Below are positions 1-64,000 of a stretch of 64,000 bases of DNA, piece by piece (within the stretch, counting starts at the first letter, position 1; each line of letters starts with the position of its first letter). The notes under the pieces were generated by a model. That model made no database searches, was not told the DNA's origin, and saw nothing but the letters and a program-made list of their open reading frames with translations. This DNA comes from Semisulcospira habei (Eukaryota; Mollusca; Gastropoda; Semisulcospiridae), in NCBI GenBank assembly GCA_036245525.1, contig BTPG01000003.1, positions 190,715,164 to 190,779,163 of the forward strand. The letters are read 5' to 3'. A program made the position numbers and the translations under genes.

Positions 1-2347
1 TGTCAGTAATTGTTTTCAATTTTGACAACATATACAGGCTTCTGGAAACTCTTTTGCACACATTATTAATATGCAGTTGCCATTTAAGCTGATCATCTAT
101 AGTGACCCCCAAGAGGCGGTGGTGTGATACTTGCTCAATTGGGCTGCCGTTTATAGACAGACTAAGAGAGAGCGGGCATAGCTGGTGCTTTTGACGTGTG
201 GTTATAACCATGCATTCTGTTTTTGACGGATTCAGGGACATGGAGTTGGAATGACACCAGTCGGTGACCTCGCGCAGGCTTTCCTGCAGACGCGTGTTAA
301 TTGCAGCTACATTTTTGTGAGGAGTGTGTAGTGTGCAGTCATCAGCAAACATGTCACAAGAAATATCGCGGCAACTAATATGTAGTGGAAGGTCATTGAT
401 AAATATGCAGAACAGCAATGGCCCGAGGACAGAGCCCTGAGGCACGCCGCTTTTGACGTGACCATACGAGGAGTAGGATCCATTTAACAGTACTCTTTGC
501 TTCCTTCCGCTTAAATATGAAGTGAACAATGAGACAGCACCTGCATTGCAAAGATATGCTTGAAGTTTTGACAAAAGAATGTTATGATTTACAAGGTCAA
601 AAGCTTTCTTAAAATCAATAAAGATCGACCCAGTTATTTGGGAGTTATTTATGGATGCTAGCCACGCATCAATAAGTCTTGTTAGTGCCGTGTGGCAAGA
701 ATGCTTGGGGCGAAAGCCGGACTGAAATACGTGCAATAGACTACGACTCTCCAAATATTGATAAAGGTGTTTGTGCACGTGTCTTTCAAGAGGTTTGGAA
801 AGGCTGGATAATATTGAGATGGGTCTATAGTTATTAACATCAGACAGATCTTTTGATTTAGGCAAAGGGATAACCTTGGCTTGCTTCAGTTCTGATGGAA
901 ATATATTTTGTTGGATGCATAAGTTATAAATATACGTTAACGATTCTACTGTATAGGGAAGGGACAGTTTCAGGATTTTAGGACTGATCTCGTCAGGTCC
1001 CGATGATTTTTTGTTTTTCAGTGACCCGATCAGTTTTCCTACTTCATACACAGCTAGAGGCGGTATAGAGAAGGGGGGTTTGTCCTTAGTCTTCTGCTTA
1101 CAGAAGTTAAGCAGGGACTCCGGGCATGTGTAAGACGTTTTTCCGCTTGAGGGTATGATTGACTCGGCAACAGACAAAAAATGTTTGTTAAAGATGTCTG
1201 CAGTAATACTAGAAGGAATGGCTGACGATTTCTTGCTGTTACCTCGGGTGATGAGATTAACTGCGCGCCAGAGTGCGGCAGTATCTCTGTCTTCTTTAAT
1301 CATTCGTTCAAAGAGAGACTTTTGAGCCCTGCGTACCATAGACTTGACACGGTTACGTTGTTTTTTGTATTCGTTAAATAGCTTGTGTCTTCTTAAGTCA
1401 TTTCTCAATTTCATAGCTTCAATTATTCCTTGCGTTAGCCAAGGCGGTAACGTGTGGTTTTTTACCCGCTTTTGCCGTAAAGGGGCGTGTTTGTTAAGTA
1501 CTCTTGTAAAGAGTCGATACCAAATAGTCAGAGCCTTTTCAGGGTCAGTTTCGTTATTAACGACATTAAATGGTGTTTGATCAAGGTCTGCTAGAAAAGC
1601 AGACTGATTAAACTGTTTAAATGAGCGGTACGTTATAGTTGTGTGCCCGTTCTTACGATGCACTGGCAGTTTTGTTGACCAGGAACACACAGTAGGAAAG
1701 TGATCACTGATGCTGAGGTCAGGAACACTAACATTGAACACACTAAGGGGACGGTTGATGTAAATGTGATCAATGAGTGTTGCGGTTGTTTTTGTGATCC
1801 TAGTAGGGGCCGAAACTAATTGTTCTAAGCCGGTTTGTGTGGTGATGCAATCCCACGCGGTATGGGGCTTTAACATATCTATGTTAAAGTCGCCTAGTAG
1901 CAACGCATCACAGTTAGGTAGGCCAACTTTTTCTACTGCATGCAAGAAATCGTCGTACCATTCAAACTTGGCTGATGGGTTACGATAACAAAAGCCGATG
2001 AAGACGGGTTTAGTTTTTGGAGCCCTAAATTCCAACCAAATGCACTCAACTTCCGGAGTTTCTATGTCCTCACGCCTTTTTACTAAATGTTGGACTGAGT
2101 TATGGATGTAAACGGCAAGCCCAGTCTGACCAAGTACACGAGGGTCACGTCGAGTGATGCTAAAGTTAGGTATGTGAACGGCTTCATCGCTTATGTCGGA
2201 GTTAAGTCGCGTCTCACTAAGACCAAACAGGTGGAATGGTTCAGACGAGTTTAGAAAAACATTCAAATCGGCCACCTTGTTAAAAAGATGGTAGATGTTC
2301 AAGTGACCAGTTTGAAGGCTTCCGTGTGTCTGAGCATTATGGGTCAT
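1..2347 (-). CDS. LINE ORF2: APE endonuclease plus reverse transcriptase (partial, 3' end outside)
   Basis: My minus-strand translation from ATG at 2347 has no stop over 782 codons. The N-terminal third is an APE-like endonuclease: SETRL near 2210, GDFNID near 1885, a LIDHIYIN stretch and SDHFP near 1700. The reverse transcriptase follows: an IPLPKS-type block near 860, the catalytic block FIDFKKAFDLVNH near 610, GVPQGSVLGPLLF near 440 and the FADD active-site box near 350. The thumb region LGVTIDDQLKW is near 100, where the window ends. The product would nick target DNA and copy its own RNA by target-primed reverse transcription. The start is provisional; the frame stays open a little upstream of this ATG. 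Confidence 0.9.
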   Translation of the reverse strand, partial: MTHNAQTHGSLQTGHLNIYHLFNKVADLNVFLNSSEPFHLFGLSETRLNSDISDEAVHIPNFSITRRDPRVLGQTGLAVYIHNSVQHLVKRREDIETPEVECIWLEFRAPKTKPVFIGFCYRNPSAKFEWYDDFLHAVEKVGLPNCDALLLGDFNIDMLKPHTAWDCITTQTGLEQLVSAPTRITKTTATLIDHIYINRPLSVFNVSVPDLSISDHFPTVCSWSTKLPVHRKNGHTTITYRSFKQFNQSAFLADLDQTPFNVVNNETDPEKALTIWYRLFTRVLNKHAPLRQKRVKNHTLPPWLTQGIIEAMKLRNDLRRHKLFNEYKKQRNRVKSMVRRAQKSLFERMIKEDRDTAALWRAVNLITRGNSKKSSAIPSSITADIFNKHFLSVAESIIPSSGKTSYTCPESLLNFCKQKTKDKPPFSIPPLAVYEVGKLIGSLKNKKSSGPDEISPKILKLSLPYTVESLTYIYNLCIQQNIFPSELKQAKVIPLPKSKDLSDVNNYRPISILSSLSKPLERHVHKHLYQYLESRSLLHVFQSGFRPKHSCHTALTRLIDAWLASINNSQITGSIFIDFKKAFDLVNHNILLSKLQAYLCNAGAVSLFTSYLSGRKQRVLLNGSYSSYGHVKSGVPQGSVLGPLLFCIFINDLPLHISCRDISCDMFADDCTLHTPHKNVAAINTRLQESLREVTDWCHSNSMSLNPSKTECMVITTRQKHQLCPLSLSLSINGSPIEQVSHHRLLGVTIDDQLKWQLHINNVCKRVSRSLYMLSKLKTITD

Positions 2348-2854
2348 GTTGAATTTTAACTTTCCCAAATGAAGTGCAACACAATACAAAAAATATATAA
2401 ACAGAGGGAATAGGGAATAAAGTTTCAATGCAGTAAAGCGCGGCTGAAGTTATAGCACCTCGTATCAAAACGTCACAAATGGTGTCCAACACAGCGTTAT
2501 CAAATGAAGATCGCTTTTGATTAATAGTGTATCCACGTATTAATGCTGCGCAAGCTGTCTAAATAAATGAACAAATGGTGTAGCCTGCGATGTGAAGTAT
2601 CGTAGGCTGAACACTTGAAACCGTACTGTCACAATGAAAACTTAGCGGAGCTTTGGTAATCAAACCAGGCGAGAAAATCACAGAATTTGAGGCACACAGT
2701 CAATCACTGCTTTGGAATAAATCACAAGCGAACGCAGAAGAACCGTATATAAAGAAGCACACGTAACACTGACGTAATAATGAACTGCCTCACACACCCA
2801 CGGTGAAATCTGCGAAGCACAACGGTGAAGGATCACTGATCACACGACACTGAA
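2348..2854 (-). other. Inter-ORF spacer of the LINE
   Basis: About 507 bp lie between the ORF1 stop and the ORF2 ATG. I see no coding frame with family motifs. The gap means ORF2 would need internal initiation or reinitiation rather than simple stop-start coupling. Confidence 0.6.
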
Positions 2855-5641
2855 TTACCAACCGCGTAAGTAGCTGACGTATCCATTGGCACCATTCGCT
2901 GTGGGCACCTGGCATAACTGGTGGTACGGTGGCAGACTATTAACCGGATAAGCAGATACACTGGTTGCTGGGCGATGATTCGACCACACACCATGGCAAC
3001 CATCCGGGTACTGTGGTTGTTGCCAGGGTGCTGCAGTTGAAGAGTTGGTATGTATTTGCAGCAGATGATGGTACTGGAGTTGCTGCCAGTCAGGAACCGG
3101 CATGAAGGGCATCTGTTGTAGATGTTGCTGCTCCTGTTGTAAATGTTGTTGCTGCGCCTGTTGTAGCTGCAGCTGCTCCTGCTGTTGAAGTTGTTCATGG
3201 TCCTGTGGTTGAGGCTCCTGGCGTAGAGGTAGTTGTACTGGTGATGTGGGACCAGCAGAACCGGATACAATAGTGTCAGAAGTGGAAGTGCCACTCTGTA
3301 CATTCAAGCTACCACCAGCTAAGGCCTCTGAGTAGAGTTTCGTCTTAGTGGTCGCCTGAGAGCTTCTGTGCTGGTGAGTAATTGCATCAGCCTGGTTGAC
3401 AGCTGGACCACCGTACTTGATATTGCCGGCAAGCCTCCGGGTTCCCACGTGGGATGGATGAATGGGGTCAAGTCGGCCTTTGTTGTCCACACGGTACAGC
3501 GCCTTCCGGGGAAGACCGCTTGGGGCTAGGAACACGCCCGCATTGTCAACAAAGATAGCGCGCATCTTCTTTGCCACGTGGCACAGATTTGCGTTGGAGG
3601 GGGAAATACGTTGGTTAAGGCGAGAGTTTTTCCCCTGGGCAGCAGGCAAGATGGATGAGGCCTGGATGCTTGCTTTGGGGAACACGCCTTTGCAAGAAGT
3701 GACCAGTCTCTCCCACTGCTGACTGGTGATTTCATGCGTCTTGCAATCGTTCACCCCTACGTGGAAGGTGACCAGTTGGACGCGGGGTGACTGCGGCTGC
3801 TGCTTGAGCCAGTCAGTCAAGTGGGAGATTTGCAGGCCGGATATTGAGATGACCTGTACCTTTTCGCCCTGGTACATGGTCATCTTCTCTCCCTTGAAGT
3901 TTCGCACGACGGAGTCCCCGATGACGAGCGTGGTTGTGTCTACCTCTACGTTGTGATCAAAGACCCGCTCGCACGGAAGAAAGTCCTTGCGCTGCTGCTG
4001 GCTCCCGGCAATCCGATTACCGCCCCCTTGCCGCTGGCCAGGCTGAGACGGCCCGCTCCCCTCACGGTGGCTGTCTGCGATAGGGGAGGCAACGTTGACC
4101 GTAATAACCGCACTCCCTGGGGCTTGCTCTTTCTGGCTACTCGGAGGGTTGTTCTTAGGAACGGTAATCCTTACTGGGATCACATCACCAGCTGTAGTGG
4201 ACACAGGCTTCATACTAATGATTGTATCACTGTTTACGGGCATAGAGCCTTCAGGCGTTGTTGACACTAGTAGTTGGGGGGTTTGGCCAGAGGCCAGAGG
4301 TAGCCCTTGTTCAGAGTTCAGTCTTTGCAGAGTGTCGTCGACGAGACAGTGAAATTCTGCCATGTTTGTCATTTGATCATGTAAGTGGGACATCTTGCCA
4401 CACATACAAGACTCTAACATCCGGAGGTCATTTGCCATCTTCACCGCGGACTCGCACACCTTACTGTCAATCTGCTTAATATTTAGCATAGTGACAGTTC
4501 TCAGCTGACACAACTCTTGATGGAGAGCCTCGACGGCGGCCTGGCTGTTGCAGAGTTGGGTCTGCAGCTTTAGGATGATAAGCGGCTTTTCGTCTCGGAC
4601 ACCGGACACCACCAGCTCGCTATAATCAGAATCCACCTGAGTGCACGAGACGGGTAACCCGGGCGAGGTCAAGTCCTCGGTGGTGACGTCACCCGTAGAC
4701 GCCACTTGGGTAACAATATGGCTGACAGGACTTGGTGTGGAGGGGGCAGGTTCGGGTGTGGAGGGGGTAGTGGCAAGGGACTGACTGGCAGGAACATCAG
4801 AGTGATCAGAGAGGGTGGAGTGGAGATCATCCCGTAGATGTGGCCCGCTGGAGGAGGGGTGTGGGATGGAGGGCGGGGTAGGCGGGCCGTCACTGGTCAT
4901 GTCACTCACAGCGCTGACGGTGGTCACGGTCAGAGGCTCGGGGACAAGATTAGCGGAGCTGTTCCGAGGGTTACAGGACTGAACAATCGGCGATAGGGAG
5001 GTAGAGTCGTCAGCCTCCAATCCGATTAAGGGGAGGGATGAGTCCAAAATTGCCCGAGGAGGGGTGTCTGGGAATGATACTATCGGGGAGATGGTGGGAT
5101 CGCATGACTGGTCACGCGGCATGTCAACAGGGACATTGTCAGCAGGGTCTGCGCAGCCGTCTTTCAGCTGTTGTACGAATGTACACAAAGAGTCATATTC
5201 GCTTAGGACCCACGTGTCCTTGTTGTGTCCCTGAATGAGACAGGTGCCGCCAGTCTTGCGACGCACGTGGAAGTAGAGGGTGATAGTGATTTTTGGTTTT
5301 GCTCTCCCCCTGATTTGTATGAATGTTTTTCCCAAGTCATCGGGAATGTCAGGATTGGAACAATCCAGGTAGGAGTCACCACACTCTACAGGTTCATTTC
5401 TGGCGTCTGTGTCCCTCCAGACTACAGTGTAACCGCCTCTTGCCTGGAGCAGGTTGACGTAGCGGTGGTAGAGGGCAGTTCGCCAGCGCTTGAGGGTGAT
5501 GACGCCATTGGGGCCGTTGCTGTAGAAACGCGTTTGCTGGCCGCACGCAGTGTCCTTTAGCACCGGGTTTTCTCTCTTAAAGGGATTGGCGAGGGTGGGG
5601 TCTTGCGTCACGACACTTAGAGAGAGGGATGAAGATGCCAT
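2855..5641 (-). CDS. LINE ORF1 with SGNH/GDSL esterase-like domain, 928 aa
   Basis: Intact 928-codon frame starting MASSSLSLSV. After a basic N-terminal half and a long Ser/Thr/Pro-rich linker, a coiled-coil-like stretch (about residues 360-430) precedes an SGNH hydrolase-like domain. Its catalytic landmarks are present: GDSV near residue 575, GVND near 629 and a DPIH pair near 727. The C-terminus is rich in Gln (about residues 815-850). Esterase-type ORF1 proteins are known from CR1 and related LINEs, where they are thought to bind the element RNA in the ribonucleoprotein; the lipid or ester substrate is unknown. The first ~170 residues match nothing I can name. The ATG at 5641 is the first in frame. 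Confidence 0.88.
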   Translation of the reverse strand: MASSSLSLSVVTQDPTLANPFKRENPVLKDTACGQQTRFYSNGPNGVITLKRWRTALYHRYVNLLQARGGYTVVWRDTDARNEPVECGDSYLDCSNPDIPDDLGKTFIQIRGRAKPKITITLYFHVRRKTGGTCLIQGHNKDTWVLSEYDSLCTFVQQLKDGCADPADNVPVDMPRDQSCDPTISPIVSFPDTPPRAILDSSLPLIGLEADDSTSLSPIVQSCNPRNSSANLVPEPLTVTTVSAVSDMTSDGPPTPPSIPHPSSSGPHLRDDLHSTLSDHSDVPASQSLATTPSTPEPAPSTPSPVSHIVTQVASTGDVTTEDLTSPGLPVSCTQVDSDYSELVVSGVRDEKPLIILKLQTQLCNSQAAVEALHQELCQLRTVTMLNIKQIDSKVCESAVKMANDLRMLESCMCGKMSHLHDQMTNMAEFHCLVDDTLQRLNSEQGLPLASGQTPQLLVSTTPEGSMPVNSDTIISMKPVSTTAGDVIPVRITVPKNNPPSSQKEQAPGSAVITVNVASPIADSHREGSGPSQPGQRQGGGNRIAGSQQQRKDFLPCERVFDHNVEVDTTTLVIGDSVVRNFKGEKMTMYQGEKVQVISISGLQISHLTDWLKQQPQSPRVQLVTFHVGVNDCKTHEITSQQWERLVTSCKGVFPKASIQASSILPAAQGKNSRLNQRISPSNANLCHVAKKMRAIFVDNAGVFLAPSGLPRKALYRVDNKGRLDPIHPSHVGTRRLAGNIKYGGPAVNQADAITHQHRSSQATTKTKLYSEALAGGSLNVQSGTSTSDTIVSGSAGPTSPVQLPLRQEPQPQDHEQLQQQEQLQLQQAQQQHLQQEQQHLQQMPFMPVPDWQQLQYHHLLQIHTNSSTAAPWQQPQYPDGCHGVWSNHRPATSVSAYPVNSLPPYHQLCQVPTANGANGYVSYLRGW

Positions 5642-6390
5642 CGCGACTCGGACTTGGTGGTATGCTGTAACCGGGCACTCAGCGCCAACTTTAGAAAGTT
5701 AGAAACAAGGGTAGGTGTGGAGGGTGGTGGGATCAGCAAACATTGTGACACCCCTCAGGAAGTGCCAGCGTGTCTGCAGGGCTGACAGGAGTGGAGTCTG
5801 GTGGAGACGATACAGCATCGTGTCACAGAGTCAGTAAGCCGAAAAGCAAACATTGGCTGCTTAGATCTGAAGTTCAGCAATAGACTGCTCTAGTCACAGT
5901 CTAACTCCTCACAGTTACTGACAGTGCAAGGGATGAAATATATAATTGAACGAAAAATATAGACAATGGCAGGCGTAAGTTCTACTATATTCAATGAGTT
6001 CCAGAAAACAAAGTGGATGACGATGCGTTCAAAATTACGAGAAGAATATCGTAAAGTGATAGTTCGTATGATCGGATTTACCTTGCACGACGGACAAAGA
6101 CTGGCTTCAGTCTGGGCACAACTCGCATCACACGTACACAATATGATATCATCCGGGGAAAATAGTGTGCTTTGTCCTGCACACTTCTCACACTCACAAC
6201 ACAAGCATTAGGATATCCGTGTGATGATAGTTAGTATGCACGTCCACTGGAATAATGTTTAAAAAGTATAAGAAAGTCCACAGCTTACATAGAAAAACAC
6301 ATAGTACACAGTATATCAAGCAATCCAAAGCGTCACGGTTGGCTGCACGACGGAGCTAAGACTTACACGTCTTACCCCGCCGGCGGCTGG
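5642..6390. other. Upstream of LINE ORF1; possible 5' UTR, no gene seen
   Basis: No supported coding region. The stretch next to ORF1 is probably the element's 5' leader and promoter. A GC-rich segment just before the microsatellite (about 6330-6390) may mark the 5' end, but no target-site duplication can be recognised. Confidence 0.4.
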
Positions 6391-6394
6391 AGGA

Positions 6395-6722
<328 letters not shown>

Positions 6723-6732
6723 AATGAACAAT

Positions 6733-9563
<2,831 letters not shown>

Positions 9564-9798
9564 GAAACTTTATTTATCAACGGTAAAAAGGTTTGACAGA
9601 AACATATCTTTACAAACTTGCCGTTGCTAACATCTACAATATAAAATAGGTTTAAAAAATAAAATAATACAGACATTATGTTTACACACATTATTTCATG
9701 CAACAATAATGTTTAAAAAAACTAAAAACAAAATAATAATAAAATTTAACAAAATATATACACCAAAATAATAGTAACATTCAACATTCATCTTATAC

Positions 9799-9890
<92 letters not shown>

Positions 9891-10325
9891 CTATACATAA
9901 ATGCATGTATTACATGAAAGTATTAACCATCAGGGTTTGTTTAAATAAATGCCCAGTGATGTTATGTTTGGCTCATCAGGTAATCGAAAAGTTTCGTTTT
10001 AAAGATTCCAAGCGAGGCTATAGTCTTCAAATGTGCAGGAATAGTGTTCCATACAAACGGTCCAGAAAATGATAAACTAGTTTTAAAGAGGTCAATTCTT
10101 GGCAGAGGTAGTGGTAAAGTATTGTTCCTTGAGGTCCGTTCGCGTTCTTGCTGTGGCATAAATTTGGTGGTTAGATACTGCGGTGTCATGTTATTTAATA
10201 TCTTGTGCATGAGGATGCATTTGTTGAAATTAAGTTAAATGTTTAGATGTCTAAATTTATCTGTGGTAGGAATGGGCCGCGTACCTATCATTTTGACAGC
10301 TCTTTTATATATAGAGTTTAACCTG
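9564..10325 (-). mobile_element. Second truncated LINE 3' fragment
   Basis: Nearly identical to the 3' part of the preceding LINE relic. The coding end at 9962-10210 (MTPQYLTTKF, SFSGPFVWNTIPAHLK) matches 7167-7390, followed by the same noncoding tail and a CA array at 9801-9887. Only the last few hundred bases of the element remain, as usual for incomplete reverse transcription. Confidence 0.85.
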
Positions 10326-10482
10326 TTCAGAGAGAGAGGGAGAGAGAGTAGTGTGTTTTTGCCAGACGCGATCGGGACTGGGTGGAAGCCTGAAACAAAA
10401 TTTAAAAGAGGCCGTTTCCTGCGCTAATAATTTATTTTATTTGCAGTGGTATTACACGTAAAAACATGCCCACGTATGATGT

Positions 10483-10696
10483 TTAACTCGTTCAGCACTG
10501 ACGCACTACAGCAGGAGATGGGTCGACCATGATAATTCAAGGGTAGTGCCAGATTAGCTTGGCGCCTGTCGGCGCCAAGCTAATCTGGCACTGCCCTTGA
10601 ATTATCATGGTCGATCCATCTCCTGCAACTGGTGCATAGTCATTAGATGACACCTCCAAAATTTGGGAAATACGGCACTCGGGCTGAATGAGTTGA
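10483..10696. mobile_element. P1 palindromic TTAA MITE
   Basis: TTAA at 10483 and TTGA at 10693 flank termini CTCGTTCAGC and GGGCTGAATGAG. The centre is a long stem meeting at GGCGCCTGTCGGCGCC. It lies downstream of gene A. Confidence 0.85.
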
Positions 10697-10737
10697 GTAA
10701 AACCAGACATATTTATCACGCACATCTTATAACCCCG

Positions 10738-10826
10738 GGCTGGACTGCTACTGACGATAGCCTACTGCTCGGAGACTGAAGAAGACGCGTCGGAGCGGTG
10801 TCGTCAGTAGCAGTGAAGGGGTTAAG
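10738..10826. mobile_element. P6 palindromic MITE, degenerate
   Basis: ACTGCTACTGACGATAG on the left pairs with GTCAGTAGCAGTGAAGGGG on the right, which ends in TTAA (10823-10826). The interior has diverged from the clean copy at 23380. Confidence 0.7.
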
Positions 10827-10984
10827 GGTGTATCTTATGGCGATCACAGCTTCAACGGTGATATCCCAGAATTCAAGCCTTCGTGGGGCATTCAGCTTTA
10901 AACTGCTGAATCTGTCTTCCGCCATCCCAATTTGCAACGTTCATGATGCTGGTTCAGTGACTCATCTCTGCGAAAGTTCTATTG

Positions 10985-11069
10985 TTAACCCTTTGGCTGT
11001 CGGTAGCGGCTTTAGTCGAGATGATTTCTATAGAAATCATCGCGACTAAAACCGCTAAGCTAAAGGGTA
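10985..11069. mobile_element. P5 short palindromic TTAA MITE
   Basis: TTAA then CCCTTTGGCTGTCGGTAGC, with a near-complete inverted repeat folding at GATGATTTCTATAGAAATC. The right end has AAAGGGTAG instead of TTAA. About 85 bp, almost all stem. Confidence 0.8.
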
Positions 11070-11114
11070 GACGCCTAAAACGTAATAGGCGTTAGCCCTT
11101 CAGTGCCAGTGATC

Positions 11115-11168
11115 ACCGTAAGCCTGTTTGAAACCACAGCACTAGAGCCTGTTTGAAACCACAGCACA
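11115..11168. repeat. Two-copy tandem duplication (~27 bp)
   Basis: The stretch AGCCTGTTTGAAACCACAGC occurs twice in succession. Short local duplication, no function apparent. Confidence 0.75.
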
Positions 11169-11320
11169 CTGTCCGACATGATATTTGCTTGAAGAACACG
11201 AAATGTAGGTCCTAATTGGGACTAAAAATAAGCGCAAAGAACATAGGACTAACAAGATATGCATTTCATGGGTTACTAGCGCTTTCTGGACGCTCTTTAC
11301 ACGGTATTACAATAGCTGTT

Positions 11321-19829
<8,509 letters not shown>

Positions 19830-19909
19830 GTCCACCTGGCAGCGGAAAGCATACGAGACTGTTTGCCGGGGAAAAAAAAAAAACCTTCGACGTGGATATA
19901 AAAATACAT

Positions 19910-20123
19910 ATAACTCATTTAGCCCGGCGCACGTATTTTCCCAAATTTTGGAGGCGTCATCTAACGACTATGCACCTGTTGCAGGAGATGGATCTACCAT
20001 GATAATTCAAAGGCAGTGCCAGATTAGCTTGGGCCGACAGGCGCCAAGCTAATCTGGCACTACCCTTGAATTATCATGGTCGACCCATCTCCTGCTGTAG
20101 TGCGTCAGGGCTGAATGGGATAA
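19910..20123. mobile_element. P1 MITE just upstream of gene A ATG
   Basis: ATAA-CTCATTTAGCCC left and GGGCTGAATGGG-ATAA right, with the P1 stem between. It starts about 80 bp upstream of the gene A start codon, within the probable leader intron or promoter. Confidence 0.83.
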
Positions 20124-20154
20124 ATGAATGAAAAGAAAAATTAGCCATCCAAAT

Positions 20155-20275
20155 AGTTTGTTCGAATGCTTTACGCGAATGTGCTTTAGCACAACATGTT
20201 TTGAGCGACCATCTTTACGAAAGATAACCTGTCATTAAATACCGTCATTTAGGCAGCTGTAGCCACCTACATGAT
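20155..20275. repeat. Fragment of the CATTAAAGACC-type inverted-repeat element
   Basis: Shares GACCATCTTTACGAAAGA, ACCTGTCATTAAATACC and TGATGATCTTTAATGACAG with the fuller copies at 22637-22835 and 43380-43790. The remaining part forms a stem by itself. Confidence 0.6.
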
Positions 20276-20747
20276 GATCTTTAATGACAGAAGGGGGGGG
20301 GGGGTGAGTGGGAAGGGGGGGGGGGCACGCTTTGTCTGGAGAGAGGTCTGTTATGACTACATTTGTGTCATTGCAAAACAAACTATTGCCTCAAAACAAG
20401 TTCTACTGCATATGAATTCTAGACTAAACACACACATGAAATTAAATGAACACTTCACATATTAGTTATATTAAAGACCAGTGCAGGACGAATACTTTTG
20501 AAGGTGTTGTCGATAAGACAGTTAAAAATGCCCTACCTTTAGGCACGCTTTCAAAAACGACCAGTTATAAAGCTCCCTAACGTGCAGCGTAAACACAGCT
20601 ATTGCGACAGTGGCACACCTGTGTGTCTGAATTTCCCACGTGACGATTGTACTTAGTCGCGAGCCAGGCCAGTGTCACCGGTTTGTTTTCAGTGCCGCTG
20701 TAAGCGTCATGTGATATATATATAAGCTGCTCTTAACCCCTTGACTG

Positions 20748-21069
20748 TTAGAGTCCGAAATAGCTCAGGCGGTTAAACGTCGGAGCAGGAGAGCGAAGGG
20801 AATCGCCGGGTCGTGGGTTCGAATCCCGTCCCGGCCCCGGTAGCTGGACTCACAATCCAGGGGGAAAAAAACGGATTTGTTCAATAGCATGTCCGTTGAA
20901 AGGTCCTGGTAAATCAAAGTGGCACAGTTGGAGTGCGCCTGAGTTGATCAGTGTTCAGGTCGTATTCCATAAGCAATAGATTTCCCTGTCCCCCATAACC
21001 CGCCCGTCAGAGCCGTCCATGATCATCTCGGTGCTGTGGACGTTAAACCCGAACTAACCAACCAACCAA
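20748..21069 (+). mobile_element. tRNA-derived SINE with ACCA tail
   Basis: A tRNA-like head has an A box TAGCTCAGGCGG (near 20762) and B box GGTTCGAATCC (near 20816). A conserved body and end CTGTGGACGTTAAACCCGAA precede an ACCA/ACCAACC tail. CCCTTGACTG occurs on both sides (20738-20747 and 21070-21079), a clear target-site duplication. The head is not a functional tRNA. Confidence 0.88.
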
Positions 21070-21233
21070 CCCTTGACTGCCAAGAAAAAAGGGAACACGC
21101 TCCAGCTGCAAGAGACGTCGATTCACATCAGCCTCTGAAGTTCGGGGGGCTCGCGAGAATCCATACCTGTTGCTGACACCACTTTGAATCCCCGTTCCTG
21201 ACGCGGCTAGGGGTCTTTGTGGCGTTGAATTAT

Positions 21234-21436
21234 CCCATATCATACTGACGCTAAAAGCTTCAAATTTGTACACTGCCATATGCAAGCTACATTATAGTAC
21301 TCACAGATAATGGCTTTAGTTCAAGGGTGGTGCCAGAATAGCTTGGCGCCTAAAGGCGCCAAGCTATTCTGGCACTACCCTTGAACTATTTTAGTCAAAC
21401 TTATTTTACACACTGGTGTATTCCGAATGATACGGG
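21234..21436. mobile_element. P3 MITE nested in P4
   Basis: TTAT-CCCATATCATACTG left, GAATGATACGGG-TTAA right. The core stem GGTGGTGCCAGAATAGC folds at GGCGCCTAAAGGCGCC. Second copy at 45463-45681. Confidence 0.85.
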
Positions 21437-21603
21437 TTAACGAAGTTTGCAGAAACGCAGTATCCTTTCGCTGGCAATGAAGGTGTTCTTAAGGCAAGGT
21501 TATCAATACTGACAGGTCTCGAGCAGGACTTGAAGCGTATATCACAGGGTCTGGAAGCCAGCACGAGTTGCTTAATTTTGCCTGCAGTGCTTATCACGAA
21601 TAT

Positions 21604-21673
21604 GTGTGCTGGTCTGTGATTTTGGACCTTAGGACCTGAGGCCTTAAGGTCCAAAATCACAGACCAGCACACG
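21604..21673. repeat. Hairpin, ~30 bp arms
   Basis: GTGCTGGTCTGTGATTTTGG is matched by CCAAAATCACAGACCAGCAC around TTAGGACCTGAGGCCTTAA. Cleanest copy of its family. Confidence 0.8.
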
Positions 21674-21678
21674 TCATT

Positions 21679-21868
21679 TTAACCCTTTTTGCCCCAAGGT
21701 CCCATTTCTCAAAATTTGGAGGCGGTGTTGCCTAACGACTATGTTATAATTCAAGGGTAGTGCCAGATTAGCTTGGCGTTTGAGGGCGCCAAGCTAATCT
21801 GACACTACCCTTGAATTATCATGGTCAAGCCATCTCCTGCAGTAGGGATCCGAGGCTAAAAGGGTTAA
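21679..21868. mobile_element. P1 MITE
   Basis: TTAA-CCCTTTTTGCCCC left, GAGGCTAAAAGGG-TTAA right, P1 stem TAGTGCCAGATTAGCTTGGC between. Confidence 0.84.
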
Positions 21869-22385
21869 GTGTACTTGATAGTCTGTCGTTCGTCTTATTT
21901 TTCCTTAGCGTTGTCAGTTCCTCGTGACGGCTGTTCGGGCTTCCACAACATGTTGGGATACTCGTGACCTCGATAATCTTAAGTATGATAGTATGATCTT
22001 GATACTGTTATTAGTTGTCAGCGCGGGTTGAAATTACTAAGCAAATAGTACGCTGCTGTCTCGATATGCGTATGTGCTCGTACTCAGATAGTACAATTAA
22101 GTACATGCTGCGTCTTGTTGATCGTCTTCGCCGGCGTAGTAGATAGGACCCTCATACACGTGCCAGGTGCCCTCACTTCACTCCCCTGGGTGGAACTTCT
22201 GAAACTGTAGTTACACAGGTCCTCAGTCAAGGTAAGAAACTGTGTGTGCTGGCCATGGTCTGCTGAGTGAATTGGACCTTATGGCTCTCGTGTTTTAAAA
22301 AAAAAAAAAAAAAAAAAAAGCCCCGCGAATATCTGTGCTGATCTGCGATCCAGAATCACAGCTTAGACCAGCACTTATAACGTAT

Positions 22386-22581
22386 TTAACCCCGAGGCAA
22401 AAGTTTAGAGGTGTCGCCTAACAACTATGCATCAGATGCAGGAGATGCATCGACCATGATAACTCAAGGGTAGTGCCAGATAAGACTGGCGTCATCAGGC
22501 GCGAAGCTAATCTGGCTCTCTCCTTGAATTATCATGGTCGATCTATCTCATGCTGCAGTGGGTCGGGACTAAATGGGTTAG
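22386..22581. mobile_element. P1 MITE, diverged
   Basis: TTAA-CCCCGAGG left and GGGACTAAATGGG-TTAG right. The stem has several mismatches (AGATAAGACTGGCG versus GCGAAGCTAATCTGG), so this is an older copy. Confidence 0.75.
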
Positions 22582-22636
22582 AGAACTAACGAAACAAGGA
22601 GATGAGCAGCAGCATCTTGAGTCTGACTGAACGGGG

Positions 22637-22835
22637 ATGTTTAAAACAGTCGAACCTGTTTTGAACAACCACATTTGTCTGCAAGGGAAGACAGGTGCTA
22701 TCTCAAGAGAAGTTTACAAGGGTAAAAAGTGTCACCTGTCATTAAAGACCATCTTTTGGGTAGCCACCTGAATGATGATATTTAATGAAAGGCGATCTGT
22801 CACAAATGTGGTCGCTCAGAACAGGTTCTGCCGTA
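22637..22835. mobile_element. Inverted-repeat element (ends CGAACCTGTTTTGA)
   Basis: CCTGTTTTGAACAACCACATTTGT on the left is mirrored by ACAAATGTGGTCGCTCAGAACAGG on the right (quoted in part). The inside carries CACCTGTCATTAAAGACC and TGATATTTAATGAAAGG. Small non-autonomous DNA element distinct from the TTAA families. Confidence 0.7.
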
Positions 22836-22971
22836 TTGGACGTTCGGCTTACAACATGAACTCGTCCACCCTGTACTGTGACTGTTACTTTTTATAGCGA
22901 ACAATACTAGCAATATCTTATGTTTTATGTTCTCGGCCATGAATATGTGTCCGTCTTGGCCTCACCCAGTA

Positions 22972-23041
22972 CCCAGTGGCCAAAAGGCTATCGGGCCGAA
23001 GTCGGCCGACTATTGCCCGATGGCCCTTGCGTACTGCATTG
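22972..23041. mobile_element. Hp1 hairpin upstream of gene B
   Basis: CCCAGTGGCCAAAAGGC left and GCCCTTGCGTACTGCATTGG right, with GGCCGAAGTCGGCC at the centre. About 150 bp before the gene B ATG. Confidence 0.7.
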
Positions 23042-23188
23042 GCAGGTATATTTTCTGTTTCACGCGAGTATTCACTGACCAGCTTAGTAACTTATCTACT
23101 GCATTTCTCATTCACTTTATCGTTAATTTCATACCAGTAACGTTTTAGTTTTTTTCTTATTTCTTTGCTTCAGCTTTCGGACCCCACC

Positions 23189-26162
23189 ATGACTAAAGCG
23201 CTGCTTTTAATATCCGTCCTCTGGGCGGTGTGCACGTGCGGGGTCAACAGCCAGCCGTTTAACGACACCATGTTTGCCCTGCTCTCAGGCCAGGCCGACT
23301 ACACACGCTTTTTGGGGCACGCAGGTCGCATCGGGCTCAACTTGACGCTCAAAGACCCCTACGGTAGTAGAAGAACGTTTATAAAACCCTTTACTACTGA
23401 CGATAGCGTCTGGCGGAAAAGACGCGTAGTTACGCGTCTTTTCCGCCGAACGCTATCGTCAGTAGTAGTCAAGGGTTTCTCCCAAACCAGATAGGTGAGG
23501 CTAGCGCTGGCAGAATTGTATACAAACCAAGGGGAATCACAGCGCTGGACAGACAAACAGATCTCCTGCCCCCGCCTATCAGGCACCCAGTCGCCAGCCC
23601 ACAGAGATTAATACGCAGGTATAGAACAAGACGATCATTTCCATCGAGGATGGAAATGATCGTCTTGTTCTATACCTGCGTATTTCTCTGTGGGCTGGCG
23701 ATTGGGTGCCTGATAGGCGGGGACAGGGGATCTAACTGTTTGTCTGTCCAGCGCTGTGATTCCCCTTGGTTTGTATACAAGGGTTTCTCCGCCGAGTGAT
23801 ATCGACAGTAATGACAGTAAATGATCCACTCGGCAGTAGAATGAAGGTTCCTATACACACTTAGGGAATTTGTAGTGACATTCAGTGTGCCAGCATGGGG
23901 TGCTGTGAACACGTTACACGGCATGTCAATGCTGATTGGTTGCAACACTTCGACATGAAACGCAGTGACCTTTTAACTTCATTATAAGGAATCGACATTA
24001 TCTCTACGTATTTCAAAGACTTTAGGGTTTCTGCCATTCAATAGTAGACCCTACAGTGAGGGAATCAGCTGGTACTATTTTAGCGGGCAATTTATCATGT
24101 GTATTGTATCGGAAACAATTTCACCTCGCAGAAACTGTAGAATTGCTGGTGGCAAGCTTGCCAACATCTCTCCAGTTTGCATTGCTTCTGATATCCACCT
24201 TCTAATATCCACCATTTTGCGACTAGAATTTATTCAATAAAGGGCACCCAAAATATTCAAACGTACGTTTGAATATTTTGGGTGCCCTTTAATGAATAAA
24301 TTCTAGTTGCAAGAGATGGATTGACCATCGAAGTTCAAAGGTTGTACCTAATTAGCACCTCCCGATTAGCGTGTTGCCTTCATATCCCCAAAGTGATACA
24401 ATTTGTAAGTGTCATTGTTTTACTTCTGCTGCAAATTTTTAGGACAGTGCAAAAGTATCTGGTTATTCAAACGTACTTTCTCATCTTTATCCAGAGAGCT
24501 TAACCGTGTTTGTACCATCAAATGCGGCCTTTGAGCGGCTGCCTCAGGATGTCCAGAAGAAACTTGAAGACAACCTTGACTTTCTCACAGAGGTCATGTC
24601 CTTTCATCTTTACCAGGGAGCAGTGTCTTTCAGCACGGATAACGCCATGTATTCCAGTCTAATTGGAGCTCAGGCTCGAGTCAATGTTTACAAAACGAAC
24701 AGTACGACTGTAAGTTTGTTTGGTATTTTATCTTGTTATCCATTTCAGCTGACAGTGTCCGAATTTTCAATTTAGATAATGTGAAATGTGAAAGAGGTTT
24801 TTAAGCAGACATTTTCTCATTCATGTAAGCGTGCTTTCCATGGTACACGTTCTATAGTTAGCGTATCTGCTACTGAAAGCCTTGGTAACCTTTTCTCTTC
24901 CGATGGATGCAGATTTTGTTTTTGAAATCATTGTAAATTCAACGTCAGAGATCCCTAGTCGTTATATAAACATAGATACAACGTTTTCAGTAAAAGGCAT
25001 AGATCTTTATGAGCCCCCGCAACTGCGGGGGCTCATGAGGATCTATACCTTTTGCAGTGTGATGGTGTAAGCAGTGAGGGGATTAATCTAAAATCGTAAT
25101 GAAATGGGTTAACAAGTTATATCACCAGTACGTTAAGCATGTGTTCAGCGGGCTACATCTGAAATGAATTTTTGCAATGTTCACATGTCTTTGCTCAGCA
25201 ATGATTGAGATACAAATTACACCCGCTTGAAACATTCATCCCGGATTTTCTATTAATATGAAGCATGTGGGTCGTCCGTGATATGTCGTGGATGGTGCCA
25301 GATAGATTGATTCTTGCACCACCCTTGAACTATCAAGGTCCTCCCATCTGTATATTAGCACTTTCTGCTCCAGGACCAAAATCCGCAAATTTTGAAATTG
25401 CCCACTGAGGACTGTATTACACTTCTGGAAACAGATGGAGCGTGATAGTTCAAGGATTGTGCCAGAATAGCTTGGCGCCTATGGGCGCCAAGCTATTCTG
25501 GCACAACCCTTGAACTATCACGCTCGATCCAGGTCTTGCCGTGGCGTGTCGGAGTTGAATGAGTTAAGCTGGAAAGTGATCTTCAGAGGACAAAACCAAA
25601 ATTTGGTTATTTCGACCTCAGGGCTAAAGGTGTTAAAGGATTTAACCGTTTGACCGCTGTTAACAATAACGTTCAGCGGAAAAGACGCGTAATTACGCGG
25701 CGTCTTTTTCGCCAAGCCGTATCGCCAGTAGCAGTCAAAAAGTGAATTCTAGCTAACATTACCCCACTGCCCGTTCACAATAATTATGGTGTTTATTTTC
25801 CGCGTCCCATAGCTAGCAACAGTGTTGGGAGTGCCAGTAACAAGCGCGAAGTCACTCGCGGCTCGCAACGGGTTCTTGCATCTTGTGGACAAGGTCCTCT
25901 ATCCCATCCCAACCAGTACTGCTCTCAACCTCGTCAGCAGCGATGACAACTTCAGCAAGTTCAGCCTCGCACTCTCCAAGGCTGGAGTGATGCCATGGCT
26001 TAATGGTAATGACTCAGAAACACTAAGCTGCTGTTTGGGTCAGGGGTTTTGTGTGTTCAACGCAGAGCGTATGGACAACAAACACACCTGTACAAAACGA
26101 CAAGAAGAAAAAAATATTGAAAAAGGCAATGGTAAATGATGTTATAAAAATCAATAGCCTAT

Positions 26163-26234
<72 letters not shown>

Positions 26235-26245
26235 CACACACACAC

Positions 26246-26278
<33 letters not shown>

Positions 26279-28185
26279 CCATCAACAACAACAACCTGCC
26301 ATAGGAATATAAGCTGTATAGTCAGGGAGGAAAGCCAAGTTATCGTGTCGGTCCGATGGGACTACATGGTGAATAAGTTATGTTTGTGGTTTGGGTTCTA
26401 ATGTAATAGGACTTCACGAATCCGGTTTTATGAAGATTGTAAATGTGATCAAACAGAAGTAACAACCATTTGAAGATTTAACAATTTAAGAACCTTTTCA
26501 AGCAATGCAATAATTATTGTTTGTAGGTCAGAATTAATTGAAAATGAAAACACTGCATAATTGTGTTGCTGGTTCCGTTTGCATGTGTCTCCGGTCAATT
26601 AATATTGTTTGGAGATTACACCATTTGGGACTTGACCCATTTGAGAATATACTGTAATTTGTAGAGTTGATTTGCAAATCATAATTGCCAATATGCGAAA
26701 CTGATTGAAATCATACTAATCAAACATGAATATGGAACACTTGTTGGAATTTTCAATAAGCCGCGTATCCGTATACGGCACGTCTCGAATGAATTAAAAT
26801 GCCTTCCAGATGAAGATGTGACGATACTGGTGCCGGATGATGCAGCCATTGACAGACTTCCTGCCGGCCTTTTCTCTGCCCTGCTAGCAGACATCCCCAC
26901 GCTCACCTGTAAGTTTTGCCTTTGTTGTTGCTGGTGTTGGTGTTGATGTTGATGGTGGTGGTGATATACTAAATTGCTGTTTTGGCTGTTGCTGGGGTTG
27001 TTATAGTTATTGCTGATGCTGCTGTTTGTTATCATTTATGTTTCCAGCCTTCGAAACTCCTCTTCTAATTTATATTTAACATTTTAACCGCTTCACTGCC
27101 AGCTGGAGTTAACTCAACGCCAAAAATACCACAGCCGTCCAAGGAACATGGATACAAATTGGCGTCAGCAAGAAACATTGATCCTCATGGGCCCCGCAAC
27201 TGCGGGTGCCCATGAAGATCTATGTCTCTTGCAGTTGGATCGTATTAGTTTTATCTCTGCAGTCAAGGGGTTAAATTGTGTATAAAATTAGGCTGAAAAA
27301 AGTATGCAGTCAGCTAATTGTGTTATCCCTGTTTGTTATGTTGATCTTACAGGGGTGTTGCATAACCACTTAGTCCAAGGTGTGTGGTATTCCGCCTACT
27401 TTTTGAACAACGGCGGCGGGACCGTGGACTCCATGGACGGACGACACCTCAACGTCAAAGTCTTAGGTATCATTTAAAAATTAGTTTTTGTCTATATTTT
27501 AATTCCTTTCCTGCCATTGGACACAGACTGTGCGTCTGAAATACTGGTTAATTCAACGTCAAAGAACTCTAACCGTCCAAAGAAGATGGACACGAATGGT
27601 GTCAACAAGAGACATAGATCTTCATGACCCCGCAGTTGCTGGGGTCATGAAGATCTATGCCTCTTGCAGTCGGATCACGTTAGTTTTTCTTGACAGGAAA
27701 GGGGTTAAACGCAGGTGCACTACTGTGAACCAAAAACCTTCACCTATACATTTCTGCAACAACAAAAATAAATAAATAAATAATAAAAAATAAATAAATA
27801 AATAAATAAATAACAGACTATGGCTTCACCCATACATTACTGCAACAACAAAAATAAATAAATGAATAAAAAATAAATAAATAAATAAATAAATAACAGA
27901 CTATAGCTTCCTTGCTTGTTTGTTTATTTGTTTTGATTTTCCTTTCTGTTTGTTTGTTCGCTCGTTTTCATTTTCCTTTGTGTTTGTTTACTCGTGTGTT
28001 TTCATGTTTTTATTTGTTCGTCGTCTTTATCTTTTGATTCAGATGACGGTTCTACTTTACAAGTTGGTCAAGCTAACGTGACACAGGCTGACATCAGCGT
28101 GACGAATGGCGTTGTCCACGTCATCAGTCAAATGCTCCTTCCTCCTGACATCTGGGACCGTCTCCTTCTGACTAGCCGAGTCTAG
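23189..28185 (+). CDS. Gene B: secreted protein with two FAS1 (fasciclin) domains, 312 aa
   Basis: Six exons: 23189-23363, 24495-24709, 25813-26005, 26810-26908, 27353-27466 and 28043-28185, intron phases 1,0,1,1,1, joined frame closed by TAG. Signal peptide MTKALLLISVLWAVCTCG. FAS1 domain 1 has TVFVPSNAAF and NGFLHLVDKVLYP; domain 2 has TILVPDDAAI, GVWYSAYFL and NGVVHVISQMLLP. A pyrimidine-rich acceptor (ending TTGCTTCAG at 23173) lies 15 bases before the ATG, so a non-coding exon upstream is likely. Exons 2, 4 and 5 have exactly the same length as in gene A. AATAAA at 28407 is a plausible poly(A) signal. Likely extracellular adhesion or matrix protein, as for gene A. Head to head with A across about 3.4 kb, convergent with C. 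Intron 1 holds a 261-bp perfect hairpin. Confidence 0.88.
23380..23478. mobile_element. P6 palindromic MITE in gene B intron 1
   Basis: ACCCTTTACTACTGACGATA mirrored by TATCGTCAGTAGTAGTCAAG. The inner arms GGCGGAAAAGACGCG and CGCGTCTTTTCCGCC match perfectly around TAGTTA. It begins 17 bp after the exon 1 donor. Confidence 0.83.
23518..23778. repeat. Long near-perfect hairpin (arms ~130 bp) in gene B intron 1
   Basis: From GTATACAAACCAAGGGG to CCCCTTGGTTTGTATAC with almost complete complementarity, turning at TTTCCATCGAGGATGGAAAT near 23648. Only a few mismatches or indels. Being intronic, it would be transcribed as a foldback RNA. Confidence 0.88.
24221..24309. repeat. Hairpin, ~43 bp arms, gene B intron 1
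   Basis: ACTAGAATTTATTCAATAAA and its complement flank GGGCACCCAAAATATTC / GAATATTTTGGGTGCCC around AAACGTACGTTT. Nearly perfect. Confidence 0.85.
24885..25086. mobile_element. P4 MITE in gene B intron 2
   Basis: GTAACCTTTTCTCTTCC left, GCAGTGAGGGGA-TTAA right; stem GATCTTTATGAGCCCCCGC with loop AACT. Confidence 0.82.
25265..25352. mobile_element. Degenerate P1/P2-type fragment
   Basis: GGTCGTCCGTGATATGTCG faces CTTGAACTATCAAGGTCCTC, remnants of the core stem. Ends lost. Confidence 0.45.
25355..25567. mobile_element. P2 MITE in gene B intron 2
   Basis: Left TTAG-CACTTTCTGCTCC, right GGAGTTGAATGAG-TTAA. The stem TGTGCCAGAATAGCTTGG folds at GGCGCCTATGGGCGCC. Confidence 0.83.
25642..25742. 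mobile_element. P6 MITE in gene B intron 2
   Basis: TTAA-CCGTTTGACCGCTG left; inner arms GGAAAAGACGCG and CGCGGCGTCTTTTTCGCC; GTAGCAGTCAAAAAG right. Ends 70 bp before exon 3. Confidence 0.75.
26166..26295. repeat. CA and CAA microsatellites
   Basis: CA array (26166-26247) followed by CAA array (26248-26292) in gene B intron 3. Confidence 0.9.
26756..26800. mobile_element. P7 fragment next to gene B exon 4
   Basis: AAGCCGCGTATCCG then CGGCACGTCTCGAATGAATT, the right half of P7, ending about 10 bp before the exon 4 acceptor. Confidence 0.65.
27084..27274. mobile_element. P4 MITE in gene B intron 4
   Basis: TTAA-CCGCTTCACTGCC left, GCAGTCAAGGGG-TTAA right, stem around CATGGGCCCCGC / GGGTGCCCATG. 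Confidence 0.85.
27499..27708. mobile_element. P4 MITE in gene B intron 5
   Basis: TTAA-TTCCTTTCCTGCC left, GACAGGAAAGGGG-TTAA right. The stem ATCTTCATGACCCC faces GGGGTCATGAAGATC, with both arms changed relative to other copies. Confidence 0.86.
27740..27906. repeat. Two-copy ~86-bp tandem repeat with AAATA tracts
   Basis: CTGCAACAACAAAAATAAAT and AACAGACTAT each occur twice with AAATA/AATA tracts between. Confidence 0.75.
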
Positions 28186-28404
28186 TATAACTATATCTAT
28201 ATAACTATATAGTCTAGTATCTCCGCCCAGAATGGGCCCGGCTGAGCATGAGCGTGTTTTGATTTGAAGCAATAGGCACCTGCTCGATATGGAGTAGGGC
28301 ACAGTGGTTGCCGCCCTCGATCCGCTAGGCATGGATCTAGGGAGGTAACCAGTGTGGGAGTAGTAGGGTTCACCTGTAAACAGCCACGTGTCGTGAACAA
28401 GTTA

Positions 28405-28602
28405 TTAATAAACCTTTCACCGCCAGTAGGCACAGACTGTGTTTTTCAAATTATTGTAAATTGAACGCCGAAGATCTGCAGCCCTCAAAGGAACATGGAT
28501 GCAAATTTGTTTCAGCAAGAAGCATAGATCCTCATGAGCCCATGAGGATCAAGGTCTCTTGCAGTCGGATTGTGTTCGCTTGTTGTCGGCAGTGAACGCG
28601 TA
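28405..28602. mobile_element. P4 MITE at gene B 3' end
   Basis: Starts TTAATAAACCTTTCACCGCC; stem GATCCTCATGAGCCCATGAGGATC with most of the loop deleted; ends GGCAGTGAACGCGTAAC. AATAAA at 28407-28412 overlaps its first bases. Confidence 0.75.
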
Positions 28603-28833
28603 ACCCGTTTACAGCCGGCGACTAGATATGTCATCTTTTGTTTTGTTTTGATGTCACTGAAACACTCGCTGAGTTGCTGCTTGTTAACTCTGTCTGTCAG
28701 GGGCACACACTTATGAATGTGGACAGTAAGAGGCATAGATCCTCATGAGCCCCCGCATTTGCGGGGGCTCATGAGGATCTATGCCTCTCTCATTTGAGTG
28801 TCGTTCGCTGCGTTCCGTCAATGAAGCAGTTAA
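28600..28833. mobile_element. P4-like MITE abutting the previous one
   Basis: GTAA-CCCGTTTACAGCC left, CAATGAAGCAG-TTAA right, with a perfect stem ATAGATCCTCATGAGCCCCC folding at GCATTTGC. The left flank differs from other P4 copies. Confidence 0.75.
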
Positions 28834-28913
28834 AGCGGCCTACTCCTGGCAGGAAAAGGGCTAACAGTTCCCAATACTTCATGTTTCGTGATTCTTAGTA
28901 TGTCTTACAACAA

Positions 28914-29168
28914 TTCTGGACAAAAGAGATAACTTAAATCCTGGACAAAAGAGAGATAACTTAAATCCTGGACAAAAGAGATAACTTAAATCATGGACAA
29001 AAGAGATAACTTAAATCCTGGACAAAAGAGATAACTTAAATCCTGGACAAAAGAGATAACTTAAATCCTGGACAAAAGAGATAACTTAAATCCTGGACAA
29101 AAGAGATAACTTAAATCCTGGACAAAAGAGATAACTTAAATCCTGGACAAAAGAGATAACTTAAATTC
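28914..29168. repeat. Minisatellite, ~25-bp unit, about ten copies
   Basis: Unit CCTGGACAAAAGAGATAACT plus TAAAT, head to tail with few changes (one CATGG variant, one AGAGAG slip). A single diverged unit occurs at 36084. Confidence 0.92.
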
Positions 29169-29191
29169 TGAAGTTTGAATGTCGTAAAATG

Positions 29192-29326
29192 AAAGACTTT
29201 TCTGCTCTTTTCTCCTTTGTACACAGGAGACCTCCTTCCGTTCCGTTACGCTCAAAAGACAGTGGAAAACCTCTGGTACGTGTGCCCACTCACATGGATT
29301 ATAAAAAGAAGGGTAGAAAAGTCTTT
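29192..29326. mobile_element. Small inverted-repeat element (ends AAAGACTTTTCT)
   Basis: AAAGACTTTTCT at 29192 and AGAAAAGTCTTT at 29315 are perfect inverted ends. A homologous copy lies at 36127-36342 with an Hp1 insertion. Confidence 0.7.
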
Positions 29327-29739
29327 GTTGAGGCAAGGCAACTTTTATTAGGCCCACCCTTGTATTGGCGAATTTTAACACTCAAAGTCTCCATATTGAT
29401 CGTTTTAACATTTTAATTTTTTTAACGATTTATCGCTGTTGTCGGGTTAATCCTAACGCAAAAGCGAATTATTCCATGAATTTACTTCTGCCCACTCCTG
29501 CAACAAAGAATTTTTATGAATGCCAAGGAAAAGAAAGGATGTGTTCTTTCTCCGGGTACTCCGGCTCTTCCTCCCCCTCCACTTTGGTATCAGTTTCAGC
29601 CAACTTAATAAAATTTCAAATACAAAACGATTTCCAAATACCGTCAGTAGCTCGCTTGAGCTTGCCCTTAGCACCACGTGAATCTTCTGTGTTTACGTAC
29701 ACTGTGTGAGTGAATGCGTGTGATTCACGTGAGCGTGCT

Positions 29740-29845
29740 TGTTGGGTTCAGTTCGCGGCTACATTCTGCGCATTGAGTTATATTATAAATATGAGAAATG
29801 CGCCATATAAATGCTATGCATTATTATTATTATTATTATGTGTGC
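29740..29845 (+). repeat. LINE/SINE 3' tail with ATT microsatellite
   Basis: GCGCATTGAGTTATATTATA, then GCGCCATATAAATGC and an ATT array: the style of CR1/L2 3' ends, but no coding part remains. Confidence 0.65.
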
Positions 29846-29849
29846 TTGT

Positions 29850-30255
29850 GTGTGTGTCTGTTTCGAAATAATATTAATAAATTGTAGTTACCTTTTCTAA
29901 GCGTGTTTCTTTCTTCGTTGGGCTAACCTTTGCATTGCGCACGCTTGGCAGTCACCTGTTAGGTCTGGATTTTATAAATGCCGATCATGATGCACTAGTT
30001 CTTGTGAAGAGTTTGCATTTCGAAGCAAGTTTACTTGAATTGTAACAAATGGAAATAAGGATGATAATAAAAGTGTTCATAAACCGGGCTTCGAGGAAGG
30101 CCATGGTCCGAGCTCTTCTGATATCTTCTTTTTTCCTCTTCGTTTCTCCTATCTATTTATACTTAATTAATAATTAATTCAGTAATTAATTAATTAACGC
30201 CTCTCGCAAGTGGAACGGCTTGTCCAAAGAAAGGTTCGTCAATTCTGCTCCTGAC
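29850..30255. other. No gene or repeat recognised
   Basis: AT-rich intergenic sequence with TTAATTAA-rich stretches near 30160-30200. No supported feature. Confidence 0.5.
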
Positions 30256-30260
30256 AGGCA

Positions 30261-30556
30261 CAATAGCGAGGTTTCGTTTGTAACGCCGGGAACGACTCCT
30301 AACAACGAACGAGAGCGAAGTGACGGCGGATAACCACTGCATCTTTTTTGACATAGGCATGGACGACAATCCAAATATTTTCAAGAGGCATAGACTCCTC
30401 ATGAGCCCGCGGGACTCACGAGGATCTATGCCATTTTTTTTAAATGTTTGGAGTGTTGTCAATGCTTATAGCACACGCTGGTTTAGTGATTATCCGCGGA
30501 TTTCGCTCTCATTCGTTGTTGGGTGTCATCCGTTGCAACACAAACCTCACTATTTT
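30261..30556. mobile_element. Inverted-repeat element (ends AATAGTGAGGTTTCGTTTG)
   Basis: CAATAGCGAGGTTTCGTTTG left and CAACACAAACCTCACTATT right form terminal inverted repeats. The centre has AAGAGGCATAGACTCCTCAT folding on itself, resembling the P4 stem. Second copy at 39719-40336. Confidence 0.75.
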
Positions 30557-30582
30557 GATAAGACAACGTGTAAGCAGTCCTC

Positions 30583-30651
30583 TGACCGACGTCGGCCTCA
30601 GTCTGCCCGCGCACAGAAGTGCGCGGGCAGACTGAGGCCGAGGTCGGCCCC
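30583..30651. mobile_element. Hp1 core hairpin
   Basis: GGCCTCAGTCTGCCCGCGCA mirrored by TGCGCGGGCAGACTGAGGCC around GAAG; outer CGACGTC and GAGGTCGG less well paired. Confidence 0.8.
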
Positions 30652-30719
30652 GATAGCACTTGCTATAGAATATGCCGCACTTTGCCGTTTGGCAGTTCTC
30701 GGGTGATCCTCGCGTAACT

Positions 30720-31925
30720 TCAGAATGGTACACCAGACAGGATGTCCCTGGATGGTGAATTAGATACAGAAAGCAAAATGCCATCGGACTCGCGTCGGCT
30801 GCAGCAGGCCCTGTGACCTTTTGCGAGCTGGGAATGTAGATCGTACGCCAACAGAAAAAGATTAGTTACACCACATAAGTTGTCCGTTCTGCGGTTTAAC
30901 ACGCGAAACTTCACTAGTAACACCTCAGCAGGACTTGCAACGTTGACCCGTTATACATAGACCTTTGGCCCTCATTAGACCCCCCCCCCCACCCACCCAC
31001 CCACCCACCTGCGGGGGATCGAAGACTGTTTTTCTGAAAGTCTATCCAAAACCACGTAGGTTCCTAGGTGTTTGCCAAAATAAACACCGTATCGAAGATA
31101 CCACAGAGTTTTTCCGAACCCACCCCCCAAAAGGGTCATAATTTTTGAGGGTAGGGGTACTAGATGGACAGTAAAGCTATGATAACTTATTATTTGGTAT
31201 CGTGTGTTTGTCCTTTATCGGGCATTCAGAAAATAATAAACTTTATTATATTCTTCTTTTTATACACGATGACGTCACAGAATTCCATATTTGGACTCTA
31301 AGAATATGGCACCATTTTTAGGTGCGGTGTTCTGATGCACTTCTTCTATGATTGATGGAATTACACGCACGCATGTGCTAAAATACTTCCAGTAATATAT
31401 GTGCACTTCATATTAACGCAGTTTGTAAAATCTGGTTACGTCATATAATAATACCGTGAGCTTAAAGTGGATGGATTTTCATTACGTTTCCAGAATATGA
31501 TTTTTACAGCTAAAGCTTTTCTAATTTTTCAGGCTTTGAGTGTGGTGGAAATTAGTCAGTTAATGCTAACAGTGTAAGTACTACATCTAAGCTGGGCATA
31601 ATTTAAAAAAAAAAAAAAACGGAGCCAGGTGGGTGAGAACTGTGTGTGTATGTGTGTGTGTGGGGGGGGGGGGGGGGCAATAATCACACAGACACAGAGC
31701 TTACAGTATGTTTCTAATTAGTCTAAGACTGAGGCTACAATTATGTATGACTACAGTTGTGCTGCCCCAATCGGAATGGAATGAAAGAATACGCGTGTAG
31801 ACTAAGGGCGCCTGTAATACGAGCTGCACAACACATCTATTTACCTTACGTCAGTGACAAACGGCTTATGAATGAGGAGATTCTAATACTAGTTCCAATG
31901 CTACAGCAGTTCTAATGTCGGGATC
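30720..31925. other. No gene seen; short homopolymer tracts
   Basis: AT-rich spacer with C-, A- and G-runs (30980-31008, 31604-31620, 31655-31675). No coding exon with recognisable motifs or clear splice context. Confidence 0.5.
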
Positions 31926-31934
31926 ATTTGTTGA

Positions 31935-32044
<110 letters not shown>

Positions 32045-32630
32045 CACGGTGCGTGCGTACGCGTGTAGTGTACGTCGCTGTGTCGTGCTTTTAAAGAATG
32101 GCTGGTCGAGGTAAGACTAGCTTTGCGATTAAAATGTGGGCATGTAGAATCGAAACAGCAGTTCAGGGATGCGTCTTTTCTGTTACGATCATGAGGGGCA
32201 ACACATCAATGCCCACCTTGCCTAGATGTATTCCGAAGTTTACTTGACAATGTCAGTAGTGAACTGAGCTATCTATGATCATAATAAACATACACTATTA
32301 TTGCAGATCATAGCAGCGCATAACATCCTGATAGAAGGCACAATCCAAGAGTCGGACACAAAAAGAATTAACCACACAGACGATGTCGGTAAAAGCAGTA
32401 CTATTACTGTGCTAAAAGGCACTTAGCACTTCTACAAATTTCGCAAGTGGTGGGCCAAAGGCCGGGCAGACCGTCCAGTAAGCCCAAACAGCCATATGCA
32501 TGAGACAACGTTTGTGACGATCTAAGTCAGGAGCACATTAAACTATGGCGCGTTTGATATTCAGTGTGTACGGTGTCGTAGATTGTTAACATTTTCCCAT
32601 CAAATCAGCTGTGTAAGCTATGAGGGCGTT

Positions 32631-32635
<5 letters not shown>

Positions 32636-32714
<79 letters not shown>
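32636..32714. repeat. CA microsatellite
   Basis: Pure CA array directly before the CAGGGGCGGA start of the next element. Confidence 0.95.
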
Positions 32715-33245
32715 AGGGGCGGAACAGTTACTTCAGGGGTGGTTCCAACTATATTAGTATTATTTGTTTGAGACCTTCAACCTGGCACAAAGGGCATCCC
32801 GACGCTACATGTTGCTTGAAATGGGCGAAAACGTTCACCAATCGCCGAAATATCAAACAAAAGGGGGTAAATGGGGGTGGGGGTGGGGGTGTTCAACCTT
32901 TTCTTTTTGGGACCTTCAACCTGGCACAAAAGGCCTCTTGACGCTACATGTTGCTTGAAATGGGCGAAAACGTTCACCAATCGCCGATATCAAACAAAAG
33001 GGGGTAAATGGGGGTGGGGGTGGGGGTGTTCAACCTTTTCTTTTTGGGACCTTCAACCTGGCACAAAAGGCCTCCCGACGCTACATGTTGCTTGAAATGG
33101 GCGAAAACGTTCACCAATCGCCGAGATATCAAACTTAGGGGGTGGGGTGGGGGTGGGGGGGACGTGCGTTGGGACTCACTGCTTGTCAAAATATTATACA
33201 CGGTTCGGGTGGTGGGGGGGGGGGGGAGGTATCCAAAACTCACTA
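32714..33245. repeat. ~136-bp tandem repeat, three units, G-rich
   Basis: Begins CAGGGGCGGAACAG, like the element at 39798. Units begin near 32773, 32909 and 33046 with GACCTTCAACCTGGCACAAA, continue GCTACATGTTGCTTGAAATG and CGTTCACCAATCGCCG, and close with a GGGGGTGGGGGTGGGGGTG tract. A G-run near 33210 ends the block. Confidence 0.88.
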
Positions 33246-33719
33246 TAAAGGGACTTTGTAATAGCGTTTAAAAGCATATTCATCAACAACAAATCAACTT
33301 TGGATTGCTTCCCTGTTGTCTGAGAAAAGTCTTTTCTCTCACTGTTACTACTCACATGACCAGTAAACCTCAAACCGCTTGCAGGCGCCTTGTTTCAAAC
33401 TAACACGTACATTCCTTGCGAATACTCATAACATGCTTGAACATTGTTTTGTGTCATCAGCCCATGCACTGACTAGTGCAAACAATCCAGATAGCTTAAT
33501 GTTTCAATGTCATTTCCAGTTCAAGTGACGAAGGGCATATGGGTCGGTGTGGCGTGAGGTGGTGTAATATCTGGTTTAAGCAACTGATCTGTTGTCTTGC
33601 ATATTACTTGCCAAGACTACAGGCTCTGCAGAAGTTCCATACCTATCAGAATGGACCATAAATAAACAATAAATGCGATCATTTTGTTTTATACTACCTA
33701 TATTAGATTCTTTATCTTT

Positions 33720-33930
<211 letters not shown>

Positions 33931-33935
33931 GAATT

Positions 33936-34065
33936 CAAACTTTATTTTCTAAGGATGAAAACAGTAGGCACGCAGGCCTTTTTACATGTCTGTCCTTAAT
34001 AACATTTAAAATAAATATAACAGCAGAAAAGGTAACAAGAAAAATAAATAAAATAAAAAGAAGAG
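33936..34065 (-). repeat. LINE 3' tail fragment
   Basis: Minus-strand AATAAAGTTTG end; close match to 13462-13575 (AAAACAGTAGGC, CAGGCCTTTTTACATGTCTG). Confidence 0.75.
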
Positions 34066-34067
<2 letters not shown>

Positions 34068-34102
<35 letters not shown>

Positions 34103-34146
34103 ACAGAAATTATTCGCGCTCGCGCGCACACATACACAGACACACA

Positions 34147-34179
<33 letters not shown>

Positions 34180-34195
34180 GACGCACGCACGCACA
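34068..34195. repeat. AAT and CA microsatellites
   Basis: AAT units (34068-34101), then interrupted CA/CG tract (34115-34195). Confidence 0.9.
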
Positions 34196-34238
34196 CTTCG
34201 GGTGATGTGCCACAACTCATGCATATTTTCATTTCACA

Positions 34239-34452
34239 TTGACCCATTTAACCCCACGGCCGTCTTTCCCAAATTGTGGAGGTGCCATATAACGGCTATC
34301 TACCAGTAGCAGGAGATGGATCGACCATGATAATTCAAGAGTAGCGTCAGATGAGCTTATCACCATCAAGCACCAAGCTCATCTGGCACTACACTTGAAA
34401 TGTCATGGTTGATGCATTTCCTTACGTATGGCGCCGGGGCTAAATGGCTTAA
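34239..34452. mobile_element. P1 MITE
   Basis: TTGA-CCCATTTAACCCC left, GGGGCTAAATGGC-TTAA right. The stem carries AGATGAGCTT matched by AAGCTCATCT; the GGCGCC centre is lost. Confidence 0.8.
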
Positions 34453-34644
34453 TTTTATTATTAACCAGTAGCGGTCTAGATACAGTGCACCATTGCCTCT
34501 TGCTTTATTCCAAAGTCCACCGTCAATAACATGTTGACTAATAAGCAACAGATCCACGTGCCCTGTCGGCCATAGCTAGCCCATTAACCGTCTCTATGGT
34601 GCAGTCATAGTACTCAGTGATAGTACTCGACGACAGCACTCACT

Positions 34645-34735
34645 TTAACCATTTGGCTGTCGGTAGCGGTTTTAGTCGCGATGATTCCAGAAGGAATCAT
34701 CGCTACTAAAACTGCTACCGACAGCCAAAGGGTAA
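34645..34735. mobile_element. P5 MITE, cleanest copy
   Basis: TTAA-CCATTTGGCTGTCGG left and CCGACAGCCAAAGGGTAAA right. GTAGCGGTTTTAGTCGCG is mirrored by CGCTACTAAAACTGCTAC; loop ATTCCAGAAGGAAT. Confidence 0.85.
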
Positions 34736-34984
34736 ACACATTCGAGACGAGCTGTTGTGCCGCGTATCCGGTTGCGTCATGTCTGGAAGGAGTGAAAGAA
34801 CCGTACTAATCTGGTACTGTATTAGATCAACATATAATGCATATGACATGATTGATGGGAGCCTTGCTTATTTTCAGCATGACAACAGGAGAGCACATAA
34901 CGACAGACAGTTCATGGAATTTTCTATGTAAATAATAGCAAGTAAATAGATGACGCATAACCACTGCCTGTCACAAGTGGCCGC

Positions 34985-35130
34985 ATAATTATTGTTTCTG
35001 AAATAATTGTTAAATTTACGACAAAGAGCCCCAGCCGTCCAAGGAACATAGATTCAAAGTGGGGTCAGCAAGACACATAGATGCACATGAGGCCTGTAAC
35101 TGCGGGGGCTCATGAGGACTTATGCATCTT
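34985..35130. mobile_element. P4 MITE, diverged
   Basis: CCGTCCAAGGAACATAGATT and a damaged stem (ATAGATGCACATGAGG / CTCATGAGGACTTATGC). Ends unclear. Confidence 0.6.
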
Positions 35131-35232
35131 GCTTTTTCTTATTGCTCGCTCTGTTTTGCTGAGAAATAGGGAATGTGAAACAATCACAGAATGACCAGCA
35201 ACTAAACCCTGAAGATCAAATGTTTAAATAGA

Positions 35233-35350
35233 GCCGGCATGACTGAGACATGCATCTTCATGTGTCCCCAAGTCTTCGGGGCGCATGAAGGTCTATGTCT
35301 CTTGTACGCAAAGGGTCTCGATTATATTCTAGCGGTAAAGGAGCTAACGC
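35233..35350. mobile_element. P4-like hairpin, diverged
   Basis: GAGACATGCATCTTCATGTG faces CGCATGAAGGTCTATGTCTC around CCCCAAGTCTTCGGGG, with both arms altered relative to standard P4. Confidence 0.65.
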
Positions 35351-35364
35351 TTTTATTTAAAAGT

Positions 35365-35473
35365 CCTAATGCGCAAAAGGCCATCTGGCCGATGTCGGCC
35401 GACGTTGCCGCGCACAGCCGTGCGCGGGCCAACGGGGGCCGACATCGGCCCGATGGCATTTTGCGTATTGGGG
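35365..35473. mobile_element. Hp1 hairpin, full copy
   Basis: AATGCGCAAAAGGCCATC left, GATGGCATTTTGCGTATTGG right, centre CGCACAGCCGTGCG. Lies just beyond the 3' end of gene C. Confidence 0.85.
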
Positions 35474-35677
35474 TAAGGCCGAGTACCTACATTGGAAGGG
35501 CGTTATCTATTTCCAACTAGGTGTAGAGGGTCGACTAAGACAGTTCAGGGGTAGTCCTTAAATATATTGACGTCCTTAGGCGCCAGGGTATACATACACT
35601 TTTAATATCGACTCATCCCCAGCTTTTGGTTGTTGTTGTTGGCTTTGCCGTTGTTTGTTCAGGGTTGGTTGAGTGAG

Positions 35678-38600
35678 TCAGAGTTCCAACTCTCTTTTGA
35701 CGTCAGGCGGCAGCAACACGTGACCGATGACGTGTACGACACCGTTGCTCACACTAACGTCAGCTTGTGTGACGTCAGCCTGGGCGATGTGAAGTGTTGC
35801 ATTATCGGCTGAAATATAAAACAAAATAGAGATCATACTATAACTTTGGTGAAATCCTAAAGCGGGCTTCAGTTTGGCTTGATCTCGGACGCAGATAGCT
35901 GTGAAACGTCATTATTTGACACACGTAGTTTTCACTGCGTGTGAGGTCAGAATATGACGTATCGCAGCTGCTGGCGTTCCAGGTTGTGCCAATAAAGAAC
36001 CCATATCTGTTTCGGTCAAGAGATGGTTACTATTTAGCAATGTCTCCTTTATAAATGTAATTAGTTAGGTCTCACAATAATGCTGGATAAAAGGGCTGAC
36101 TTAACTGAATTTTGAATGTCGTAAAATGAAAGAACCATTAAGTAAAGGCCATCGGGCCCACAACGGCCGAAGTGGGCCCGCGCACGACCGAGCGCGGGCC
36201 CACGGCGGCCGTCGCGGGCCCGAAGATGTTTTTTACTGGGGGACTTTTCTCCTCTTCCAACGACCCCTATACGGAGGACAAGAAACCCTCCGTTACGTGT
36301 GCTTACTCACGTGAATTGTCAAAATAAGGGTAGAAAAGTCTTACTCTTAGTTGTGGCAAGGCAAATTGAAAATCCGTTCTGTCGGCAGCGTTTTGCATAT
36401 AGGACGAGACAATGTGTAAAACAAGTCCCCGATTATTATAACACATTCTATCCCAGAACCGAAATCCCTTAAATATTGAAGTTGCCCTCTGAAGGACTGT
36501 ATTACAATTCTAGGGGCGCCAAGCTATTCTGACACCACCCTTGAACTATCATGCTCGATCCATGTCTTGCTGTGGTGTGTCAGGGCTAAATGAGTCAAGT
36601 TCTACAACACACTGTTCTGCAAAGACACAGTAAAAGATCGAACTTGTTCTTTTGTTACTGTCCGACTTACTAAATTAAAAATGTCTTTGTAAGGAATGGT
36701 TAGCCAGACTTACGCCTATTTTGTTTTGCTAAACTCATCAGGCACTAGCGTTCTGCTACCATGATTCTGAAACTAATGTGAAAGAGAAATTCGCACCTGC
36801 AATAGTGACGTTGAGTTGCTGACCATCCAGAGAATGCATGTTGCCCCCACGGGCCGCCAAGAAATAGGCTGAGTACCACACCCCTCGCACCACGTGGTTC
36901 TGAAGCACTTCTGAAACATCATTATGCACAGTCGGACTGTATTAGTCGTGCAAATTCCTGTGCTCAAGTTCCATAAAAGGTTTTACTGGCGGGACAAGGT
37001 GCAAGAGGAATGGATCTCAAGCACACCAGGTACTGCCCTTTATCCACTTACCTGCCGAGAAAACTGGACACCGCCCAACTGAAAGAGGTATAGATCCTCA
37101 TGAGCCCCCGCAATTGCGGGGGCTCATGAGAATATATACCTCTTGCTGAAACCACTTTGCGTCCATGTTCATGGGAAAGCTGGGTTTATTTGTCGTAAAA
37201 AAAAATTAACAAAGATTTCAGAAACATTATATGCCTCCAGCTGGAAGCGAAACTGTTAATCCATTATGGTCGATCTGTCTCCAGATCTGGTGCAAGTTTT
37301 CACATGCAGGACACCTTTCAAACTTTGGGAATTTCTACCTTAAGGCTGAAATTTTGTTAACCCCTTCGTTGCTATGCTGCCGAGAACTTTCGGCGGAAAA
37401 ACGCCTAGTTACCCGTCTTTCCCTCTCAGCGGTATCGTCAGTAGCAGTCAAGAGGTTAAAAGGTATAAAACAACCAAATAAGTAGATGGGATGGCGCTGC
37501 ACCCAGGGCGAGACACCTTTCCCCGGTGAGCGCACCCGCATTTTGCCTCGTGGGACAATATTAAAGTGGTACACAAACATGTGTGGAAACAGCGCGTACT
37601 TGTCAGAAGCGAAACGTCCTCCAGCAGACGCGAGAAGAGACCCGCTGGCAGCATCTGGAACGCGACGTCACTGGGGGCCAATACCGTCACGTTGGGGACT
37701 GTGAGCAGAGAAAAAAAATGTAATGCGTGTCTGGAACGTACGGATCTAGATACAAACTCACAGACCAGCACACAGAACGCACAGGCGTAAAGCCCAAAAT
37801 ATATAGGGAAGAACCCAACGGAGAAAAAAAGACGATTAGAAAAGACAGTTACAATAGAATGTGTTAATATGTCTTCAAAATAGACAAACAAACACATAGA
37901 GATCAGCCGCTACTTACCTTATCAGCGAAATAGGAATGTGGCAACTCAAAATATATAGATCAACACGCTGCCCAGCTACAAGATACATACATCCCAATCA
38001 ACTTCAAAAATATCAAGAGACATAAATCCTCATGAGCCCCCGCGACTGCGGGGGCTCATGAGGATTTATGTCTCTTGTTAGTCGGTTATGTTCTTTATGC
38101 CTAATTTTGTCCCATTTACACATGTGCTCTTCTTGTAAATGTCGGTCCATGTTCGTGATCACCTCTCCTAATACGCGGACGGATATGGAAAGCACGAATT
38201 ATCCTCCATTCTTTGCCAGTGATCACGAATTTTGCGTTTGCTACGCACTGACCGACATTCCCGTGAATAAATATATATATGTAAATGGAACCATGTATGT
38301 AATAAAGAACATAGTCTAACGATAGACATACATCCTCAAGGGCGCAAGCAACTACGTGGGCTTATGAGAATTTATGTCTCTTGCAGCTGGGTAGCATTCG
38401 TCTTGCCCTGGCAGTTAAGGGGTCAACTTCTTGTTTCTGCCTTCGTATGCTTACACGAATCTAAGTATGTAGCTGCACTGGTCTGTGAATTTGGATTTCG
38501 CCACTACAGGTCGTAGAAACTAAAATTACAGACATGCACACACGATCGTCCAGATTTATGAAAGCAAATATCCTCAAACGACACAGAACGCCTAAGTCGA

Positions 38601-41600
38601 GAAGATATAAATTATTAAAATAAAACGATAATTTACTGAGATTTCAAACTTGTGTTTGCGGCATTTTATTCAATGTGTACATGTCAGAGATCGTGTTTTC
38701 CAGACTAAAAAGAAAAATCAAACTTCTGAATTTGTGGCGGTGTTACCCTTGGAAATAGGCCCTTTAAAGTACCGGTGGCTGCATGCATGCATGAGAAGGA
38801 TGCCGAGAAAATGTGATACGATCCATCTGCACGAGACATAGATCCTCACAAGCCCCCGCGACAGCGGGGGCTCGTGAGGATCTATGCCTCATGCTGAGAC
38901 CAATGTGTATCCACATTTCTTGGACGGTTCTGGCTTTTGGTCGTTGAATGACGTAAGATTCCAGAAATGAAATTGCACGTACAGTGGCAGGGAAGATGTT
39001 CAGAGCGTGAGAATACTGAAAGGGAAAAAACTTCACAGGCGCTCACCACTGAAAAGCGATCCTAACCCGGCCTTGGTGAGCGCGAGCAGCAGCATGTTGA
39101 AGTTGTCCGTGTTGATCAGACTGAGCGCCGTGCCCGTGGGAACCGGGTACAGCACCTTGTTCATCACGTGCAGCACGCCGTTCTTCGCCGGGTTGTCGAG
39201 CAGGAGGATCGTGCTCCCTGACACTGTGGTCACCTGAGTTATGCGCAAGAGATGTTCCCAGTATGAAGGAGGTCATTGGGCCGACGTTGGCCGCAGTTGG
39301 CCAACGCGCCAACTGCGGCGAATGTCGGCTCGATGACGTTTAGGGTTTACAGACAGACGTGCTCCCTGACATTGCATGAGTTAATCGTCAACAACATAAG
39401 AACCATACAAGAGCTTACGTCGGGATTGCTGTAGAGGTCGACTCTGATGTCGTAGCTGGACAGACTGGGGTAGAGGGCGTCGTCCAAGGTCAAGGGCACG
39501 TAACCTTGAGTGATGTGGAAGGTCACGACCTGCTTCAGTTGTTCAAGGTTGTTCTCAAGTTTCTTCAAGGTGTTTTTAGGTAGTCTGTCGAAGGCCACGT
39601 TTGACGGCGCAAACACTGTGAAGTTTTCTGTCGACAGACAGAAGACATTTCAAAGTGACAGATCTCCTGGTTGGCTGATGTTAACAGAAAATCTCAACCC
39701 AAGCGTAGTCAACTACTTATTATTGAGGTTTCGTTTGAGACGAACGACTCCCAACAACTAACGAAAGCAAAATCGCCATGGGTACCATCAGTATAGACAG
39801 GGGCGGATCAGTTACCTCGAGGTGTGTGTGTGTGTGTGTGGGGGGGGGGGAGGGGTTCCAACTTTTTGTTTGGGACCTTCAACCTGATACAAAAAGGCCT
39901 CCCCGGCGCTAAACCTTGCTTCCAGGGGCCGAAAAATCAAAAAGCGAAAAAGGGGGGTGGGGGGTGGGTGGGATGGAGAGAAGGAGAGGGAGGCGCGCGT
40001 GTGTTAAGACTCTCACCGTTCGCCAAAATACCAAACAACAGTAGGGGGTCGGGGGGGGGGGGGGGGGTGGTGTTCCAAACACCCCCAAAAGAGACTTTGT
40101 TATAGCATTTTAGGTCTGGCACCCCCCCCCCCCCTCGACCCTGATAGATAATAGTCGAAACAACAAGAGGCATAGATCCTCATAAGCCTGAAGGGCTCAT
40201 GAGGATCTATGCCTCTTGGAATTATTTGGGGTGTTGTCAATGTTTAAAGCAGTGTTTGGTAGATGTGGCTATCTGCCATGACTTAGTCGTCGCTCGTGTT
40301 GGGAATCGTTCATTACAAACGCAACCTCACCAATATAAATTTTAACCCATTTAGCCCTGACGCACTACAGCAGGAGATGGATCGACCATGATGATTCAAG
40401 GGTAGTGCCAGATTAGCTTGGCGCCTGTTGGCGCCAATCTAATCTGGCACTGCCCTAGAATTATCATGGTCGATCCATCTCCTGCAACAGATGCATAGTC
40501 GTTAGATGGCGCCTCCAAATTTTAGGAAATACGTGCGCCGGGCTTAATAAGTTAAAAAAAATTAATAAAAAGAACAAAATAAAATAAACAAAATGAAAAA
40601 TTATGCATGACGACAGGCAGGTAATTCTGTGTCCGAGGTTCTCTGCGGGATGAAAACCAGACACATGATGTAACTTTGTATCTGATCGTTCCATGTATTC
40701 GTATTGATCGACTCTGGGGGTCACTACACAGATTTATTTTCTTTCTCGAAACTACTACTTGTGAAGACAATTAGGCAAATAAATGTGTAACATATAATGA
40801 ACACTTTTGATTGGTTTTAACCACATAACTGCCGAGAAAAAGTGAACACGATCCAACCGCAAGGGGGCTCATGAGGATCTATGCCTCTTGTGGAGACTAA
40901 TTTGTATCCAATGTCTCTTGTATGGTTTTGGCTTTTGGTCGTTGAATGAACAAAGATTTCAAACAAAAATGTTCGTACAGTGGCAGGGAAATGGTTAATA
41001 TGAAACGGGCGGGACTTTTTCGTTTAAGTTTCCCACGCAAAGCAGGAAAGCGATATTATATTATTTTATATTATAATTATTGAGCAGCATTTTGCTTGAT
41101 ATAGTGCTAATAAGAGGCAGATGTGATTACGAGACCCGAATCAAAATGTCCGAGTCGCAAGACGAGGACATTTGATTCGGGTCAAGTAATCACATATATC
41201 GGTTATCGGCACTATATCAAGCAAAATGTTCATCAATATTATTTATGTAGCCAGTCCAAAACAAAACTATGCCTCGCGTCATTCATTTTGCGGCTGATTG
41301 CGGTGTTCAGAAAAAAAAAAACACATGGATGGCAGACGACTGCATATCGTTGTCGACTCAGAGCGTAGATTTCATCTGACTATGAAGATATCAGTGCATT
41401 GTATAACCGTGTGTGTTACTGCGAGTAAATTCTACGTGTAAATAGTTCACGCATAATTGCGAAAAATGCCAGCAGGTTTGTTTATTTAGTTATTTTCTCA
41501 GGTTGTCGATATCACCAGCTGACTTCTCGTCGATTTCACATGTCAGTCCAGCGACTCAAACGTTTCCTGGCGTCTTTTCTCCGTTGGTGTGTTTTTGTAT

Positions 41601-42569
41601 AGGATATAAATTTCGAGCGTTCATCCACACTAAGAAGCATTTCATTAATGTTGCAGTGTTAACATATTTCGTGTTTCCGTTTTGAAAATGCAAGTATCAC
41701 CAAGAGTCTTCTTCTTGGCGCGCAAGGGTTTTTGGGAGGGAAAGTATATCAAACAAATTGATGAATATTAATTTGCTTGTTATACAGTATATCAATACAT
41801 GTGTCAAAGAAGGGAAAACTTTATGGAGTGGGTACATACTGCTATGACAAGAACTAAACTAGCATAGATTAGCGACCGCTTGAGAGCTGGTAAGATAATA
41901 AACACGTTCGTGTAAGAACATGCTTAGCATACCTTACACTGATAGATAGGTACACATTTGGAGAGTTATCAGCACACACTTGACACAAAGATAATAAATG
42001 TCATCACTATATCTATATAACAACTGCACGCAGTCCCAGCAACACAGCATAACATAACATAACATAACATAACATAACATAACATAACATGTGAAACTTT
42101 TTTTTAAAGTACTAACTGTTTTATTGCTGTCTTCAATGCAAAGTTAATTTATTCAAAGCGCCCCGCATTAACAGCTGTGAAAGTAGATTAAAAAATAAAA
42201 AAGTGAACTCAGAATCAAAGATACCCTCAGCTGCCCAAGGAACGTGGATTCAAAGTGGCGTCAGCAAGAGGCATAGATCCTCATGAGCCCCCGCAACTGC
42301 GGGGGCTCATACGGATCTATGTCTCTTGCAGTTATTAACTATTTCTTGGTAGCGAAGGGTTAATATGTCAGCTCACGGTTCAGATCCTTCAGAGTTGTGT
42401 TGAGGCCCACCATGTTCACGTATTTCAGAAACTTTAAGGCGCCGTAGTATTTGATGGCAGCAAGCATGTTCTTCGGATTCGCTTCACTGCGGACGCTCAT
42501 TGGCGTTGCAATGTGCGTGCAGCCGACGAACAAGGCAATGGCAGCAACTACATGAGGTAACGACGACAT
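35678..42569 (-). CDS. Gene C: secreted protein with two FAS1 (fasciclin) domains, 310 aa
   Basis: Six minus-strand exons: 42569-42377, 39627-39419, 39233-39047, 37698-37600, 36910-36797 and 35808-35678, phases 1,0,1,1,1, closed by TGA. N-terminal signal MSSLPHVVAAIALFVGC. FAS1 domain 1 has FTVFAPSNVAF and NGVLHVMNKVLYP; domain 2 has TVLAPSDVAF, GVWYSAYFL and NGVVHVIGHVLLP. The donor of exon 1 is GTGAGC, as is that of exon 3. An acceptor-like TTATTTTTCAG lies 25 bases before the ATG, pointing to a non-coding leader exon. Exon 2 is two codons and exon 3 one codon shorter than in A; exons 4 and 5 are identical in length. It resembles gene A more than B in exon 3 (NFNMLLLALTKAG). Same probable extracellular role. 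Confidence 0.88.
36127..36342. mobile_element. AAAGACTTTTCT-type element carrying an Hp1 insertion
   Basis: Homologous to 29192-29326 (shared flank GAATGTCGTAAAATGAAAG, right end GGGTAGAAAAGTCTT), split after AATGAAAG by an Hp1 hairpin. In gene C intron 5. Confidence 0.72.
36132..36241. mobile_element. Hp1 hairpin nested in another element
   Basis: AGTAAAGGCCATCGGGCCC left and GGGCCCGAAGATGTTTTTT right; strongly GC-rich stem with GCGCACGACCGAGCGC centre. Confidence 0.75.
36440..36599. mobile_element. P2 MITE with left stem arm deleted
   Basis: CACATTCTATCCC start and CTGAAGGACTGTATTACAAT flank are present, then GGGCGCCAAGCTATTCTGAC begins abruptly. One arm is missing; the right end GGGCTAAATGAGTCAA is intact. 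Confidence 0.78.
37041..37225. mobile_element. P4 MITE in gene C intron 4
   Basis: Starts TATCCACTTACCTGCCGAG; stem GGTATAGATCCTCATGAGCC with loop AATT; right flank AACAAAGATTTCAGAAAC. Confidence 0.78.
37250..37360. mobile_element. P1 half-element
   Basis: TTAATCCATTATGGTCGATC, then TCTCCAGATCTGGTGC and CAAACTTTGGGAATTTC to TTAA (37357). One stem arm only. Confidence 0.6.
37357..37459. mobile_element. P6 MITE in gene C intron 4
   Basis: TTAA-CCCCTTCGTTGCTATGC left, CAGTAGCAGTCAAGAGG-TTAA right; centre GGCGGAAAAACGCC partly paired. Abuts the preceding P1 remnant. Confidence 0.8.
37960..38115. mobile_element. P4 MITE in gene C intron 3
   Basis: Stem AGAGACATAAATCCTCATGA pairs perfectly through CCCCCGCGACTGCGGGGG to ATGAGGATTTATGTCTCT. 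Both arms carry ATAAATC/GATTTAT. Confidence 0.8.
38318..38426. mobile_element. P4 MITE, degenerate
   Basis: GATAGACATACATCCTCAAG facing GAGAATTTATGTCTCTTGC, ending GGCAGTTAAGGGG. Stem weakened. Confidence 0.6.
38477..38545. repeat. Degenerate GGTCTGTGATTTTGG-type hairpin
   Basis: CACTGGTCTGTGAATTTGG faces AAAATTACAGACATGCAC. Confidence 0.55.
38795..39000. mobile_element. P4 MITE beside gene C exon 3
   Basis: Stem AGACATAGATCCTCACAAGC to CTCGTGAGGATCTATGCCTC with CCCCCGCGACAGCGGGGG; right end ACAGTGGCAGGGAAG, about 45 bp past the exon 3 donor. Confidence 0.78.
39257..39350. mobile_element. Hp1 hairpin in gene C intron 2
   Basis: CCCAGTATGAAGGAGGTC to TGACGTTTAGGG; palindromic CAGTTGGCCAACGCGCCAACTG at the centre (given in part). 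Ends 24 bp before the exon 3 acceptor. Confidence 0.72.
39719..40336. mobile_element. AATAGTGAGGTTT-type element split by an insertion
   Basis: TATTGAGGTTTCGTTTG left and ACAAACGCAACCTCACCAATA right (as ends), with the inner P4-like stem at 40168-40218. The left part is separated from the rest by 39798-40143. Confidence 0.75.
39798..40143. mobile_element. CAGGGGCGGATC element nested in the above
   Basis: Starts CAGGGGCGGATCAG and ends CTCGACCCTG; inside GGGACCTTCAACCTGATACA matches the tandem block at 32714. ATAGA occurs on both flanks. In gene C intron 1. Confidence 0.65.
40342..40555. mobile_element. P1 MITE in gene C intron 1
   Basis: TTAA-CCCATTTAGCCC left, GGGCTTAATAAG-TTAA right; P1 stem nearly complete. 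Confidence 0.87.
40817..40997. mobile_element. P4 MITE with left stem arm deleted
   Basis: TTAA-CCACATAACTGCC left, GTGGCAGGGAAATGG-TTAA right; only the GGGGGCTCATGAGGATC arm remains. Confidence 0.8.
41086..41232. repeat. Hairpin, ~60 bp arms, gene C intron 1
   Basis: CATTTTGCTTGATATAGTGC mirrored by GCACTATATCAAGCAAAATG; inner arms TGTGATTACGAGACCCG / CGGGTCAAGTAATCACA and GTCCGAGTCGCAAGACGAGGAC (in part). Confidence 0.8.
41235..42040. other. Gene C intron 1, no further feature seen
   Basis: AT-rich intronic sequence; no exon-like frame with FAS1 motifs and no recognised repeat. Confidence 0.5.
42042..42090. repeat. Pentanucleotide microsatellite (CATAA)
   Basis: About ten head-to-tail copies of CATAA. 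Confidence 0.93.
42190..42363. mobile_element. P4 MITE 13 bp from gene C exon 1 donor
   Basis: Stem GGCATAGATCCTCATGAGCC with loop AACT; ends AGCGAAGGG-TTAA at 42360. The GTGAGC donor of exon 1 lies at 42376-42371. Confidence 0.8.
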
Positions 42570-42689
42570 GATGTCAGGTCTAAGATGTTTTCAGCTGAAA
42601 AATAAAAGTGAAAAAAAACAAACAAACCTGTTTTTAGCGACCGCCCTCATGAGAGATCACCGGTTATTAAAGACTATCATTTTAAAGAC

Positions 42690-42850
42690 CTTTATTTCAA
42701 TAATAATAATAATAACAATAATAAATAGCTCTTTTATAGCGCTGTTCTCCAGAAAAAAAAACCACTGGATTCACTGCACATGCACAACAGGACACTCTCT
42801 CTCAGACACACGAACAATTATACACTACTTTAACCCACCCCATCCCTTCC
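42690..42850 (-). repeat. LINE/SINE 3' tail (minus) with ATT tract
   Basis: Minus-strand GCGCTATAAAAGAGC followed by an ATT-type tract, the end style of CR1/L2-like elements; upstream part not identified. Confidence 0.6.
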
Positions 42851-42947
42851 CAGCACCTTACATCCACTTCTCTGTCACATAAGATCCAGAATCAGAATAA
42901 AAGGCAATTATCAGTTCGCTAGGAGAAAAAAAAGTCAATTACCCATT

Positions 42948-43161
42948 TAGTCCCGACAGCCTACAGCAGGAGAAATTGACCATGATAACTCAAGTGAATG
43001 CCAGATTAGCTTGGCGCCTGAAGGCGCCAAGCTAATCTGGCATTCACTTGAGTTATCGTGGTCAATCCATCTCCTGCAACTGGTACATTAATAATTTAAT
43101 ATTGTCGTATGGCAACGCCTTCAAAATTTGGGAGATGCGGTCGTTATGCTCAATGGATTAA
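42948..43161. mobile_element. P1 MITE
   Basis: ATTA-CCCATTTAGTCCC left, CTCAATGGA-TTAA right. The stem ACTCAAGTGAATGCCAGA is mirrored by TCTGGCATTCACTTGAGT, both arms changed relative to GGGTAGTGCC copies. Confidence 0.86.
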
Positions 43162-43379
43162 AGATCATCATTAATGACATGTTACGCTATTGGCCATCCT
43201 GAACTTCTGTTCATAAAGCACCTTATTTTAAGGCCACCTTTTGCCGCAAGACAAAAAAAGTGGTTCGTCACAACAGATGTTCAATATGTAAAACCCAGTA
43301 TGCGAAAGGTCCTCACGTGCATGGGCATGACGCCACACATTAATCACACTGAAGCCACGCTAAATAGCACACACAGTAT

Positions 43380-43790
43380 GTGCTGTTTTGGGCAAACGGC
43401 ATATTTGCAGGACAAAAAAATATGGTCTGAAAAGACAGCTGGTCTCTCCAGAGAAGTGTTGAGGGGAAAAGTGTCACCTGTCATTAACTCATTGCGCCCG
43501 AGGTACGAAATACCCACATTTTGGAGTTATCCTTTGAAGACTGCATTTCAGTTCAGGAGACAGATCGACCATGATAGTTCAAGGGTGGTGGCAGAATAGC
43601 TTGGCGCCTATAGGCGCCAAGCTATTCTCCCACCAGCCTTGAACTATCATGGTCGAGCCATATTTTTTTCTGTAGAGTGTCGCGGGCAGAATGAGTTGAA
43701 AACCACCATTTAGGTATCCTCAGCCACCTAAATGACGGTCTTTAATGACAGATGATCGCTCATGAGGGTGGTATTTCAAAACAGGCCCTG
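43380..43790. mobile_element. CATTAAAGACC-type element split by a P2 MITE
   Basis: Left half ends GTGTCACCTGTCATTAA; right half resumes AACCACCATTTAGG and TGACGGTCTTTAATGACAG, matching the uninterrupted copy at 22637-22835. Confidence 0.8.
43488..43695. mobile_element. P2 MITE nested at a TTAA
   Basis: TTAA (43484) CTCATTGCGCCCG left; GGGCAGAATGAG then TTGA (43696) right; stem folds at GGCGCCTATAGGCGCC. Confidence 0.85.
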
Positions 43791-43799
43791 TTGTACATC

Positions 43800-43970
43800 C
43801 ATCTTCAGCAACTGGCAAGTAGTCCGGCGAATGTACACGTACACTGAAACGCCACAGCAATATTTGGATCGACCATAACGAGTGGTGCTAGAATTTCTTT
43901 GCTTATGTATGCTGTTTAAGCTGTTAAGTTGTTTTGCACCACCTTTGAACTACCATGGTCGTAATATCTC
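43800..43970. mobile_element. Degenerate P2-like fragment
   Basis: GGATCGACCATAACGAGTGG faces CACCTTTGAACTACCATGG; interior diverged. Confidence 0.5.
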
Positions 43971-44830
43971 CAAAACTAATATCATATACAGGTTTTGTAT
44001 TCAGCTTCATAATAATTATTTAAGAATGATGCCGATAGTGATAAATGCAAAAGACACAAAACCAACATCGACAAAATGTAGCAATGTCATCTTGTAAAAT
44101 CCAGACTAAGTAGGTGACTGCCAAGCGTGTAAAATCCAGAGAATAACCCAAAATTAATTAGAAAGACACACGCTTAGGAAAGACAGTTACAACACAATAA
44201 TATTTCCTCCAGTAGCTTTTTAGATTCTTCACACTGTCAAGCTATGTAGCAAATTGTACACATGTTTAACTATTTTGAAAAAAAAAAAAGTCATAGTGTT
44301 GTGACTGTCTTTTCTAAACGTGTTTCATTCTTCGTTGGGTTATTCAATGTAATCTCATGTATTACACGAATACGTGCCGGTGTTGGGGGCAGGGAGGAGG
44401 AGGGGGCGGGGGGGGGGGGGGGGGCGAGTGGGCAAGATGCGCGGTATAAGCTATGTGCACATGAAACATAGACTTACCTCAAAATTAGCAAAGGAGAGTC
44501 GTTATCATGAAAGCAGACCTAGAAAATGTGAACTATGAAGTAAACACTTTGGATCATACTAAAATAACATATCAACTGTCCTTAATCTCTGTCACGAGAT
44601 TTAAAGGCGCCCGTTACGTTCCCGCCAATGCAATACCAGTGAACTACGGTCACACTACTTCAAAAGGAGACCCAATGATTCTTTTTGCTTTATCCGACGT
44701 TTGATATAAGCGAAGTGATTTTACAGACAAACACTGAGTTTGGGAACTTTGAAAAAAAAAATGTTGCTGTATCTGACGCAGGGTTTCTTCGAGTGGACCA
44801 TCGACCATTTTACACAAAGTCAGCCAATAG

Positions 44831-45042
44831 TGAACTCATTCTGCCCGCGACACACCACAGCAAGATATGGCTTGACCATGATAGTTGAAGGGTGGTGGCA
44901 GAATATCTTGGCGCCTAAAGGGGCCAAGCTATTCTGCCACCACCCTTCAAATATCATGGTCGATCTGTCTCCTGAATTGTAATGCAGTCCTCAGAGGATA
45001 ACTCCAAAATGTGGGTATTTCGTACCTCGGGCACAATGAGTG
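44831..45042. mobile_element. P2 MITE
   Basis: TGAA-CTCATTCTGCCCG left, CGGGCACAATGAG right. The stem GGTGGTGGCAGAATA is mirrored by ATTCTGCCACCACC. Confidence 0.82.
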
Positions 45043-45055
45043 TGTGTGTGTCCTA

Positions 45056-45160
45056 TTAACCCCTTAACTGCGGAGAACACTGACGCCACCCAACTGCAAG
45101 AGGTAGCAGGGACTCATAAGGGATCTATTTCTCTTGCTGAAACCACTAAATTTGTGTACA
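45056..45160. mobile_element. P4 left-end fragment
   Basis: TTAA-CCCCTTAACTGCGGAG, CAACTGCAAGAGGTAGC, truncated stem GGGATCTATTTCTCTTGC. Confidence 0.65.
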
Positions 45161-45462
45161 AGCTAGTGAGTCTGTACCGGATGCACGAGAGTGAACTCAG
45201 AGAAACAGTACTGAGTCTGCGCCAGCGAGCAGTCACTCGGGGGAGGGGGGGGGGATCAAAACAAACATACAAACAAACAAGCAAACAAAAACAAACAACA
45301 ACAACAACAATATTACATCAGCGCCCTTTGTATCATTTCTACCGGGCATACTTGCATGGGTTCAATCAAGGAATCCCCATTGGATAACCTATGACACCAC
45401 TGGATGAGCGCTTTTGCCCACGTGATTGATAACAGAGCCGCTAGGTGCAGCACCAGATCCCG

Positions 45463-45681
45463 TTAACCCATATCATACTGAGGCTAAAAGCTTCAAATCT
45501 GTACACTGCCATATGCAAGCTACATTATAGTACTTACAGGATATAGACCAATGGCTTTAGTTCAAGGGTGGTGCCAGAATAGCTTGGCGCCTAGAGGCGC
45601 CATGCTATTCTGGCACTACCCTTGAACTATTTGAGTCAAACTTATTTCACACACTGGTGTATTCCGAATGATAAGGGTTAA
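45463..45681. mobile_element. P3 MITE, complete copy
   Basis: TTAA-CCCATATCATACTG left, CGAATGATAAGGG-TTAA right; core stem shared with P1/P2. Closely matches the nested copy at 21234. Confidence 0.87.
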
Positions 45682-45799
45682 CACACCTGGGGCGTCGATA
45701 TCTTCACCTGTCGTTGTGCTGGGCTGTGATTTCGGGCCTTCCAGCTTCGAGCAATAATGTCATAAATTCCAGACCCGTCCACATAGGACTATTAGAATT

Positions 45800-45885
45800 T
45801 CATCTATTATTGTGTGTTAATCTGTGATTTTGAGCCTGATGGTTAAGAACCGTACTGTATAAATCACAGATTGGTGCTCACACTT
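45800..45885. repeat. Diverged GGTCTGTGATTTTGG-type hairpin
   Basis: GTGTGTTAATCTGTGATTTT faces AAATCACAGATTGGTGC. Confidence 0.55.
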
Positions 45886-45894
45886 AAGGTCCAC

Positions 45895-46455
<561 letters not shown>

Positions 46456-46685
46456 TTTAAAAGGAAATATTGAATGAGTTTGTTAACCAGGATTGTATCT
46501 CTGGAACTTTTGGAGTGATAATTCAATATTTTATTTTTAAAATTTATTTTCACGTTTTGGGGATTAATTTCCCGAATTATATGGGTTAATCTTAAAACAA
46601 TTGAATCTTTTTTTTACGAAAAAAACAATTTTCTCATTAATAATCGCATGATGTTTCGTATACGGTATTTACACAAGCTTACAGT

Positions 46686-47560
46686 TTGTCTCGGCTGTCG
46701 GGTACGATTAGGTCAATTGTGCCCCCCTCTCTCCACCTTCAACTCGACAGCACCCCCATCTCCCTCTCTGACTCGGTCAAGAACCTCGGCGTTATCCTCG
46801 ATTCCTCTCTTTCCATGACCAGCTTCGTCTCCGCCACGGCCCAGACATGTTATTTCCACCTCCGCCGCATCAGTCAGATCAGAAAATACCTCACTACCGA
46901 AGCTGCCACCAAACTCGCTGTCTCTCTCATCTTATCTTGCATCGACTACTGCAACTCTCTCCTTTCCGGCCTTCCTCACTCTACCACTCTCACTCTCCAG
47001 CGCGTCCAGAACAATGCTGCCCGCCTCGTCCTCAGAAAGAAAAAATCCGACCACATCACTCCCCTGCTCAAGCTCCTTCACTGGCTCCCCATCCCCCAAC
47101 GCATCCAATACAAGATTCTGTCTCTATGCTACAAATCCCTGAAAAACTACGCTCCTACCTATCTCTCCAACTTACTTCACCCCTACACTCCTTCCCGCTC
47201 CCTCCGCTCCGCCTCCGACCCTCTCCGCCTCCTCATCCCCCGCACCAAACTGAACGATTTCGGCCCCCGCTCCTTCTCCGTCTACGGTCCATCCACCTGG
47301 AACACTCTCCCACTCTCTCTCCGTCAGAAACATTCTCTCTCCTCCTTTCAGTCCGCCCTCAAAACTCACCTCTTTCAACAGTTCCAGCACTATGTCACCA
47401 CACTCCCCACCCCAAGCTGACCGTCGTAATGTATTTTCACTATTTGTGGTACGTGAGTCATTGTCTAAAGCGTGCGCATGCCTGTGCGAGTTGTGAGTGC
47501 GCGCTTAGAGTTATAATTATTATAAGATAAGCGCATTATAAATACCGTAATTATTTTATT
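46686..47560 (+). pseudogene. LINE RT C-terminal region and 3' end (CR1/L2-like)
   Basis: The 5'-truncated LINE keeps one open frame to a stop near 47420. Motifs LGVILDSSLSM, SCIDYCNSLLSGLP, LQRVQNNAARLVL, LLKLLHWLPI and SALKTHLFQQF are the conserved post-RT region of CR1/L2-group elements. After the stop come GCGCTTAGAGTTATAATTAT and GATAAGCGCATTATAAATAC, then a T-rich tail. No polymerase active site remains. Same family as 17280-17560 and 48727-49230. Confidence 0.87.
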
Positions 47561-47576
47561 TTTTTTTTTTTTATTA

Positions 47577-47880
47577 ATCGCCGTGTGTCCGTCTTTATTT
47601 TTGTGTGCCAGTGTGTGTGGATCAGAGGGTGGGTTAGAGTAGAAGGAGATGGATTCCTGTCGCTACACGAGCCCACAGAGCGTACTAATGGCGGGAATCG
47701 CCGTGTGTCCGTCTTTATTTCTGTGTGCCAGTGTGTGTGGATCAGAGGGTGGGTTAGAGTAGAAGGAGATGGACTCCTGTCGCTACACGAGCCGACAAAG
47801 CGTACTAATGGCGGGAAGCGCCCTGTGTCCGTCTTTATTTGTGTGCGCCGACGTGTGTGGTGATCAGAGGTTGGCTTAGA
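47577..47880. repeat. Tandem repeat, 120-bp unit, 2.5 copies
   Basis: CCGTGTGTCCGTCTTTATTT starts at 47581, 47701 and 47821; units share GTGTGGATCAGAGGGTGGG and CTCCTGTCGCTACACGAGCC. Confidence 0.93.
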
Positions 47881-48006
47881 GAGGAGGGAAATGGCTCAGC
47901 ATAATAAGCCTAAAAATATGAACAACTCTGAATGTTCCTAACAGATAAACGCATCTGAGCTTCAAACAATTCGGTGGACTTTGGGACTTTGGGATGAAAT
48001 CCTCAT

Positions 48007-48150
48007 CTTGTTGTGTCTGCGGAGACCACTGACCGCCACCCAACTGCAAGACGTAAAGATCCGCATGAGCCCCCGCACTAGCGGAGGCACATGAGGATCT
48101 ATTCCTCTTGCTAAAACTACTTTGTGGCCACGTTCTTTTGACGGCTATGA
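48007..48150. mobile_element. P4 MITE, diverged
   Basis: CCACCCAACTGCAAGACG, stem CGCATGAGCCCCCGC facing GCGGAGGCACATGAGG, then CCTCTTGCTAAAAC. Confidence 0.68.
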
Positions 48151-48420
48151 TGATAATAATAATAATAATAACAAGAAGAAGAAGAAGAAGAAGAAGCAAC
48201 AAGGACATGGAACATAGTCAACACCACCAACAACAACAAGAGCAACGATGACAACATCAACAGGAACGACAACACTCAACACCACCAACAACAACAAGAG
48301 CAACGATGACAACATCAACAGGAACGACAACACTAATAACAACAAGAGACACGACAACAATAAAGACAACAACAATAAGAGAACAACATCCACACATGAT
48401 AATATCAATTCTTGATTGAC
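48150..48420. repeat. AAT, AAG and CAA-rich tract with ~54-bp duplication
   Basis: Trinucleotide runs, then AACAACAACAAGAGCAACGA and ACATCAACAGGAACGACAAC each present twice in tandem. Confidence 0.85.
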
Positions 48421-48543
48421 CCACTTGGGCAAATCGCATTAAATTGCTGCTCATACAAAGATTACATTGAAATTGCAGTAAAATAATTATTTGAATTAGG
48501 ATAAGTTTAAAATAACGACAACATTAATAACAATTAAGTTTAA

Positions 48544-48625
48544 CACATTCAAGACGTGCCTCATTCGGATACGGCTCTTTACCGCGTATTCGGATGTGGC
48601 ACGTCTCTAATGCGTTTTAAATGAT
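48544..48625. mobile_element. P7 MITE
   Basis: ACACATTCAAGACGTGCC left, GGCACGTCTCTAATGCGTT right; centre TACCGCGTATTCGG. Small palindrome. Confidence 0.7.
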
Positions 48626-48689
48626 CAGCAAACTCGTTTCTGGACTCATTCTTACCTGATACACTGACGAGCAAAAGAAATGCTACAGT

Positions 48690-48730
48690 TTTGGAATCAT
48701 CGGAAACACTTCAGTGTTTCCGATGATTAT
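48690..48730. repeat. Short perfect hairpin
   Basis: AATCATCGGAAACACT faces AGTGTTTCCGATGATT with a two-base turn. Confidence 0.8.
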
Positions 48731-48731
48731 A

Positions 48732-48803
<72 letters not shown>

Positions 48804-49230
48804 GGTATTTATAATGCGCTTATCTTATAATAATTATAACTCTAAGCGCGCATTCACAACTCACACACGCATGCGCACGCTTTAGACAATGACTCACGTA
48901 ACACAAATAGTGAAAATACATTACGACGGTCAGCTTGGGGTGGGGAGTGTGGTGATATAGTGCTAGAACTGTTGAAAGAGGTGAGTTTTGAGGGCGACTG
49001 GAAGGAGAGCGAGTGTTTCTGACGGAGAGAGAGTGGGAGAGTGTTCCAGGTGGATGGACCGTATACTGAGAAGGAGCGGGGGCCGAAAGTGCTGAAAGTG
49101 TTGAGTTTGGTGCGGGGGATGAGGAGGCGGAGAGGGTCGGAGGCGGAGCGGAGGGAGCGGGGAGGAGTGTAGGGGTGAAGTAAGTTGGAGAGATAGGCAG
49201 GAGCGTTTTGATTCCAAAGATGTTGCATTT
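48727..49230 (-). mobile_element. LINE 3' end (minus), inverted relative to 46686
   Basis: Minus-strand copy of the CR1/L2-like 3' end: ATT tail (48730-48800), GCGCTTATCTTATAATAATT-type end, then frames with SVYGPSTWNTLPLS and LRSASDPLRLLIPRTKL at 48854-49228. Confidence 0.85.
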
Positions 49231-49324
49231 CTCAGTTTGCTCGTCAGTATGTTGCAAATGACTTTCGTAACTTCTGGAGGTCAGGAGTCCATAAAAGTTC
49301 TGTAACACTGTGGGAGAACGATTG

Positions 49325-49440
49325 GCCATGATAGTTCATGATAGTTCAAGGGTAGTGCCAGATTAGCTTGGCGCTCAGGCGCCAAGCTAATCAGGCTCAT
49401 CTCTTGGTTTATTGTGACCTATCCGAACTATCTCCTGCTT
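49325..49440. mobile_element. P1 MITE fragment
   Basis: TAGTGCCAGATTAGCTTGGC with centre GCGCTCAGGCGC and right arm GCTAATCAGGCTC. Left portion has a small ATGATAGTTC duplication. Confidence 0.68.
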
Positions 49441-49449
49441 TGGGATCAG

Positions 49450-49558
49450 CTGCATGAGGGAGCTTAAATCCTGCACAAGGCACTAAGCAAGGTGCTCCGC
49501 TATAGCTGAGCACCTTGCTTAGTGCCGTGTGCAGGATTTAAGCCCACTCATGTACCTC
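49450..49558. repeat. Hairpin, ~48 bp arms
   Basis: GCTTAAATCCTGCACAAGGC mirrored by CGTGTGCAGGATTTAAGC; inner GCACTAAGCAAGGTGCTC / GAGCACCTTGCTTAGTGC. Paralogue at 51280-51395. Confidence 0.83.
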
Positions 49559-49689
49559 AGCCCTGGAGTCGTGAACGGCGAACCAAGGGACACAATCTTG
49601 ATTAATTCTACGGTGTATATGTATACGGAGTCGTATCCCATAATGGACAATGAGCCGGAAACGGGAGTTCCGATGTGCTTGGTTTTACA

Positions 49690-49790
49690 GATATTTGTTT
49701 ATTTGTTTGTTTGTTTGTTTATTTGTTTGTCTGTCTGTTTACTTGCTTGCTGGTTTGTTTCTTTGTTTGCTTGTGTGTAAGATCACCAAA

Positions 49791-49826
<36 letters not shown>

Positions 49827-49935
49827 TGGCACACACACAACAACAACAACAACAACAACAAAATGACACAGACAGACACACACTGACAACACACACACAG
49901 ACACACACACACGCACACACACACTCACACATAGA
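49690..49935. repeat. TTTG and CA/CAA simple repeats
   Basis: TTTG-type tract (49693-49770) and interrupted CA/CAA tract (49793-49930). Confidence 0.85.
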
Positions 49936-49939
49936 CATG

Positions 49940-50729
49940 GTGTTGGAAGAATTGTAAAAAACAATATTGCGCTGGGTGAGTGTGGAAGATTCCCTATGTA
50001 TATTGATGCCTATGTTCGAATGGTGAAGTACTGGTGCAGACTTCCATGTCAGAAAGCAGATACCCAAGACAGTGTTACAAAGACTCTGTTGTGTATGCAC
50101 GGGTTTGGGTATGCATGGGAAATGCAGTCAGTTGGAAACACTCCTCTGTTCATTCAGATATTCAAAGATCGGCTGATGGATTGTTTCCGACAGGACTGGC
50201 ATGCATCCCTTACCTCAAATACAGAATACTGCCATTACCACCCAGAAATACTTAGAGCCAGTTACATAGGACAGCTGAATTCTTGTGAACTCAGGCGGGC
50301 AATACGTTTACTTAGATGTAACCGTTTACCCTGAGATTTGGAAACCCATCACTAATCCAGAATGTAATTCATGTGATTGGCATAAGGCTGAAGATTTGTG
50401 TCATTTTCTGTTCTAGTGTCCAAAATATGCCCCTTTACGTGAAAAGTACATTCTACTGTTTTACTACAGATTCCCATCCGATCTCAAAGTTCAGCTGCTG
50501 TGTGGAAACCTACATGATAAACTGGTCTTTAAAGTTGCTATGTATATTTCAGGTTGCCTTAAATTAAGGAATTAGAGGGATTTGCTTTGAACTTTTGTTG
50601 TTGTTTTTTTGTGTGTGCGCTGATGCAATTGCTATGTGATTGTGTTTTACAACCAACTTCCTGTATTTTCTGGTTGTAAATTGTACTTTGTTTTCATATG
50701 GGCCTGATGGCCTGCAAAAACTGAAATAA

Positions 50730-50770
<41 letters not shown>
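49940..50770 (+). pseudogene. LINE C-terminal remnant with ATT tail
   Basis: Frame 49996-50334 (YVRMVKYWCRLPCQ, MHGFGYAWE, RDW-like FRQDWHASLTSN, LRRAIRLLRCN) resembles the post-RT end of non-LTR elements, followed out of frame by a CxxC..H..C zinc-knuckle-like CNSCDWHKAEDLCHFLF and CPKYAPLREKYI. The 3' end GGCCTGATGGCCTGCAAAAA, CTGAAATAAA and an ATT array (50735-50768) closes it. Frame breaks and a stop in the knuckle mark it as dead. Confidence 0.72.
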
Positions 50771-50771
<1 letters not shown>

Positions 50772-50824
<53 letters not shown>

Positions 50825-50898
50825 AGACACACTGCCACACACTGAGACACACACAGAGTCACACACACACACGCACTGACACACAATGACACACACAC

Positions 50899-50936
<38 letters not shown>

Positions 50937-51062
50937 ATACACTGACAACACACGCACTGACACACACACTGACACAAACGCACACAATACACACACACAC
51001 ACACACACACTCACACACACACACACACACACACACACAGTCACACACACACACACACACAG

Positions 51063-51102
<40 letters not shown>

Positions 51103-51105
51103 TGA
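50772..51105. repeat. Compound CA/CTGA tract
   Basis: CA repeats interleaved with ACACTGACACAC- and CAGTCACAC-type variants. Confidence 0.93.
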
Positions 51106-51279
51106 CACTGGGTCGGAGGGAGGAGGAGCAAATTTGAATGAAGCATCGACTGTACTACGTCAGAGATAGTGTAACATGACCGCCTCGATATTTTGGCTGG
51201 ACTGTGATTTTAATCCTCACCGCTCTTGACTGTCAGGACCAAATTCACAAACTAGTCCACCTAGGTCATAGTTCTGGGC

Positions 51280-51395
51280 TCAGTTGCATGAGTCAGCGTA
51301 GTCCTGCGCACGCCACTAGGCACGGTGCTCCGCTATAGCGGAGTACCATGGCTAGTGGCGTGCACAGGACTAACTTCACTCATGGGACTGAGATC
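51280..51395. repeat. Hairpin paralogous to 49450
   Basis: GTCCTGCGCACGCCACTAGG faces CTAGTGGCGTGCACAGGAC; centre GGTGCTCCGCTATAGCGGAG. Ends TGCATGAGTC / ACTCATGGGACTGAG. Confidence 0.8.
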
Positions 51396-51530
51396 TAGAG
51401 CATAATATTTTCTATCGGTACACTTCCAGAAAAACAAGTTCTTGCGCTGTTTGGGTGCGTCTCATCAAGGACACCGAGCCGTATTGAGCAAGATGGGTGT
51501 GATAACCTTTGCCTCCCACCCACCCTTTCA

Positions 51531-51534
<4 letters not shown>

Positions 51535-51593
<59 letters not shown>
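51535..51593. repeat. CA microsatellite
   Basis: Pure CA array. Confidence 0.95.
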
Positions 51594-51595
<2 letters not shown>

Positions 51596-51820
51596 ATGAA
51601 CGAGCACGTGCGTGCGGGCTGACCCCCTCCTTCATGGCCTGCTGACCCTTTGAGAAAGCATTAATAAACTAAGAAAGAATATCAACAATAATCATACAAA
51701 CATGATAAAGCTCATTGTTGCGAAAGAAACAAAGTTGTAGTTTTTGTTTTGTTTTGTTTTTATAAGTTCGGATGCAAGGAGATTTTTATCTAAATCTGGA
51801 AATAGTAACATACCACGTGA

Positions 51821-52068
51821 CTGATCACAAACTGGCAGTCAGTGTAACTAGTGTTTCCAACTTGAGGACGTATACCCAGTTCCTGATCACACACTGGCAG
51901 TCAGTGTAACTAGTGTTTCCAACTTGAGGACGTATACCCAGTTCCTGATCACAAACTGGCAGTCAGTGTAACTAGTGTTTCGAACTTGAGGACGTATACC
52001 CAGTTCCTGATCACAAACTGGCAGTCAGTGTAACTAGTGTTTCCAACTTGAGGACGTATACCCAGTTT
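51821..52068. repeat. Minisatellite, 62-bp unit, four copies
   Basis: CTGATCACAAACTGGCAGTC begins at 51821, 51883, 51945 and 52007; units continue TAACTAGTGTTTCCAACTTG and GACGTATACCCAGTT. Nearly identical. Confidence 0.95.
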
Positions 52069-52204
52069 ACCTCATTCAGCCCGGCGCACGTATTTCCCTA
52101 ATTTCGGAGGCGTCATCTAACGACTTTGCATATGTTGCAGGAGATGGATTGACCATGATAATTCAAGGGTAGTGCCAGATTAGCTTCAGGGCTGAATGGG
52201 TTAA
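52067..52204. mobile_element. P1 MITE with right stem arm deleted
   Basis: TTAC-CTCATTCAGCCC left; stem stops at GCCAGATTAGCTT and jumps to CAGGGCTGAATGGG-TTAA. Confidence 0.8.
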
Positions 52205-52224
52205 GACAGTGAGTCAGAAATAAA

Positions 52225-52450
52225 CGTTTAACCTGTTCACGTTTAACCTGTTCGATGCAGAGAAATGTGAACACGCAGATGCAAGAGGTATAGATCCTCA
52301 TGAACCCCCGCAGTTTCGGGGGCTCATGAGAATCTATGCCTCTTGCTGACACCACCTTGAATCCACCCTCCTGGGAAAACGAGGGGTTTTGGGTCTTGAA
52401 TTACCGAAGATTGCAGAAACACTGGTGATGTGGCAATTGTGCACTGACCC
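52225..52450. mobile_element. P4 MITE
   Basis: GTTTAACCTGTTCGATGC left (with a short ACGTTTAACCTGTTC duplication), stem GAGGTATAGATCCTCATGAA / CTCATGAGAATCTATGCCTC, right flank CCGAAGATTGCAGAAAC. Confidence 0.78.
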
Positions 52451-52780
52451 AGTGCACAAATCTCGGCGGACTTTACAGTTCTTTGTGGCGAACCCGACAG
52501 ACGCCCATTTGACTTGTGCTTGAAAGATTGAAACAATCTGTTGGTGACCGTAATAAACTCTGATAGAACAATGCCTGTCCTATATGAATCAGCAGCACTG
52601 TCTTTCCGACAGCAAAGATAAGCATGTGTCCTCTTTTGCCGAGAACATATGTGTCAGGGTAATCAGAGTGCAAGAATGAAGAACGTACAGTTCGTTTTTT
52701 GACTTTTTTTCCCCCCTTCTTTTTTGAAGAGACTGAGGTTGGGGATGGGAGGGGGCGGTGGTGGTAGTAGAGGGGTGGTG

Positions 52781-52940
52781 TTAACCCCTTCCCTGCCACT
52801 GTACGTAGCCTGTGCGTACATTTTGTTTCTGAAATCTTGGTTCATTTAACGACCAAAAACCAATACCGTCCAAGAAATATGGCTACAAACTGGTCTCAAC
52901 AATAGGCATATATCTTCATGATCCCCTGCAGTCGCGGTTC
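52781..52940. mobile_element. P4 MITE, right half missing
   Basis: TTAA-CCCCTTCCCTGCC, AAACCAATACCGTCC, GGCATATATCTTCATGATCC; sequence diverges after CCCCTGCAGTCGCGG. Confidence 0.72.
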
Positions 52941-53195
52941 CGATTTAAAAAAAAATCGCATTTGTTTTGCTCGTCAGTATAATTAAATTGTCAAGACATG
53001 CAAGAAAAAATCCTGAATTGTAACCTTGTTGCCTTGAGTGACAAATAAATGATATTTGTTGTGCGCGTGTACCTTCCTCCGTAGTTGCTTACTCTTAGTC
53101 ATTTACCCTCAACTCCTTAGTATTAAAACAAATTGTTCCTTGGTCTGACGCGCTGTCCTCTGTCAGTTGGCCAAAAGGGTCAACGTTGCGCGACA

Positions 53196-56100
53196 ATGAG
53201 ACACTACGGGATCTATCTTCTAGTCGTATGCTGTTGTGCAGGCGCTAGTGGGGATGTGAAAGTCGGCGGTTCCGGACTTCTTTCCAAGTCGTTTTTCGCC
53301 GAGAGCGGGCAGAGGAAATATGAGTACAAAACGAACGCTGGTACGGTAAATCTATTGTACTTTGTGTATGTTGTCTCATACTAACCCAATTTTATTGAAG
53401 TATTGTCATGGAATCTGTATTGTTTACTTAATTTTTTTAAACTCATTCAGCCCTGACGCACTACAGCAGGAGATGGGTCGACCATGATAATTCAAGGGCA
53501 GTGCCAGATTAACTTGGCGCCTGTCGGCGCCAAGCTAATCTGGCACTGCCCTTGAATTATCATGGACGATCCACCTCCTGCAACAGGTGCATAGTCGTTA
53601 GGTGATGCCCCCAAAATTTGGTTAATATGTGCGCCGGGCTGAATGAGTTAATTTTCAGGTCACCCTTAGTATTACACGCGACAGTGTGCCGTGGTATCTG
53701 ATATATAACTCCCACATCATGGTGAGCGAAAGGCCCTCGGGCCGAGGTCAGCTTTAGCTGGCCCGCGCACAATGGTGCGCGGGCCAGCTAAAGCCGGCGT
53801 CGGCCCGAGGATCGTTTGCTTACCAAGTGGGTTTTCTTCACGAGTCGATGTGAATTCAGCAGTACAATAACGATCGCCAGTCGCACGGTCTGACTTGATG
53901 TTTCCCCTGTACCTCGATAGACTGAGGCTGACATGTAGGCCTATATTTCATGTGACATTCTCAAATGAAAATAACTCACAGATTCAAATTCAAAGTTTTT
54001 CTGTGCCTGATAATATGTCAGAGGTTAGCTGTTTTTGACGATTATAATGAAGGCGACGATAACATTGTCATGAACTAGAGACGAAGATGATGATGATGAT
54101 GATGATGATGATGACGATGACGACGAGGATGATAATGATGTTGTTGATGTTGAAATTGATGATTCGAATGACGCTCTTTAGTGTCACAATGACAGCTCGC
54201 GAGCTGCATGCACAAGTTTCCATTTGCGAGTTTGAATTTGGCTTTGGGAGCTAGCTGAGCAAAACCTCATCGTGCCGATGTCTGCAGTAGCTGGCCCGCG
54301 CACGACCGTGCGAGGGCCAACGACGGCAGACGTCGACCCTAGCACTCTTTGCTCACCGGTGATTCACTTGGAATCAAGATACCTGCCCGCGTTTTAAACT
54401 TTTCTGGCAGACGTCGGCCTGAAGAAACAAAAAGTGTAACGCTTAAGGCATAACGTCTTTTGTAGACCACAACGGTGATTTCAAAGACAGGGCACCGAAA
54501 AGGGTCTGCCCAAAATTTTGACCACAGCTGGGTTCGAACCTGGAACCTTTCGAACGACAGTCGAACGCTCTACGACTTGAGCCATCCAGCTCCCCTGACC
54601 TGAAGAAAATGTTGCTAGTTAGACACAGTCTGATTAAACGCTGTTCTAAACTATATTACTCGTAGACTGCCTTGTTTTCAACGCTATGTCTAGACAAATG
54701 CCGGTGTCCTGAACTATTTTTCCCTATAGGCCTCAGGCAGGTTTTGCAGAAATTGAAGAAGTTGCAAGGGAATCAACCCAGCAGATGGGCGCCCCGAGTC
54801 ACCAACTTCCACCATCGTCCTATGCCCTCCTTACGCTTCCAAACCCGAGCAACCTTAGAACAATCCCCGAACATAACTAGTCAGCCAGCCATCCTAGCAG
54901 TAGCAGCAAGCGCTAACTTAACTCAAAGCACCAAGCTAGACAATATCACACACGGAAACAGCACGCTTAACAACTGTACTGAAGGGAACAAGACGGCACT
55001 GATCTGTTGTCATGGCAAGCATCCCCACAACAACTGCACGGAGGGCAAGAACCTGACTCTGGTCTGTTGTCACGAGAACACGCGCCACGACAACAAGACG
55101 GGCAAGAACCACACCCACTGGCTCTGTTGCTACAGCAACCAGACTCACGGTAACAACAGTCATAGCAACAACACTCATGGCAACTGTACCCAAGGCAACA
55201 CCACCAATCTGATATGTTGCCATGGAAACGGTACTCATAACAATTGTAGTCACAATGCCAACCTGACATTAGTCTGTTGTCACGAAAGCACGCGCCACGA
55301 CAACAAGACGGGCAAGAACCACACGCACGTCATCTGCTGTTATTCCAACACCACGAATGGCAACAACAGTCATAGCAACCACACGCATGGCAACTGTACC
55401 AACGGCAACAACACCGAGCTGATCTGTTGTCATGGAAACAGAACCCATAACAACTGTAGTCAAAACGCTAATCTGACTCTGGTTTGCTGTCACGAGAGCA
55501 CCAGACACGATAACAAGACAGGTAAAAACCACACACACGTCATCTGTTGTTATTCCAACACCACGAATGGCAACAACAGTCATAGCAACCACACGCATGG
55601 CAACTGTACCAACGGCAACAACACCGAGCTGATCTGTTGTCATGGAAACAGAACCCATAACAACTGTAGTCAAAACGCTAATCTGACTCTGGTTTGCTGT
55701 CACGAGAGCACCAGACACGATAACAAGACAGGTAAAAACCACACACACGTCATCTGTTGTTATTCCAACACCACGAATGGCAACAACAGTCATAGCAACC
55801 ACACGCATAGCAACTGTACCAACGGCAACAACACCGAGCTGATCTGTTGTCATGGAAACAGAACCCATAACAACTGTAGTCAAAACGCTAATCTGACTCT
55901 GGTTTGCTGTCACGAGAGCACCAGACACGATAACAAGACAGGTAAAAACCACACACACGTCATCTGTTGTTATTCCAACACCACGAATGGCAACAACAGT
56001 CATAGCAACCACACGCATAGCAACTGTACCAACGGCAACAACACCGAGCTGATCTGTTGCCATGGAAACAGAACCCATAACAACTGTAGTCAAAACGCTA

Positions 56101-57978
56101 ATCTGACTCTGGTTTGCTGTCACGAGAGCACCAGACACGATAACAAGACAGGTAAAAACCACACACACGTCATCTGTTGTTATTCCAACACCACGAATGG
56201 CAACAACAGTCATAGCAACCACACGCACAACAACTGTACCAACGGCAACAACACCGAGCTGATCTGTTGTCATGGAAACAGAACCCATAACAACTGTAGT
56301 CAAAACGCTAATCTGACTCTGGTTTGCTGTCACGAGAGCACCAGACACGATAACAAGACAGGTAAAAACCACACACACGTCATCTGTTGTTATTCCAACA
56401 ACACCCATAGCAACACCAGTCATGGAAACCATACCAACGGAAACCACACTCACGGCAACTGTACCCATGGTAACGTGACCAATCTGACTTGTTGTCATGG
56501 AAATGGCACACACAACAACTGCACTCAAGGAAACCACACTGGGCCTGTCTGCTGCTACTCTCACACCACGCATGACAACAGTACGTACAAGAACCACACG
56601 CACTTGATCTGTTGCTACGATACCACTAACCACACTCATAGCAACGGTAGTCATGGAAACAGCACTCAAGGTAACCACACGCTAGGCATCACCGACTCTT
56701 CAGCCCCTGCCAGTTTAACTGACACCACCCTTCCTTCCATCCCTGTTGACGTGAGTAGCGTGAGTGACCTGGCTGTCGGCAGACGTGAAGCGCCTCAAAG
56801 TCAAAGTCCTGAAATGGCGATGCCAGGCGGAGGTAAGTGTCTTCCCGAACCTGTTCAGTGCTAGCAATATTTGATTGAACGCCACCCACCTGCAAGAGGT
56901 ATAGATCTTCATGAGCCCCCGCAATCGCGGGGGCTCTTGATGATCTATACCTCTTGCTGACACCACAGTGAATCCACGTTCTTGGGACAGTTAGGGATTT
57001 TGGGTGTTGAATTAACGAAGATTGCAGAAAAACAGTCTGCGTCAAGTGTATGATGCCGCCGTTACTGATCACAGTGCCGGTGGCCGCATGCGCAAGGGTA
57101 CTTTTCGCTGACATCTCCAACGCAAAGAGCTTCGATACTTTGTACTATGATATCGCTCGAAGTGAAATTAGGCAACGCTGCGTTTGACGCCACGCGCTGT
57201 GAGAAACACCGAGTATGACGTCATATTGTGACTATTACAGTAGCGCGTGTCAAGAGGCTTTAACACCTTCACTGCTAATGGACGCAGACTGTGTTTTTGA
57301 AATCAGTCATTTTAAAGTCAACGTCAAAGATGCACAGTCATTAAAGGACTGTTTTCACTCAAGAGGCATAGAGCCTTGTGCATATGCGCTACCGCATCTG
57401 CTGTGGTCCATGAATTCTTTGCCTCTTGCAGATGAGCTGTTTTCGCGTTTCCTGGCAATAATGGGTTTAAGAACTCACGTTTGTTATTTTAGCTTTGAAA
57501 ACCAAGAACATAGGTGTCGTTAGAAATGTGTGTAAACACTAGTGAATAATTTTTTTTAATGAAAAATGGGAATTAACATCAAGTTGGTTTTTTTTCTCCA
57601 GGCAATGTTACGTGTATTGTTACGTAAAATACGCATTTAATTTATTTTTAAGAAGAATGGCAAATAAGTCATTAAAACGAAAAAGAATACATGACGGAGG
57701 TAGGAAAAAAATAGTAAATAAATAAATAAATAAATATTGCTTCGCATTCTAACTGGTAGTTATACAGTGCTTGTTCAACCATAATAACAATGTATAAGCA
57801 TGAATTACACATCTTTTCCATCTACGATTTATACTCTTTGTTGCTAGGAGGAGGTAAGATGCGTAGCAAGAAGACAAGAAAGCAGCGGTTGCGGGCCTTC
57901 CTGAAGCTGATGGCGGAAAGCCTGCTGGATCTTCTGGAAGAGGACGACGGGGAAGACAGGGACTTGCTGGATTTCTAA
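53196..57978 (+). CDS. Gene D: secreted Asn/His/Thr/Cys-rich repeat glycoprotein, 792 aa (unrecognised family)
   Basis: Three exons: 53196-53340, 54730-56832 and 57848-57978, both introns phase 1 with GT/AG borders, joined frame ending TAA. Residues 1-19 form a signal peptide (MRHYGIYLLVVCCCAGASG). A short basic segment LRQVLQKLKKL follows the first junction. Residues ~139-702 are eight repeats of about 70 residues, with landmarks LICCHGN, LVCCHES, DNKTGKNHTH, VICCYSN and HGNCTNG. Each unit has three Cys-Cys pairs, two single Cys, about ten N-X-S/T sequons and many His. The C-terminus is basic then acidic (KMRSKKTRKQR, LLDLLEEDDGEDRDLLDF). No transmembrane segment seen. I cannot assign a family; a heavily glycosylated, disulfide-linked, possibly metal-binding extracellular protein such as mucus, capsule or shell matrix is inference. 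CTGTCCTCTGTCAG at 53153-53166 may be an acceptor after a non-coding leader. Confidence 0.82.
53437..53651. mobile_element. P1 MITE in gene D intron 1
   Basis: TTAA-ACTCATTCAGCCC left, GGGCTGAATGAG-TTAA right; well-paired P1 stem. Confidence 0.87.
53722..53830. mobile_element. Hp1 hairpin in gene D intron 1
   Basis: GCTTTAGCTGGCCCGCGCAC mirrored by GTGCGCGGGCCAGCTAAAGC around AATG; outer GAGCGAAAGGCCCTCGGGCC. Confidence 0.85.
54085..54140. repeat. GAT/GAC trinucleotide tract
   Basis: GATGATGAT run followed by ATGACGATGACGACGAGGAT. Confidence 0.88.
54265..54358. mobile_element. Hp1 hairpin, second in gene D intron 1
   Basis: GCTGGCCCGCGCACGACCGT then GCGAGGGCCAACGACGGC; outer GCCGATGTCTGC / GCAGACGTCGACC. 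Confidence 0.72.
54428..54598 (-). mobile_element. tRNA-derived SINE in gene D intron 1
   Basis: On the minus strand an A box TGGCTCAAGTCG (54584-54573) and B box GGTTCGAACCC (54540-54530) sit in a tRNA-like head. CCTGAAGAAA is duplicated at 54418-54427 and 54599-54608, so the insertion of about 171 bp is well delimited. Different family from the SINE at 20748. Confidence 0.85.
54999..56690 (+). repeat. Coding tandem repeat, 210-bp unit, eight copies
   Basis: Units start at 54999, 55209, 55419, 55629, 55839, 56049, 56259 and 56484. Units 3-7 are almost identical, differing mainly at one CATGGC/CATAGC/CACAAC site. The first two and the last are diverged; unit 7 is 15 bp longer. The reading frame is kept throughout. 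Confidence 0.95.
56845..57050. mobile_element. P4 MITE in gene D intron 2
   Basis: CCTGTTCAGTGCTAGC left; stem CAAGAGGTATAGATCTTCAT faces TGATGATCTATACCTCTTG, GGTATAG on both arms; right flank AACGAAGATTGCAGAAAA. Starts 12 bp after the exon 2 donor. Confidence 0.8.
57262..57470. mobile_element. P4 MITE with replaced stem, gene D intron 2
   Basis: AACACCTTCACTGCTAATGG left, CTGGCAATAATGGGTTTAA right. The centre CAAGAGGCATAGAGCCTTGT does not pair in the usual way. Confidence 0.62.
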
Positions 57979-57995
57979 AAAGGTAATGATCTACT

Positions 57996-58060
57996 TTAAC
58001 TCATTCGAGACGTGCCGCATAAGCCGCGTATCCGGAGGCGGCACGTCTCGAATGAGTTAA
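57996..58060. mobile_element. P7 MITE just after gene D stop
   Basis: TTAA-CTCATTCGAGACGTGCC mirrored by GGCACGTCTCGAATGAG-TTAA: a 65-bp element that is almost entirely palindrome, 18 bp past the stop codon and so likely in the 3' UTR. Confidence 0.88.
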
Positions 58061-58267
58061 CCCGTTCAGTGCCAGGTGCCGCTGTGTTTCTGCAATCTTC
58101 GTTAATTCAAGACCAAGAAACCCTACATGTCCTAGAAACATGGATTTAAAGTGGTGTGAGCAAGAGGCATAGATCCTCATGAGCCCCCGCAACTGCGGGG
58201 GCTCATGAGGATCTATGCCTCTTGCAGTTGGGTGGTGTTCACATTTTATCGGCACTGAATGGGTTAA
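58057..58267. mobile_element. P4 MITE sharing a TTAA with the P7
   Basis: TTAA-CCCGTTCAGTGCC left, GGCACTGAATGGG-TTAA right, perfect stem AGAGGCATAGATCCTCATGA. The best complete P4 copy in the window. Confidence 0.9.
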
Positions 58268-58379
58268 ACCCCTTAGTATCGGTAGCTACATTACAAGGAG
58301 GTTAAAAGTTTGCATGTTTGGAACCATCGTGGTTTTGCCACTCAAAAACACCCGGCTTCGAACTGAGAAACGTCGATTC

Positions 58380-58590
58380 CACGTGATACACAGCAAGCGG
58401 TGTAGATTCTCATGAGCTTCCGCCAGTATCTATAGAGTATTTGATTGATTGATTGATTAGTGATTGATCGATCCATCGAACCATTTCTGTTGTTGTTGCT
58501 GCTGCTCAGTGCTGTTGCTGTTGTTTCTGATTTGTTTATTGTTGTTGTTCACCTTGTGTTGTTGTTGCTTTTGCAGCTGTTGATGTTGCT
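58380..58590. other. P4 stem scrap and low-complexity sequence
   Basis: CAAGCGGTGTAGATTCTCATGAGC near 58392 (in part) is a lone P4 arm; then GATT repeats and GTT/GCT-rich low complexity. Confidence 0.55.
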
Positions 58591-58591
58591 A

Positions 58592-58750
58592 ACCCCTTAA
58601 ACTGCCGGGGCGATGCGAACGCTACAAAGCTGCACGAGACATAAATCTTCATGTTCCCCCGCAAATGCGGGGTATGATGAGGATTTATGTCTGTTGCTAA
58701 GTCAATGTTCTGCCTAGTTTTGTCCATTTACATCTGTGTTCTTCAGACGC
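58592..58750. mobile_element. P4 MITE
   Basis: TAACCCCTTAAACTGCCGG left; stem GAGACATAAATCTTCATG facing ATGATGAGGATTTATGTC; CACTGGCAGCTGCTGTTAAA region near the right end. Confidence 0.72.
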
Positions 58751-58867
58751 GAAATTCGTAGTCACTGGCAGCTGCTGTTAAATTCACTATCAGCGTGGGC
58801 AGAGGTATTCAAGGCCAGTTCAAGCAATGTTTAGTTCCCACCTGCGGTACCGTTTGTTTGTGTGCAG

Positions 58868-58990
58868 GTTCGGATCCAGATCTGTACCCCACGGGCTATT
58901 ATCGAGATTCATGTCGCCAGCATCGGCCCAATGTCCTTTTTTTCTGAGCAGGTCTACCACGATGCGTATATCAATGTGGAATTTTCGAGA
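58868..58990 (+). pseudogene. Orphan exon-like frame, ligand-gated channel-like (weak)
   Basis: After an acceptor-like TTTGTGTGCAG the frame reads IEIHVASIGPMSFFSEQVYH and AYINVEFSRN. The VxSxGPxS pattern followed by a Y/D-rich beta strand recalls the extracellular domain of Cys-loop receptors. A P4-like scrap begins at about 58996, so any exon is cut short. No partner exons were found. It may be chance or a pseudogene fragment. Confidence 0.25.
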
Positions 58991-59171
58991 AACACTCAAC
59001 GCCTTCACTGCCAGTGGACGCAAAATTACGTCTTTGAAAGCAAGGTCGATTTGTCCTCCTGCTGTAGTCTGCAGGAACAACCAACAAAAAATAGACCGTA
59101 GATCTTAAAGTGTTAATTTTTCTCGTCGGTGGTGGTGCTATTACCTTATAATTATCGTAACCATAAACGCA

Positions 59172-59285
59172 ATGACCCAGTAAACAGAAGGTGATCGAGC
59201 CGAAGTCGGCCGCAGTGAGCCCGCGCATCATTCGGTGCTCGGGCCCATTGCGACCGACATCAGCCCGAGGCCGTTTGCTTAGAGC
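59172..59285. mobile_element. Hp1 hairpin
   Basis: CCCAGTAAACAGAAGGTGATC left; GCCGCAGTGAGCCCGCGC and GGGCCCATTGCGACCGAC form a partial stem; GAGGCCGTTTGCTTA right. Confidence 0.7.
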
Positions 59286-59497
59286 GGAGGCTCAATCCCT
59301 CCTTTCCCATACTATACCAGGCGGTTTTAGCAGCAAAAACTACGTGTGTAATCATCACAGACTGGCACGTCAGTATTCATAGTTTTACGCCCAGTTCAGC
59401 AGTTTCTGTTGAACGCTGTCCGTGTGACTGGTTTGCTGTAATAAATATTCACACCCTCCACTGTTGCTGCTGATAGTGATGGCAGACTTCGCAGTAT

Positions 59498-59517
59498 GTG
59501 TGCGTGTGTGCGCGCGC

Positions 59518-59589
<72 letters not shown>

Positions 59590-59590
59590 T
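59498..59590. repeat. GC/GT microsatellite
   Basis: CG run (59510-59532) followed by GT array (59533-59588). Confidence 0.93.
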
Positions 59591-59734
59591 ATTACATTCA
59601 GTATCCCAATGAAAACTCAGTCACATCATTTGGTATCGTAAGTGCTTTACTGACAAATACTGTTTTTATGGGTACATGTATAGATATGATGCTAGCAAAC
59701 AGACACAACAAAAATAATCGAGATCAGTAGTTAC

Positions 59735-59794
59735 ACACTGGTTGTCTCCTTCGATTCGCTGCCGCTGCAGCGAATCGAAGGAGACAACCAGTGT
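59735..59794. repeat. Perfect 60-bp hairpin
   Basis: ACACTGGTTGTCTCCTTCGA mirrored by TCGAAGGAGACAACCAGTGT around TTCGCTGCCGCTGCAGCGAA. A diverged relative is at 60836. Confidence 0.88.
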
Positions 59795-59964
59795 ACCGTG
59801 GTCTCTTGCGCAAGGGCGCTAGGGGCGACGCTAAATCTTTGTACTGTTTCTCCGAGACAGTTTCATCGCTGCCGAAACTATCCGAAAAACAGTCCGCTAG
59901 CCTTCACATCGGCCATACCCATGTCACACACGCCTTCTTATTGAAAGGGTGCTTTTCCCTGCGG

Positions 59965-60179
59965 TTAACCCATTTAGCCCCATACGCCCTACAGCAGGAG
60001 ATGAATGGACCATGATAATTCAAGTGTAGTACCAGATTGGTTTGGCTCCGGAAGGCGCCAAGCTAATCTGGCACTACCCTTGAATTATCATGGTCCATCC
60101 ATCTCTTGCAACTGGTACATAATCGTTCAGTTACACCTCCAAACTTTAGGAAATGTGGCCTTGCGGCTAAATGGGTTAA
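59965..60179. mobile_element. P1 MITE
   Basis: TTAA-CCCATTTAGCCCC left, GCGGCTAAATGGG-TTAA right; left arm diverged (ACCAGATTGGTTTGG), right arm standard. Confidence 0.86.
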
Positions 60180-60490
60180 GTAGTTCTTAATTCAAGGGTA
60201 CTCTAGCCGATCAGTGATTCCCAAAATTTCGCATTTCTTTTGCTCCACAGCATATCACTTTTGGGATCAAGGTCACACTATGCCACTAAGCACCGTGGCA
60301 ACATTCGATAACAGCTTTCTGTAGATTTTCCTATTTTATTCTACATTCTGTCTCGAAGCCTATCTTAGACGAAACAAAACACCAAGGCCCAAAACAATTG
60401 CTTCCAACACGAAAATTAAAAATCCCTGAACAGCACAAAGATACGCACGGTTTGAAAACCATTTCCTTCAAAGCACCATTGTCTAATCTA
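60180..60490. other. No gene or repeat recognised
   Basis: Spacer without supported features. Confidence 0.5.
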
Positions 60491-60496
60491 ACAAAT

Positions 60497-60780
60497 AATT
60501 CAAGATTCAAGATTCAAGATTCAAAAACTTTATTGTCCAGAAAAAAAAGATTTTATATGGAAATTTTTCTTTGCAGCACTGGTGTAGGATAATTAAATAT
60601 ATCAGTAGGCCTGCGTAATGAAATTCGGAGACCTGAACCCACATCAAAACAGACAAGAGGAAACATTTGCGCGCACACACAAAACATACGCAAACACACA
60701 CCACAAACAAACACAAACAGACACACACCACATACACAAAAGGACGCATACAGGTGCACAGCCGGTTGATTTTTTTTAAA
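60497..60780 (-). repeat. LINE 3' tail with TGAATCT repeats
   Basis: Minus strand ends GGACAATAAAGTTTTTGAATC followed by three TTGAATC units (60499-60525), a known style of CR1-like end. The upstream part has only CA-rich sequence. Confidence 0.65.
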
Positions 60781-60835
60781 TATTTCCTCGTTGGGACGTG
60801 GTCCTCAGAAAAACACAAATAATCGACGCCAATGG

Positions 60836-60905
60836 TTGAACACTGGTTGCCTCCAGCGAATCGAGGGACACAACTAGTGTACAGTGGTCACCTGCGCAAG
60901 GGTGC
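60836..60905. repeat. Diverged hairpin related to 59735
   Basis: AACACTGGTTGCCTCCAGCG then CGAGGGACACAACTAGTGT; same following GTGGTC..TGCGCAAGGG context. Confidence 0.65.
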
Positions 60906-61176
60906 CAAGGTCGACACTGCTAAACTTGCTACTGTTTCTCTGAAAGCAAAGGTGTGACTGAATATGTTAAAGAGTTAATTGAACAAGCTTTTCTGTCATC
61001 ACTTTTACCTGGACAAGAACGCAGGATATAGAACGGGATTATAATCAGTCTACGCTCAACACATTAATTTTGGACAAACGTATCAAAAGTGATTTCTTCA
61101 ATTAAAGTTAAATTGTGAAGAGGATCCAGTGTAGTTTGTGTATTTTGTGCACGTGCGTTTTTTTTTTCCTCGGCAG

Positions 61177-61287
61177 GTTTTGTTTTGCAGCGTGACAGCC
61201 AGCGGCGTGGTGATCATCAGAACGGAGAGTGAACAAACATGTACAGTGTCCTGGTCAAGCTGGCTGTTGCTCACTTGGTTGTCTGGG
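61177..61287 (+). CDS. Possible first coding exon of a secreted protein (weak)
   Basis: A strong pyrimidine tract with CGGCAG (61171-61176) precedes ATG at 61239. The 49 coding bases give MYSVLVKLAVAHLVVWG, signal-peptide-like, ending G|GTGGG in phase 1, the layout seen in the first coding exons of genes A-D. No second exon identified before the window ends. Confidence 0.28.
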
Positions 61288-61389
61288 GTGGGTGGTGGCA
61301 CCACTAGAGGGCTGGGTGGGTGGGTAATGTGGCCGGGCAGGCAGGCTTTTTGTCAACAACGGATTAAGGTAGGTGCGTGCGTGAAGAAC

Positions 61390-61460
61390 TTGTGTGCCGG
61401 TCTGTAATTTCGGACCTTACTGCTGAAATCGGTAAGATCCAGATCACATACCAGAACACA
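61390..61460. repeat. Diverged GGTCTGTGATTTTGG-type hairpin
   Basis: GTGCCGGTCTGTAATTTCGG faces CAGATCACATACCAGAACAC. Confidence 0.6.
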
Positions 61461-61559
61461 TATGTAATGCGGATGGATAGTGTCCGATTGTGCGAGTCCG
61501 TGAAAGTTCCCGTCGCTGGAGATTCTCTCTGGCGCTTTGAGCCGTGGCGTGGTTCCTTG

Positions 61560-61725
61560 ACCCCGATTGCGTCCCATCGCTGGAGGCTCTCGCCAGCGCT
61601 TTCAGCTTTCGCAGCTCTCTGTTGAGAGATCCGTGGCTTTAAATTCAGACCAGTACTGCCGTCAGTACATTTCGCTGGAGGCTCTCGCCAGCGCTTTGAG
61701 CTTTCGCAGATCTGCTCAGGGACTA
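61560..61725. repeat. Two-copy ~100-bp repeat with internal palindrome
   Basis: CGCTGGAGGCTCTCGCCAGC occurs near 61577 and 61673, each followed by GCTTT.AGCTTTCGCAG; a shorter relative at 61510. Confidence 0.78.
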
Positions 61726-62053
61726 GAGGACTACTAACTCTGTCCAGATCTCCGTGGCTTCAAGGATGAATTTGCGTTGACAACCCTGATTGGGCTGTGC
61801 CGCGGGTAATGTTCCGTCCGTGCATCCACATTTATTCATGTCGGACTGTGACTTTAGTTAATGATCTGTGATTGTGGGTAAAGATAGCGGGTGTGGGGTG
61901 TGGGTGGGTAAGGCATGTATAGAGGACCGTCCTCAAATCACTCGGTAATTCTTCCATTATTCAGTGTGCAGCTTGTCAGGAAGGTTTGTGACACTGTGTC
62001 TAATTGCACAGTGATTTTCAATCATTAATCAGCCAGCCCAGTACTGAACCTAA

Positions 62054-62286
62054 TTAACTCATTCAGCCCGACGACCGTATTTCCCAAATTTTGGAGGCGC
62101 CATCTAATGACTATGCACCAGTTGCAGAAGATGGATCGACCATGATAATTCAAGGGCAGTGCCATATTAGTTCATCTGGCACTACCCATGAATTATCATG
62201 GTCGATCCATCTCCTGCAAATTAATTGTGCATAGTCGTTGGATAACGAAAATTTGGGAAATTTGGCCGTCGGGCTGAAGGAGTTAA
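62054..62286. mobile_element. P1 MITE with stem tip deleted
   Basis: TTAA-CTCATTCAGCCCG left, CGGGCTGAAGGAG-TTAA right; stem GGGCAGTGCCATATTAG jumps to CATCTGGCACTACCC, without the GGCGCC tip. Confidence 0.85.
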
Positions 62287-62519
62287 TAATTGTGCCGTTG
62301 CGGTGTGGGACCAACTCGGCTTCGAGCTGAAGCCAGTACGTGCCACACTCGCGTGCCCATTTTTGTTTCACACTCACCAAAACACAAAAAGTTGGTAAGT
62401 ACCAAGTCATGTGGTACCAAGGATCAGCTCAGCATTTTGTGGACGCGGCCAGAGTCTAGGCTTGAACTGTGACCCACTGGCTTCGTTGAATTGACAGCTA
62501 GCTGCGCACCCCACACTGC

Positions 62520-62681
62520 CCCAGCCCATGCCTGTGTCACCTAACGACTATGTTCCATTGGCCGCAGAAGATGGATACCGACAGACCATGATAATTCAAG
62601 GGTAGTGCCTGATTAGCTAATCTGGCACAACTCTTGAATGGCCATGGTCGGTTCATCTCCTTCAGTTGTGTGTTGGGTTAA
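62520..62681. mobile_element. P1 MITE, left end lost and stem tip deleted
   Basis: TCACCTAACGACTATG, TAGTGCCTGATTAGC facing GCTAATCTGGCACAAC, ending GTGTTGGG-TTAA. Confidence 0.75.
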
Positions 62682-62750
62682 TCCCTGTATGTATGCACCC
62701 ACCAATGCTGCAGCACCCTAATCACGTTTACATCACAGCTGCATAAGGGG

Positions 62751-62845
62751 TTAACCCTTTGGCTGTCAATAGCGATTTTTGTCGGGTTAGTACTTCCTGC
62801 AAGAATCATCGCCACAAAAACTGCAACTAATTACCAAAGGGTTAA
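62751..62845. mobile_element. P5 MITE, diverged
   Basis: TTAA-CCCTTTGGCTGTC left, ACCAAAGGG-TTAA right. Central stem partly decayed (TCGGGTTAGTACTTCC). Confidence 0.82.
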
Positions 62846-63194
62846 CTGACATTTACTTGCAAAGTTAATTTTTATGCTTGCTTTTTTTTTTTTCTTTTTT
62901 TTTTTTTGGTTTACATTTTTAAAATGTTCAGTTGTGTTTGCAGTTACGTGAAACACAGGAAAACATACATTGTCTATTTGACGTTAAAATTTTTGTTTTT
63001 AGTCGCTTTCAGTTGTGTTCGCAATTGTTACACTACCGCAGCCACACGCAAGGTGTTGTAGATGGAAGACGCAGCCAGACAAGAGCGTTTCCAGAAGAGT
63101 CTTTTATTTCTTGGTCATCGTGGGTCTAATAGGTTGGGCACAACCAACCTACTAGCATGGCATACTAAAATGGCGAAAATACCGGAGCTCGGTC

Positions 63195-63510
63195 TCTCGC
63201 TTCTCAGCTCCCTCTATCTATCTATCTCACTCTCTTCGTTGTGTACTCTCTATCTATCTCGTTCTCTTCATTGTGCGAGCTCTCTCTCTATCTTGTTCCC
63301 TTCGTTGTGAGCTCTCTTTCTATCTCGTTCCCTTCGTTGTAAGCTCTCTCGTTCTGGTCATTGTGCGAGCTCTCTCTCTATCTCGTTCCCTTCGTTCTGA
63401 GCTCTCTTTCTATCTCGTTCCCTTCGTTGTAAGCTCTCTCGTTCTGGTCATTGTGCGAGCTCTCTCTCTATCTCGTTCCCTTCGTTCTGAGCTCTCCCGT
63501 TCGGGTGTTT
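63195..63510. repeat. TCTATCTCGTTCCCTTCGTT tandem repeat
   Basis: Higher-order array: units of about 32-48 bp (CTCTCTATCTCG, TTCCCTTCGTTGTGAGC, CGTTCTGGTCATTGTGCGAG) combine into a ~90-bp block repeated at about 63323 and 63413. Confidence 0.85.
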
Positions 63511-63544
63511 CCCCCCAATATATATACCCGTTCTGGCCGAGGGC

Positions 63545-64000
63545 ATCGCCCCTTTGTCTCAATCAGTCAAAGGGGCTATTACTGTCACCCATATTATTCC
63601 ACATCTATCATGGTGGTCAGCGCCCCCTGACCCTATCTGTCAAAGGAGCTATTACTGTCGCCCATAATCTATCCCCCATCTGCTCTGGTGGATAGCGCCC
63701 TCTGATCCTAGCTGACCAGGGACCCATTACTGTCTCTCATAATTATTCCACATCTATTATGCTGGTCAGCGTCCTCTGATCCTAGCTATCAAAGGAACTC
63801 ATTACTGTCTCTCCTAATTATTCCACATCTATTATGGTGGCCAGCGTCCTCTGATCCTAGCTATCAAAGGAACCCATTACTGTCTCTCATAATTATTCCA
63901 CATCTATTATGGTGGCCAGCGTCCTCTGATCTTAGCTGACCAGGGACCCATTACTGTCTCTCCTAATTATTCCACATCTATTATGGTGGCCAGCGTCCTC
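63545..64000. repeat. ~75-bp tandem repeat reaching the right edge
   Basis: ATTATTCCACATCTATTATG, GGTGGCCAGCGTCCTCTGAT and CCATTACTGTCTCTC recur six or more times with drift; the last unit is cut by the window end. Confidence 0.9.

Follow-up and report, generated by a model that had tools for sequence, protein, structure and literature searches.

Gene D, which lies in the 64,000-nucleotide stretch of Semisulcospira habei DNA analysed here (the window), encodes a protein built on a five-residue (15-bp) lattice, and the differences between its repeat units bear the mark of coding constraint. This lattice is the deeper unit beneath the 70-residue repeat, and was absent from an earlier note made on the same DNA. 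Judging from the sequence, the lattice appears to be selected and the product is likely, if far from certainly, a secreted, disulfide-held structural matrix or mucus glycoprotein. The likeliest reading is that it would work like the galaxin-type di-cysteine repeat proteins, as a likeness in kind and with no family assigned. The gene was read as follows:

Exon 1, 53196..53340, + strand: start codon, hydrophobic N-terminus and about 29 residues after it.
Exon 2, 54730..56832, + strand: basic linker, pentapeptide array and Ser/Pro tail with a GRR dibasic site.
Pentapeptide array, 54942..56684, + strand: 581 residues, 116 pentapeptides, 84 sequons, 24 CC pairs and 64 Cys.
Likely exon 3, 57848..57978, + strand: basic KKTRKQR, then an acidic tail and stop; acceptor score 6.2.
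Alternative terminal exon, 57602..57627, + strand: end GNVTCIVT-stop (translated by eye); acceptor score 7.8.

Within the array, 72 of the 84 N-glycosylation sequons share one lattice phase, as do all 24 CC pairs, and the in-phase sequons and CC pairs do not overlap, so that one or the other is found at 96 of the 116 lattice steps (about five of every six). Sequons are far more numerous than residue composition predicts, with 84 in the whole array, whereas 2000 shuffles averaged 27.8 and never exceeded 43. The earlier count of about ten per unit holds, there being 10 in units 2 and 4 and 9 in unit 1; shuffling the residues of unit 4 gave a mean of 3.7 and reached ten in 3 of 20000 trials. Thr, not Ser, is present at 70 of the 84 sequons, which fits the reported skipping of closely spaced NXS sites by STT3A (PMC4750078).

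The 24 CC pairs are spaced 20, 20 and 30 (once 35) residues apart and form eight triplets, in agreement with the three pairs per unit noted previously. Eight repeats of 70 residues had also been described, and while the eight triplets in exon 2 bear out the number, six of the intervals between them measure 70 residues and the seventh 75, which means that the units are not uniformly exact 70-mers. The units that carry the comparisons below are:

Unit 1, 55002..55211, + strand: old, with 53/70 residues in common with unit 4.
Unit 2, 55212..55421, + strand: old by its silent sites, with 67/70 residues in common with unit 4.
Five near-identical 210-bp copies, 55362..56411, + strand: 0–7 base differences; recent amplification or homogenisation.
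Diverged unit 8, 56487..56621, + strand: 28/45 residues and 7/7 Cys in common with unit 4.

Exon 2 was taken to be coding because the differences between units concentrate at third codon positions and dN/dS is low, which upholds what had been proposed for it. Units 2 and 3 differ at 25 bases, 22 of them third positions, with an uncorrected dN/dS of 0.04 against 0.16 in the next lowest frame, and the annotated + frame had the lowest dN/dS of the six frames in 7/7 unit pairs, although in pairs with unit 7 the last third compares partly shifted pentapeptides. When the old units 0, 1, 2 and 8 were each compared to unit 4, comparisons that share this unit and are therefore not independent, Cys was conserved at 24/24 positions, sequons at 27/29 (the middle residue differing in 9/27), Thr at 25/28 and His at 23/27, while residues outside C, H, N, S and T were conserved at 43/62. 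Conservation was weaker for all Asn (36/46) and all Ser (8/18), whether in a sequon or not. Changes at pentapeptide positions 1–5 numbered 7, 11, 6, 11 and 11, each out of 41, and in unit 1 positions 1 and 2 changed equally (4/14 each). The opposite pattern was seen in a control from the same genome, the 15-bp minisatellite L003, which also reads N-R-S/T-H-A, and whose 34 units (one an edge unit) carry 3 silent and 25 replacement changes against their consensus.

The claim that five repeats are almost base-identical is true in the register 55362–56411, with 0–7 differences per 210 bases, whereas the register starting at CC gives four full near-identical units (0–4 differences) and about two-thirds of another. 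This 1050-bp block supports recent amplification or homogenisation of the array. Copy number can indeed change with the frame kept, but this follows from the unit length of 210 bases being divisible by 3 and not, as had been suggested, from the exon being phase 1-1, a property that bears only on cases where the exon as a whole is skipped or duplicated.

The coordinates of exon 2, its length of 2103 nt and its 1-1 phases were reproduced. The start codon of exon 1 is the first ATG downstream of in-frame stops, and the N-terminus that follows is hydrophobic and likely a signal peptide, MRHYGIYLLVVCCCAGASG, as judged by eye. On a rough base-frequency matrix, the phase 1 join of exons 1 and 2 uses a weak donor at 53341 (2.4) and an acceptor at 54730 (5.1), with an alternative phase 0 join at 53346 (2.9) and 54741 (1.3); exon 2 ends at a donor, GAG/GTAAGT, at 56833 (7.9), and among the terminal acceptors that at 57602 outscores that at 57848. 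The product would have 790 or 792 residues, the last 29 with a computed pI of 4.05, and a mature chain of 771 residues with 82 His and 64 Cys if the 790-residue form is cut after residue 19, as is assumed here. Gene D has fasciclin neighbours.

Searches of Pfam, the PDB, protein databases, viral sequences and prokaryote genomes returned no family match above chance. Neither exon 2 nor the two ends of the protein (140 residues at the N-terminus, 92 at the C-terminus) matched a Pfam family; the matches of a 210-residue piece to DUF4534, TcA_RBD and ScdA_N (E 1.1, 4.7 and 4.7, each under its cutoff) were at chance level, as were those in the PDB to two ribosomal proteins (E 0.7 and 1.1). The complete protein sequence gave no match among 4678 candidates at E up to 0.01, and neither did exon residues 71–300 among 1198 or residues 1–120 among 272 (E up to 10); these protein searches had no positive control, and a composition filter may act in them. 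Neither the 17 pattern matches in viral contigs nor the 14 in prokaryote contigs were confirmed, again with no positive control for animals. The animal's own 1.98-Gb genome contains at least one clear copy of Gene D, a count that is a lower bound, as 64/116 array candidates and 12/12 N-terminal candidates were scored. Loci L002 and L003 are minisatellites, with units of 30 and 15 bp and several open frames, and were rejected as relatives; matches L006–L009 (E 0.026 to 6.3) were put down to chance. Among the literature matches listed, no title concerns the Gene D protein.

The earlier statement that no family has this composition stands as regards matches in the libraries searched, but is too strong as to kind, since secreted proteins with tandem di-Cys repeats are described, among them galaxin, cysrichin and Amgalaxin-like 2, in which each unit of 41 residues has three di-Cys; such proteins serve as skeletal or shell matrix in corals and a mussel (PMC2726143, PMC10045328). 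The galaxin-like proteins of corals and cysrichin of the mussel Hyriopsis are predicted to be extracellular, as Gene D may be, and share with it regular Cys-Cys tandem repeats, the regularly spaced di-Cys being present 24 times in Gene D. The likeness may extend to dibasic sites, which in Gene D would be GRR and KK (by eye), and to an acidic domain in some of these proteins, as in the predicted C-terminus of Gene D; no sequence match to them was found. The lattice of sequons on a five-residue beat, however, is not part of the galaxin-like descriptions available to us (PMC2726143, PMC10045328).

That Gene D encodes a strict shell or skeletal matrix protein, as a true but diverged galaxin-like member, seems unlikely. 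The hydrophobic N-terminus, di-Cys tandem repeats, dibasic sites and acidic C-terminus do match galaxin-related descriptions, and galaxin is reported among Crepidula shell proteins, but galaxin-related proteins are described with one to three N-glycosylation sites where Gene D has dozens, and no galaxin model was among the Pfam matches up to E 10, in a Pfam copy that may lack such a model.

An extracellular metal sponge, in which His (NHTH, CCH) and Cys would bind Zn, Cu or Cd and glycans would serve only for solubility, is similarly improbable. Its model would be vertebrate histidine-rich glycoprotein, which is secreted and N-glycosylated, with His-rich pentapeptide repeats and cystatin domains. 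Gene D would share with it the N-glycosylated secreted type and His-rich five-residue repeats, but that protein has a short block of HHPHG type without CC pairs or a sequon lattice, and neither exon 2 nor either end of Gene D gave a cystatin or other Pfam family. The His and Cys content of the assumed mature chain and the conservation of His (23/27) between old units favour metal binding, against which sequons, needless for that purpose, are conserved at 27/29, and the Cys of ER-exported proteins are usually oxidised. Metallothionein is a small intracellular protein rich in Cys-x-Cys, whereas Gene D has 792 residues, a hydrophobic N-terminus, CC pairs and no Pfam family.

Less probable still is a protein of the gamete coat or of immune recognition, with repeats that become uniform inside each species but diverge from one species to another, as in VERL, the egg receptor of abalone. 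Five near-identical copies adjoining old, silent-site-diverged units, and at least one clear copy in the own genome, would suit such a protein, but the old units are under strong purifying selection (dN/dS 0.04) and no Pfam family, the ZP domain included, rose above chance. A non-coding minisatellite open by chance is scarcely credible, for although a 470-codon minus-strand frame is open across the array stretch and open minisatellite frames such as L003 occur elsewhere in the genome, differences concentrated at third positions with a dN/dS of 0.04 and the strong donor where exon 2 ends argue against it.

Two further systems resemble Gene D in part. Balbiani ring genes are midge-specific and far longer than Gene D, their units combine short subrepeats with Cys in each, and we know of no five-residue sequon lattice in their proteins. 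The central coding regions of these Chironomus secretory proteins are tandem repeats (PMC4192438). Pfam Pentapeptide models gave no match up to E 10 with exon 2 or two pieces of it. Pentapeptide-repeat proteins have a five-residue beat, and one coil of their fold takes 20 residues, the same as the shorter CC spacing, but the 20-20-30 spacing of Gene D breaks whole coils. AlphaFold2 on three units (six overlapping windows) gave a mean pLDDT of 37.3, and so no usable fold for the array, a value that speaks neither for nor against the right-handed quadrilateral helix of those proteins.

Returning to the secreted matrix or mucus glycoprotein, we infer secretion (from an N-terminus judged hydrophobic by eye), glycosylation, disulfides and tissue; mucus, egg coat, shell and plasma are not told apart by the sequence of Gene D. 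The signal peptide would route the product into the ER, where oligosaccharyltransferase would glycosylate Asn in many of the sequons to give a dense, water-holding N-glycan brush, although sequons placed every five residues may be only partially filled. The CC pairs, which recur every 20–30 residues, would make the backbone stiffer or tie chains to one another, and the NCT and NCS sequons, with Cys in the middle, would be sites where glycan and disulfide compete. His residues could contribute bonds that depend on metal or pH. Chain length would alter, with the frame intact, through unequal exchange of 210-bp units.

More tentatively, Gene D may represent a new kind of protein polymer, a five-residue N-glycan-brush lattice derived from a minisatellite of 15 bp. 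Its CC pentapeptides would be fixed-step cross-links and NC[T/S] could take either role, placing glycan and disulfide on a common scaffold, and exchange of 210-bp units would tune the length of that scaffold. Mucin-type brushes are normally O-linked. If this possibility is true, Gene D would be their N-linked counterpart, with Asn sequons and CC on one selected beat, as well as a clear example of minisatellite DNA turned into a protein-based material, and it would show under natural conditions how oligosaccharyltransferase handles sequons every five residues with Cys inside them.

A three-exon model fits gene D, a candidate gene of the window, with the following exons:

53196–53340, + strand, exon 1, starting at the first ATG downstream of in-frame stops
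54730–56832, + strand, exon 2
57848–57978, + strand, exon 3

Exon 1 opens with the hydrophobic stretch MRHYGIYLLVVCCCAGASG, which, judged by eye, looks like a signal peptide. Exons 1 and 2 can be joined in at least two forms, phase 1 or phase 0, a few residues apart, with the phase 1 join favoured by the earlier note scoring higher on a rough matrix. The donor of exon 2 is strong (GAG/GTAAGT), and a rival terminal-exon acceptor lies at 57602, with which the protein would stop shortly past exon 2 with GNVTCIVT (translation by eye). The main model gives a protein of 792 residues; the composition of a 790-residue form is 16.6% Asn, 12.8% Thr, 10.5% His and 8.5% Cys.

Set out in fives, the array at 54942–56684 forms a lattice of 116 pentapeptides, 72 of the type N-x-[T/S]-x-x and 24 of the type x-C-C-x-x. 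N-glycosylation sequons start at pentapeptide position 1 in 72 of 84 cases and Cys-Cys pairs at position 2 in 24 of 24, and the distance from one sequon to the next is five residues for 51 of 83 gaps. The DNA self-identity of units 0–2 peaks at lags of 15 (0.43) and 30 bases (0.45), compared with 0.28–0.33 at the remaining lags divisible by three, to a maximum of 36 bases, making it likely that the array derived from a 15-bp tandem repeat. Fourteen pentapeptides make up one 70-residue, 210-bp unit. The eight 70-residue repeats described previously are borne out by eight Cys-Cys triplets, 70 residues apart six times, except that one spacing is 75.

A repeat stretch may remain open by chance, and the other strand of the array also holds an open frame of 470 codons. 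The coding test was the pattern of differences among old units. Of the 25 base differences between units 2 and 3, 22 fall at third codon positions; at the protein level, unit 2 matches unit 4, itself one base from unit 3, at 67 of 70 residues. Uncorrected dN/dS for units 2 and 3 is 0.04, the next lowest of the six frames being 0.16, and the annotated frame is the lowest in all seven unit pairs compared. These differences show that strong selection acts on the array at the protein level. Elsewhere in the genome, a minisatellite with a 15-bp unit (L003:1499-2005) has one frame that reads N-R-[S/T]-H-A but bears no signs of coding constraint, with 3 silent and 25 replacement changes from its own consensus (34 units, one an edge unit); it illustrates how a repeat of this kind can provide a sequon lattice in advance.

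Old units 0, 1, 2 and 8 were each compared with unit 4, a shared reference, such that the comparisons are not independent. Cys was retained at 24/24 places, sequons at 27/29 (the middle residue differing in 9/27), Thr at 25/28 and His at 23/27, and all remaining residue types (not C, H, N, S or T) at 43/62. Against this, all Asn pooled were retained at only 36/46 and Ser at 8/18. Changes at pentapeptide positions 1–5 numbered 7, 11, 6, 11 and 11, each out of 41. Thr occupies 70 of the 84 sequons, though Ser makes up 41 of the 129 Ser and Thr residues. The co-translational transferase is described as skipping closely spaced NXS and some NCT/S sites (PMC4750078), and sites near Cys as relying on redox partners of STT3B (PMC8645230). 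The conservation pattern is as expected if glycan attachment and disulfides, both of which we infer to occur, were the selected traits.

The five almost base-identical repeats noticed earlier are confirmed as five copies, 0–7 bases apart, in the block 55362–56411, whilst 25–55 bases separate units 1 and 2 from units 3–6. This agrees with the proposal of a homogenised or recently amplified array, recent amplification or gene conversion having acted within an older one. Unit exchange leaves the frame intact because 210 is a multiple of three; copy number can thus change safely, as the earlier note held, although the exon phase that it invoked plays no part.

Other features of the window are:

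2–5698, − strand, LINE-type element with two adjoining ORFs, one encoding endonuclease and reverse transcriptase domains, the other a GDSL-esterase domain
13968–14081, − strand, FAS1-like exon stretch
16227–16502, − strand, FAS1-like exon stretch
24497–24727, + strand, FAS1-like exon stretch
26815–26919, + strand, FAS1-like exon stretch
37583–37711, − strand, FAS1-like exon stretch
39431–39637, − strand, FAS1-like exon stretch
10523–10614, 13700–13795, 42975–43066, 53482–53565 and 58160–58225, palindromes (examples)
54519–54591, − strand, tRNA-like stretch in intron 1 of gene D, at threshold in Rfam (29.3 bits, cutoff 29)

CR1-like LINEs typically carry an esterase ORF1. The six exon-like stretches are mutually alike in fasciclin (FAS1) sequence and form three two-exon pairs of alternating orientation; of two run against Pfam, one lies above the cutoff and one just under. 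They probably represent three clustered FAS1 genes lying upstream of gene D. The 22 near-perfect palindromes listed over the window (48–96 bases), many with one of two common arm sequences and some within and beside gene D, are likely short fold-back elements. ARAGORN called no tRNA at the tRNA-like stretch, which is perhaps the head of a tRNA-derived SINE.

For gene D sequences, Pfam returned no family at its cutoff and PDB no chain with E below 0.7, and no relative was found in protein libraries, whose searches did not return the query's own protein either and which may lack animal relatives. Within that scope, the earlier view that the repeat matches no described family holds. Viral and prokaryote contigs, collections that may likewise lack animal relatives, yielded none, and the genome itself shows one clear place for the array, among the candidates scored, and one for the N-terminal part. 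Gene D would thus be an orphan only within its own genome and the libraries searched.

Galaxin-related skeletal proteins are described as having di-cysteine tandem repeats, a signal peptide, a dibasic site and, in some, an acidic domain, with little in common, according to the authors, beyond the di-Cys arrangement (PMC2726143); cysrichin is another reported di-cysteine repeat protein of this plan (PMC10045328). Set against these descriptions, gene D has the di-Cys repeats and seems to share the rest of the plan, and the sequon lattice is its addition. Short tandem repeats are reported in many of the proteins that are uncharacterised in mussel and limpet shell proteomes (PMC4517812, PMC3374290). 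Given the galaxin-like plan and these proteomes, we lean towards placing gene D with the secreted structural matrix glycoproteins in general, rather than with those of one tissue.
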